Source: Branchiostoma floridae
Taxonomy: Eukaryota > Chordata > Leptocardii > Amphioxiformes > Branchiostomatidae
Direction of reading: 5' to 3'
Assembly: GCF_000003815.2 (NCBI RefSeq)
Contig: NC_049985.1
Span: 17,053,643 to 17,117,642, forward strand
DNA length: 64,000 nt
Position numbers and translations under genes: made by a program. Below, in pieces: positions 1-64,000 of this stretch (its first letter is position 1; each line of letters opens with the position of its first letter). A model generated the notes under the pieces. It was not told the origin of the DNA. It saw nothing but the letters and a program-made list of their open reading frames with translations, and searched no databases.

Positions 1-832
1 GTGTCTTTCCTTATGATACACATGTAGAAAGTCTCTGTTCTATCCGTTAAACATTCCCTAATAGCGATTGATACAAGTGTAGTATGACACTGCCTCTTTC
101 CGAATAAACCTCCGTAACAAAATAAAATCTCAAAAGGACAAGAACAGTGTCATTCTACATGATACACATGAAGGAAGTTTCTGTTTCATCCGAATAAACC
201 TCCAATAAAAACGGAATACTCTGGCATTTGCACAACTGTGTCAATTTTTTTGACACACCTGTAGTTTGGCACCGTTCTATCCACATTAACCTCCCTTAAT
301 AACGTAAAATCTCAACAGGACAAGAACAGTGTCATTCTATATCATACACATGAAGAAAGTTTCTGTTTCATCCGTAACAACCTCCTTTAAGAACGCAAAT
401 CTTCAGCATTGGCGCAACTGTGTCAATTTGTTTTGACACACCTGTAGTATGGCATTATATCCGAATAAAGCGCCCTCAATAACGTAAAATCCCGACAGGA
501 CAAGAACAGTGTCATTCCATACGATACACATGTAGAAAATTTCTGTTCCATGGGAATAAACCTCACATAACAACGGAAATCTCTGACAATGGCACAACTG
601 TGTCAATTTTTTGACACACCTGTAGTATGGCACTGTTCTATCCGAATAAAAGCTCCCTTTATAACTTAAAATCTTAACAGGACAAGAACAGTGTCATTCT
701 ATATGATAGACATGTAGAAAGTTTCTGTTTCATCCATATCAACCTCCCATAAAAACGGAAATCTCTGGCATTTGCACAACTGTGTCAATTTTTTTGACAC
801 ACCTGTAGTTTGGCACCGTTCTATCCACATTA

Positions 833-1592
833 NNNNNNNNNNNNNNNNNNNNNNNNNNNNNNNNNNNNNNNNNNNNNNNNNNNNNNNNNNNNNNNNNNNN
901 NNNNNNNNNNNNNNNNNNNNNNNNNNNNNNNNNNNNNNNNNNNNNNNNNNNNNNNNNNNNNNNNNNNNNNNNNNNNNNNNNNNNNNNNNNNNNNNNNNNN
1001 NNNNNNNNNNNNNNNNNNNNNNNNNNNNNNNNNNNNNNNNNNNNNNNNNNNNNNNNNNNNNNNNNNNNNNNNNNNNNNNNNNNNNNNNNNNNNNNNNNNN
1101 NNNNNNNNNNNNNNNNNNNNNNNNNNNNNNNNNNNNNNNNNNNNNNNNNNNNNNNNNNNNNNNNNNNNNNNNNNNNNNNNNNNNNNNNNNNNNNNNNNNN
1201 NNNNNNNNNNNNNNNNNNNNNNNNNNNNNNNNNNNNNNNNNNNNNNNNNNNNNNNNNNNNNNNNNNNNNNNNNNNNNNNNNNNNNNNNNNNNNNNNNNNN
1301 NNNNNNNNNNNNNNNNNNNNNNNNNNNNNNNNNNNNNNNNNNNNNNNNNNNNNNNNNNNNNNNNNNNNNNNNNNNNNNNNNNNNNNNNNNNNNNNNNNNN
1401 NNNNNNNNNNNNNNNNNNNNNNNNNNNNNNNNNNNNNNNNNNNNNNNNNNNNNNNNNNNNNNNNNNNNNNNNNNNNNNNNNNNNNNNNNNNNNNNNNNNN
1501 NNNNNNNNNNNNNNNNNNNNNNNNNNNNNNNNNNNNNNNNNNNNNNNNNNNNNNNNNNNNNNNNNNNNNNNNNNNNNNNNNNNNNNNNNNNN
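833..1592. other. Assembly gap (760 N) inside satellite
   Basis: This is a run of N within the satellite array. The sequence on its left (481-832) and right (1607-1960) is nearly identical, so the gap may sit within a local duplication or a collapsed repeat. Confidence 0.99.
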
Positions 1593-2243
1593 ATGCAAAT
1601 CTAGATAACGTAAAATCCCGACAGGACAAGAACAGTGTCATTCCATACGATACACATGTAGAAAATTTCTGTTCCATGGGAATAAACCTCACATAACAAC
1701 GGAAATCTCTGACAATGGCACAACTGTGTCAATTTTTTGACACACCTGTAGTATGGCACTGTTCTATCCGAATAAAAGCTCCCTTTATAACTTAAAATCT
1801 TAACAGGACAAGAACAGTGTCATTCTATATGATAGACATGTAGAAAGTTTCTGTTTCATCCATATCAACCTCCCATAAAAACGGAAATCTCTGCCCCCTG
1901 CACAACTGTGTCAATTTTTTTGACACACCTGTAGTTTGGCACCGTTCTATCCACATCAACCTCCCTTAATAACGTAAAATCTCAACAGGACAAGAACAGT
2001 GTAAGTCTATATGATACACATGTAGAAAGTGTCTGTTTCATCCGTAACAACCTTCTCTAAGAACGGAAACCTTTGGCATTGGCACAACTGTGTCAATTTT
2101 TTGACACACCTCTAGTATGGCACTGTTCTATCCGCATAAACCTCCCTTAATAACGTAAAATCTCAACAGGACAAGAACAGTGTCATTCTATGTGATACAC
2201 ATGAAGAAAATTTCTGTTTGATCCGTAACAACCTTCCGGAGTT

Positions 2244-2343
2244 NNNNNNNNNNNNNNNNNNNNNNNNNNNNNNNNNNNNNNNNNNNNNNNNNNNNNNNNN
2301 NNNNNNNNNNNNNNNNNNNNNNNNNNNNNNNNNNNNNNNNNNN
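2244..2343. other. Assembly gap (100 N), palindrome at right edge
   Basis: This is exactly 100 N, the usual placeholder for a gap of unknown size. The first bases after it (2344-2384) form an inverted repeat with arms of about 19 bp around GAAGATTTGCGTTC. Confidence 0.97.
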
Positions 2344-3540
2344 TGAAGATTTGCGTTCTTAAAGTTTAAGAACGCAAATATTCAGCATTGGCACAACTGT
2401 GTCAATTTATTTTGACACACCTGTAGTATGGCATTTATATCCGCGTAAACCTCCCTCAATAACGTAAAATCCCGACAGGACAAGAACAGTGTCATTCTAT
2501 ATGATACACATGTAGAAAGTCTCTGTTCTATCCGTTAAACATTCCCTAATAGCGATTGATACACCTGTAGTATGGCACTGTTTTATCCGAATAAACCTCC
2601 CTAACAAAATAAAATCTCGACAGGACAAAAACAGTGTCATTCTATATGATAAGTGGAAAGTCTCTGTTCCATCCGTATAAACCTCGCATAAGAACGGAAA
2701 TCTCTGGCATTGGCACAACTGTGTCAATTTTTTTTGACACACATGTAGTTTGGCATTGTTTTATCCGCATAAACCTCCCTTAATAACGTAAAATCTCAAC
2801 AGGACAAGAACAGTGTCATTCTATATGATACACATGTGAATAGTCTCTGTTTCATCCGTAACAACCTCCTTTAAGAACGCAAATCTTCAGCATTGGCGCA
2901 ACTGTGTCAATTTGTTTTGACACACCTGTAGTATGACATTATATCCGAATAAGCCTCCCTCAACAACGTAAAATCTCAACAGGACAAGAACAGTGTCATT
3001 CTATGTGATACACATGTAGAAAGTCTCTGTTTCATTCGTACAAACTTGCTCTCTTAAGAACGGAAATCTTCGGCATTGGCGCAACTGTGTCAATTTGTTT
3101 TGACACACCTGTAGTATGGCACTGTTCTATCCGAATAAAAGCTCCCTTTATAACGTAAAATCTTAACAGGACAAGAACAGTGTCATTCTATATGATACAC
3201 ATGTAAAAAGTCTCTGTTTGATCCATACAAACCTCTCTTAAGAACGCAAATCTTGGGCATTGACACAACTGTGTCAATTTTTTTGGACACACCTGTAGTA
3301 TGGCACATCTGTATCTGAATACAACTCCCTTAGTAACGTAAAATCTCGACAGGACAAGAACTGTGCTAATCTTTATTGTAGAAAGTCTCTGTTCCATCCG
3401 TATAAACTTGCCTTGATAGCCGGGAAAGCTTCGACATTGGCACAGGCTGTCACTTTCTTTACAAACCTGTAGTATGGCACTGGTCTATCCGTATTCCGTA
3501 TAAACCTCCCCCATAACGAAAAGCCTCTACATTGTAGTAT

Positions 3541-5861
3541 GGTATGTAAAAACAACCTCAAGAGTACAGTAATCCATTAAATGTGTTAAAGTTACTGCCA
3601 GGTGATAGTGCAACAACACTACACTATAAGTATTGTTGACCCGGAAGCAGTTGATCCTTATCCTATAACCCGGTATATCGGAAAACCCCATGCAGTGCGT
3701 AACTCGTCCCGAAAACAATAGCGAAACGCACCACTGAAACCCTGAAAATTGGTCAACTTTCAGGCGTAATTACATGACTTCTAACTGCGGTCTAGCTTTC
3801 AAAAATAGTTCCTCGTGACTTATCAACCCCTTCCAAGAACGGGGAACCATTTTTAGGCTGATATAACGCATCGCGGCTTTACTATACCGTTTTCTTTGAG
3901 ATCTACCGTAAGAAGTCAATACGGCTACGTACATCTGGGTTCAGCAAACGGTACGGATTACGGCCATGTGATTTTACGACAGTTTTCAGTTTTGTCTCAG
4001 GCAGCAAGAGTTGCACGAGTTTACAGATAGAGTATACAGACTTTTTACTAAAATAGTTATTATACTTTTTTGCTATATTATAAAAAAACAAGAATTTCAC
4101 ATGGGTAGGATGGACATAGAATGAAGTAATAATAACATGTTTTCCATCTGTACATTTCATGTAAAAATAACTCGAAAATAGCGCCCCAAAAGTTACTCAT
4201 TGATACGATTTGCTTAAGTAACTGTTTTGGGCGTGTCTTAGATCTATTACCTGGGTGTCTAACCTTCATAACTAGATTCTTTCTCTTTTTTCTTTTAAAT
4301 TTCAGGGACAACAGGTCTTGTCTTTAGTTATTGATGCTATGGTACCTTTTATGTATGGGTGTGTGCTTCTTGTTCTATCTTTTATGGACGTACATGTACC
4401 TTTGAAGCAGAGCTTAGAGCCCGTTGTGCTTTCGACTTATTTTATGCGTTTCACCTGGATTTCTATTTTACATTATCAACCGTCATTTATCCCTCCAATG
4501 TAGAACAACAGGACACTGCTACTGCAGCTTTTTATACTGTCATATAGTAAGGTCTATGCTTCTCTAGCTTTCGCGTAAGATTTTTGTCGCAATTACTGTT
4601 ATTTTCAAGAGACGTCAAAGGACGATAAATACAAATATAGATATATAACATGACAGAGAAGTATCCACGGACAGTGAACTCTTCTGGCATATAATCTCTC
4701 TATATTTGGCATTTCTACATTTTTCCAGCGACCTGTTGAGCCTGCTAAAGGCTAGGGGAGATAGGGGGGTGGCTAGTCAGAAGTAGTAGGGATAGTCAGG
4801 AGAAGAGTACTCTACAACCCACGTGTCTACAACCAGAGGTACGGCTCCGGGTGTTTTTCTTTTACGTGTTTCATCGGACTTTCTATTTTGTGCTGTCTCC
4901 CCATCCAACCGCTGGACGATATACAATGTAGACTTTTACAAGGTGGTGTGCTTTTCTCTGTATTTGCTCCAACAGGAGATGGTTATTACTCTGATCCAAT
5001 GGATTAAATCCATAAATCTTCATACACAACGTTGCAGGGTCCCTCGTCGATACCAGGATTCCCTGTTTAAAAAGAAGTTTATGGTGGATACTAGGATAAC
5101 CTGTTTAAACATCAGGAGTTTATGATGTAACGTTAACTGCTCAATGAAAGAAATCCGGAAAGTGTACGAAATTACATTATTTGTCTGGTTGTAAATATGA
5201 CAGTGTCGAGAAAATGTCAGAGATGGGCAAAAATTATTGTTTTTTTTAATGGGCAACAAAATGTACGTCACTACAATAGTCAATTTTGATATGACTCAAG
5301 AGAGCACTGCTATACAATGGTGATGTATAAACACTAAACTGACAAATAACAACAGTTGATAGGCAAACATCAGTAAACATTCCTTGCTGTATTTTTTTCA
5401 AAAATATTCTACATGTAAATACTAAGACATTTCTTGACGAGTGTTTCTTTTTTTTGAATGGCGAGCAAGTAAATGATACCAGTAATACAAAAGGCCTTTT
5501 GTCAGTGTCTGTTTAATTTCCTTACTTTCAAACTTCAAGTGATTCGTACGTCTGTCTGAAAACAAGAGGATGACCGTCACTACAATAAATGTACATACAA
5601 GTATGCGCATGTGTAATACAGTGTGTATTCATCGATCAGTTTCCATTGTAAAATCCAACTAACCAATCATAGACTCGTTCAACCGTTTTTACTTTCTTCT
5701 ACAAGAGAAATCAAACAAGGTCATTTGAAACGTGCAACTGTATGAGCTTCATTTAGGGCGTCATTTCTACAAGAACGCCAGAATCATATCCTCAGTGAAA
5801 GACAGCCATATGGTTTGGTCCTTCGTCAGAGTACATGTCTGTATTAAATGGCACCATGTAA
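3541..5861. other. Intergenic, no supported gene
   Basis: Low-complexity, AT-rich DNA between the satellite and the 3' end of ankyrin-MYND gene 1. The open frames at 4318-4547 and 4823-5125 have no recognisable domain, no homologue elsewhere in the window and no convincing splice context. I see no coding or RNA gene here. The last ~110 bp (near 5765-5810) resemble the sequence downstream of gene 4 (23970-24000), so they are probably part of the paralogous 3' region. Confidence 0.6.
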
Positions 5862-8800
5862 TCAACTATGCTTCATATGGCTTTTATCAGCCATCCGTTG
5901 TTGGAGGGGATCAGCTTCATCGTGATTGTACGCGTCATGCCCACAGCACTTCTTGTGTCCGACAGACCAGTGTTGTTTCTGACAGTCACGGCTGCAGTAG
6001 CGGGTCAGCTTGCACCGGCCACACAGCTTCAGGGTTCCAGTTGACTTGTAGAATGTGAGAAAGGTACAAAAGCTATTCAGTGACTGTGCACAGTACTAGT
6101 TCAGAAAAGTTTGTCAATTTAGTTTCGTAGACTTGTATGAATTTAGAAGAAAATATCATAGTACCCACTGTTTGCGTTTATAAAAACATTTATACATACG
6201 ATAGGATGGAAAAGTATTTCAACGGTGAAAACATCATTGGCAAAACCTACCTGTATCCTGGTTTGCCACACGTAGGGTTGCAGCATCTCAACAACTTGGA
6301 CTTCCTCGCCTCTTCTACCAGCTTCAAACTCTCCTCATTTTCACCTTTTCCGATTTCTGTCCCCGGCTTGTAGTACCTAGTGGAAGATTTCACTCGTTTA
6401 GGGAAGTAGGCCAAGAGATATTAAACTAAATGTTTTGCTGCCTAGAACATTTCAAATAAGGCATGGTTTCATGACATTTAGGTTCTTGTCTGTGGATCGG
6501 TGCAGTATAAAACATGCACCACACATGCACAAACACACACACACGCACATTCGGACACACACACACACACAATTACACAATCAAACAGACGCACACACAG
6601 ACACACACAATCACACACACACTCACTTACTGAAAACAGAAAAAGCATAGCCAAGCAACTCAATCCGAATTTATTTGAAAGTTTGTCTTCATAAGAAATC
6701 TCAAATGATCGTCCGTGCTAAATGTATGTTCTCAAAGAATGCAAAGCTTACCTCATGCCCTGTAACTGACCACCAGTTAAATCAGGCCTTGCTCCCAGCT
6801 CAATCAGCCGCCGAACTGTGTCGACATGGTTGTAGTTACAGGCTCTCATGAGCGGAGTGTTCTGGAAGCCGTCCCGTATGTCTAATGTTGCACCATGCTG
6901 CACCAGCAAGTCCACCACTTCTGTCTTTCCTTGTTAAGAGAAACGGGAAATACATCTCGACTTTCAAGAAAACGTGTGACATCAAATGTTCACGTGAATA
7001 TCTGAAACGATAGGGGTGAGTAGAAACAGTCTCCAATCCCCGAGAATCGAACCCGGGCCCGCCAGCTTATCCAAACCATCGGCACTGCGCCAAAACAGTC
7101 CGGACTTTTAGGTGTAGTGGTGATGGTGTTGGGTTGTGAACTGGCCGGCCCGGAGTCGGATCCCGGGATCCCGGGAGCCAGGAGACTGTTTCTACTCTCC
7201 CGCAGTGTTTTAGTGGTTTCTACGCCGGGAATCGAACCTAGGTTTTGGCGGTGAGTGAGTATGTAAAGTAACATGAACAGACACAACACAGCGCCGACAT
7301 CTGATAGATAATGTGATTTCCTTTACCTAATGAACCTTTGTTCATAGAACGCTTTCAGTTACGTTTAGCACTTTTATAGTAAAGGCTTTAGTTCTCAATA
7401 TACTTTGCAATTTCTGTAAATACAGTATCTTATGATTGTGTGTTACGACACTAGAAAACAAGATGTAACGTTGCCGTCGATATACAGACAAGCATTTGTT
7501 TTGAATCAACATACTACTAGTAGTATAGTACCTTCGGTCGCTGCTCCATGGAGAGGACCAAATGAACTTCTGGTTCTCTTCGACACAGACGCCCCCTTGC
7601 GGAGCAGCAGCTTCACGATGTCAACATGCCCCTTGTAGGAAGCAATGTACAATGCTGTCCCAGGGCTGAAGGTCTCGGAGTTCTTTATATCGAAGTCAAT
7701 GTCTGCACCTGCATTTGGAGATTAGTGATTACTGTTTAGTAAAACTGAATTGTATTGATTCTATTTTCCTATGATTTCATATAGTTGAAATGATTTTGCA
7801 AAGTCACATTTTAAAGTGTGCGCCAAATGTTTGCCCTATGCCAAATGAATACCCCGCACGATCTACATGGGGGTTCCGAGTATGCCGAATCAATTTGGTT
7901 CTGTTGTCATTTATCCTAAAATTGACAATTAGTTCAAAATATTTACACGTAGTATGATCCATTGACACCTGTTTCCACCTGTGAATGAGTCACCATCGCT
8001 TATTGTGTTGCATGATTAGTTAGAACAAAAGGTGATCTACAACAGTCGTTCTAGACTTTTCTTTTCAGCCGAAATTGTCTGCGTGACATGGCAAAGATCA
8101 AAAGGTGTGACTAGTGCACATACTGTATTTGATAACTTACATTAGAATAAGCATCTACAGGTCGAATGTCCTATTTTCAAATTCTTTTCAAATGCTCGTG
8201 TTTACGGTAATTTTGCTGTAAAACGAATTATGTAAACAACACACTAAAATGTACATGACTGCAGATACTAGGAGAAATCTATAACGCACTGTGAAAAAGC
8301 ATCAACTTTCAGTGGCGGAGTGGTTGTGTTTTTGACACTTTTGAGCAAGGAGCTCGAGGTTGAGGTAAGAAACAACAAGATAATTGTTATCATATGTTGG
8401 GGGGAGGGGGCGATTTTCATGATCAACATATGGGCCAGATCCTTTTGCAGCAAAGTTCATGTCCAGTGGAAGCAGACCATCGCTAATGATGTGTAAGATC
8501 TTGGCCCATATGTTTAAAATCACGAATGAGTGAGTAGCCCGCACAATAACCCTCGTGGAAGGCCGCAAAGCCAAAGGAGGCCACTTGATATGAAGATATT
8601 ACCACACGTACTTTCAGGAGCAAAGAAAAGTCGTTTTCAACTACACAATAGATCACAAACACACTACTCGGGCTACTGTCGTTCAAATTCCCTACAATAG
8701 TTAACTTCAACAACTGTAAACTACGACGCGAATCGACATCGTTCATTATCATAATCGCATTTGGGAAGAATTTTATACTAACTTACCAGCTTTCAAAGCC

Positions 8801-8874
8801 GCTTTAACGCCTCGAAGTGATCCGTTCATGGCAGCATACAGTAGGTCTAGATTTGGCTCAATTATTACCGCCAT
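5862..8874 (-). CDS. Ankyrin-repeat/MYND zinc-finger protein, paralogue 1 (last acceptor damaged)
   Basis: Five exons on the minus strand: 8787-8874 (start ATG at 8872-8874), 7532-7708, 6752-6929, 6251-6376 and 5862-6045 (TGA at 5862-5864). With the ancestral junction this gives 250 residues. Exons 2 and 3 encode ankyrin repeats (for example [19 protein letters not shown] and [16 protein letters not shown]). Exon 4 ends with the first zinc ligands (RCCNPTCGKPGY), and exon 5 supplies [17 protein letters not shown] and the H-x3-C end of a MYND finger. MYND fingers bind proline-rich peptides and ankyrin repeats bind proteins, so an adaptor role is likely but the substrate is unknown. Phases are 1, 1, 2, 2 as in the paralogues. 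The acceptor of exon 5 reads CAA|G where paralogues read CAG|G (position 6046). The nearest AG is 1 nt downstream, shifts the frame and gives a stop within six codons. The gene is therefore probably disabled, or this base is an assembly or allelic error. Confidence 0.85.
6528..6640. repeat. (CA)n-rich microsatellite in intron 3 of paralogue 1
   Basis: An impure CA/CACG tract between exons 4 and 3 of gene 1. The same intron of paralogues 3 and 4 also carries a CA tract. Confidence 0.9.
7025..7245. repeat. tRNA-derived SINE-like sequence in intron 2 of paralogue 1
   Basis: Three stretches look like pol III promoter parts. GTAGTGGTGATGGTGTTGGG near 7120-7140 resembles a tRNA box A region and is followed by GGAGTCGGATCCCGG. 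On the opposite strand GGTTCGATTC (box B-like) occurs near 7045 and again near 7230. The mixture of orientations suggests nested or fragmentary SINE copies, not a functional tRNA. No cloverleaf can be completed by eye. Confidence 0.45.
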
Positions 8875-9322
8875 TTTGTTAGGACCGCTGTTGTCGACAC
8901 CTTCCGCGCGTCACCATGCGCGCGTGCTGACTGAGTTTGAAGTGAAGAATCATGGGAAGAAATCGTCTTGTCACGTGAGCTATTTTCTGGTCACGTGAGC
9001 TGTTGTCGTATGGGTAACATGAGAATGAAAAAGTTTAGAAAATGGATATTGAGTTTTTATTTTTACAGATTTTTCAGAAGAGCGTTTTACATTAGCGAGA
9101 GATATTTTCAAGTCTTGATTTTATCAATTAGTTCATAAATATGCTAAAGAAAGAAAAACAACTCCTCATCTTTTGCGTTCTCATTCTATCCACGAGACAA
9201 CAGCTCACGTGACAAGACGATAGCTCACGTGACCAGACAACTTCTTCCCATGGTACTTCAGTTCAAACTCAGAAAGCACGCTAGCAAGCTGTCGGCAACA
9301 TACGTGCAGCGTTTCTTACAAA
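8875..9322. promoter_or_regulatory. Shared bidirectional promoter with mirrored CACGTG boxes
   Basis: This 448-bp space separates the divergent start codons of paralogues 1 and 2. TCACGTGA occurs at 8971-8978 and 8991-8998 and again at 9205-9212 and 9225-9232. The pairs are exact mirror images about position ~9101.5, and each pair is spaced 20 bp. CpG-rich CGCGCG tracts lie near 8905-8930. Both start codons sit in a YY1-like AAAATGGCG context. GTCACGTGA(C) is the class of site bound by USF and by MiT/TFE (CLEAR-type) bHLH-Zip factors. That assignment is established for vertebrates and only inferred here. Confidence 0.75.
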
Positions 9323-12300
9323 ATGGCGAGAAACGAGGGAAATGTGAATGTACGTCTTGTGCAAGCCGCCATACGTGGATCACTTCGAGACGTTAAAGTG
9401 GCATTGAAAGCTGGTGAGCACATATTTAAATTCTTTTCGAAAGATCGGATGAGTTCGACAACTAAGTATATTATAGGACATTGAGTTCCGATGACATTTG
9501 GTGGGGTTGTTTGTTTCCGTGATCTATAGAGTAACAGTTAACAGTTGAATGCGACTTTTCTTATGCCTCCTTCGCGGCCTTCCAGGACCGCTGGCGGTTT
9601 ACTAGTGTTAGGAGGGAGCGCTTATTCGCTGATAAGCGCCCGCCAGGCGCGATTTTCAAGGCAAAACAATCAGCCGCTAGCTCCCAACAATAACCGCCAG
9701 CGCCAGGGCACGAAGGACGCTAATCTTCAAGAACAGAATAGAACTTCCCAAGTATTATTATTAGGTGCCTCAGGCCACCGAAGTTCCTTCCAATCTAAAA
9801 AGAAAGGTGTGGACCGATTTTATAGACATGGACTAACTTATTTTAGTATTGCAACAACGTTATATGAAAGAACATGAAGAAAATAGGAAGACAAACAACA
9901 AAAACACATAAAAACACAGCCGCAGCAAAACCTGGTTGGGGAGTAATAGAATTTTGCACAGCACTTGTATCGGTTCTCTTTTATCATTTGCAGTTATGTA
10001 CATTTTAGTACTGTCCTTCTATTTTACATGTACATGAGCTGTTTACATTTTCAACAGAAATGCAGAAAATGCTTTCGCTCAGTGTTTGAATTTGAAAAGG
10101 CATTACACTGGAGCAGTAGATTATTCACTTGTAAATAAGTTGAAAAGTATTTGCGTATAAGTGTGAAGTACCGTGCACTAGCTATAGGCACAACGTTTGA
10201 TCTTTTCAGTAGTGTGCAGACAATTTTGGTGAAAAAGAAGTATAACACGACTGTTGTGTCTCCCTTTGTCTTTTTGCTCGAACTAATCACGCAGCGCAGT
10301 AACAATATCCAATGTCTAGCTCACATGTAGCTCGACTGGCTTGTGTCCAAGTTTTAATCACTAGGACTTTATATGGAAGTCCTTGCAATTCGTAACTCGA
10401 TGGTAACGTACCGGCGGAATGGTTTGTGTTGTCGACGTTTATATGAGTTCTGAACAAGTGGTTGTCGTTTACATGTACTTCGAAATGACCTCCTTGCAAA
10501 ATCACATCAACAATATGAAGTCCCGTTTGTGAGTTTCAGTTTTGCTAAAGTGTAACAATTGATCACCAAACGCAGGTGCAGACATTGACTTCGATCTACG
10601 ATACAGCGACAAGGCAAGCACTGGCACAGCATTGTTCATCGCCTCCCAAAGGGGACATGTCGACATAGTGAAACTACTGCTCCGTGAGGGGGCGTCTGTG
10701 GCGAAGAGATCCGCGCTCTCTCATGCTCCTCTTCATATTGCAGCGTTCAACGGTAAGTTGATTCAAAACGAATTTTTGTCGATGTATTGACCAAAAAAGA
10801 CGACAGCCGAAAAAAAAGAGACAACTATAGCCTACAGACCTATAAAGTATAATGCAAAGGAACTGAACAACTTTTAAGGTCTTTTATCATATTTATCATT
10901 TGTCAATTGTTTTTATTTTACCCATTACTTCGCGAAGGCAATCAGCATTTTCTTGTCATGCTGATATGTAATTCTTGTACCGCAAATCCAACTCAGGAGA
11001 GACAGAAGTGGTGGAACTGCTGGTGCAACATGGAGCAACATTAGACATACGGGACAACAGGCAGCACACACCGCTCGTTCATGCATGTATCTTCAACCAT
11101 GTCGACACAGTTCGGCTATTACTTGAGCTTGGAGCAAACCCTGACGTGAGAGAAGCCGGAAGCCTCGATGAATGTGAAGAAGAGAGTTTGAAGATAGTAG
11201 AAGAGGCGATGAAGACCAAGCTGTTGAGATGCTGCAACCCCAAATGTGGCAAACCAGGCTACAGGTAAGATTTGTTATTATGATATCTACACCATTGAAC
11301 TATTTTCACCGTGCTCATTTTGCCATCCTGCCACATTTGTAAATGTTATCAATACAAAGAAAGTAGTAGTTTAGATCACTGTATTATGCTATGAATGTCG
11401 GACGACTCGGACCATTACCAACTCGGCCCATCTGCCGGGACAACTCGGACCATCCCCCCTGGACAGCTATTTAGTTGATTTTTTTTCGAAAATGTAATCC
11501 CCAACACTAGTTTTATATGTTTATACTCTGAAATGAGAAAACTGTAGGTTGGATTGATTGGATTGAGTAATTCATCGGAACTTTTCGGCATTCCATGCGG
11601 CGCACATTAGGTCCTTGACCCCGAAATACGCAGTGTGTGTGGACACGTGGATAGGTGTGAGGCGCTTCTAATGGAGGACAGTAGTAAACTTTACCATTAC
11701 TTGCTCTTCGGAATAGCTTTAGACAAATAAGATGTGGGTATTGATAAGAGTATGAGTCATTCTTATTGAAGATTAATTGCTAGTTAATGTTTTATATCGC
11801 TGTTTTGATATCACCGGCGCCCGCGGCACATATGATGCTAGATCAAAGGACCGCCACTCTGTATGACCAGGAAACTTCTGACATTCTAATAGTAGCAGCT
11901 GGAGACAATCTTTATAATACTAGTACAAATGTACCAAGAAATGTCAAATTAACTTTTTTTCAAAAGATAAGTAATTTGGTCCGACTGGTACCTGGGGGTG
12001 GTCCGAGTTGACCAGGGGGGTGGTCCGAGTTGACCAGATTTTCAATGGGTCGAGTTAGTAATGGCCCGAGTTGTCCTGATTCCTTATGCTATATGTAGAA
12101 GAAGAAAACGTAGATCAATACAACTCGAGTATTCCACCAAAGGTTATTAACAAACTTTGCTCTACGCCATCCTTTTGTACCTGCTACATCATCTTCTACA
12201 GGAAAACCGGAACCCTGAAGCTGTGTGGCCGGTGCAAGCTGACCCGCTACTGCAGCCGTGACTGTCAGATACAACACTGGTCTGTCGGACACAAGAAGTG

Positions 12301-12400
12301 CTGTGGGCATGACGCGTACACTGGCGAGCGACCCGACTCCTTTCAAAATATAATGACGTCGGTCTTCAATTCAATTCAAGTCAACGACGACACGAAATGA
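9323..12400 (+). CDS. Ankyrin-repeat/MYND zinc-finger protein, paralogue 2
   Basis: Four exons on the plus strand: 9323-9413, 10576-10752, 10997-11264 and 12202-12400. They total 735 nt, or 244 residues plus TGA. Donors are GTGAGC, GTAAGT and GTAAGA, and all acceptors are AG. Ankyrin repeats include [39 protein letters not shown] and NHVDTVRLLLELGANPDV. The MYND finger begins [12 protein letters not shown] at the end of exon 3 and continues [20 protein letters not shown] in exon 4, ending GHKKCC. All seven Cys and the His expected of a MYND finger are present, so this copy looks intact. Exon 3 is a fusion of the exons 3 and 4 seen in the three paralogues: the intron is absent and the product is ~12 residues shorter at the junction. 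The last intron hosts a terminal-inverted-repeat element (11393-12083). Confidence 0.92.
9586..9710. repeat. Short inverted repeat, MITE-like, in intron 1 of paralogue 2
   Basis: Imperfect arms: CCGCTGGCGGTTTACTAGTG at ~9588-9607 pairs with the complement of AACAATAACCGCCAGCG at ~9686-9702. The interior also pairs around GCGCTTATTCGCTGATAAGC. No target duplication was identified. The overlapping 110-residue open frame is treated as spurious. Confidence 0.5.
11393..12083. mobile_element. 691-bp non-autonomous TIR DNA transposon (MULE-like by duplication size)
   Basis: Direct repeats TTATGCTAT flank the element at 11384-11392 and 12084-12092, exactly 700 bp apart. The termini are inverted repeats: the left end includes CTCGGACCATTACCAACTCG, and the complement of the right end reads CTCGGGCCATTACTAACTCG, both followed by more copies of AACTCGGACCA. 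There is no transposase open frame, so it is non-autonomous. A 9-bp target duplication with long TIRs fits Mutator-like elements, but the family is not proven. It lies in the last intron of paralogue 2. Confidence 0.8.
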
Positions 12401-14329
12401 CTGAGCATTCCTTTCTGGGCGTTATTGATCACACGATGCCGCTATGTACCATATCAAATGCAGCACAAAGTAACAAGCTGCATGTTACCAAACCTTAAGC
12501 ATTCTCACTAAGGGCATGGTTCTGGTGTATTTGAAGAAAACATTAACAATGTTGTCCAAATGGCCATGCAGTTGTATACTAAATTGTTTGCTTTATTTTG
12601 TAAATAGAGTTAACACGGTGTCTACATACGGAGTAATATTTTAGAAAGCAAACTCAGTAGTGCACGTATATAACGTTAAACACGTGTATGTTTCTCTTGT
12701 TGTGTACTTTAAATATGAAGTAAGAACTCACTGCAATAACCTGGACTCCTATTTATTTTGCAAGTTGTTTTTTGACTCATTTTGGTCAGCGTAGTACTCC
12801 AACATTGTTTATGTTAGTGCTTATTGTACTTATGGTAATTATATGCATAAATGTGATCACTTTGGTCTCATAAATGCAATGGTTTTTGTCCATCTAACAT
12901 CGTTGTTTTCTTTCTTTGAAACTGTCCACAAGCAGTCAAATAAAGCCAATTCATGCAGTTACCGTTGGAATTTTGCATTAACAAAATGGATAACGACATA
13001 CGCTGTAACATTCTACTTTGACACGGGATCCAGTTGGCGAAGAACCATTTGTGTTAGAATGAACCAAGAAAAAAAGCCCCTGTCCATTACGACATGCGTG
13101 TTTTAGGCGGTTTTGTAATGTGAGGGTACACACATATAATTTCCAAGCAGAAGATATCATATACGGTAGCTTAAGTATGAAAGCTGGCAAAGGAGTGTAG
13201 CCAACCTAGGAGTGTGCAGCGACTTATGGTACCGTAGGATATGCGTAGGGAGTACAAATGAGACTTATATCAGCTGTAGACAGCAGGCCAGCGTCATATT
13301 ACTCTTCAAACATGAGTTGTATGTGCGGAGATCGTGACATCACCTTCTTCTCACTTGACCCGAAAGTGATTGTAATCAGAATGTTGGGCTGCTTATCTCC
13401 AAGCAGATGTATCGAGGGCAGCATCCAATGGTTAAAGTGCCCCTGGTGTTTAGCCCTTTGTATATATAAATATACTAGCATTGGTACATTATTGCTACAT
13501 TACTGGTAGGTCAAAGTGGCTTTTTAGTAATAATAAACAGTAGTTTAGACCATATTATTAGTAGCTAGACCATATTAAGGTAAACATTATGTATTTGCCT
13601 GCAATGATACCTTTCTGGGTATTGACTGTTACACTCTTCTTCAAGCAGTAAATATGATCGCTACTTTCTTTTAACCTACCAATAATGTAATAGGTGACTG
13701 AAAGCGTTGATATGGACTGTTCCAAAGGGTGCTCATAATGTTTTTTTTTACTATAATAATCATTAGTAACATTACTATTCTGAAGAAACTTTCTAACATA
13801 AACCATTCCTCGTCAAGAGAATCTCATAATGAATGCAAGATTTGCAAGCAATGTGCAGCTGCATAAAATGACTTTATTACGCCGTTTGTAAAACTGATTC
13901 CGATTCTTGACGATTTTTCTATTTCAAATTAGTGAGGAAATAGATGATGCCAATAATATCACCAGCGCCCGTTACATCTTTTTCTTTATAATACTTCATG
14001 TGATTCACACCTATAAATACAAAATGAATGGATGTTCAGCACTACAAAGTAAGTATTATCATGTGAATGTGAAGTTTAATTTGTAATAAGCCGTCACCCT
14101 ACATAGACAATTACAACCTGTTTGCTTCCTTTTTTCTTCCAAGATAACTCAAAAAAGGTCAATCAAACAGTATCTTAGCCTTAAAGTTTGACAACATGTC
14201 ATTTACTTTGTAGTACATTTGATATTTCTGTAATTTTCACTAATTCTTCGTACGGAATGACAAGTCAATTTCTGCCGTCGTTAACTTAAAAACATGTAAA
14301 AAAAGTAAAAATGAGTAGAGTCATGTTTG
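12401..14329. other. Intergenic between convergent paralogues 2 and 3, no supported gene
   Basis: AT-rich DNA downstream of the stops of gene 2 (plus) and gene 3 (minus), presumably holding both 3' untranslated regions. The open frames at 12843-13106 and 13258-13509 have no recognisable domain. No RNA gene was seen. Confidence 0.6.
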
Positions 14330-17300
14330 TTATTCCTCTTCAAGGGCGAGTTTTGTCAACGACATAACTATCCTTTCGTACGGGTCAGTTTGCTCATAAG
14401 AGTACACGTCATGCCCACAGCAATTCTTGTGTCCGACAGTCCAGTGTTGTTTCTGACAGTCACGGCTGCAGTAGCGGGTCAGCTTGCACCGGCCACACAG
14501 CTTTAGGGTTTTCCTGTACAAGATAAACAAGGTATTCAGGAATCTTTTTGATTTACGTTTTCAAGCTACAAAGAAGTGTAGAAATACAGAAATACACGGG
14601 ATTGTACAGTATGTTCTTGCCATCACATACCTAACGCACTTGTATTAGCACCTCACTTTTATATCCAAAAGCCGTTTGCACGTAGGACAAGAAAACAATG
14701 GTGAAAAATTACTGTGTAGCGGTCATCAGGAAAACCTACCTGTAGCCAGGTTTGCCACACTTCGGGTTGCAGCATCTCAACAGCTTGGTCTTCCTCGCCT
14801 CTTCTATCAGGTTATAACTCTCTTCCACAGAACAACGATTTTCGGCGACTTCTTCCCTTAAGCTAGTGGAAGACATGACACATTTAGGGAACAGCTAGGT
14901 CATCAGATACCAATACATACACTTCTCTTAGAACGCAAGGTGTAGGGGATTTCAAAACATGCACCATACGCATGTTATAACTTATTTTCAATATATTATA
15001 AGCACGCAAACACATATTACACATCAGACACACACACGCATACACACCTCACAATATCACACCAACCTTACACGCACGCACACACCTTAGACGCGCGCGC
15101 ACACACACACCTAACGCACACACAACACACACACACACACACACATACACACCTCACAATATCACACGCACCTTAAACGCGCGAGCACACACACACACCT
15201 CACGCACACACAACACACACACCTCACGCACCTCAATATCACACACACCTCACACGCATGCACGCACACACAGCACAGTGTGACACACACACACAAGCTC
15301 CACACACTAAAAGATACTCAAAAGTCTCCGTCCAGTTCGTCTACATAAGAAACCATCGTTCATATTTCTGATTTAAGAATGTGATACTTGCCTCTGTGCG
15401 ATATGGCCGTCGTCCAAATCAGGCCTTGCTCCAAGCTCAATCAGTCGCCGAACCGTGTTGACATGGTTGTTGACACAAGCGGTCATGAGTGGTGTGTTCT
15501 GGTACCAGTCCAGTACGTCTACTGTTGCACCATGCTGCACCAGTAAGTCCACTATTTCTGTCCTCCCTAGGTTGGATTTGCGACACAAGAACAAAATTCG
15601 TCTTTCGTAGAACTACGTACATTGCTATGGAATAAGCTCCCAAGGACTTGCTTCCCCATGGGGTACAATCTGAAACTGTTCAAGTCAAGGGTTAACAGAC
15701 ATCTTGCTTCACAATACAGTATTGTAACCCAAAACGCTTGAGTGGCTCCATTAACTTTGTTCTGCATGCGGTGAATCCTAAGTAAATAAAAAAATGTATA
15801 GTATCAAACAAACGTTGGTATTCCTTAGTGGTATTCCTTACAATACGTCGAAAATATCTAATAGGTTATTTCATTCACCGTATTGTTTTTTCAGCCTCTA
15901 CGACAATAAAAGTAGTATATCTTTCTAGTTTTTAGCTGCGAGCACCATATCTTTTTACAGGAATTTAATTCGATTTTATTTGATTTACCTTCGTACGCTG
16001 CTCCATGGAGAGGGGTGAATGCACTAAACGTTCTCTTCACCAAAGACGCCCCCTTGCGGAGCAGTAGCCTCACAATGTCCACATGCCCCAGGTCACAAGC
16101 TATGAACAGCGCTGTACCAATGAGTGTGGCATTGCTGGCCGGCTCTTCGTAGTCAATGTCTGCACCTGCGTTTCATGATCCGTGATTTAGTAAGGATTAG
16201 TTACAAATGTGAAATTTCAGGACGTTAATATGAATTTGCAAAAGGAGTTTAAAAAAAGAGTCAAAGCGGCGATCACATTACCGACCACCACTGATCACTA
16301 CTTGATGAGCACAATATAAACTCGGCACGTGAATATCAAATTTGGTAGACCATACTTACGTTGCCGTTTCTATATCAATTTCAACGTATACTGTAAATGC
16401 AGAAATGTTCGCGGTGGATTAATATTCTCGGTCTTCGCGGTGACCACTGTACCGCGAACATTTTTCTATTGTGGCATTAGACTGCAGTCTATGGTGTAAC
16501 CGCGAGAGAAGGGGCTGCACGAGCAACCTCCATGGAGGAGCTCCACAGAGCTCCTCCATGGAGGTTGCTCGTGCAGACCTCTAGCTCCACGGAGCGGGCT
16601 CTACGCACTCATGAATGCAAACACTTGGTTCTCGTCACCTTCATGAATTTTTTTTTAAAAACTCCATGGAGAAGCTTCTCTCGTAGAAGAAAAACAAACG
16701 GGGACGGGCTGAACTAGCACCTTAAACAAATTGTTGGCAAGGCTCTATGGAGATATCGTAAATGACAAAGATACACAGAACGGAGAGCAGAGCAAGCAAC
16801 CTCTACAAACTATGAATGTAAACATACTGTTAACAACAAACACACAGAGCCGATAGCTGATCAAGCAGCTCCACGGGCTATATGAATGTAAACACTTGGT
16901 TCACGTCACCATAAACAATTCGGTGTTAGGGCTCTATACAGGGATACTGTAAACAACAAACACACGGAGCCGATAGCTGATCAAGCAGCTCCACGGGCTA
17001 TATGAATGTAAACACTTGGTTCACGTCACCATCAACAAATCGGTGTTTAGGGCTCTATACAGGGATACTGTAAAACAAAACACACGGAGCCGATAGCTGA
17101 TCAAGCAGCTCTACGGGCTATATAAATGTAAACACTTGGTTCACGTCACCATCAACAAATCGGTGTTAGGGCTCTATACAGGGATACTGTAAACAAGAAA
17201 CACACGGAGCCGATAGCTGATCAAGCAGCTCCACGGGCTATATGAATGTAAACACTTGGTTCACGTCACCATCAACAAATCGGTGTTTAGGGCTCTATAC

Positions 17301-20300
17301 AGGGATACTGTAAAACAAAACAGACGGAGCCGATAGCTGATCAAGCAGCTCCACGGGCTATATGAATGTAAACACTTGGTTCACGTCACCATCAACAAAT
17401 CGGTGTTTAGGGCTCTATACAGGGATACTGTAAACAAGAAACACACGGAGCCGATAGCTGATCAAGCAGCTCCACGGGCTATATGAATGTAAACACTTGG
17501 TTCACGTCACCATCAACAAATCGGTGTTTAGGGCTCCATACAGAGATACTGTAAACAACAAACACACAGAGCCGATAGCTGACCGAGCACCTCTACGCAC
17601 TATGAATATAAACAAGGAGGTTACAAATCATGCGGACAAATCAATACTCATTACCTAACGTACCATTGAATTACCCAAGAAAGTGAATATTTTTTTCTTC
17701 AAGCGGATTTTTGGTCACAGAATGGTGAGTTGGGAAAAGTAGTCGGAATTTATCGGTTCGCTCCCTTCACGTGGGGACCCAACCTCTGCTAGGAGAATAG
17801 ATACTTGTTTGTTTCCCATTGTAAAGAATGAGGAAACTTTGCACCTTCATGCTAATAACTGTTATTGGTTTACTTCAGCCCTGTGACAAGTTTGTAGAGA
17901 TCTGTTGGTCCACTACGAAAAAAAAACACATATGGCTTCATAAAGATATAAATTTAACCTGTTATGAGGAGATCTCCAAAGCCAGGGGTGCCTGTTTTAA
18001 TAAGAAATTAAAGAATATAACGGCTTTCATAAGAGTTTAATGGAATATATACGAATTTATAGTTATTTTAAACGATTCATTACCAAACAACACACGGATT
18101 TGAATTCAAAAGAGGTTTGCGAAATGCACACGATATATTTACGATTAGTAGAGCTCGTTTGAATTCCGTAATCCTAATCTCAAAGAAAGTTCTTGGTGTC
18201 TGAGAAGAAATCAAAACAACCCATTCATTGAATGAAGAGGTTTGTTGGCTCTCGCCAGGAAAGCTAAAAGTTCGCACCTCCGTGCTAATCCGAAATCGCC
18301 CCAGAGCGCGACCTTACCACGCCAGGACACTGACGCCGGAAGCAGCTGACTGACTGGGCGTATAACTTTCCAAGCAGATGTTGGTGGAGTAAAGTGTGAC
18401 CAGCCCAAAGGTCACTTTTCCCCGCTGGTCCTACCGGCATATGAGAAGTTGACAATGTTGAAGACTCTAGCAACCTGTACATGCTTGCTTGGAGAGTGGG
18501 TCATGTAGTCTGGTAGAACAAAAATGATAAAAGCTCCGTGGGAAGAGTAATGTCAAAGTACAGTTTGCGCAAACTATCTTTGACTACTAGTATTGATTCA
18601 ATATTAATCTCAAAGGTTTTGATATTGAACACGAGTTTGTAAGCTCCTCACAATTCAGGCAAAAGACAACTTTTGTGCTCACTACACTCCGTCTGAGTTT
18701 GGTACTTATTAACCTTTAAATAATCGGCCATTGTAGGATCTCCTTGGAGATTAAAGAAACACACGAATCTGACTTAATTCATATGAGTTTTACGGAATCC
18801 ATACGATCCTTAGAGCTCGTATGAATCCCGCAAATATGTCCTGAATACACCCCTGTTAAGACAGACATGGTACATGTATTGCTTCACCTTCAAGAAATCA
18901 TATTCCACAAACCACCCCCTTCCCGCCACACTCACAGACACAAACACTACTGTAACAATGATTTTTTTTTCCTTTCATGGCAAATTAAAACAACCCGTTC
19001 ATTGAATGAAGCAATCGGTGAATTGTTTGTCGCTCTCGCAAAGAAAGCTGGAAGTTTACACCCTAGTCTCTACCAGACTCCGGATCGCTGGAAAAATCGT
19101 AGAAATGGAACAAATAGAGGAGTAAGCCGGCCAGAGGAATATAACCGGCCAGGGAACAGCACGCGATCCACGGATCGCGAGCTGTTCCCTGGCCNNNNNN
19201 NNNNNNNNNNNNNNNNNNNNNNNNNNNNNNNNNNNNNNNNNNNNNNNNNNNNNNNNNNNNNNNNNNNNNNNNNNNNNNNNNNNNNNNNNNNNNNGGGAGT
19301 CTGGTAGAGACTATTTACACACCCCGTGCTAATACGATATCGGCTTTACCACGTGCACGCCGAAAACAGCTGGCTGACTAGAGAGGTCTATAACTTTGCA
19401 AGCAGAGGTTGGTGGAGAAAGGTGTGACCCTTTACTTCAATGTCACTTTCTCCATTGGTCCTACCGGCACATGTGAAAGTCACGATGTTCTCTACGAACC
19501 TGTACATGCTGGCTTGGTCATAAAGTCCGTTAGAGTGATTAAGTCAAAGTACAAGGTTTTAATATCAAACACTTGGTTGAGGTTGGTGGGAAAATTGCGA
19601 CCTTTTTGTTTCATAATTTTCGACCTTCAAAAAAAATATGAATCAAAGGAAATGGTCAAGATTTTCCCCACGGACCTCTGCTTGGAGACTACGTCATAGG
19701 CCAGTCAGCCAGCCGCTTCTGGCGTCAGTGTTCTGGCGTGGTAAGGGCGCGCTTTGAGACGATTTTGGATCAGCACGGAGGTGCGAACTTTCGGCTTTCC
19801 TTGCGAGAGCCGACATATGAACAATGCACCGCTTGCTTCATTCAATAAACGGGTTGTATTACCATCTCGATTGTTCTTTTAACCTTTGTATCGAACCATA
19901 CAAAAATTAACAATTATTACTAGTGTTTGTGTGCATTGCGCTCGCGCGCGCGGGTCTGTTGCCCACTTTGCAAAAACAACAACTTTTGGTTGCATAAAAG
20001 AAATATTTAGACCTGTTGCAAACCTCGTACCTAGGAAGTTTTACCTCATTGCCCGTATCCGACAAGGATGGGTGGACCAACTACTCTCTCTTGGCAGTCA
20101 TTTAATTTCTTCTAAAAACAGGCACACCTGGTATTGGAGATCTCATAACAGGTCTAAATTAGTAAATATTTGTTTTATGAAACCATTTTTTTCATAGTAG
20201 GCCAACAGATTTCCCCAAAATTTGTCACAGGGGTGAATCAAACCCAAAATCAGCCATTCTTAACGATTAGCACTGAGATGCGAAGTTTTCGCATTCTTTA

Positions 20301-22720
20301 CAATGGCAAACCAAGGAGCTTGATAAAAGCAAACAAACAAGTACTCCTATCTATTCTCCTAGTAGAGGTTGGGTCCCCGTGAAGAGAGCGAGCCGGTAAA
20401 TTCCTACTACTTTTCCCAACTCACTGTTAATTCCGCGACCCAACATCCACCTGAAGAATGAAAATTCCCCACTTTCTTGGGTCATTCAATAGTACACGCG
20501 ATTTAAATTCTTACAAAATCGGCATTTTTGTTTAAAATGTTATCGTACAAAAAAGATATCCATTCGTTGTTCTGTGAATGCTTGTCGTTTGCGATTATCC
20601 GCAGAGTCTTAACACCGATTTGTTAAACCAAATGTTTACATTCATAGCCCGTAGAGCGCTGCTCGGTCAACTATCGGCTCTGTATGTTTGTTGTTTACAG
20701 TATCTCTGTATAGAGCCGTAAACACCGATTTGTTGATGGTGACGTGAACCAAGTGTTTACATACATATAGCCCGTGGAGCTGCTTGATCAGCTATCGGCT
20801 CCGTGTGTTTCTTGTTTACAGTATCCCTGTATAGAGCCCTAAACACCGATTTGTTGATGGTGACGTGAACCAAGTGTTTACATTCATATAGCCCGTGGAG
20901 CTGCTTGATCAGCTATCGGCTCCGTGTGTTTCTTGTTTACAGTATCCCTGTATAGAGCCCTAAACACCGATTTGTTGATGGTGACGTGAACCAAGTGTTT
21001 ACATTCATATAGCCCGTGGAGCTGCTTGATCAGCTATCGGCTCCGTGTGTTTTGTTTTACAGTATCCCTGTATAGAGCACTAAACACCGATTTGTTGATG
21101 GTGACGTGAACCAAGTGTTTACATTCATATAGCCCGTGGAGCTGCTTGATAAGCTATCGGCTCCGTGTGTTTGTTGTTTACAGTATCCCTGTATAGAGCC
21201 CTAAACACCGATCTGTTTATGGTGACGTGAACCAAGTGTTTACATTCATATAGCCCGTGGAGCTGCTCGATCAGCTATCGGCTCTGTGTGTTTGTTGTTT
21301 ACAGTATCTCTGTATGGAGCCCTAAACACAGATTTGTTGATGGTGACGTGAACCAAGTGTTTACATTTATAGTGCGCAGAGCGCTGCTTGTTCAGCTATC
21401 GGCTCTGTGCTTGTTGTTTACAATATCTCCGTATAGAGCCCCAATACAGATTTTGTTTTGGTTAACGTGAACCAAATATTTACATTCTTAGTTCGCATTT
21501 GTTGAAGGTGCTAGTTCAGCCCGTCCCCGTTTGTTTTTCTTCTACGAGAGAAGCTTCTCCATGGATAAAAACAAATCATGAAGGTGACGAGAACTAAGTG
21601 TTTGCATTCATGAGTGCGTAGAGCCCGTTTCGTGGAGCTGGGGGGCTGTACGAGCAACCTCCATGGAGGTTGCTCGTGCAGCTCCTATTGGACCGCGAAC
21701 TTAAGTCCACCGCGAAAAGTCCTTTTTCCCGCTACCGCGAAATTAAATCCCCGAGAACTTAAATGCATTTACAGTATTATATCGATAGAAAGCGTGTGTG
21801 ATTTTCTTCCCTTTTCCATGCAACTGCTAATGATTGTAAACTCATGGAACAAGCACACGGGACCCGCTTGCGAAAACAACCCTCTATCCTGCAAGGAGGT
21901 TATGATACTTATTCTAAATTCCTAGCCCTCTGTTTGGAGAATCAACAAAAGAAACTCCATCAAATATGCACGAATCACTAGAACATAAGTAGTGATCATA
22001 AGCTAAGTCACCCACAGCGTCATACTGGACTTTCCTTGTCAATTAGAGACCATATTTCTGCATAACACCTAAAAGATCAAAAGGTGTCACTCGTGTACTG
22101 CATGCAAATATCTATTTCTAATTTGCATTTCAATATTCCTCCTTGTCGAAAGCCCTGTTTTCAAACACAACTCCGATCAAAAACATTTAACGCATTCCTA
22201 CGGTAAATTGAAAATGTAAACAGTACTTCTGAAATAAAACAATACTGTTAGAATTTAGGTATTGGCAAATGCTTGTTGTCAAGAGAGAACCGCATACGCA
22301 TAGAGACGTATTGTGCACACATGTTAACAGCGGCGTGCGTTGGGGCACTCAGTTAGGGGGAGGGGATTTGAGGCAAGAAATAACAAAATAATTGAGTCCA
22401 GGTAAGGAAATACAGTAACATTTTTGGTCCATGTCTATAAAGTCGGTGCAGATGTTTCCCATAAACTAATGCCTTTCATTGGAGGTATGAAAATGGCCTC
22501 GGTGAAGACACTGACTACTGTAAAGTTGTGAAGGACATTGACGAGGTTTTATTTCTACCGTAGATCACAGATACACATGGATTGTCATCGGAAGCAAATT
22601 CCTACAATAGTACTTGTTGAATACTTGGTTCGACTTACCAGCTTCTAATGCCGCTTTAACGCCTTCAAGTGAGCCATTCTCTGTAGCATACAGCAGATCT
22701 TTATTCGCATGTTCTGCCAT
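14330..22720 (-). CDS. Ankyrin-repeat/MYND zinc-finger protein, paralogue 3
   Basis: Five exons on the minus strand: 22639-22720 (ATG at 22718-22720), 15989-16165, 15392-15566, 14740-14862 and 14330-14513 (TAA at 14330-14332). They total 741 nt, or 246 residues. The first intron is ~6.5 kb because a ~5.4-kb foldback element sits in it; exon 1 was recognised from its similarity to exon 1 of genes 1 and 4 ([20 protein letters not shown]). Ankyrin segments include CDLGHVDIVRLLLRKGASL and [16 protein letters not shown]. The MYND finger runs [12 protein letters not shown], then [25 protein letters not shown], so all metal ligands are kept. The donor after exon 3 is GC (AG|GCAAGT, 15386-15391), not GT. 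Intron 3 carries a long CA-rich tract and intron 2 a LINE relic. An intact product is expected, with an unknown binding partner. Confidence 0.87.
14997..15305. repeat. CA/CACG-rich microsatellite in intron 3 of paralogue 3
   Basis: About 300 bp of impure CA repeats with interspersed CACCTCACGCAC-type units. It occupies the same intron as the CA tracts of paralogues 1 and 4. Confidence 0.92.
15612..15780 (+). mobile_element. Non-LTR retrotransposon (LINE) C-terminal relic
   Basis: On the plus strand the frame starting at ~15625 reads LWNKLPRTCFPMGYNLKLFK followed by SRVNRHL. This matches the W-N-x-L-P ... FK-(x)n-L signature near the C-terminus of many LINE reverse transcriptases. It is short and truncated, and lies antisense within intron 2 of paralogue 3. 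Confidence 0.6.
16513..16577. repeat. Perfect hairpin at foldback outer end
   Basis: CTGCACGAGCAACCTCCATG and its complement flank a short AGCTC-CACA-GAGCT core. The mirror site at 21645-21685 has the same arms but lacks the inner core. Confidence 0.85.
16800..17610 (+). repeat. Seven tandem ~120-bp units, left arm
   Basis: GCCGATAGCTGA recurs near 16849, 16969, 17089, 17209, 17330, 17451 and 17571. Each unit contains AAACACTTGGTTCACGTCAC and a GGCTCTATACAGGGATACTG segment. The central units are more alike than the outer ones. Confidence 0.92.
19147..19294. other. Terminal palindrome abutting an assembly gap (19195-19294)
   Basis: GGCCAGGGAACAGC at 19148-19161 and its complement GCTGTTCCCTGGCC at 19181-19194 enclose CGCGATCCACGGATCGCG. 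The 100-N gap starts at the next base. The bases after the gap (GAGTCTGGTAGAGACT) invert AGTCTCTACCAGACTC before it (19067-19082), so the gap is at the dyad of the foldback element. Confidence 0.88.
20610..21430 (-). repeat. Seven tandem ~120-bp units, right arm (inverted)
   Basis: The complement of the left-arm unit: TCAGCTATCGGC or a close variant recurs near 20667, 20789, 20909, 21030, 21151, 21270 and 21397. The copy number equals that of the left arm. Confidence 0.92.
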
Positions 22721-22790
22721 TTTGTTAGAACCACATTTCACGCGTCACGGATCACGTGAGCTATTGTCACGTGGTTGAGATGAGAACGTA
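22721..22790 (-). promoter_or_regulatory. CACGTG boxes upstream of paralogue 3
   Basis: TCACGTGA at 22752-22759 and TCACGTGG at 22767-22774 lie 30-55 bp upstream of the start codon. The spacing is 15 bp here, not 20. The start codon again lies in a CAAAATGGC context. The role is inferred by analogy with the other three paralogues. Confidence 0.6.
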
Positions 22791-23903
22791 ACGATGTAGA
22801 AAATGGATATTCATAGGCTGTTTTCTCTTTGTACATATTTCCCAAGAATTTGATATATTTCTATATGCAAGTCATTCACTTTATAATCTGTGCACAAGTA
22901 TGCCAGGGTATTGCTAGCATTCACGCATGGTTCTGTATTTCTTGCGATAGGATGTGATCTAATTTCAAAACCACCGTCCGTTGACTTTGTATCACTAAAT
23001 AGATACCTTGTTTCAAAAGAAACAGATATAGATTACCCTGTGGATATCGGTAAACTAGCGATATATCACGGAACTGTACATGTGTTGTGCTAAAAGTATT
23101 GATTTTCAGTCTGGAAGCGAAATGGATTGGTGGCTAGCCTGACTAAAATCGTGCCCCTTGCGGCCGGTCCTTCAACTACCGCCGTCCTAGGATGGGGTCA
23201 TTAACTCCTCCCAGCGAGAGATTGTGTAAACACAGGCTAGATTGGTGGCTATTTTAGTAGTTTAATTTGTGTGTGTGTGTTCTGAAAAGGCCTATCTGGA
23301 TTGTGCACATTACCTTCGCCACGATGGTTATGTTTTCGACACCGTTTGTGTTTGCGTGTCCGTTTCTCGGATCGGACATCTGGTCATCCTAGCGGCTTTT
23401 TACTGTACTGTAGCGGAACTACTGGTTTTGATACCTCCTGTCATGCTATTCATTTACACTTACACACGAATCGACAGAAGCATCACAAGTCTTGTTCATG
23501 ATCACTTTTCTTCGTGTTGTGTTTATTCATCTGGAATAATAGCAGATAACTTAACACTTCCTTACCTTATAAAATTCTCATCACAACACTTAACACACTG
23601 ATCAGTAGAATGTTACTTTTATCAAACGAAACACGATTGATGAAGAATATGAAACGTATCCATGACAATTATATTGCAACAGTCTAATTATTATTGATCT
23701 AAAAGATACAAAAGAAAATGGGTGGCTGCTTTGTCACATTCCGAATCATGGTAACTTCTTTAAACTTTTCTTCTATATGACAAACCAATTTGAACCACAA
23801 GACCAGAATACGTGATTATACAGTTGTACAAGATTTTCGTGCAATACTTTGTAGTTACTTTTACTACACGATGATGGGAATGTGTAGTGCTGATTTTTTT
23901 TCG
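22791..23903. other. Spacer between paralogues 3 and 4, no supported gene
   Basis: No domain-bearing open frame. The frames at 22890-23093 and 23269-23601 are without recognisable features. Confidence 0.55.
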
Positions 23904-24258
23904 AAGAATTCGACTCAAGATGTTTGCTTCTTTCTATAAGATACATGAAACAACAGTATGACCTTTTGGACTACATCATTTCTACAAGACACCAGAATCA
24001 TATCCGTAGTGAGACATCGCTATTTTGGTAACTTGTTACTTTGTACAAGATTTGATATGACCGTAGCGGCATAGAATGCTAAGAATTCGACTCAAGATGT
24101 TTGCTGCTTTCTATAAGATACATGAAACAACAGTATGACCTTTTGGACTACATCATTTCTACAAGACACCAGAATCATATCCGTAGTGAGACATCGCTAT
24201 TTTGGTAACTTGTTACTTTGTACAAGTTTTGATATGACTGTAGCGGCATAGAGTGCTA
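23904..24258. repeat. 177-bp tandem duplication, two copies
   Basis: AAGAATTCGACTCAAGATGT starts copies at 23904 and 24081, and the copies are almost identical through ACATCGCTATTTTGGTAACT. It ends about 30 bp beyond the stop of paralogue 4 and so lies in its 3' untranslated region. A related single copy occurs near the 3' end of paralogue 1 (~5765-5810). Confidence 0.9.
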
Positions 24259-24285
24259 AAATGCTTCATGATTTGTCGTTTGTCG

Positions 24286-25580
24286 CTACAGACGGAAAAA
24301 GTTTTGTTCTATATCTTCTAAGATGTGGGTGGGCACAGTAAAATTAACTTTTTCATACGCCATTTGTGTGAAGGAGTCGGCTTGCTCGCGCCCGCCAGTG
24401 TACGCGTCATGCCCACAGCAACTCTTGTGTCCGACAGACCAGTGTTGTTTCTGACAGTCACGGCTGCAGTAGCGGGTCAGCTTGCACCCGGCACACAGCT
24501 TCAGGGTTGACCTGTAGAAAATGAAACAGGTAAGCATGCTATTTGGTGAATATGTTACTTCTAGACTGGATTTTCATTCTCTATAATCACTTTGTATCCA
24601 AAAGGTTTTTGCTCTCGCCAAATATCCAGTAACACAACCTGACACACCCCTCTTGGTGAATGGCATAGCCCAAGCCCACTGGGCAGCTGAACCTGACCAG
24701 TGCTCGGCCTATGAAGCCACGAGTACTACGAGTAACCAACCAACGGTTTCTTATGAAGATTATCTCCTTATCATCATATACCCCATCTGATTTAAATCAA
24801 TTTACATAATGTACATCTAATTCGTGTAAATATCCATTTAAGCCACCTGCATTCCAAATAACATAAAAATCCGAAAAAAAATCCTTTGTTCACTTACTCG
24901 CCTTGAAAGATTTTAACAAAAATACCCCTGCAGTTCCTGAGCAAGCTGCTAGGGCCCAAACCTACATCAATTCTTCTTTACACGTTAAGCAACCTATCAC
25001 ACAAAATAGTGACTGAACATTATGCCCAGAGCCAAAACCATCAACTTCAACCACCAGGGAGCCCAGAACGAAACCTGACCGCCAGGATAGCAACATCAAC
25101 CCATGTACCAAATAGCATCGCAATCGCAGGATGAATTCTGGAGGTAACGTTAAAGCGCGAAAATGCACTTTAAAACCGTAAATCTATTAACCTGTAGCCT
25201 GGCTTGCCGCACTTGGGGTTGCAGCATCTCAACAGCTTGGACTTCCTCGCATCTTCTAACAGCTTCAAACACTCTTCACTTCCATGTCTTCCAATTTCCA
25301 TCCCCAACTCGCAGTACCTAGTGGAAAATATATAATTAGTCTTGGTAACAATACCGAGATATATTAAATTTCATTACAATATTCATGTATGCAATATGCG
25401 TATATGTCCGTGTTTCCTGTAGGATATTCGGTCTTGACAGAATAGAAAGCTTTTAGTCATACATAATTTTATATCATGACTGATGATCATGACAGCCACT
25501 GTGAATTAGAATGGTGGGGCCGCATCTGTCCAGTCACGGATATGCAAATGAGCATTTGCTGAACATGTAAGTCAGAGTCT

Positions 25581-25623
<43 letters not shown>

Positions 25624-27805
25624 GCACACACACACAAACACACACACCGTGACTTGCACGTACTCTGAGTTCGTGCACGCGCACACACACACACACACAA
25701 ACAAACATTGAAAGAAACACAAGTCCAAAAAGCAACTGAAAGTGTGCTCTATATCCTCGTGGCACGTACCTCTGGGCTACCAGAGAACGACCGGGGCCGT
25801 CAGTCAGATCAGCCCTTGCCCCGTGCTCTATCAGCCGCCGAACTGTGCCGACGTGTTTGTACATAGAGGCGCACATCAGCGGTGTATACTGCCAGGCGTC
25901 CCGTATGTCTAACGTTGCACCATGCTGCACCAGCAAGTCCACCACTTCTGTCCGTCCTGGGTTGGATTTGTGACACAAGAAATACTCAGTAACGATATAT
26001 ATACCTTTCGCAAAGTAATATACAATGTTAATTGATAGACGGTATTTGCATTTGTTTTGAGCTCCACGACCTCATTCTTTCACCAATGGATGTTACTACA
26101 GTGGAAGCCGCTTATTAGGGAAGGCCATTTCCCGACTAACCGGCGTTCCCGATTAAAAGATGTTGCTCGAAATGACCCGAGTGGGGATGGGGTAGGGTTG
26201 CATTGGTGAACGCATCGCACGCATTAACACAAAGAATACAAACACAATCATTTCTACCACACATAATCATGTACACATTTATAATTTAATTAAACTCCAC
26301 AGTTAATTAGTAATATTTTCGAGTGATTTGCTTGTGTGTCAAAAGATTTGATCCTGATTTGCAAAATAAGTATCTATTAAAGTACGTAAATCATCCCCGA
26401 CGGGATGTATACAAAAATCATATCGCGACAGAAAAAAAATACCAAATGGCAGACAAATGACACTAAAATATGACCTTCTTGGTGAGAGTTATTGACCTAC
26501 CTCCGTTCGCTGCTGCATGGAGGGTCGCAAACGAGAACCTGGTTCTCTTCGCCACAGACGCCTCCTTGCGGAGCAGCAATTTCACGATGTCTACATGTCC
26601 ATTGAAAGAGGCATGGTACAATGGTGTGCCACTCCTTATTATATCGCTGTCGGCCGGCTGGTCACAGTCAATGTCCGCACCTGCATGCGGTTGGTGAAAA
26701 TGGTTTTATGGTCTGTGATTAGCTTTTTCAAGAAAATCCAAAACTCTACTTTTTATCGCAACATATCATACAAGACATGGTGACGACACACTCAAGTCAA
26801 CTCTACTTTCACAAAGTATCATATTTTAAACTAGAGTGCCATGAACCCATACCTTCGTCACATAATCGTGCCTTTAATCCAAGACTTTGATGTCTCATTC
26901 ATGTATTTCTCAAGAGTACCTACCCCAATAGGAAACGACTACGTATACATGAACTTGTGTTTGTAGTAATGCTGTGATGCCGCTATACGATATAACAAAG
27001 GGCACACAACAGTCGTTTTAGACTATTCTTTTCAGCCCGAGTTCGTTTGCAAATCGTCTGTATAACAGTTACTAGTAACACTGAAAAGCTCAATTTATTC
27101 CATACTTGTGTATAATTCCAAGACAACAAATTTACATTTGAATGATATACGGGTCCTATCCCTTGTAGTCGGTGTTTACACAATCTTTCGCTGGCTGGGG
27201 TTGATGACCCCCCACTAGGAGAGTGATTTTAGTCAGACCATAACCTGATTAGATTTTCAGATTTAACTCGGATCGAAAACTGTATTTCTATATCTGTTGT
27301 AAAAAGATAAACAGGAAAATAACACGTGTAGAATAGAATAACAGTACTAAAATGAATTAACGTAATACTGGGTAACCAACATTTTTAACCTCCTTGGGGT
27401 AACTATTCGCGCACTGTATGTGCACAAATGCTAGCCTATCAACAGTTGGTACTGTTTGTAGTCTGCGTCGACGAAAATTAGAAGCTACAAATTTGACATA
27501 CATGTACAATGTATAAAGTTTTTTTAATCTTTTATTAAACTACCTTACTCCATGGGGAGGGTGGATATAACCTTGGTGGAGAAACTGACTACGTAACGCA
27601 TGATTCCACCAAATATCTTTGCCATTCGGAATCAAAATTCCTACCAAAGTCTATTTTGTTCGATGCCTGATTGTACATCACAAGTCCATGTTGCTTTAGG
27701 AAAGGATTGCGATATGTGCTTACCTGCTTTCAAAGCTGTTTTAACACCTTCAAGCGATCCGTTCTCCGCAGCATACAACAGAAGTTCATTTGCCATTTCC
27801 GCCAT
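24286..27805 (-). CDS. Ankyrin-repeat/MYND zinc-finger protein, paralogue 4
   Basis: Five exons on the minus strand: 27724-27805 (ATG at 27803-27805), 26501-26680, 25770-25956, 25192-25317 and 24286-24511 (TAG at 24286-24288). They total 801 nt, or 266 residues. An in-frame ATG at 27794-27796 is an alternative start. Ankyrin segments include [35 protein letters not shown] and [18 protein letters not shown]. The MYND finger ([37 protein letters not shown]) has all ligands. Its first loop reads CAGC where the others have CGRC, which keeps both cysteines. The intact last acceptor (CTACAG|G) is the reference for the lesion in paralogue 1. The C-terminal tail after the finger is longer than in the paralogues. 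Likely a protein-protein adaptor; partner unknown. Confidence 0.9.
25583..25705. repeat. (CA)n microsatellite in intron 3 of paralogue 4
   Basis: A nearly pure CA run at ~25585-25640 followed by impure CA. It is in the same intron as the tracts of paralogues 1 and 3. It produces the spurious CVCVC open frame on the minus strand. Confidence 0.93.
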
Positions 27806-27945
27806 ATCGTTCTAAAGAACCACTTTTGTCGACACCTTGCGCGCGTTCTGTCTGAGTTTGAACTGAAGAACCATGGGAAGAATTTGTCTTGTCACGTGAG
27901 CTATCGTCTTGTCACGTGATCTGTTGTTTTGTCACGTGAGCCATG
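27806..27945 (-). promoter_or_regulatory. Three CACGTG boxes at exact 20-bp spacing upstream of paralogue 4
   Basis: TCACGTGA occurs at 27892-27899, 27912-27919 and 27932-27939, about 90-135 bp upstream of the start codon. Each is preceded by TTG or TTTTG. The exact 20-bp period places the sites on the same helical face about two turns apart. bHLH-Zip binding is inferred. Confidence 0.72.
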
Positions 27946-28222
27946 GTCGGACAAGCGGAATGAGAACATAAAGATTTGGGAAAAGAGACCACAAGTTTGT
28001 TTGTCCTTTGTTATTTATATTTTCCTATACAAGTCCTGCTTTTTGTGACAACTATGCAAAGACATTGTTATCATTATGGGGCGTGTGGAGCGTGCTCATT
28101 GCGCTTAATTGCTATCTTTTATGGAACGTTGTAAAACGATAACTCTACAAGCAGGGGTTAGACGTAGAGATTGCTACCTTCTTCTACATTGCCCCGATGT
28201 GAAGGTAGTGTGTGTATGCACA
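27946..28222. other. Short spacer before the telomere-type block
   Basis: No gene is supported between the paralogue 4 promoter and the gap. Confidence 0.5.
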
Positions 28223-28322
28223 NNNNNNNNNNNNNNNNNNNNNNNNNNNNNNNNNNNNNNNNNNNNNNNNNNNNNNNNNNNNNNNNNNNNNNNNNNNNNN
28301 NNNNNNNNNNNNNNNNNNNNNN
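28223..28322. other. Assembly gap (100 N) abutting telomere-type repeats
   Basis: Exactly 100 N. The right side begins directly with CCTAACCCTAACCC. Confidence 0.98.
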
Positions 28323-28740
28323 ACCTAACCCTAACCCTAACCCTAACCCTAACCCTAACCCTAACCCTAACCCTAGAGCCTAACCCTAACCCTAACCCTA
28401 ACCCTAACCCTAACCCTAACCCTAACCCTAACCCTAACCCTAACCCTAACCCTAACCCTAACCCTAACCCTAACCCTAACCCTAACCCTAACCCGTTCCC
28501 TAACCCGAACCCTAACCCTAACCCAACCCTAACCCTAACCCTAACCCTAACCCGTTCCCTAACCCGTTCCCTAACCCGTTCCCTAACCCTAACCCGTTCC
28601 CTAACCCGTTCCCTAACCCGTTCCCTAACCCGTTCCCTAACCCGTTCCCTAACCCTAACCCGTTCCCCAACCCCAACCCCAACCCTAACCCAGACCCCAG
28701 ACCTCAGACCCCAGACCCCAGACCCCAGACCCCAACCCCA
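28323..28740. repeat. (CCCTAA)n telomere-type tract, decaying rightwards
   Basis: Perfect CCCTAA repeats run from the gap edge to ~28490 with one interruption. They then degenerate to CCCTAACCCGTTCCCTAACC variants (28490-28665) and finally CCCAGACC variants (to ~28740). On the plus strand a C-rich tract reading into more complex DNA to the right is what a left chromosome end looks like. The long XN/PNPN open frames here are artefacts of the repeat. Confidence 0.95.
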
Positions 28741-31116
28741 ACCCCCCCAAAAAAACACAAAAACAAAAACTCGACCCCTTAACCCCTAAATCCCTGAACC
28801 TCTGAACCCCGGAACTCATAGAACAATACCTGAACTATCCCCAAACACTTGCTACAGTTAGTGAAAAGGCCCCATGCCCGTGCAACAGTTTATGACCTTT
28901 CACTAACACAGTTAGCGAACCGTCCCCAAATCGTCAGCCTTCTCGTCTGTCTTCAGGCGGAAATGAAATCCACATGTTAGAATTTGGCGGCGAGCTTTGG
29001 GTGGGGTGCACAGAGGGGTTTACACTGCACAGGACAAAACAACTTGGTTCGCATGAAAAATTAGCACGAGTACACTAGCGTAACTCTACAAAAGATGACA
29101 GGAAAACTGCATATAGATAATTACATTGCGATGCGATAAAGCTTCGTTTTATCCTTTTTGATCTGATCTAACACATAAACAAACTTTGTTCAACATATCA
29201 CTAACCACCCTCACGTACTTTTGTATAGTAAACTATCCCCCCATCCCCACCCCACACAGACCCCCCCAACGAGTAAATTTCATAGAAATAGGGCACAGTA
29301 CATTACATCAATATGTTGTTCTAGATGCAAGTTCCTTTATTTGCCTTTTAGAAGGTGAGACCAACAATAGTTTTAACGCCAGACGTTATCAAATCAAGGA
29401 GAGTCACAAACCTTCAGTAATTCCGGTCACGTATCGTTCTCTGGTATGAATCTACAATCTCAGCTTCTCCTTCCTGGCTGTAACATGTCCCAGATAAGGA
29501 CGGGTCTTGATGCTGATTCTGGCGCCTGATTTCTCCGAAAATATCGACTTGAACCTTACAAAAAGCTACTTTAGCTGTTACAAATCCGCATGACTCTCAA
29601 GGTCAAACTGTCCGGCCTCAACAAAACATGTGACCGCATAACATCTGTATTCATCCGCTTGTGAAGAACCTGCATGGGGTGGGTGAAAAGTAGTGCGAAT
29701 ATGGTGCTTAAGTATCCTTGACATTTAGGCTTCATTCGAAATGCTAAATGATAAAATAATACTAGAACCTGATTATGTAATTGACTTTTCTAGATGTGGA
29801 AATAATGTCAGACATCTGGTGTTTCAAATATTCCAGAGTGTGAGGCTGAAGGGCTGACGTCACAATTGAGTTGCGTGGTAGAGAGCACAAGATGGGAATA
29901 CCATTATAATTCCTATTTACAATCCTTGAAAACATTTCTATTCCTTGAAATTATTGGCCCAATCTGGTGACATGTTGTGTTAGATGAAACAGGTAAGGTG
30001 TAATATTTCCCATTTTGGTCACAATTTGTTCCGTGTACATTTACCCGTTTAGTTTCACCCATATGTGTTTTGACACGCTCTCACGAACGGAAATATGATT
30101 AACCCGGAAGTTCTTAACTTGGGTAATTTTCTTTGTCCTGATTATTCAAATGAGCCCAACTGGTATCTTAGATGTACATGACGTCATCTTATGATGTCAT
30201 TTGGAAACCATTGATAGTGCCATTAGCAGCACAAGTTGTAACAGACATCATAATTCTACATCTGTTATCTGCCCTTGCTGTTACATTTTAGGGAGCAAAA
30301 CTTGAATTTTTCTGAGAATACGCCTTTTTCATGGGTTCGGCCAATATAGACAAATTGATGACGTCAGAATTACGTCATATTACGTCATCGCAACGTCAAT
30401 GTATTATACTTGTCAGATATTATGTCTATATCATATCCTAAAAATGTGGTCCAAGGGTGACCAAAAAGTCTGGTCTGAATAGGGTTAAAGCATCATTTAC
30501 GCAGAATGACCAAAATGTGCATTTTCCCCGAACGATATTTGTAGTATTACTTGATGCTAATATCAATGATGATAATATCTATGATGAGGAATGCCCGTTA
30601 TTTTATTTGACTTTCCTGATGTTACATTATAAATAATGTATGAGTTACAGAGGTTTATTCGGACTCTATTCAAGCAGACACAAACTTTCAAGCATTCCTT
30701 TCAAATAATGAGCGAAAACTTTCCAATATGATGAAGCTCGTGTATTCATTTTATTTATTAATGAAATACCATGCCGTTGGTTCCTCTGTTTTAAGTATTC
30801 TTTTTTCGCGAAGGTACAGAAACTGGAACACATATGCCCTAGACATATTGCCCTTATATTGCACACGTCTATTTCAAGAAACAGACATTATCCAACTCTG
30901 CTTATACCTTTTACAGCTACATAAACCCCAACTGGTACCTTGGCCTGTTGTCATGGGACCTTTCTTACTATACATCATCTCCAGCAGGAGAGGGCGAAAA
31001 GCTTGTACTGTTGTTATCTTATCAGAACTCCAGATTATATTCAGTTTACTTGTATGTTCGGGTATAGCTTCCCTTATGACATTTCTATTTTCAGAGTCAA
31101 CTATGGAAATTCTGTA
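28741..31116. other. Gene-poor DNA between telomere-type block and polycystin gene
   Basis: I see no domain-bearing open frame. The 129-residue frame at 30728-31117 has no recognisable features and is probably chance. The polycystin 3' untranslated region should lie in the last few hundred bases before 31560. Confidence 0.55.
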
Positions 31117-31118
31117 AA

Positions 31119-31190
31119 GGACTCCATGATGGAAAACAGGTTCTTGTTGGTGTTGAAAATCGTGAACTGCACGAAAACAGTTCGGCCTTG
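31119..31190 (-). pseudogene. Stray fragment of a polycystin channel exon, downstream of the gene
   Basis: The minus strand reads VFVQFTIFNTNKNLFSIME, near-identical to VFVQFTVFNPNTNLFSIME in the channel exon at 33697-34047. It lies ~370 bp past the stop codon and soon runs into a stop. It is either a duplicated exon scrap or the remnant of a second polycystin copy. Confidence 0.8.
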
Positions 31191-31559
31191 CCGACGGGCT
31201 TGCCGAGAAGGACCTGACAGCGGCTATGGCGGATACACTGGTGCGGTCTACAGTAGTGTATGGACTCAGCCTCGTTGGGGTCAAGAGAATGATGGTGATG
31301 TAATTTACAAACAAAAGTTGACGACATAACGCATACGGTTTCCTACAATCATGTTGTAACTATATAGATTTTTCATCGGACTGCGTTGGATTAAAAACTT
31401 CAACTAGCTGCTCTGCAATCAAGTTACCCACCAATATCGCGGAAAAGGATTTAAATCGTAATGGCTTACTTATTTTCTGTTGTGTACATACAGGTCATGG
31501 AACTTGACATCTACTATTTAATTTGACCCTAAATTTCCACAACAACGGCCGTTTAGAAG

Positions 31560-34500
31560 TCAGAACTGGAACTCAACGACAGAAGCCCCATCCGAATCTT
31601 TAGATGATTGGAACTTCAGCACTCCTGGTCCTACAAAAACGTCAGCTATGTCCTGCTCGGACAACAGCACTGGGTTGTAGCCAAGCGTCTTACAGTCAGG
31701 CTCTCTCGCTGTTGGCTTTCTTGTGTTGCTTTCAGAATTATAAGGTTCGTCCGTGGTTGATTCTCTATTCCCCTGTAGGTCATCCAGCACGAATTCAAAG
31801 GTCTGATTACTGTTGCTCTTTTCCTCCACCATCCGGATCAGTTCGGGCCCGTTGAATATGTCCAGTAGCTCCTGTTCAGTTGGTCTCCTGCGAACTTCAT
31901 ACGTCTTCGATCTGTTTTCTCTCCTCCCGCATGAAGCGACTGTGAGTGCGGCTGTTTTAACCCGCTGTATCATCATGTCCGCAACCTTCTCGTTTTCGGT
32001 CTTCCCGCCTTTCTGCTCGGCCATAGACTCGTGATAAGCGTCGTCCAAGATGGCGACGAACATGAGAAGCATGACCCAATGGAAGAGGCCTAGCAAAGCG
32101 AAATAGGCTATCGGGCCCAGCACACTGCTTGCTTCAGCAATCACATAGTAGCTAGACGCGCTCTGTATGATCACCAGAATCGTCTGCAGGGCGCTGGCGA
32201 AGTTAGCGAAGCCTTCCAGCTTGGTGCCGACCACGAGGAAGAACAGCATGGTGAACGCGCAGAACACAGTGATGAACACAATGCCGAACCCAGTCAGCGG
32301 ACCTGCAGCCTTTTTCATTGTATCTACACAAACGGTAGAAAGATCATGAGTTTACGTTCATTCCTTCGAAGGCAAATATGCTTAAAATTAAAAGCATTAT
32401 CTAGTATTCAAGTCAAATTTGACCGGCGTAAGTGAACCTATATGTAACGTTTCTGTTGCCGCATTACGAAGTCCCTACCTGCTCCCCGGACGATGTGCTT
32501 GTTAAAGCGGAAGAGATGCAGGAGCTTCAAGGTCGCCACACAGACGAGCCAGCCTAACACGTAGGTGTTGACCTGGTCCCAGAGCGCCGCCTGGCGGTAC
32601 TTTTCGTAACTGTCCTGGGCAGCTGTGTTGGATAAAGACAATGAATCTAAGTTTGCACTCTGCTAGTAAATGAGCTATGAAATTGTTAATTTCATTGAAC
32701 GTAAAATGCTTTATTTCTATTTATGGGCTCAGAAACCTTTATCTTGAGAGTAATATCAAAATAGTTTTACTCTTACAATCAGTTTTTACATACATGTGAT
32801 CAGAATCAGTAGCTCCTAATCTCGATATTCGCAATGCCCCTGCCCCCATGACCCACCGAGCCTCAAGGCTAATCTGCCTAAAGCTGACAAAAGCACCCAC
32901 GATTTGGTGCTACTAGTGTGTCAAAACCTGCACGTGGCCACTAAGACCCGTGCATTTCATAATTACAAAATATTACCTGTATTAAGTATTTTAATTAGAT
33001 TAAAAAAATCACTAGAAATAGGATGAATTTCTATTGATCACACACATCAATGGCATGCTAGGTTGAGATCCGTTTACATTATCAGGTCGTGTTTATGATA
33101 GATCAGCTAAATTCTGCCATCCAACGACTGTCCAGTAATAAACCTTCCGACATGTTGGCAGATTGGTAAAAACTGTTACTATTTTACTGTCTTCTGTCTT
33201 TTTGAAAACGTTCTCATTATTCTTCTCGTATCCAGAACCTCAAGCAGCAAGCCGGTGTAGGTGAAGTGTCGCACCTTCTGTAGCCCTTTGTGGAGCGTTG
33301 AACCCCAGCATGAGATACAGGGTGTAGAGGAGGATGCCGATCTCAGCCAGCGACAGGAGCGCTAAGCTCAGCTCCAGACAGTTCCAGAACATCTTGAAGT
33401 ACCCCCAGCCCAGCAGCATGATCCTGGAAACTGCGCGGTGCAGTATGGGATCGGGGGGAAGGCAGGTGAGTTAGAATGGATGCTGTAAAAGGTACAGTCG
33501 GTGTGTGGCTTATGCCTTATAACCTGATTGTATGGAATATTGTATGAACTACTAATCTGGCATCTTATGTTAAATGTGCTGGAATGTTCCTTACACATTC
33601 CCAATGCATTTTGCTATGACATAACTATATTCAATATGATGATTTGACATAGCACATCATATTATTACCTTTCTTTTAACCATGAAGTATACTTACACTC
33701 TCTAAAGACAAAGTAAAGGGTAAACAGGACGAATACTCCTTGGAAAGCCGCGACAACCTTCGCCCAGATGGTTTGGAAGCGGTAAAGGCGAACAGTTGTG
33801 GCCTCTACCTTCGCGCAGGTGCTGCCTAGTGTTGGAAACTCAGTCATCAGCTCCATTATGGAAAACAGGTTCGTGTTGGGGTTAAAAACCGTGAACTGCA
33901 CGAAAACAGCTCTCGTATGTTGATCTATCCACCCGCTGGATTGCAACCTCTCCAGGGTGGACAGCAAAGCCGCAGGAGTGGTGTTAGTCAGCTCAGCGAC
34001 GTAGCCGCCACCATAGTACACTGCATATCTCCCGCTTGTAGGGATATCTACAGCACAAGGATAACGCTTAGTTAGTTTTTAACACTGCTGTGGTTTTAGA
34101 TAATTCTGGTGTAACTAAACTGCTAAGTAGGGCAATATTATTAAGTAAATTGACCTGGTAATATACCAGCTCGACTTAACATTTTCCCTGTAATGTTGCA
34201 TAACTGCGTTTTAGAACCTTCAGATAAGTTAAACTCATATGTAGTCAGCAATCAAATAATCACTGTATAGTGTTACAAGTTTTTTTCCAGATAGGAAGAC
34301 CCACGGTGTCAAATGAAGTATATTTCCAAATCCCGTGGGCTTGACCCACAGATGACAGGTATGTGCACTCACCGTACAGCGTCGGCTCGTGATAAAGCCA
34401 AGGTTGCTCCTGCTCGGTGTAGTTTTCATAGACTGGCGGATCGTCTGTTACATTTGCGGGTCCTTCCCAGCCTTCCGTGTAATGTCTGTCCTCGTTCATG

Positions 34501-35491
34501 AAGTAGCTGTACTCCACATCGCAGTTGTTGATGAGACCTATAAACGGCTTCTGGATCGTGCAATGCTCGTCTGAACAACGAAATATACACAAAAATTTAT
34601 TTCGACCACATGCCAACTAAAATGTATACGAATTATCGCGGTTTTCGCAACAATGGCAATTGGTTGACGGGACAAAAAATTCGATCTGGTTAGAGCCCTG
34701 TCTAAAGCCCAAAAAATGCGCATCTAGCTAAAGAGACAGAACAGAATTTTTTTGATCACACAGAGAGAGAGACCATCTAAGGAAAAGACGGACGGAAACT
34801 GACCTTGTTTGACCCTGAGTTGGCGGAATCGGACAGTCCCGACGATGTAGGATTGGTGGTCGCTAAGGTAACCGTCTGGCTGGAAAGTCATGCCATTGTA
34901 CCAACTTGTTGGGCTTATTTCGGGAACCAACGCAAGCTCGGTAAACTTCCAAAATTTCTCATAAGATGTGGCCTGGAAAAGCATCATGAAACAAATCACT
35001 GAATTTCTGCAAGGCTTTTGGTAAGGATTCGACAGTTTGTTTTTATAAAATAAACTATTCGAAAGCAAGGTAACGAGGATCGAAGTCACGAAGTGTTTTT
35101 CATTACATGTTGGTTTGTTCCTTTCTATGTGCATCCATCTGTTCAAATGACGACGGTCTAAGCTATGTAAAGATTTCCTTAACAACTGGCACCAATCAAC
35201 TGTAACCAGGGAATGATTGGGGCCTGCTATCAGCTAACCAACCTTTTGGAGGGAATGGTTTCCGCCACCAGATAGAAAGGTGTTGTGGAGGTGCTTAGTC
35301 TGATAATACATCATGGAGTCACGTGGTCCGTTGGCGACAATAACCAGGACGGCGATGAAGAGCACGTAGAAGAGCAGCTCTTTGAAGGCGCTTCGCACCG
35401 TCAGCTCCCGGAACCGCTGCGCTCGGGACTCCGCTAACTCCTCTGGGGTGGGCGGATTGGTTTCGGTAGAGGTCGGCATGCTCCAGTTTTC
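31560..35491 (-). CDS. Polycystin gene: PKD channel module (S1-S6)
   Basis: Exons 35243-35491 (S1), 34804-34972, 34373-34570, 33697-34047 (YYGGGYVAEL, TRAVFVQFTVFNPNTNLFS, S2), 33275-33430 (S3), 32479-32622 (S4, LKLLHLFRFN) and 31560-32323 (S5, pore, S6 and cytoplasmic tail). The extracellular part is the TOP/polycystin domain. The pore segment has FANFASALQTILVIIQSASS, without the Gly-Asp filter typical of PKD2 channels, as usual for PKD1-type subunits. The tail after S6 is ~150 residues and I see no coiled coil. Confidence 0.93.
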
Positions 35492-38400
35492 CTGTGAATG
35501 GAAACGGAACATGAATCATTTTCCAAAGCAGTAACTTATATAATAAGAAACTGGCGTCCCTGGTTGTGTTGTAGTTATTTGGAAGTGGAAGTTGAGTAGC
35601 CGTTAGCGCAAGGTTTTCAATGTTCTTTGTACCTTTCTTTCAGGATGATCTTACCGGTGTTGTTGCAGTTGTATTCTTCAAATTTAAATCTTTGGATCTC
35701 TATGTAAGAGAGAATGTACAGCCCCAGCCTCAACAGAAGAGGAGGCCTGCGTACTGCCCTTTCTGGCACTTTGGGTTTGGCGCACCCAACCCCGCTACAA
35801 GGTGCTACTTCACTTGTTTGCATCAACCTCGTCTCAACTTTGACTTAGTAATACCTTTGTTTTCTATTGGGCTATCTAAAATTAGTACTCTGTTAATATC
35901 AATTCATAGTAAGGTTATAAAAGCATTTTTTTACTATATATCTTCAGTGTAGTGTAGTGTATACTACCTGAAATTTGCTACCGTTTCAAAAGCCATATCC
36001 AGTTTGTTGAGTAACTGTTTCTGCGTGTCTTACTGAATTTCAACATTCACCGGCAACAGTTCATTTGTACCTACTCAGTTAAGGCTACATTATTCATACA
36101 TCATGGAAATACACCGTTAACTTTTTAACCGGTAAGAATTCTTCTGAATATCATCATGACGTACCATATCAGCAGCCATGTACATCTCATCATGACGTAC
36201 CATATCAGCAGCCATGTATATCTCATCTTTTTAACAGGTAAGAATTCTTCTGAATATCATCATGACGTACCATATCAGCAGCCATGTACATCTCATCATG
36301 ACGTACCATATCAACAGCCATGTATATCTCATCATGACGTACCATATCAGCTGCCATGTATATCTCATTATGACGTACCATATCAGCAGCCATGTATATC
36401 TCATCATGACGTACCATATCAGCTGCCATGTACATCCATGTACATCTCATCATAACGTACCATATAAGCAGCCATGTATATCTCATCATGACGTACCATA
36501 TCAGCATCATGACGTACCATATCAGCAGCCATGTATATCTCATCATCCTCCAGCTGCCCAGTCGGGACCTCTTCATCTTCGCTGTCCATTCTCTACTCGC
36601 CAGGAATGAAATAAACAGCGATTGAGCAATTAAACTACGCTGTAAACAAACACACTAATGGTAGACATATCGCTATTAATTTACTGGTAAATTATTTGTA
36701 TTGACAAAGAGGAAATGCAACTCGTTCTTGGGGTTTGAAAAATACTTAAGCCTTAGTCAAGATCATTATAAATTTTTGATAGCAAATCGTACCCTGAAAA
36801 TGAGCGCAAAGAAAACGGCCAATAGAACGATCTTGATTGGCTGTGTGAAGAGCAGGTCGATGAAGAAGGATGTGAGGAAAGTGATGAGCCAGGCCTCGGC
36901 CTTCGCCCTGCCGTACTCGAACCCGTACAGCATCGTGAAGAATGCCGACAGGAAACAAGACGCAAACACCAAAAAGTACGCTGAAAGGGAAATACGCAAC
37001 AATGTATCAATACTCCTTCTCCAAGTCTCCTTCAGCAAAGAAAAAATATGCACTCTTGCTACATGTGTTTAGCGCATCATGTTGAAGAAGTAACATACTT
37101 GAGAAAACGAATCCTACAACACTGTCCTGAGTAAATAGAATCTGGTTTTATTCAGCTTCTACTTAACAGCATTTTATTCCCTGATGTATTTTACTGTCTG
37201 TGTAAGATGAGCCACATTGTAAGAAAATTCAATCTTAACTTTCTGTACAAAGTAAAGGAGCGAGATCACGTACCAAAGAACACGCACCACCATGGAAGCA
37301 ATGTTCTCCCTTTCTTCTTCTCCCTTCTAGCTTCCGTTGCTGCAGGAATGAATGAATAAATAAATGGAAGAATAAATGACACAAAATGATTGAAAGAATG
37401 AATCGTGCATTTTATTTATAACTATGATGTGCTGCAGAATAGAAGATAATTTTTGTGAATTACGGTTGTAGGTCATTAAAATCACCTCGGTTGAGTAAAA
37501 GCACATGTTCGTAAAGTAAGAATGCATATAAGCGATGACCTAGGATATTGTACGGTTAGGATATTGTGCGGTTTGCATCATCTTTTACCGACCAGGTACA
37601 ATCAGATTTTTGAGAAAGACAAATTAAAGTCGAAACCAGTCGAATAACGTTGTCTCTGAGCTGTCATTTTCCCAAGCTGCGAATGATCTCGACCAGGTAC
37701 AATCTGTAATGTCTAATATTTTCCTTGATCCGAACGTACCTGGAACAACTTCAAGATTTAATGTGAAAAATGTATATCCTGACCGTTCTTGTCGTTTTGA
37801 CCAATCCAGGTTCTTTCCACCATTTGGATACTTTCCCCCGTGGTGTTGTGGTAAGGGAGTTTGTGGAAAAGCCAGTCGTCCTTGCTTCCAGCGATGGGCG
37901 GGGCGGATTTGTCTCTGGGCGAGGAAAAATTGTGCACCATCACCTCGACATCGTCCTCCCCCAGCGTGTTACCTGTGGAGAGATGTAACCGTTCAAATGT
38001 GTATAGTTTTACTAGGTGCAGTGTGGCAAAGTTCGTAACAGCTACATGTACTGCCCTAACTTGTCACGCTGCCTGTAAATGTCTGTCGGGTATTTAAGCG
38101 TGTCCACTTTCAATATTATATTGACTTTATTACTATACATAGCTGGGACGGGCTTCGCTTCACTGAGCTGCAACCGTCCATTGTACATAGTGTAAATATG
38201 TGTGTTGTAATATCACTGAACTACACTTGTCCTGTCTTTGCACATGCCCATGTCCTTTCCCATTTGTTTTTCACATGCACTTAAGTCATACGCAGCTGCT
38301 AGTAATCCACATTGTACGTGGGCTAAGCAGTACTGTAGATGATGATGATACAATCTACAGCAATATAGAAAGGGAGAGCGCAGATGAAGACATCTCCAGT

Positions 38401-41400
38401 TAATTTAATGTATGGCAGACAAATAGGCACGATATCCTACTCATAAAGCGAGCGCAAACGTACCCTGGCCTGCTTGCCGTGACAATGCTGCTAAATACAT
38501 AACAAACCATTGCACGATCTGTATTTCATATTCTTCTTACGTGAATGCATCAGCATCCATGCAAAACTACCCCCCCCCCCACACACACACACACAACTGA
38601 CGTTATTATGCTACACCATAATGGAATGCCTCTAAAACGGGTCACCGGGACAGAGGTAACAATCAAATCACCAAATTCGATCGATGCCGTTGATGCAGTG
38701 GATTGTGAAGCTGTTGAAGCCGAGTCTATGTTATCGGAGTTCGGCTTTCCAGTCTTCTTTATTCCGTCCCTCCTCTCCTTCCTCGGCCTTTGTCCACAGT
38801 AGCGGAAGATTTGGACGATGGCTAAGTTTACTGGAAACACTATCAGAGCACTCTCAACTGCTATTATGATCTAGAGAAGAAGCCAGAAAAACGCATATGG
38901 ATGTAATAACAAATTATTTTTTTTATCTTCAAGATGGTATGTTCTAAATACATAAAAACATCAGTTAACTGCTCATTGGTTGCAATACATGCAAATAAAA
39001 CAAAGAACATCATAATGTCGCATAGCACCCTTTAGATAAACTCAGGACGATGCACTGCAAATTTCTTACCTGACCCCAGGACAAGGGAAACTGGACCTCA
39101 AAGCCAAGAATGTCGACCGGCGGCGGTTTGGCGAAAGTCTCGCCTTTGCCGAAGAACATGATGTTGGTGAGCATGGTGCAGAGCAGCAGTGACAGGCAGC
39201 AAGACAGACGCTGTACACGCGTGAAGCTGCTGTAGGCCGGGCGCCCCAGCACCGAGAACCACAGGTGCCCGTCTCGGAAATCCTAGTGGGGAAATAAAAA
39301 TATTAGACAGCAGGACAGACGCTGGACACGCGTGAAGCTGCTGTAGGCAGGATGACCCTGCATCGAGAAACACAGGTGGCCGTCTCGGAAATCCTAGTGG
39401 AAAAAATTATCTATATTCGTAAAAAAAGATGCGAGAAAGAAAAAGATAAACATGAAGAATACCTAGATTTACATTATACTTTGCGCTCATTGGTATACCA
39501 CGGAGAACAATGTAATTGGAAATTGCACATTATTTTTTTCCTTTTAAGAGTATGTCACGTGATTTAATGATCTTCCCTCGTGGCAAGAACGAAAGTAATG
39601 GGTGAGGTTAATTACCCCTGATAGAAATACATACCTTGCTAGTTTTAGAAGAGAAAACTTTGCCAATGCTCGTCAGGTCCTTTTCCGTCGCTACTGGCAA
39701 GAGCCGATCCACTTGTCCATCGCCTTCCTCTACAGCAAGCCATCTAAAAATAAAAGACGCAGTTTAGCTGCACCTTGTTCGTCACATTTCCTTTGTGGTT
39801 TAGACAATATCATCATATAAGCCTTTGCTTGAGGCTGATACTTGAGACTGATACTTGTTTGTCACAGACAACTCCGTACGACTAATGCTTACTTGTCACA
39901 GACAACTTCGTACGACTAATACTTACTTGGCATAGACAACTCCGTACGACTGATATTTACTTGTCACAGACAACTCCGTACTTGACGCTGATACTTGTTT
40001 GTAACAGACAAGTCCGTACGACTAATACTTACTTGGCATAGACAACTCCGTACTTGACGCTGATACTTGTTTGTCACAGACAACTCCGTACGACTGATAT
40101 TTACTTGTCACAGACAACTCCGTACTTGACGCTGATACTTGTTTGTCACAGACAACTCCGTACGACTAATACTTACTTGTCACAGACAACTCCGTACTTG
40201 ACGCTGATACTTGTTTGTAACAGACAAGTCTGTACGACTAATACTTACTTGGCATAGACAACTCCGTACGACTAATATTTACGGTGCAATTTCCCCCATG
40301 GCAGTGTAAGCCTTGCTAATTTAAAAATGGGCGCCTTGTAAAAGTGTACTTAATTGCTTCCTCCGCAAAGCAAAAAACTCAGGCAAGACCCCTACCGCAA
40401 TGGCATTTTTGGTCAACGACCAACGGACCATACTTAGCGATGACTGGCACCGCCACTAGAGAGGATAAGGAAATACGCATTTGACTCACCTCTCACAGAC
40501 AAACGTGTATTTATCATCATTGTCGCAGTCCAGCACCACTATCTTGTTCAAGTACCTGCAGCAAAGGCATATTAACTGTGCGTTAGTTTAGATTATCTTA
40601 TATGTAATCTTATTTTTTCTTTCTTCATAAATATATCTTTTGTTCTCCACCATCATAATCGATTCGGGTTTTTTTCATCGCTGTGCTGTCTTGATTTCAA
40701 TTTCGTTCAATTTGTATCTAATATTAGGACATAATTGATAGACATTATAAGATTATTGAGTGATTGTAGATATAACAGATTATTTTAGAAGGGGTGTTCA
40801 CCATGACGGGTCCCCACCCGTGTTGTCGTGCCAGACGTGCACGGCGCTGAGCGCGCCCAATCTGCAGCCTGCCGACAGCACAAACGTGTCCACCGCGCCC
40901 TGCTGGAACGTGACCCGGTCCAGATCCTCCAACACAACAGGGCCAGCTTCGCCGGACTCTCCAAACAGTTTTAGAGAAACCTGCAGGATGAGATACAAAC
41001 AGTTTCATAAATTGGTTTTATTGGTTAATTGAGATACCCTTAAGCTCATATTCACGTAATCTTTCAGGTCTCATACAAATAAATATATGCCCGCAGCATA
41101 AAATACAGACAGTTCCATATGAACCGGTTACATGGAATATAAACAGTTATATAGTACATGAAAAAGGCTAAGGAGTAATTTTAAACCGTTCCAAAGACAA
41201 ATCAATTTAAGCACGTATACTTCTGTGAGTCTGGCTGGTTATTCACCATTTAATGTACACTAAGGCAGCTAGAGATAAAGTACCCAACAGAATCATCCTG
41301 CAACAGTAAAATGGCAAAGTATCTATTACATCCTCAGCCAACGCCGTCTTCTGTGGCTGGGACATGTCAGGCGTATGGAGGAAAGAGGGATCCCAAAGGA

Positions 41401-44400
41401 TTACCGTATGGTTAACTAGCCTCTAGATCCAGACGAATCGCGTAAGGGCAACTGTAAGAGAGACCTGAAAGCCGGCAACATTTTACAGACACCTGGAAAG
41501 TGCAGGCTGAGGAGAGAGCTACCTGGCACACACCTGTGCACGGTGGTGCCACTGAAACAGATAGAAGGGGAAAGTAACGGAAGAGAAAAGGCATGTGAAG
41601 ACAATTATAAACCCTCACCCGTGCTGTTGTCCCAGCGCTCGCCCTGGGCCCAGTAAACACCATGATTCTGTAGAAGTTGTCGTGTCCTCGCCGGGAGGCT
41701 CTTAGCAGAGTGGCTCCGACCTGATAAGGGAGCAGTATTTCCTGTTAAGGAAGGAAGCTACCGAAATGTGATGAATATTGATTATCAAATATAGCGATAA
41801 GGAATACTAAAAATATATATGATGTACCTTCCTGGCATCTTCTTTGTCCTTGTGCCTTCCCCAGATCACCAACAAGAGGTAGAGACCGAAAATAACGCTG
41901 ATACAAATGACTACAGCTGGGTTCTCGCCGATGTTCAGGAAGCCTGCATGGTAACACGTTATCAATGTTCACGGTAGTTAAGGGTTTTAATTTCCCAAGG
42001 GTAAGTTATATTCTTTTCACCCACAGTAACGACTGTAACTAGCAAAGTCTGCCTCCCGTCGTACAGAGAGAGACACACAGGCCACTCGTCGTACATGTAT
42101 GGCTGGCTCTATTCCCTCTGTGGTGTTATTCTGCACATTGACTTTTAAGCAATCTCCTGGCCGAATGATTATATCAGTTTACATTGCATATATTAAGGAT
42201 GCAGCAGTAATGCAGTAAAAGGTATAGGTGAATTGGTTAAATGAGCAGAGGATTACATGTAATTGATAACGAGACGTGTTTACATGATTATTAGAACAAT
42301 TATGTGTGTTCACATTGATGGGGGACAAATGGTTGTATTGCACCGTTAGCGACGCATGTATTATATGACAGCGGCCAATGACAGCCTCAGTCTATTCAAC
42401 CCTAATCAGCAACATCCAAGTATCAATTTGGTTTGGTTACGATTACATATTTCCTTCAATGTAATTATACAACTTTCCAATGGTGATGTGCCTTGCTCTC
42501 AACCTCAGTAAAGTTAGTAAGGAAGGCCGCCTTGTTGGCCTAACGTAACAAAGACGTGTTACTCCAGTGTTGTATATTCCCACTCTGGTGCTATGCTACG
42601 CCTTGCCTTCTAAAAACGACGTGTATCGTAGCTTACCCTGAAGAGCCTGAAGGATGTTGAGAGAATTCGGGGCAACAAAGAAGGTGAAACCGGATCCAAA
42701 CGACGTCAGATGGTCACAGAAACAGTGGGACAGGCGATCACTTGTCAGCGGACCGGCCTGCAGCAAGGACATGATTTGTTTGCAAAACGCATTGCAATTA
42801 ACGTTTAAGTTCATTTTCATTGTGTTTGGGGAATAAATGTATAACAAATGTATTCTAAAATGTTCAAGATTGCTGATCTCAGATGGAAAACATATAATGC
42901 TATTTTTTGACGTCATTTTGAAGTCAAATTGCCATTGAAATTAAAAGTATTTGCACAGTTTGATATTAATAAGAAACTCTCCTAAGATATAATGCTTTGT
43001 TTGATAATTTTTAAATACATAATAACGCCTTAAATACTACATATTACATCATAACGGTACCAACACTACGAGTACATTACCCCTGCGACTTTGGTGATAT
43101 TGAAGCACGCCGTTTTGAAATAGAGAAGGGTGGCTTAAGTACCTTACAACCGTCAGACTTCCACTGCTGTGTGACTTCGTCAAAGAAGAGGCAGGTTGTA
43201 GTGAAGATCTGCATGGTGTAGTTTGTTGTGAAGTTGACGTGACTGTAGTCACTCTGAATGCTTTGCTCTGTCCTCCCGGCTTCCGTATAGGGAACATGGT
43301 CAACACCTGCAGTGGGTAAGGAGTTAATTTCGTTACAATAATCTTGGCTAATTTGAAATAAAATACAAGGTAGTTTATCAAATAATATTGCTATCTGCAA
43401 TCAATAAACCTCCACGTTACAAAGTAGCATCATTCTCGTCAATTTAGTTTTGTGAATTGCTTTTAAAGCCATTTACTCATGCTCAGACTGCCGCGTACCC
43501 CCCACCCCCCTCCCAACCCGAATACAACACGATTCAATAGTATGATTACAACGCTATTAGAACAGACACCCATCCTGTGGATTTACTTCATCATCATCAA
43601 GAACAGCAATATTAGAATTTCAGCACTAAACATCATCTTACCCACCATACCTGCCCGCCGTGACATAGAAGTGACCTGCACTCACCCATTGTATACTATC
43701 CGACTCCCCTTACAGTTAGGGACAGTTAGACACTGTAAATGCTCTCGAACACTTACCCACTGTGAACTCTCCGACTCCCCCAACATTCAGGATTTCGTCA
43801 GCAGAAATAAACCAGTTGAACGTGCTTTGGTCCGCGCTTTGATTGTTCCCGAGCTGGACCTTGAATACTTCAGAATCTGCATAGGTTTGATTTTACAAGT
43901 TAGCATAGTTGTTGCATGCATGAAATATCATGAAAAGTTAGATATGACGCAACTTCTTAATATGTCATGATCATGTTTAGACTGCAATGACATAATATGA
44001 TCTAATATCATGTATGCATGGTGTATAAAGACGGGTCCGGAAAGCCATAATAAGCTTGTGTGGGTAAAAATGTAATCGCATTTGCAGTTTGGGTGTTGAC
44101 AAGAAAATTTCAAATGTAAAACGTGCGCTTAAGTTGTAAGATAATTCTGACAGCGACATGCACCTGTATAGATTACTTACACGGGCGAGGCAGAGTCGTG
44201 TTGAGGTCAAAGTTCGTGCGTGTGGGGCGGTCGTTCCGCCTGAGGTACAGCCGGAGGGAGACGTTCTGCTCCACAGACAGCACCGTGATGTGGATGGAGC
44301 TCCCGGCCTCCGTCACGTTAAAGGAGTGCATCTAGGGTAGAAATGACAAGTTTATTGGTACAAAAAATATGATGTATCTAATGATATGGACTATGAAAAA

Positions 44401-47400
44401 TGTGTTCCACTAACCGACATGGCCTGCTGCCAGGACGGCACGGTAGATCCCGTCTCAGTTGCCGCCGGCAGTCCCTCCGCACGCTCCGTCACGATCTGCA
44501 CGGGCTCGCTCAGCCTGCTGACCGCCAGAGGACCGCCCTGCCCCCGGACCGTCAGCCCGTTCACAGACGACTGCACCGCGTCAGAGCTTCCGGAGTAGGC
44601 GTAGGGGTTTTTCTTGGACTGGAAATTCTGAAAGCAAATAAAGGAGTGTTTATTTAATCAGCTCCTGCGCAGTCGTTGCAAGCAGAGCAACAATCCTTGC
44701 CATTCAAAGACTGGAAAGCTTGAAAAATAGCAAACCTCAGTTCCAACGGAGCTTTCCCCTCCGCAGCTTCCCCCCAACAGCGTGCTGGTGCTAGGAACGA
44801 CGAAGAAGTTGAGTGACGTGTCGCTGGTCCTTGTGATTTTGGGAGCCGATGACGTCGCGCTGCACCGTTCTTTGTTAACGGCAATTCCAAATGTGCCAAA
44901 GTCAAAGGCAGTCTGGCTCTCATCCGGGGTCTTGCGGTCCAAGATGGCGCCGTTAACGTTCTCCATAGCAGCAAACATGGTGGTGGTCGCCTGTTGGTTC
45001 TACATCGGACATATGTAATGTTAATAAGTTGACGGGCTCTGTGTCAGGCATTGCCGATCAGTCATAAAAGATAGAATGGTGTTATATCAGGCTGTGGTAA
45101 TCGTTTAACGTTAGCCAGTTGGTTCCATATCAGGCATCTTGGTCGGTTTATGATAGTTAATCATGAGGCATTCTTCAGGTTTACTCAGATCAAATAACAA
45201 AGCTCATCAGTTTTCTTTCGCCATTACATAGTAGCGTCGTCTTCCTCTTCTACAATATTGTGCAGTTTCTCTGTTACATATATTCCAGTAATGACGTTTT
45301 CTTCCATATCAGGCAAAGTTTCATCAAACATTAGATAGTATTTTGCCTGCTCTTTCTGTATTGTGCATAGTCAAATCATCATTGCATTGCGGCTTCCAGT
45401 CGCTATAAAGTGAGTGCTACATACTTATTGTTTAATGTATAACTTAATGAGAATGGGACTGGGTGAGGTAAGGTTATGTTTATGTGAAACTTATGTGTTA
45501 CTTTTGCAAGCTGCGTTGTTCCGTCTTCTACTGATCCGGAGCGTCTTTGAGCAGAGGCAGACGTGGAAGAAGCTTGTAGGGTGTTGACAACCACTGAAAT
45601 TCATAGAAAATCAGGTGAAATTTTTGTAGATATTCGGCACATCTTCGCTGACAATAGGATATATCAATGAATTGAGGCCTGCTGGGCGGGCTTTATGTAG
45701 AACGTGTTATCAGAAAGGTGGTACCTGTCTAGTGAGGAAACGGGGACGAATGGAAAGGGTGTGCTTAGAAGTAATATATCTTCCTCGTAATTTTGTTGAG
45801 CTATACGGACCACTTAGCACATTTCCGGCTAAGCTATACAGACCACTTAGCACGTTTCCTGCTAAGCTATACGGACCACTTAGCACATTTCAAGCTAAGC
45901 TATACGGACCACTTAGCACATTTCCAGCTAAGCTATACGGACCACTTAGCACATTCCCAGCTAAGCTATACCGACCACTTAGCACGTTTCCGGCTAAGCT
46001 ATACAGACCACTTAGCGTGTTTCCATCTAAGCTATACGGACCACTAGCACATTTCCAGCTAAGCTATACCGACCACCTGGCACATTTCCAGCTAAGCTAT
46101 ACCGACCACTGAGCACGTTTCCGGCCGACTCCTCCAGACCCTCCGCCCCCAGGTCCTGCACGGACTGGCTGCTCAGAACTTGGGACATCTTCAGCGCGAT
46201 GGATGAGGAGGAAACCTGAAACAAAAAAGGATAGTCTATTTGAACCTTGACCATGTCATGAGTTGTAAATAGATACTATAGTTACAACATTGTAGACACA
46301 TGCTAACCTGCCGTCATAAACACTGTAAGACGTCCTTTTACCTGAGCATCAGGCGTGACCTGGTCGTCTACAGACGTGACCTTACCTGAGCCTCAGGCGT
46401 GACCTGGTTGTCTACTGACGTGACCTTACCTGAGCCTCAGTCGTGACCTTACCTGGGCATCAGGCGTGACCTGGTCATCTGCAGCCGTGACCTGGTCCTC
46501 TGCAGCCGTGACCTGGTCCTCTGCAGCCGTGACCTGGTCATTTGCAGCCGTGACCTTACCTGGGCATCAGGCGTGACCTGGTCATCTGCAGTCGTGACCT
46601 TACCTGGGCATCAGGCGTGACCTGGTCATCTGCAGCCGTGACCTGGTCCTCTGCAGCCGTGACCTGGTCCTCTGCAGTCGTGACCTTACCTGGGCATCAG
46701 GCGTGACCTGGTCATCTGCAGTCGTGACCTTACCTGGGCATCAGGCGTGACCTGGTCATCGGCAGCCGTGACCTGCCCGAGAGCGCCGGCCAGCAGATTG
46801 ATGTTCTCTACTGTCTGCACTTCCACGGCTTCCAAGGCAGTCACCAGCTTCGTTCTCGCCTACAGAACATTGGCAGTGTGTCACATTGATTCTTGCCGAC
46901 AAAATCTTGACGTTCCAGTATATTGGTGCCCGCTTTCAAAGTACTATAAAACCTTTTAAAACTTGTTTTGAATGGCAAATTCTGTCTCACTTGTAGGGTA
47001 GCAGGTATGTTAGCCATAGCCACATGTTCCTATCTAATGACACCCTTGTAAAGATAGCAAAGAAATGAAAATCGAAACATGGCAAAAATAACTTGATTCG
47101 CAATTTAGGGACGATAGGAAGAAAGAAAACATAGCGTTTGTATCTACTTTACGTCACTGGATTCAAACATTATGTTCACCTTTTGTGCTGCGGTTCTACT
47201 TTCGTTTGTTGCATCTCGACCCGGTGTGTTCAGCACGGAGCCGATACTGCTGGCCAGCTGCACCACGCCCTGGGAGTTCCCACTGTCCAGCAGGTTGTCA
47301 ATGTTGCTGCTGAGATTCCCCAGCGCTGCAACAGTCTCCTCGGCGCTAGGCAACTGCACCTTTGTATACATCATAAAACATAAAATGGTTCAATCTATAG

Positions 47401-50400
47401 TGAGATAAATACCAGTTAGTGCTCAGTCACCCCCTTTGCATACCAGCAATTCATGCAGAAATATCTCCGTTGAAGTGAGATGATATCTTTTGGTCCGATT
47501 ATACTTGTACGAAGATGATATTTGTGTTGTATAAATATACAGCAGGTACCTGTACAGAAATGATATCTGTGTTGTAGTATAATGAAAGAACACGTATTTG
47601 TACAGAACATGTAGCTGTGCTGTTTAATAAATGTACAAGAGATTACCTGTGCCGTCATGTTGTTAGAGTAAGCCACGGCTCCAAATGCGTCCGAGACACG
47701 GACTTGCAGGGTGACGTTGAAATCGCGTGACTCTTGTCCAACAGGCAAAAGCGTAGGAGGCAGTTCACTTTGCTGTTGAAAGCATCAACATAATGGTATT
47801 ACATAATTTTTGAATTTCCACCGTACAGTATGTAAAATTTTGAATTTCAAAAACCAATTGCTAAGAGAAGGTATATTAACTTGAACTTACTGGTCCACTG
47901 AATAGGGCACGGAAGGCTGTAGTCTGTCCGTCGCTGTAGTAAAGAGCATATATCAGCGGTCTGTCCGTGTCTTGAAACCCTGCACAAAAATATGGATGAA
48001 AAGTAAGATAATTTCAGGGGCAATAAAAACACAGACCTGATATATGTAGCATGAGTGCTGCTAGCATGGCAAACACTTTGTTGAACAATGGTCAATTCAG
48101 CACGGAGCGGCTTTACCGGAACAAAGAGAAATAAAGAATGCACACTAAAATAATTCAATTTACGAAGAAATGTTTCAATCTTAGCCTAAATAAAATTGAT
48201 TGTAGCGAGTACCTCGGCAGGACACGGAGAAGAGTGTGCTGGCGGTTGTGCCGGAGGCGGGAGAGACCGAGCACGTGCCGGGAGTGGGCGGTTCGTTCAC
48301 ATTCACCCGCGCCTCAGTAAACCCAGCTCCGCCCAGACCTCGGGACCCTGAAGTCGACATGACATCCAGCCTCAGGGTGTAGTCTCCTGGTACCTGTTTG
48401 CACGCACACACATAAACAAAGTCGTCACCCTGCAGTGTCACGCTATGCAAAGGAACATGATCAGTGGTAGGCACACACCATATAGTTGCTCTGAAGAACA
48501 TTCTCTTCGGGAATCGATTTGGTTGTTAAGTGAAATCTCAATCTCGAATTTTTCTATGCTTGTATTGAAGTAATTTTCAGATCAACAAAACGCCGCTTTA
48601 GTAGCTGTCCATTTGATGTTAATGTCAAAGTTAAAGAATGATGAAGCTCACGTTTAAGACGTTGGCCTTGACCACCAAATCCTGTGCGCTCCTCCCGGTG
48701 GCGGTATCCACGACCCAGTCCAAGTCGTCCCGTCCAAAGGTCGTCGGAGAGTCTCTCAGAGACCAGGAGTAGACGGTGTCAGGGGGGCAGTTATCGCATG
48801 ACGTCACCAGGACGAGTCGCTCGGAAGGGTTGATCCGGTCGTTACAATTCACAAAGCAGCTGAGTGATGGGTAAAACAGCATAATCGTTGTCTACAGAGT
48901 CAAACAATTGGCGAACTTTACAAGTTACAGTTTAAGATTTCCTTCATTTTTGAAGATTCTCATTTGTTACTACTCACCTTATCAGAACGTTGAGGACTTC
49001 CCCGTCCTTCAGCTCTACTGTCTGTGAAAAGGTTGCTGACGTTCTGGTGCCTGAGCTAATGTGCACTGAGAAATTAAAGATGGCGGACTCGGTCGGCAGC
49101 GACGACGCAGGGATGGAGAATGAAGGCCCGCTTTCCTCCTGCTCAAAGACACTGTTACAAACTGTTCCTGTGAGAGAAAAATAAACGATTTGTATTAAAA
49201 GATATCAACAATAATATGAGTCCCTATTCTATTGTTTTCAATTAAAATAAATAGTAGTTATTTTATTGACTTGAAAGTAGAGTGTTAAAACATAGCTGTA
49301 CAACAATAACCATCAACGTTGAGGTCAGGTCACATCAATGTTTCCTTCGCGACCAAAAGGGACAATAACAAACAGATGTTTCACGAACCATTTTCCCCCT
49401 GACAGGTCCATGTGTAGTTGAAGTCCGTGTGGTCCGTGATGATCCCATCAGGATCGTATGAGGATGAAGCGTTGAGGACCAGCGTTCCCCGCTTGCCGAC
49501 CGCCCTCGCAGAGCCGCCCGCTATGAGTGCAACCAGCGGCGCAGGGGAAACTTCCACCCACTGTTCCCCCTGGAGAGAATTCTGGTCTCCGGTCCTGTTG
49601 ATGTTGACGGTAGCGTTGAGCTCGATTTTGACCAGTCCGTACATCAGCGTGTTTTTGGGAATGGTGATGTCTGCAGAGTCCGCGGGAACGGGCAGGGAAA
49701 CAGGCTCTACATGGCCCATGACGTAATGGAAAACTTGCCAATGGAAGGCGACGGTGTACGATTCGTTACAAGATATGACGAGTGTGCTCTGGATGGTCAG
49801 TGGAACCCGCCGCTCCACAGCTAGCGCTGCTGATTGGTCGACACCGCCACCAGACAATGTGACGCCAGGAAAACACTCTGCGAACACACATCGTGGATAT
49901 TACGTCATCACACCTGTGCAGCGTATCATCTACATGTTTGTGAAGGACCCGATATAGTTCTATGTTTGTCTTCTCCAAAGGTGGAAATTTATGCGGCATG
50001 AACCCCATAATTCTTTTATACATGTTTATTATGTCAACTAATCAAATGCAATATATATGAACACAGTAATGTTTTGGCTGTTAACCTTGCGTAGGGGGTT
50101 CCAGCGGGATGACTGTGTGTGATAATTACCTTGTGTAGGGGGCTCCAGCAGGATGATAATTACCTGGTGTAGGGGGCTCCATCGGGATGGTTGTGTGAGA
50201 TAATTACCTGGTGTAGGGGGCTCCAGTGGGATGATAATTACCTGGTGTAGGGGGCTCCAGCAAGATGATAATTACCTGGTGTAGGGGGCTCCAGCGGGAT
50301 GATAATTACCTGCTGTATGTGGCTCCAGCGGGATGACTGCGTGTGTTTATCACCTTACCTGGTGTAGGGGGCTCCAGCGGGATGACTGTGTGAGTTAATT

Positions 50401-53400
50401 ACCTGGTGTAGGGGGTTCCAGCGGGATGACTGTGTGTGATAATTACCTGGTGTAGGGGGCTCCAGCAGGATGATAATTACCTGGTGTAGGGGGCTCCAGC
50501 GGGATGATAATTACCTGGTGTAGGGGGCTCCAGCGGGATGATAATTACCTGGTGTAGGGGGCTCCAGTGTGATGACTGTGTGTGATAATTACCTGGTGTA
50601 GGGGGCTCCAGTGTGATGACTGTGTGTGATAATTACCTGGTGTAGGGGGCTCCAGTGTGATGACTGTGTGTGATAATTACCTGGTCTAGGGGCTCCAGTG
50701 GGATGACTGCGTGTGTTTATCACCTTACCTGGTGTAGGGGGCTCCAGTGGGATAACTGCGCGCTCTGCGTGGTAGAACGTGAAGCCGGAGCTGAATGTCG
50801 CCAGGCGGTTGCAGTAGCAGTGGGACCGTGCGGTGGTCGTCAGTGGGCCAGCCTGGGGAACAAATAGTGTGATACTTTATGTAATATGTTTACATATTTG
50901 ATAGCTTTGGTGATGATTCTTTATGAAGCTAAAAAAAGGCAACAGTATCAGAAATGCAATGTTGCAAGGAAAGTGAAATATACATAATTACACATTAATT
51001 ATCACGCGGAGGATATACGTTATGATATAGTCACGTATGCTGCAATGTTACTGACAAAAATAGAACGTATAAATAATCCATAACATTTCATCGCTTACAC
51101 GACAATCGTCTGACGCCCAACGATGAGATGTTTCATTGAATGAGAGACAGTTTGTTGTGAAGAGCGTTATCTTGTAGTTCAGGGTGAAGTTGACATGACT
51201 GTATTCTTCCGCACTCACATCAGGTGAAGTTGTCACATTCCCGGCATAAGGAACATGCTCAACGCCTGGATGGACGAAGTGATGTCAGATTCAAATCATT
51301 GTAAAGGACAGTTCCCCTAGAATGCCATGGTGATTGATATGCCATTTACATTTCGAACCCCTTCATCAAAAGGGACGTCCACTCGTTTCGTTAAGTAGCC
51401 TAGATTACATCATTCACTAGATACATATGTCATCTTTACATATGGCACAAGTACAAGACCAAACCCGTTAAATGCTATCAAAAGCGCAACCATAAACACG
51501 ATATTAAAATTCTCTATTATAATCATAGAATCATAGCAGAGCCACTAACCGACTGTAAATTCACCAGGTCCACCAACTGCCGTGACGTCATCGGGCGGAA
51601 CAAACCACGTGTATCTGTCCTGTCTCAACACAGTTGTTTCATCGAATGCGACCGAATACGGTGTGTTTTCCGCTACAGAAAATACAGATGATAATGACGT
51701 TAGTTACCTCTATTACTCAGTATGTAAATGAGCTAATTATAATGACTTTTCCGAGCTGATACAAGATTGACAGAAGAATAACTGTGAACATGAATGTAAT
51801 ACATCTGATGCGAGAGGGGTTTGATTTGCATCAAATAGGCTGTTACACTGTATGAGCAATGATGAATATGATTGGACACGTTGTGAGTTGTGCTGTTCGC
51901 TGTGTGATTATCTGCGTTGGCATATATCTGTTGTAAGACTGTATGACTTGTTATATGTCTGCTTTGAGATTGTAATGCATCTGCTGTTGAATTGTTTACG
52001 TTGTGATATATATGCTGTGATACTGTATGCGTGGAGTGGAAAGAGTTGAAGAAAGACTGAATGCAGCTGCAGAGTGTCTACGACCACTGCAGCAACAGGA
52101 CACAGTGGACTACTACTAGTGTATGAGTTGTAGTATATCTGCTGTGAGATCGTTGAGTTGTAATGTAATTGCTGTACAATCGTCTGGGGTGCAATACATT
52201 TCCTATGAGTTGCAATATCTCTGTTTTGTGAATCTATAACCTGTAAAGTATCTGCTGTTAAAATGTTGATATATCACGGAGTTGTAATATACACGTATAT
52301 GCTGAGGGATTGTATAAGCTGTAATGAGACTGTCTTTTGATGGGAGATTGTATCTCGATGGGTTGATTTGGGGTCGATTGCTTGTGGTTTAAGGAAAAAG
52401 CGACGTATGTTTGGCCCCTCTAGGAGCTTTCACTCGGACTACAGGTTTGTTTTTTTTTCGAAATATTCCATGATATCTATTATGCGGGTATCTTTGGCAG
52501 AGATGCACATAATGCAATGCGAATTATGTAAATCGGGATCTAATTTGCAAATCTACTGAAAAATCTATATTTGCGGTGTTTCCTATTTTAGGATTCTACT
52601 ACATCTAACGTAATGCTTATCTTATTTTTTATTGTGTTTATTATTTTAAAATTTAATCTTGTTTGCATCCTGTTACATGCTGTGCTTGCTATTCTCCGGT
52701 TATCGTTGTTCATGGGGTTTACATGCATGGGTTTTCATGCATGTGTGCATGGGTTTACATGAGTTTACATGCATGTGTGCCCAGCATATCAGCGACATCG
52801 AAATGTATACCTCCATAGAGCTGACAGATAAACCCCCTGCGATGGCTGCAGCGTCTCGGATCCCAGGAGGACCCAGTGCCCCAAAACGCAGCACAACCCC
52901 CCGCATCGCCGCGGTTATGCCAGTTGGAGAAGCCGGATGACGTCAGGGTTTGGCCATCTTCAAACACCCACCGACCATCTCTGTTCACGTCAGTCAACCC
53001 CAGCCACCTTCCCCTAACTACCGGCTGCAGACCGGCGAGGTACGCGTTGGTCGCGCTGTCCTTCGGCATGGCTAAAATCCCGCCGTCTGCCGCACAAGCC
53101 TGGCTAGCATCGGTACGCGTCTTCTCTTCCGTAAAGCTCTTGTAGCAAACCTCATTAAACCTTATGTAATCTATTATTGGACAACCTGTTGAACAAAATC
53201 ACGGATTCCGTACTATATTAATCTGCACATATTCATAAATTATGTCTCACTCAATAGTAATTGGGGTCTTCCTTTGTTTGTCCATGCTTAAACTCCCACG
53301 ACTCAACTAAGCTGTGCATCTAAATGTGACGTTCCAGCTGGGGAATTTTTGTAGTTTCACGAAAGTGCGATGTTCCAAAGTGTTGAAAAGAGGCAAACCT

Positions 53401-56400
53401 GTTTGGGGAAGCGTGGTGTTGCTAAGTGTGCGAAAATGAGATACTAAAGTAGCCTGCAGCTGGTCAAGGAATTGTGATGTTTTAGTTGGGAATTTTGTGC
53501 AGTTTACCATCAGTGGATGAGATAAAGACAGAAGGGAAAATCATGTGTTTATGTGTGCGACAAATGGACAGCCCTTGCCGGCGAAGGGTAATGTTCCTGA
53601 CTATGTGAAAGAGGAGACATTGCGCAGAAATGGTGATGTTCCTAATTATCTGAGAAAAGCAGAGAGAGAAGAAATGGTGTTGTTCCTAACTGTGTAAGAA
53701 AAACGGACCTTGTGGCGAAATTGTGATTTTCCTAATTATCTGAGAAAAGCAGACATTGCGCAGAAATGGAGATGTTCCTAACTATGTGAGAAAAGCACAC
53801 CTTGCGCAGAAATGGTGATGTTCCTAACTATATGAGAAATGCAGACCTTGCGTAGAAATGGTTATGTTCCTAACTATATGAGAAAAGCAGACCTTGCGCA
53901 GAAATGGAGATGTTCCTTACTATATGAGAAAAGCAGACATTGCGAAGAAATGGTGATGTTCCTAACTATGTGAGAAAGGCAGACCTTGCACAGAAATGCT
54001 GTTGTTCCTAACTATATGAGAAAAGCAGACCTTGCGCAGAAATGGTGATGTTCCTAACTATGTGAGAAAAGCAGACCTTGCGTAGAAATGGTGATGTTCC
54101 TGTCAAATTCCTCTCGGGATGGAAGCTTGGCTCGTCTCAGGTACAGCCGGACAGGCACGTCACGTGACAGCTCCGACAGCGAGATGTGAAGAGAGCTGCC
54201 TGGCTCCGTCACGTTAAAGGAGTGAACCTGAAAACCAGAAGCAAACATGGCAAATATGAACAACAGAATCATAGGCAATCATGAACTGTCTGTCTCCGTC
54301 AAGGTAACACTATTCAGATCTTTTTTTTTTTTTGTAAATCTGAGACTTTGTGAAATGTTGCCAATTAATTATAAGAAAATTCACCAAATTTAGTGGTTCC
54401 AGCGTAAGCCGTTAAAGGTCATGAAATTCGGCGCGGGCATCAACTCCCCTCAAACCGTAACGGAACGAAAGGAATGGACCTAAAATAGAACACGGACAAC
54501 AGTACCAATTAAAGGAGTGATCCTGACATTAAAACCGTATTTAGACACGAGTTACAGAAGTTATCCATGCCTAGCTCTCTCATGTTAAGTGAGTGGATCT
54601 GATATAAGAAAAATGTAGTTAAATACGGACTACAGAAACAAATTTATCCATGGCAAACAACGGCAATATCACCGTCTAATGCAATCTCCGAGAAAAAGTG
54701 AATAAAACACAAATACCCATACAGCTTCGAAAGGCTATGGGATGAATTTTACTTTCTTGTATATGTACACGTAACACGGTGCCCTGACTGTCTTCAAGCA
54801 ATATATAACATGCTATATAACATATAACATGAACTCAGAGCCATAGGTATCCATGTAAAGCATGTCGTGGTTCATACGATTCAGGATTTAAGAAATGACT
54901 TGCATCAGTATCCAATGTTCATTGTCTAATCACCAAATGCTCCGTCAATTTGAACTACATCATCTGAATAATAACACAGGTACCGACCTGCATGGCGTAC
55001 TTCCACGGAGGCTCAGTTGTGCCCGGATGTTCCACAACAGGAAACTGCTCCAGCCGTTCACTAACAGCCTCGATGGGAGCATTTCCACTTCCGGTCTGCA
55101 GCGGTCCCGAGTTTCCGGTCTGCAGCGGTCCCGAGTCAGTAAAGAGCCTCAGCCTGCTCACAGTGGACTGGACTTTCTCCGAGTCGCCTGCATCGGCGTA
55201 CAGCCGGCTTCTTGTGAGCAGATTCTGTGAGAACAGTCATCCGAGTTAAGTGTAAGTGCATGCAAAAATCTAATTCCATGTGAAATATTGACATGAAGAA
55301 GATGTGTCTATCTGCTAATGTTACTGCATGATCCCAAAAGATCATCAGATCGTTAGACAGTTACCATTGCTCCGATCGAATGGATCGCAGAGTTAGCTTC
55401 GCCGATCAGCGCGGTTATATTCCGTACAGCCACGAAGCTCGATGATTGGTTGTTGGTTCTGAAGACAAGTGGCATGGTTGGCTGGAGGAGACGATATTTG
55501 CCAAGCGTGATCGTGGATCCCGTCATACTGTAGGACGTCGCTGCTTCATCCGGGGTCTTGCGGGACAGGATTGCCTCAGACAGACCTTCAGCCGCGCCGA
55601 TCGCCGACATGGTGGCTTGTTGGAGCTGGGATTTGGTTAGAGCGTGTAAAATAAGCAGGTGACGTAATTTGAGGGAAGTACTGATCATCTTCAAAAGTAA
55701 CAAGTCGCCCAGTACATAAACATGGGCCGTTTTAAAATACTACATTCAAAGTTTGGTACACACTACAACTGTTAATGTAGGTGGTCATGCTCTTGAGGTA
55801 ATAGTGCGGTCTTTATTATGAAGAGTGATGTATGTACCTCTTGCCGATGTGCAGACGTTGAGTTGCTGACGTTAGACAATACTAACGATGACGAAATGAT
55901 GTTTGCCGCAGCTGTGCATAGAAAAAAGAAGAATTTCTTTATCTGACAATGAATTAAATCAACGACACATTACACCTGAAGAAAATGTACTGAAGAAGTG
56001 AAAATATACTTTAGGTCATTTAAGTTTACCGATAAAGACACTTCTGGCCGCCTCCTCCAGTCGCTCTGGTCCGAGAATCTCCTTGGGCTGGCTGCTGAAG
56101 TACGTCACTACTCTCATCATCATCTCAACTACGTCAGCCTGCAAAGGAGCGAGTCGACTAAACGTTAGCTTACTAGGTAGTGTTCAGGTGTCAATAGTGT
56201 GACAATGGATATACAATTCGATATTCAAGCTTCGTTACAGATCTTGGTGATCTTGACCACCACCACATCACATCACGACATCATTGAATACGTATGTTAC
56301 ATCATAACATACGTATTCATTAGAAATTTATAGCAACCATTTGTCTAAATTTCTGACCAACAAAAACGTGACACATTATGAGACATTGTCCGGTACTAAG

Positions 56401-59400
56401 ATTTACCGCAGCATAGCAATAACTTAAAGCACTGGTAACATTTTCAGGGAAGTACCTGTACCTGTACTTCAGCTGTTATCTGGTCTGCGGCAGCTGTTAG
56501 AACCGTAATCACTGTGCTCAGCTGCCTGTAACCTTCCAACGTCTGCATCTGTTCAGCGATCATCTGCACCTTTCTAGTCATGGTTCTCCGCGCCTACAGG
56601 AACGCAGAGCGAAACTGTAAACTTTCATTTACACGTGTATTATTCATACCATAGTCGGAAAACGTAATGGAGGACATGGAATGACACTTTTCAATCAGGA
56701 TAAAAGTTTTCTAGTCTACAATTTCGAAGCAAAGTAGATTTGGTCTCAGTTCAGGCGTATCATTGGTCTAAGTCCTTTCAAACGGCCTTCTACAGCAAAC
56801 ATGCCATTTTCTAATCTAACATATTTTATCAGATTATTCTTATTCTATGCATATCATTAGTTTCTGCCATGACAAAAGGTCGTCTGCAGCAAAGTCATCC
56901 TTACAGCGTCAATTACAATTTTCAAGAGCAGGACCCCGTACCTCCGAAGCTGTGTTTTTCCTGTGCTGAGGAAAGGTGTCTGCATTGAGGATGGAGCTGA
57001 CACGATGCACAATGTTCAGGAGTCCTCTCGTGTCACCGCTGCCTATCAGCCTGTCCAGGGTGCTGCTCAAGTTTCCAAGTAGGAAGTAGGTCTCTTCTTC
57101 ACTTGGCAACGGAACCTTCGGCAAGAAGGCATCAGCTCATTACATGCATGCAAACGCAGCAAAGATATAGACATCATGGTAATCATCCTCGTTACGCAGT
57201 TTTAGATCGGATACTTTTCAAGGCACTCGTCTATTGCTCATGTAAATATTATATACCATGTGTAAAATAGATTAGTCACTTAGAACTCATGTACTAGTAG
57301 TTAAACTGTTCTGTGTGTATTGTATGTACAAGTTGCCAAACACTGTATCCTCTACAGTTGTCGTGCAATAAAGTTCTTCTTCTTCTGTAATTTGCCTATA
57401 GCCAGGAAACACTACAAAACCCATATACATTATTCACCGACACTAGAGTGTCTTTACCTGAACTGACATGGTGTTGGAGATAAGGACTGCCCCACGCGCG
57501 TCTGATACGTGAACTTCCAAGTCGCACGTGAAGTTTCTAGATGGCGACCCGACGGGCAGCTGCAATGCAGGCATTCGGCCATCCTGATGATGACATACAA
57601 ATAAACGAAGGCCATCACAATGTGCAATACCTAGTTTTGTTTTCTTCTAGAAATTTTCATAGAAAATTGTATTGAAATGAAAGAAAGCAGTATTTATGGA
57701 GAATTTGGCCCTACATGGCTCGAATGTTGACTCGAAGTTAAAGGTTTGACACTAAGCTATCAACCTAGGATCCATAGCTAGATGACCTGCAACTGGCATA
57801 CGTGCTACGCTTTTTACGCAGCCAGTGATTTGGTCAAAATGTGCTCTACGCTGGTATAAAAATGTGGCGTACGAATGTCTAAAAGGTTTTTATATCTTCT
57901 TACCGGCCAGCTGGATAAGAACTGCAGGGATCCGTCTGAAGAATCTGACTTTTGATAAAGTGAGTAGACCAATGGCGTGTTGGCATCACTGAATCCTGCA
58001 GAAGTAACACACAAAAGCGAGTAACAGATGTTAACTTAACAATCATTGGCAAGAATTTACACATACCGTACGTAACGCTTTTAAACGCTTCCAAACATTT
58101 AAAAACATGCTCATTACCCTTTACACCACAATTAACAGTCTGAGTCTTTTAAAAGTTCACTTCATCAAGTCGCACATAACTTAGAAACATAGCAAGCAGC
58201 TTACTTACCCTCGCATATGACTGAAAACTCCTCACTGACAGACATTGGTTGTATGACGCACGTACCGCTCTCGGGCGCGCTGTTCATGTTGAAGGCACAC
58301 TCAGCAAATCCAGCTGCTTCTTCTGGAGCCGATACGTCCACGCGGATCCTGTATGATCCGGGGATCTGTAACAAAAGCGTTCTGTCATCAGACTAAAACA
58401 AAAGCGTTCTGTCAGCAGAGTACGTTGTTAACCCATTACAGTCGTGATGCAGATTAAAGCAGATTCATTCAGCCATGTTATTGCACACAGACCTTAAGTG
58501 AGTTGGCTTTCACGACCAGACTGGGGGAAGTACTGCTGGTGGAGAGAAGGCCGGTCCAGTCGCCCCCCTCCATCCCGGCCTCACGTGGGAGGTCTAACAG
58601 CGACCAGTGGTACGACGTGGAGGACGATGGACAGTTCCTGCATGCTGTCCGCAGCACCAGCCGCTCGGACGGGTTAGCTGTCTGGCTGCAGCCTCTATGT
58701 ATGTCGGAAAATACAATAGATAAGGAAAGCTGTAACAGTAGTCTCATATTGAAAGGGTATACATTTATTAGATTAGACGGTTTTGAACACTTGCGAAAGA
58801 GGTCTCTAAACTATAGTATCAATTGTCCTTTACAATATTGATTTAAGAAGTGCAGAATAATGACAAACTACTGACAAATGCACTATAACTACCTACCTAC
58901 GTACCTAGTCCCTTGACCTCCAGGTCGTTGGGGGGAGGGGGGCAAGGTAGCCATGTCTGTGTCACTATATAACTTTATCAAACATATAGCATATAAATAA
59001 CATATAAATGTTGGGTAGTCGCCTAAGGTTTTGTTGGAAGCAGGATTTACATGATTTCCACTTCCAGCACTGTTCCATTCCTTAGTTCCACTCTCTGCTG
59101 GAAAGGTGAGGCTGTTTGTCGGCCGAAACTTGCTGACACAGAAATGTTTAAGGTGTTGTCGGAGGCTGGTAACGATGACGGGGGGACCGTGTACTGCGGC
59201 TGGCGCCCTCCGTCCGGGAATATGCTGCAGTGGCGACCTTTGGGAAATAAATATAGCTTCAAAATTTCATCATTCTTCAATCTTACTTCGATATTGTCAG
59301 TAGAATGAACGGGACATGCTGCATAGAGAAATCGCAGAAATGTTGTTACAGAAAATCTGATGTAACTAACTAATGTTCAAACTAACCGTTTTCTTCCAAG

Positions 59401-62400
59401 CAGCTCCAGGTGAAGTTCAAATCGGCCGAGTCTGTTACAATCCCGTTGGGGTCGTAAGAATCAGTCGCGCTGAGCACTAAGTCTTCCAGCCGGCTCACAG
59501 CTCTGGCGGACCCGCCCGTGATGGACGTCACTAGCGGGGAGAGGACTATCTCCACCCACCGGGCTTCAACTAGAGAATTCCTGGCACCTGTTCTCTCAAC
59601 CACAACAGTCGCGTTCAGATCTAGTCTGACCAGTCCGGGATGCAGGGTGTTTTTGGGTATGAATATTTCCTGGTAGTTTGACGGCACACTGACATCTGTC
59701 CACTGAAGCAAGCCGTCAATATAGGAATAAACCATCCACTGAAACTCGACAGAGTATGTCTCATTACATGTGACGTCAGTAATAGCCTGAATGGTAAAGG
59801 GCACCGGCCTCTCCACCGGTAAGGCCTGGTCCATGGTCGGTCCTCCTCCAGCAAGACTGATATCTGGATAACATTCTGCACAGGTCAGGGATAAAAGAAA
59901 GTTTGGTCAATGACGAAGACAATGACTTATGATAGTAAATGTCTTAGTAATGTAATATAGTCGTAGCGTGAATATCAGAGCCAAATGTTATTGTATAAAC
60001 TGTTTGTTTTAACCTTCCCAGTGATGACATTTGTAAATAAGTCTGTTAATGATGAGATTATATATGCACATATACAAATAGTTTTAACTATCTTTTAATC
60101 CATCTATAATTGTTTTAAGCTCGTCAATTCAGCCCTAGGGCTGCCTTCAGAAGCTTGTACTTGTACTTTTAATTGTTTTGAATGAATAAACCAGTCATCA
60201 TCAAATCTCAGTCATGACCCTACTTTTCTGTACAGCTGCAAGCACTGAATAAAACCATGATAATCATGATGATGATTTAGATGATTATGATGTTAAGACT
60301 GTATCGGAGAATGATACGTTTCATAATAGTAAGCATGTTTACACCTTCGGAAGCACCATGTCCGCCCATTACAAATGTTATCATACCCGGGATAGTCGTT
60401 GACACTGTCCTGGTCGTGATATCCGCTTCAAACCCTCTGAATTCCAAAGAGTTATCGGATCTGAAGACGACGAGCAAATATCCAGCCGTGGAGTTCACCA
60501 CTCCCGGTCCGTCGGTGCCACAGAATTTCCCCAGCAGCTGCGATGATGTGCCAGGTCCATCGTAAATAGCCACGTAGTCGTCCGAACACGCCGAGCTGTT
60601 CTCCAAGCTGAACTGTGTAAAGTTAAGCGAGATTTGTCCCGTTTCGCCCGCGCCGATGAGCCAGCTGCACGCGCTGCTTGCTGGGTAGCTGCCTCCGCCG
60701 TGACGCGGGCTCAGTATTTGCCCAATACTGCTCTCATTCCCGGAAATGACGTACATAGTTGCCTCACTTCCGCACTGAAAACTCCTAGCGTTGGACAGGA
60801 AGGATGATCGGTAAGGGTTGTGGTCTTCATCTGCAAAAACAAAACCGGTTTTAGTGCCACCTGTTCCGTGAGAGAATCTTAGCAACACAGACAAACAGTG
60901 ATATTGATATTATGCTGGTTGGTCTTTTAGAGGGAATATCAATTTTCATAAACAACTTAGATAAACAAATAGATACGTTTAATGAATAGGGTTAATTAGT
61001 AAATTAACAAATAACATCCTTTAGATAGGATATTCAATTGACAATGGAGCAAATAAGTGTATTACCGATGATTTCGTAGACTTCATTTGCATACCCCCCG
61101 CCCTCCCCGTCGGCCTGGCAACCCGATGACGCCCCGTACATCCGGTAGGTGTCCTGCGCGGTGGCAGTGGAAGCGCACCAGCCGCCGTTCTGCAGCGCGA
61201 ACACGCTGTAGCCCAAGTCTCGCGAGACGGAATAGCACTTCTGCAGCGGCTCCTGCCGGCTCTGGTAGGAGTCGGACAGGAGCGGGTCTGTCCCCTCTAG
61301 CGGCTGGATGGCTCGGGAGGCTCGGTCAGTCCAGCAGCCCAGCGGCCGGACCCAAGCTGTGTGGAACATGGCACAGTGGTTATTACAGGGGACCCAACCT
61401 ACAGGTAACATGGCACAGTGGTTCTTACAGGGGACCCAACCTACAGGTAACATGGCACAGTGGTTCTTACAGGGGACCCAACCTACAGGTAACATGGCAC
61501 AGTGGTTATTAAAGGAGACCCAACCTACAGGTAACATGGGCACAGTGGTTATTACAGGGGACCCAACCTACAGGTAACATGGGCACAGTGGTTATTACAG
61601 GGGACCCAACCTACAGGTAACAGGGCACAGTGGTTATTACAGAGATATAAGGGATAGGTAGGAGTCGGACAGGAGCGGGTCTGTTCCTTCTAGCGGCTGG
61701 ATGGCTCGGGAGGCTCGGTCAGTCCAGCAGCCCAGCGGCCGGACCCAAGCTGTGTGGAACATGGGCACAGTGGTTATTACAGGAGATCGAACCTACAGGT
61801 AACATGGGCACAGTGGTTATTACAGGGGACCCAGCCTATACAGGTAACAGGGCACAGTGGTTATTACAGGGGACCCAACCTACAGGTAACATGGCACAGT
61901 GGTTATAACAGGGGACCCAACCTACAGGTAACAGGGCACAGTGGTTATTACAGAGATATAAGGGATAGGTAGGACTCGGACAGGAGCGGGTCTGTCCCCG
62001 GCTGTAGCGGCTGGATGGCCCGGGAGGCACGGTCTGTCCAGCAGCCCAGGGGCCGGACCCAAGCTGTGTGGAACATGGGCAGAGTGGGTATTTAGTGCGG
62101 GAGATATAACGGATATCTGAAAATGAACAAGTTGATGGAGACTAAGAAACCGTTTAACAACACAGGTCCTACCTGGAGCCCCGTAGAGCTGAATCTCTGC
62201 CACCCACGGCTCGCTCCCGCCCGCCACTCCGGTCACTGTAAACCGCCAGTAGCGACCCCTGGCGAAGAAGCCATCAAATATTTCCGCCGCAGCATCCTGG
62301 GTAAAAGTGAGGTTGGCGGCGACCGTGTAGTCCTGGCCAGTTTCGGACGACTCCAGGGTGAAGGAAGTGACGTAATGAGCCCCATCACCAGAGTTGACTA

Positions 62401-63084
62401 CCCGGATGTAGTAGACCCAGTAGGGCTGCCGCAGATCGTACAGGACGGAGCCGAGGTTCCCGTCGGTGGGAGAGGGGGCCCAGTAGGTAGCTGCGTTACC
62501 GTCCAGGGTGTTGGGGGCGCTGTTGGCACTAACCAGCGGTGCGCCGGACGACTCCACGATATCAGGTCCCATTTCAGTTATAAATCCCGCATCAAGCTCT
62601 GTCATGACATACAAGCGTTGTAGTTTACGTTTTTGTTTTATAATAATTCCTTTCTTTCCATTGTTTTAGCAACTCCTTTTAAAAAGGCTAATGGAAGACA
62701 ATCTACAAAAGCATCGTGTAAACATCAGTTGTGTTTCCCAGAGATTTTGATCTGCAATTATTGTATGATGCCTATGGAATTTGTACAGTTATTTATTTCT
62801 TCGTAGGAAATGTTATTTTGGGATATCACCTCACCTCACGATATATGACGAGCAAATACGGAAACGTATGAATCAATCTAGATACCTGTTGGAGGGAACA
62901 CCTGCACCTCACACAGCTGTAGACTCCGCTCAGCGCGAAGCTGCACAGTGACGTAACGCCCTACAATGGCGAGGCCGCAGTCCAGCTCCAGTGTTTCCCT
63001 GTTGTCCTGCTCGTCTGAAAAGGTGGCTCCACAAAGAGCGTTTTCCTGGACGTCTCGGCTGCTTCCCACGCGAACCTCTGCGGC
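31560..63084 (-). CDS. Polycystin-1-family protein with lectin modules and two REJ-GAIN-GPS blocks (partial at 5' end)
   Basis: I traced 55 minus-strand exons with compatible phases, totalling 10,902 nt (3,633 residues), ending TGA at 31560-31562. Approximate residue order: F-type-lectin-like end 1-66, discoidin 67-208, WSC-like 209-305, CUB 306-453, REJ/GAIN/GPS block A 454-1515 with a C-type lectin at 1253-1377, block B 1516-2456, TM1 2457-2495, PLAT 2496-2620, TM2-5 2648-2932, channel S1-S6 with the extracellular TOP/polycystin domain 2958-3634. Known polycystin-1 proteins are 11-TM receptors that pair with PKD2-type channel subunits; PKDREJ and sea-urchin REJ proteins act in sperm. A membrane receptor/channel subunit that binds glycans is inferred. 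The true start is probably right of the window. Orthology to a particular vertebrate gene is not claimed. An alternative is two genes broken between blocks A and B, but no TM or PLAT exons lie between them. Confidence 0.9.
36130..36540. repeat. 36-bp minisatellite containing a splice donor (in-frame 12-residue unit)
   Basis: About ten units in minus-strand orientation read DEIYMAADMVRH, and every unit repeats the donor ATATG|GTACGTCAT used by exon 36518-36592. A larger ~107-bp duplication (36131 and 36238, starting GGTAAGAATTCTTCTGAATA) is nested at the distal end. Confidence 0.9.
36518..39282 (-). CDS. Polycystin gene: TM2-TM5 and linker
   Basis: Exons 39070-39282 (TM2, RLSCCLSLLLCTMLTNIMFF), 38672-38870 (TM3, IIIAVESALIVFPVNLAIVQ; then a Ser/Thr/Ala-rich loop), 37784-37972, 37274-37339 (LLPWWCVFFG, TM4 start), 36793-36980 (TM4-5, EAWLITFLTSFFIDLLFTQP) and 36518-36592 (acidic DSEDEEVPTGQLEDDEIYM). 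Donors of 38672 (GTGATT) and 37784 (GTCAGG) are weak and were chosen because they alone keep the frame. The last exon's donor lies inside a 36-bp tandem array. Confidence 0.85.
39303..39396 (-). pseudogene. Partial duplicate of the TM2 exon with its acceptor
   Basis: The minus strand reads CACTAG|GATTTCCGAGACGG and encodes DFRDGHLCFSMQGHPAYSSF, then TRVQRLSCC, before diverging. It duplicates the first ~85 nt of exon 39070-39282 together with its splice acceptor, immediately upstream of it. Confidence 0.9.
39635..41943 (-). CDS. Polycystin gene: TM1 and PLAT domain
   Basis: TM1 exon 41828-41943 carries NPAVVICISVIFGLYLLLVI. The PLAT exons are 41619-41720 (YRIMVFTGPRASAGTTAR), 40802-40980 (VSLKLFGESGEAGPVVLED, later AVHVWHDNTG), 40490-40555 (WYLNKIVVLDCDN ... 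YTFVCE) and 39635-39743 (RWLAVEEGDGQVDRLLPV). The order TM1-PLAT-TM2 and the W..W pattern are diagnostic for the polycystin-1 family; PLAT sits in the first cytoplasmic loop and binds lipids in known members. Confidence 0.92.
39838..40290. repeat. ~36/71-bp minisatellite after the third PLAT exon, donor-derived
   Basis: On the minus strand units read GTTGTCTGTGACAAGTAAGT. This resembles the end of exon 40490-40555, GTTTGTCTGTGAGAGGTGAG, across the donor. Confidence 0.75.
41330..41535 (+). mobile_element. Non-LTR retrotransposon relic in PLAT intron
   Basis: The plus strand reads QRRLLWLGHVRRMEERGIPK then DYRMV, followed in other frames by CKRDLKAGNI and WKVQAEERATW. LGHVxRM ... KRDLK ... W..A..R..W is the signature of the end of many LINE reverse transcriptases. 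It is frameshifted and truncated. Confidence 0.75.
42637..44999 (-). CDS. Polycystin gene block B: GAIN/GPS region (exons B11-B16)
   Basis: Exons 44736-44999, 44415-44627, 44181-44331 (151 nt, same as A13), 43757-43876, 43143-43306 and 42637-42757. The GPS reads HCFCDHLTSFGSGFTFF, with the HLT tripeptide at which GAIN domains self-cleave (between L and T). TM1 follows directly. B13-B14 have no inserted lectin exon. Confidence 0.9.
45502..49877 (-). CDS. Polycystin gene block B: REJ region (exons B1-B10)
   Basis: Exons 49389-49877, 48978-49167, 48652-48859, 48213-48393, 47891-47979, 47647-47772, 47180-47359, 46734-46859, 46107-46215 and 45502-45593. B1 has GGSARAVGKRGTLVLNASSS, YDPDGI and FNYTWTC; B3 has NPSERLVLVTSC; B5 GFQDTDRPLIYALY. 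B1 is 489 nt, identical in length to A1; B6 is 126 nt like A6; B9 is 109 nt like A9. REJ regions are extracellular. Confidence 0.88.
45800..46106. repeat. 33-bp minisatellite containing the exon B9 donor
   Basis: About nine units. On the minus strand they read GTGCTAAGTG|GTCCGTATAGCTTAG, which copies the exon B9 end GTGCTCAGTG|GTCGGTATAG. The unit is 11 codons long. Confidence 0.9.
46335..46733. repeat. Minisatellite containing the exon B8 donor
   Basis: Minus-strand units of 21-66 bp carry GCAGATGACCAGGTCACGCC and TGATGCCCAG|GTAAGGTCA, repeating the end of exon B8 with its donor. Confidence 0.9.
50085..50728. repeat. 34-45-bp minisatellite containing the block A GPS donor
   Basis: About fifteen units. 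On the minus strand each has GGAGCCCCCTACACCAG|GTAATTATC, copying the end of the GPS exon 50729-50852 (GAGCCCCCTACACCAG|GTAAGG). It fills almost the whole intron between block A and block B. Confidence 0.92.
50729..55625 (-). CDS. Polycystin gene block A: GAIN/GPS region (exons A11-A16, flanking the lectin exon)
   Basis: Exons 55365-55625, 54988-55224, 54077-54227, then after the C-type lectin exon 51550-51672, 51099-51265 and 50729-50852. They include VHSFNVTEPGSSLHISLS, YSHVNFTLNYKITLFTTNC and, in the GPS, HCYCNRLATFSSGFTFY. The two-Cys GPS box is present, but the cleavage tripeptide expected to be HL(S/T) reads RLA. The exon ends in phase 1, ready to join exon B1. Exon 54988-55224 contains an internal duplication of SGPLQTG. 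Confidence 0.85.
52811..53185 (-). CDS. Polycystin gene: C-type lectin exon inserted within block A
   Basis: A single phase 1-1 exon of 375 nt encodes a whole C-type lectin domain: FNEVCYKSFTEEKTR, ACAADGGILAMPKD, WLGLTDVNRDGRWVFEDG, the SSGFSNWHNRGD stretch, and RRCSHRRGFICQLYG. Conserved Cys and the WIGL-like WLGL are present. Canonical EPN/QPD and WND calcium motifs are not seen, so calcium-dependent sugar binding is uncertain. It lies in the intron between A13 and A14; block B has no equivalent. Confidence 0.9.
53560..54076. repeat. 46-bp minisatellite containing the exon A13 donor and an acceptor-like tract
   Basis: About ten units. On the minus strand each has AACATCACCATTTCTGCGCA then AG|GTCTGC, then TTTTCTCATATAG. 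The first part copies the end of exon 54077-54227. Confidence 0.9.
55838..59875 (-). CDS. Polycystin gene block A: REJ region (exons A1-A10)
   Basis: Exons 59387-59875, 59051-59237, 58493-58694, 58209-58365, 57904-57995, 57458-57583, 56942-57115, 56456-56593, 56030-56138 and 55838-55911. The first exon carries GGSARAVSRLEDLVLSATDS, then YDPNGI and DLNFTWSC, which is characteristic of REJ (receptor for egg jelly) domains. The third has NPSERLVLRT, the fifth GFSDANTPLVYSLY. It starts in phase 1, directly after the CUB exon, and each exon has a partner in block B with the same phase. Confidence 0.85.
59882..60386. other. Intron between CUB and REJ-A, repeat-like tail
   Basis: Contains CAGCCCTAGGGCTGCCTTCA and a terminal AATGAATAAAC, which look like an interspersed element tail. 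No coding sequence seen. Confidence 0.4.
60387..60830 (-). CDS. Polycystin gene: CUB exon
   Basis: A phase 1-1 exon of 444 nt. It shows CGSEATMYV, SPRHGGGSYPASSACSW, ISLNFTQFSLE, then the calcium-site-like DDYVAIYDGP, LLGKFCGTDGP and YLLVVFRSDNS. These are the classic CUB landmarks. N-x-S/T sites suggest glycosylation. The donor is GTATGA. Confidence 0.9.
61066..61356 (-). CDS. Polycystin gene: WSC-like cysteine-rich exon
   Basis: A phase 1-1 exon of 291 nt encoding PLGCWTDRASRAIQPLEG at its start, then QKCYSVSRDLGYSVFALQNG, GWCAS and a YGASSGC motif. The spacing resembles WSC/GCW-type glycan-binding modules common in marine invertebrates; the assignment is by pattern only. The acceptor side has expanded into a minisatellite, and two truncated copies of the exon lie upstream (61655-61752, 61966-62077). 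Confidence 0.7.
61357..61950. repeat. 38-44-bp minisatellite containing the WSC exon acceptor, with two truncated exon copies
   Basis: On the minus strand units read TGCCATGTTACCTGTAG|GTTGGGTCC. This parallels the true acceptor TGCCATGTTCCACACAG|CTTGGGTCC of exon 61066-61356. The array is split by truncated exon copies. Confidence 0.88.
61655..61752 (-). pseudogene. Truncated WSC exon copy 1
   Basis: The first ~95 nt of the WSC exon with its acceptor, ending at GACTCCTACC and followed by TATCCCTTATATC, which soon gives a stop if read through. Confidence 0.88.
61966..62077 (-). pseudogene. Truncated WSC exon copy 2
   Basis: Same extent as copy 1 but with a small insertion (QPLQPGTDPLLSESY). 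It ends at the same TATCCCTTATATC junction. Confidence 0.88.
62173..62598 (-). CDS. Polycystin gene: F5/8 type C (discoidin) exon
   Basis: A phase 1-1 exon of 426 nt. It contains NTLDGNAATYWAP, then VLYDLRQPYWVYYIRVVN, then GRYWRFTVTGV and WVAEIQLYG. This pattern (DGN.. TYW, L..P..V..I.., R..R..V.G) is diagnostic of discoidin/F5/8C domains, which bind glycans or phospholipids. Confidence 0.85.
62886..63084 (-). CDS. Polycystin gene: F-type lectin-like (FTP) C-terminal exon
   Basis: The exon encodes AAEVRVGSS at its start and has CG ... LDCG ... GRYVTVQL ... LQLCEVQVF near its end. The GRYVTV and LCEV motifs are typical of the C-terminal half of F-type (eel fucolectin/tachylectin-4) domains, which bind fucose. 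The N-terminal half, with the sugar-binding His and Arg residues, would be in an exon outside the window or missing. The exon ends in phase 1 with donor GTATCT. Confidence 0.7.
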
Positions 63085-63179
63085 CTGCAAAGTCCCATCT
63101 TACAAAGGGAGATGGAGAAGTATCATCAGTAGGGAGCCTTGGCTGCTTACAGTCACCTTGTTCGGGCACAACTTGTACA

Positions 63180-64000
63180 GTCAAACCTGCCCAAGTCGAC
63201 CACCCGGGGGACCGGAAAAAAACGGTCGATTTGGACAGGTGGTCGCTGAGAAGAGTATCGACTCAAAACATGCCCGATGCGAAGTATAAATGGTTTCCGT
63301 TGTGTTTAATGGCAAATAGCAAGCACACTGCACGCACGCAAAGAAGCAAGGTCTTTTATGTCAAATACAACACGAACACTGTAAATTGTAAATGTAACCC
63401 CAAGCTTTTATCGAGCTTTTATACGATACAGTGTTTTAAAGCTCAAGTATTTGTACATTAACGTTTTAGACAGTAAGGGAACTTTGGTGCTATCAAGCCT
63501 TTATGCGTCGCTATGTTCTTGATCTGAAATAACTACGGTGCACCTTCCGAATTCGATGCCCGGTACGTCCCGATAGCGTACTTACCCACGGGTGAATGTA
63601 CAGTACAGTTGGACAAAAGCACTCACACGTACAGATCTTTCTTTAGGTATGAGCTACACAAATCTTTCTTTAAAAAGTATGAGGCTATATACGTTTCAGC
63701 ATTCGTTCACTTTATTATGATATGATTTTTTTTTAAACTTCTATAACGTTAACAACTAAATTCGGATTTTCTTACAACGATTTCGGCACAAAATCGCGCT
63801 AGTTATAATCAAAAATCGATGAAAACCTCAATTTTGAAAATGATGCGGTCGTTATGGGTCCCAATTTGGGCCGGTCGCGGTCGCGTTGGCCAGGTGGTCG
63901 TTGAGAAAGGGTCGCTTAATGCTTAAGTCAATGGAGAAAAAATCGGGACCGAGAAAAAGCGGTCGAAATGGCCAGGTGGTCGCTGAGAAGAGGTGGTCGC
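63180..64000. repeat. Interspersed repeat with GGTCGCTGAGAAGAG motifs, truncated by window end
   Basis: The motif CAGGTGGTCGCTGAGAAGAG or a close variant occurs near 63234, 63890 and 63978, with AAACGGTCGATTTGGACAG-type sequence beside it. The complementary GTCGACCACCC occurs at 63196. This suggests one or two copies of a mobile element with inverted ends, right of the lectin exon. No open frame with a recognisable transposase is seen. Confidence 0.6.

Follow-up and report, generated by a model that had tools for sequence, protein, structure and literature searches.

The window, a 64,000-nt stretch of Branchiostoma floridae DNA (GCF_000003815.2, NC_049985.1:17,053,643-17,117,642; positions below are within this stretch), carries on its minus strand an amphioxus polycystin gene, of the receptor-channel type known from kidney disease, in which a set of 16 exons occurs twice in series (blocks A and B, Table 1), each predicted to encode a REJ-GAIN-GPS extracellular module. 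The PKD1-family features are all present at the locus: REJ, a GPS before TM1, PLAT after TM1, and a Polycystin domain together with a channel. The TM1 exon joins block B in frame, directly after the canonical GPS. Our exon joining reached the PLAT region, and the channel exons are separate Pfam matches downstream of the 39070-34078 interval.

Table 1. Features of the double-block polycystin locus, in the direction of the gene.
Feature	Positions	Strand	Basis and remarks
Upstream ectodomain ORFs	60280-63099	(-)	Pfam; probably on the same transcript as the blocks
F5/8-like ORF	62881-63099	(-)	By eye; no Pfam match
F5/8 type C ORF	61925-62665	(-)	Pfam
WSC-like ORF	61037-61567	(-)	Pfam, below cut-off
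CUB ORF	60280-60909	(-)	Pfam
Block A, 16 exons	50729-59875	(-)	Exon reconstruction, Pfam; REJ and GAIN region, GPS without HLT
A1-A8	59875-59387, 59237-59051, 58694-58493, 58365-58209, 57995-57904, 57583-57458, 57115-56942, 56593-56456	(-)	
A9-A16	56138-56030, 55911-55838, 55625-55365, 55224-54988, 54227-54077, 51672-51550, 51265-51099, 50852-50729	(-)	
A1, 489 nt, phase 1-1	59387-59875	(-)	REJ Pfam match; initial portion of REJ domain A
C-type-lectin exon, 375 nt, phase 1-1	52811-53185	(-)	Lectin_C; in the phase-1 intron A13/A14
A16	50729-50852	(-)	GPS 15.5 bits; degenerate GPS CYCNRLATF and replaced stalk FYHAERAVIPLEPPTP
Minisatellite, 14 CAGGTAA copies	50084-50758	(-)	Fills 50084-50728 of the gap
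Gap (intron) A16-B1, 851 bp	49878-50728	(-)	One AATAAA (50030), one TATAAA (50020)
Block B, 16 exons	42637-49877	(-)	Exon reconstruction, Pfam; REJ and GAIN region, canonical GPS
B1-B8	49877-49389, 49167-48978, 48859-48652, 48393-48213, 47979-47891, 47772-47647, 47359-47180, 46859-46734	(-)	
B9-B16	46215-46107, 45593-45502, 44999-44736, 44627-44415, 44331-44181, 43876-43757, 43306-43143, 42757-42637	(-)	
B16	42637-42757	(-)	Pfam, paralog comparison; canonical GPS CFCDHLTSF and stalk FFVAPNSLNILQALQ leading to TM1
TM1 exon	41828-41943	(-)	GFLNIGENPAVVICISVIFGLYLLLVIW; starts in phase 1; hydrophobic stretch by eye
PLAT-domain exons	41741-41619, 40980-40802, 40555-40490, 39743-39635	(-)	PLAT 1.9e-18
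Exon after the PLAT exons	39282-39070	(-)	Toward the next TM segments
Polycystin domain	33668-34078	(-)	Pfam Polycystin_dom 78.3 bits
Polycystin channel exon	31563-32351	(-)	Pfam PKD_channel 58.4 bits; carries the terminal stop

All 32 exons of the original prediction were recovered in place and at the predicted lengths, flanked by AG and GT and in open frame, and the exon reconstruction gave phase 1 at the start and end of both blocks, as had been claimed. Splicing A16 to B1 keeps the frame, and a stop-free reading frame of 2271 codons extends from A1 through the lectin exon and block B into PLAT. Spliced block A encodes 936 residues and block B 940, with 395 identities among 909 aligned positions (43%) and an alignment score of 1777, whereas 200 shuffles reached -55 at most. 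The proposed exon-for-exon correspondence held for 15 of the 16 pairs, each more alike than shuffled sequences (z from 5.5 to 33.5), but not for the exon-10 pair, in which no similarity over shuffles was detectable (7/18 identical, z 0.7), so that this pairing rests on phase and length only. Phase is the sole support for the boundaries of A exon 10. Splice sites were scored with a small PWM trained on the same exons plus one misplaced TM1 entry; on this scale, the donors of B9 (2.5) and B10 (0.4) and the acceptors of A11, B4, and B10 (about -0.5) are poor, the A16 donor CAG/gtaagg is among the top scorers of the set (9.6), and the B1 acceptor is ordinary (4.3).

Both blocks match the Pfam REJ family well above its cut-off of 25 bits (215.3 bits in A and 309.6 bits in B), and the Pfam output for A and B contained no match to a GAIN-domain family. 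A profile built from A, B, and four paralogs matched six PDB sequences at E<=1, all of them adhesion GPCRs and mostly over the GPS only; the best match (E 8.1e-7) covered profile positions 287-325 of 344, essentially the GPS, and we infer the GAIN fold beyond the GPS in both blocks from homology. The GPS scored 28.4 bits in B and was sub-threshold in A (cut-off 22.5). The cleavage tripeptide reads HLT in B and RLA in A. HLT and the stalk F[VI]APN[SK]LNI are kept in B and in all 7 paralogs, of 10 examined, that showed exon 16, and both are absent from A. Block A has nevertheless kept all four GPS cysteines, as has B, and retains 17 of 20 conserved Cys/Trp positions; three conserved cysteine positions are lost in total, C642 and C675 together. 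Of the two GAIN/GPS modules originally proposed, the REJ domains of both blocks and the GPS of B stood, and the GPS of A did not. Since the latter lacks HLT and the stalk and scores under the Pfam cut-off, no more than one site of self-cleavage is to be expected. Judged by sequence, the modules are not equivalent, and only the membrane-proximal B is expected to be still self-cleaving.

The lectin exon within block A matches Lectin_C at 2.2e-14 (54.5 bits, cut-off 22.6), and A13, this exon, and A14 join in frame if it is included. Compared with seven related matches, its acceptor position is the same in 7/7 and its donor position in 5/7, and the pairwise dN/dS of the exon and its relatives is 0.15-0.27. 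The earlier reading of the locus had overlooked it.

In a tree of 12 paralog rows, drawn from a whole-block comparison of the 10 best-matching of 26 loci, A and B are sisters (95/96). A tree of exon 1 alone, which included 26 of the 32 other REJ starts, joined A1 and B1 with only 92/51. We considered a derivation of A from another paralog: the tree favours A with B, but placing A with the chromosome-7 cluster instead fits only marginally worse and was not rejected by the AU test (p 0.057); B with that cluster was rejected (p 0.025). An assembly artefact is ruled out. The absence of an N run in 28323-64000 means that the blocks were not joined across a scaffold gap, and copies duplicated in the assembly would not differ nearly as much as A and B do, at 43% amino acid identity and with silent sites almost saturated (pS 0.73). 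Nor is a whole-gene tandem duplication the present state, as neither a channel nor TM nor PLAT was seen by eye between A and B and one channel lies at the locus among the channel matches listed; a whole-gene duplication followed by loss of the intervening parts may, however, have left the same layout. In a hand-picked genome survey of 34 of 91 REJ rows (those covering the domain start) and 26 of the channel rows listed, 22 REJ starts are followed by a listed channel no more than 80 kb downstream, and only for block A does another REJ start intervene. The other 12 of the 34 have no listed channel within that distance, and one of them, C4:5849481, is followed by a second REJ start at a distance of 97.8 kb. 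A genome search with the GPS family at default threshold is of no use for counting tandem GPS, because neither GPS exon of the locus was among the 40 matches listed. An intragenic tandem duplication within one polycystin gene, as originally claimed, is well supported by the sister relationship of A and B, the single channel, the phase-1 ends, the open frame, and a gap that offers no start.

That gap is mostly a "mirage" minisatellite, whose repeat unit copies the A16 donor. All four arrays of at least nine copies within the blocks begin 16-42 nt inside the 3' end of an exon and extend into the intron, the same pattern as in the exon-intron-spanning minisatellites that passages of PMC3087553 describe as mirages in the amphioxus Adh3 and globin genes; nothing differs notably here, the host being a polycystin gene.

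Two adjacent genes or transcripts could in principle occupy the locus, a secreted or truncated protein ending after A and a polycystin starting at or just before B, which we regard as improbable. Such a division would account for the AATAAA and TATAAA in the gap, for the termination of a read-through past A16 after a 46-residue tail without TM, and for the lack in A of the stalk that joins TM1 in the paralogs. However, the blocks lie within 851 bp of each other, most of it minisatellite, the A16 donor is strong, and an AATAAA would arise by chance in 15-37% of such stretches (0.15 to 0.37, Markov simulation). The claims that the gap holds neither TM or PLAT nor a new first exon were both borne out: inspection of the three-frame translation by eye found none of the former, and none of the eight gap ATGs is followed by a stretch resembling a signal peptide (highest mean hydropathy over 9 residues, 0.97). 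The frame of B1 extended upstream runs into a stop with no ATG before B1, and a separate B would be left without a leader and the upstream adhesive region.

It is likewise unlikely, if a little less so, that one gene uses A and B as alternative or optional cassettes and yields isoforms containing either block alone or the two together. The phase 1-1 ends of both blocks make the idea conceivable: A16 can be spliced in frame to the TM1 exon as well as to B1, so that B could be skipped, and the CUB exon, as we read the sequence, apparently ends in phase 1. Yet a receptor with A only would lack HLT and the conserved stalk, and splicing that chose in concert between two blocks of 16 exons would be extraordinary. 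The least probable of these readings makes A a decaying module, spliced or partly skipped, under relaxed constraint and with no function of its own. Block A does evolve faster, with 118-147 A-only against 47-70 B-only changes over six outgroups (relative-rate p from 4e-6 to 7e-13) and a tree branch of 1.18 vs 0.27 for B, which is compatible with relaxed constraint, and it has lost HLT, the stalk, and the three cysteine positions. Against decay, block A contains no stop in 936 codons, where about 55 would be expected at the rate of its own introns, and it has 16 usable exon boundaries at the present level of protein identity; its GPS cysteines and most conserved Cys/Trp positions are kept, and the overall A-B dN/dS is about 0.19, a value obtained with dS saturated and both branches mixed.

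We consider it likely, from the sequence evidence, that the locus encodes one receptor with a non-cleaving distal and a self-cleaving proximal REJ-GAIN module in series, which arose by intragenic block duplication. The phase-1-bounded REJ-GAIN-GPS block of a PKD1-family gene would have been duplicated in tandem, probably via recombination between flanking introns, and the GAIN region of A probably carries an inserted C-type lectin. The product is most likely a single protein running from the adhesive domains through REJ-GAIN A, REJ-GAIN B, TM1, PLAT, and the other TM segments to the channel. Block B, which retains HL^T and the stalk into TM1, would be the working self-cleaving module, and by analogy with polycystin-1 cleavage there would leave a membrane fragment bearing the stalk as tethered agonist. 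Block A, without the catalytic tripeptide and stalk but with its GPS cysteines, should fold and not cut, and would form part of the extracellular N-terminal fragment, giving it a further module for binding ligand or bearing force. That the receptor is a double-GAIN polycystin, whose non-cleaving, lectin-bearing distal REJ-GAIN sits atop a normal self-cleaving tethered-agonist module, seems somewhat more probable than otherwise.

The order REJ, GPS, TM1, PLAT, polycystin domain, and channel is that of the polycystin-1/PKD1 family, including human PKD1 and sea urchin SpREJ, and its HLT and juxtamembrane stalk are as in B. Unlike in that family, the REJ and GPS region is here present twice, and the distal copy lacks HLT and has a lectin exon, in frame, in its GAIN region. 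Passages of PMC1934368 place the GPS upstream of TM1 in the surveyed human and SpREJ proteins, SpREJ10 excepted, and report that a PKD1-family protein, SpREJ7, has REJ sequence in two separate segments, as seen here; in SpREJ7, however, these are the parts, of 247 and 284 residues, of a single REJ interrupted by 428 non-REJ residues, whereas the present gene has two near-complete REJ domains, each with its own GPS region. Parts of PMC9672506 name PKD1L1 and PKDREJ, in which the conserved HL^T/S is missing, among the exceptions to GPS cleavage; like block A, they have a GPS region without the cleavage tripeptide. Their non-cleaving GPS is sole and membrane-proximal, whereas that of A is distal and precedes a canonical GPS. 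Phrase searches of the literature for two or multiple GAIN/GPS domains found no relevant description among the papers listed. A search for amphioxus polycystins with a REJ domain yielded no paper, and one that included C-type lectins had, among the papers listed, none on amphioxus polycystins by title. A double REJ-GAIN layout would be unusual, and its putative standing as a new architecture was not contradicted by these literature searches.

If the blocks lay on separate transcripts, the locus would represent an unremarkable partial duplication of a gene. There is still debate on how polycystin-1 transmits ligand or force through its cut GAIN/GPS. If A and B are part of one protein, REJ and GAIN would have been duplicated together, consistent with reports that GPS cleavage needs REJ (passages of PMC1934368; Qian 2002 via PMC11697300). 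Two jobs that a single module normally performs would then be split between the copies, with folding and binding assigned to A and cutting and tethered agonism to B.

Starting from the lengths, phases, and coordinates of the original prediction, we recovered for each of the two 16-exon blocks, A and B, one AG-exon-GT chain with an open frame, and all 32 exon lengths matched. The spliced blocks encode 936 (A) and 940 (B) residues, of which 395 are identical among 909 aligned (score 1777 versus a shuffle maximum of -55). The proposed exon-for-exon correspondence held for 15 of 16 pairs, which are significantly alike, but not for the exon-10 pair (74/92 nt, z 0.7), accepted solely because an exon of length 2 modulo 3 is required at that place. 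With small leave-one-out splice matrices, donor scores were positive in 32/32 exons, and acceptor scores were near or under zero in three (A11, B4, and B10). As expected for coding sequence, A-B identity by codon position is 0.57, 0.65, and 0.38, with a pN of 0.38 and a pS of 0.73, the silent sites being saturated. A 24-bp repeat in coding exon A12 gives A a doubled SGPLQTG(N/S)-like stretch, which B lacks.

Features of the locus (window coordinates where available)
Feature	Position	Evidence or remark
REJ	block A	Pfam 215.3 bits
REJ	block B	Pfam 309.6 bits
GPS	block A	Pfam 15.5 bits, sub-threshold (cut-off 22.5)
GPS	block B	Pfam 28.4 bits (cut-off 22.5)
C-type lectin exon	53185-52811, between A13 and A14	Pfam 54.5 bits
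PLAT	downstream of TM1 exon	1.9e-18
Polycystin domain	downstream of PLAT	78.3 bits
Channel exon, ends in stop	downstream of polycystin domain	58.4 bits
Second, partial polycystin-domain match	31104-31223 (-), downstream of channel stop	20.5 bits (cut-off 23.6)
CUB, sub-threshold WSC, F5/8 ORFs	upstream of A1, inside the window	Pfam
PAN, LDL-receptor A, weak SUEL, F5/8, CUB ORFs	10 kb next upstream of the window	
Minisatellites copying the splice donor region	45799-46122; 46338-46775; 50084-50758; 53587-54101	3' ends of B9; B8; A16; A13
24-bp repeat	55089-55136	perfect, 2.0 copies
Interstitial telomere-like repeat	28323-28550	TTAGGG on (-) strand; adjoins N assembly gap 28223-28322
ORFs resembling ankyrin repeats and MYND-type zinc finger	about 10560-12400 (+) and 26466-26705 (-)	presumed, by eye

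The TM1 exon joins in frame downstream of B. The upstream ORFs are inferred to belong to the same transcript as A and B. The partial polycystin-domain match is perhaps a remnant of another duplicate, and the ankyrin-like and MYND-like ORFs are probably separate genes.

The exon list for A lacked one candidate, the lectin exon. Its ends and the host intron are all in phase 1, leaving the A13-lectin-A14 join open; the corresponding intron of B measures just 304 bp. The exon has at least 149 matches besides itself, the nearest among the matches listed being 67% identical. Seven matches inside the five other loci compared share the acceptor position (7/7) and mostly the donor position (5/7), with pairwise dN/dS of 0.15-0.27. 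The lectin exon is a candidate exon of block A, in frame if included.

The proposed tandem duplication is real, and its placement within one gene is well supported: a single frame of 2271 codons with 0 stops runs from A1 through the lectin exon, B, and TM1 to PLAT, and A and B are sisters (support 95/96) in a tree of 12 block sequences, adjoining the chromosome-7 cluster, the rows being placed on block B coordinates, which may bias toward B-likeness. An exon-1-only tree of 28 rows joined A1 and B1 (92/51). In AU tests, grouping B with the chromosome-7 cluster was rejected (p 0.025), and grouping A with it was only marginally disfavoured (p 0.057).

A six-frame REJ search of the genome (513 Mb, 431 contigs; the window is C7:17053643-17117642) gave 91 listed matches, from which 34 REJ domain starts were hand-picked; 26 channel places were chosen among the matches listed by a channel search. 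Within this set, 22 REJ starts have a channel at most 80 kb downstream, and block A is the only one with a second REJ start ahead of the channel, 9,995 bp off; the REJ-to-channel distance is 17.5 kb for B and 27.5 kb for A. In the chromosome-7 cluster, among the same matches, each of the four genes has a single REJ start for its channel, 16-26 kb apart. Where no channel is listed for a REJ start, the smallest same-strand spacing in the list is 37.5 kb, between two starts on C3, and the next listed start after C4:5849481 is 97.8 kb downstream. A family of close REJ copies (C3:5456861-5577912, C3:7612824, C192, and C7:20565969), with no channel within 80 kb downstream among the matches listed, perhaps represents REJ proteins of other architecture.

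Separate transcripts for A and B appear improbable. The 851-bp gap between the blocks holds one AATAAA (chance 0.15-0.37) and one TATAAA, and none of its 8 ATGs opens a signal-peptide-like ORF, in agreement with the predicted lack of a new first exon. The gap minisatellite begins 30 nt inside A16 and contains 14 CAGGTAA copies; all four arrays of at least nine copies within the blocks start 16-42 nt inside the 3' exon end. They resemble the "mirages" described in amphioxus Adh3 and globin genes, where the account indicates that splicing is apparently undisturbed (PMC3087553), and are an ordinary amphioxus feature. These mirages may offer alternative donors. Use of A and B as alternative cassettes is unlikely, if slightly less so than separate transcription. 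Decay of A seems the least likely. A has changed faster, with branch lengths of 1.18 (A) and 0.27 (B) and A-only changes of 118-147 versus 47-70 B-only against six outgroups; of the 20 conserved Cys/Trp positions it keeps 17, among them all four cysteines of the GPS. A has lost C227 and, together, C642 and C675, perhaps one disulfide.

Two GAIN/GPS modules had been proposed; REJ in both blocks and a canonical GPS in B stand, and the GPS of A is sub-threshold, without HLT or stalk. Exon 16 was found in 7/10 paralog loci examined, all seven with HLT and F[VI]APN[SK]LNI, and gave no match at the other three. The GPS/stalk reads CFCDHLTSFGSGFTFFVAPNSLNILQALQ in B and CYCNRLATFSSGFTFYHAERAVIPLEPPTP in A, where the tripeptide has lost its histidine and threonine and the stalk is missing as well. 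Polycystin-1 is described as cleaved at HL^T, blocked by T-to-V, with the stalk as tethered agonist, and PKD1L1 and PKDREJ, without HL^T/S, as exceptions to cleavage (PMC4810088, PMC9672506). Since A resembles these exceptions and lacks both HL^T and stalk, it should not self-cleave. Pfam returned no GAIN family for A or B, and a profile built from the C-terminal regions of A, B, and four paralogs matched six PDB sequences at E<=1, every one of them an adhesion GPCR, with the top match (6v55, 8.1e-7) spanning the GPS only; we therefore infer the GAIN fold of both blocks from the family. PMC11697300 describes PKD1 GAIN domains as having an extra beta-sandwich and no experimental structure.

In the literature searched, no earlier example of a polycystin with two REJ-GAIN-GPS units was found. 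The nearest described case is SpREJ7 (as portrayed in PMC1934368), in which the REJ is split, whereas here the REJ-GAIN-GPS unit occurs twice. On the genomic sequence, the likely arrangement is that A and B would stand in series in one receptor with a single cleavage.
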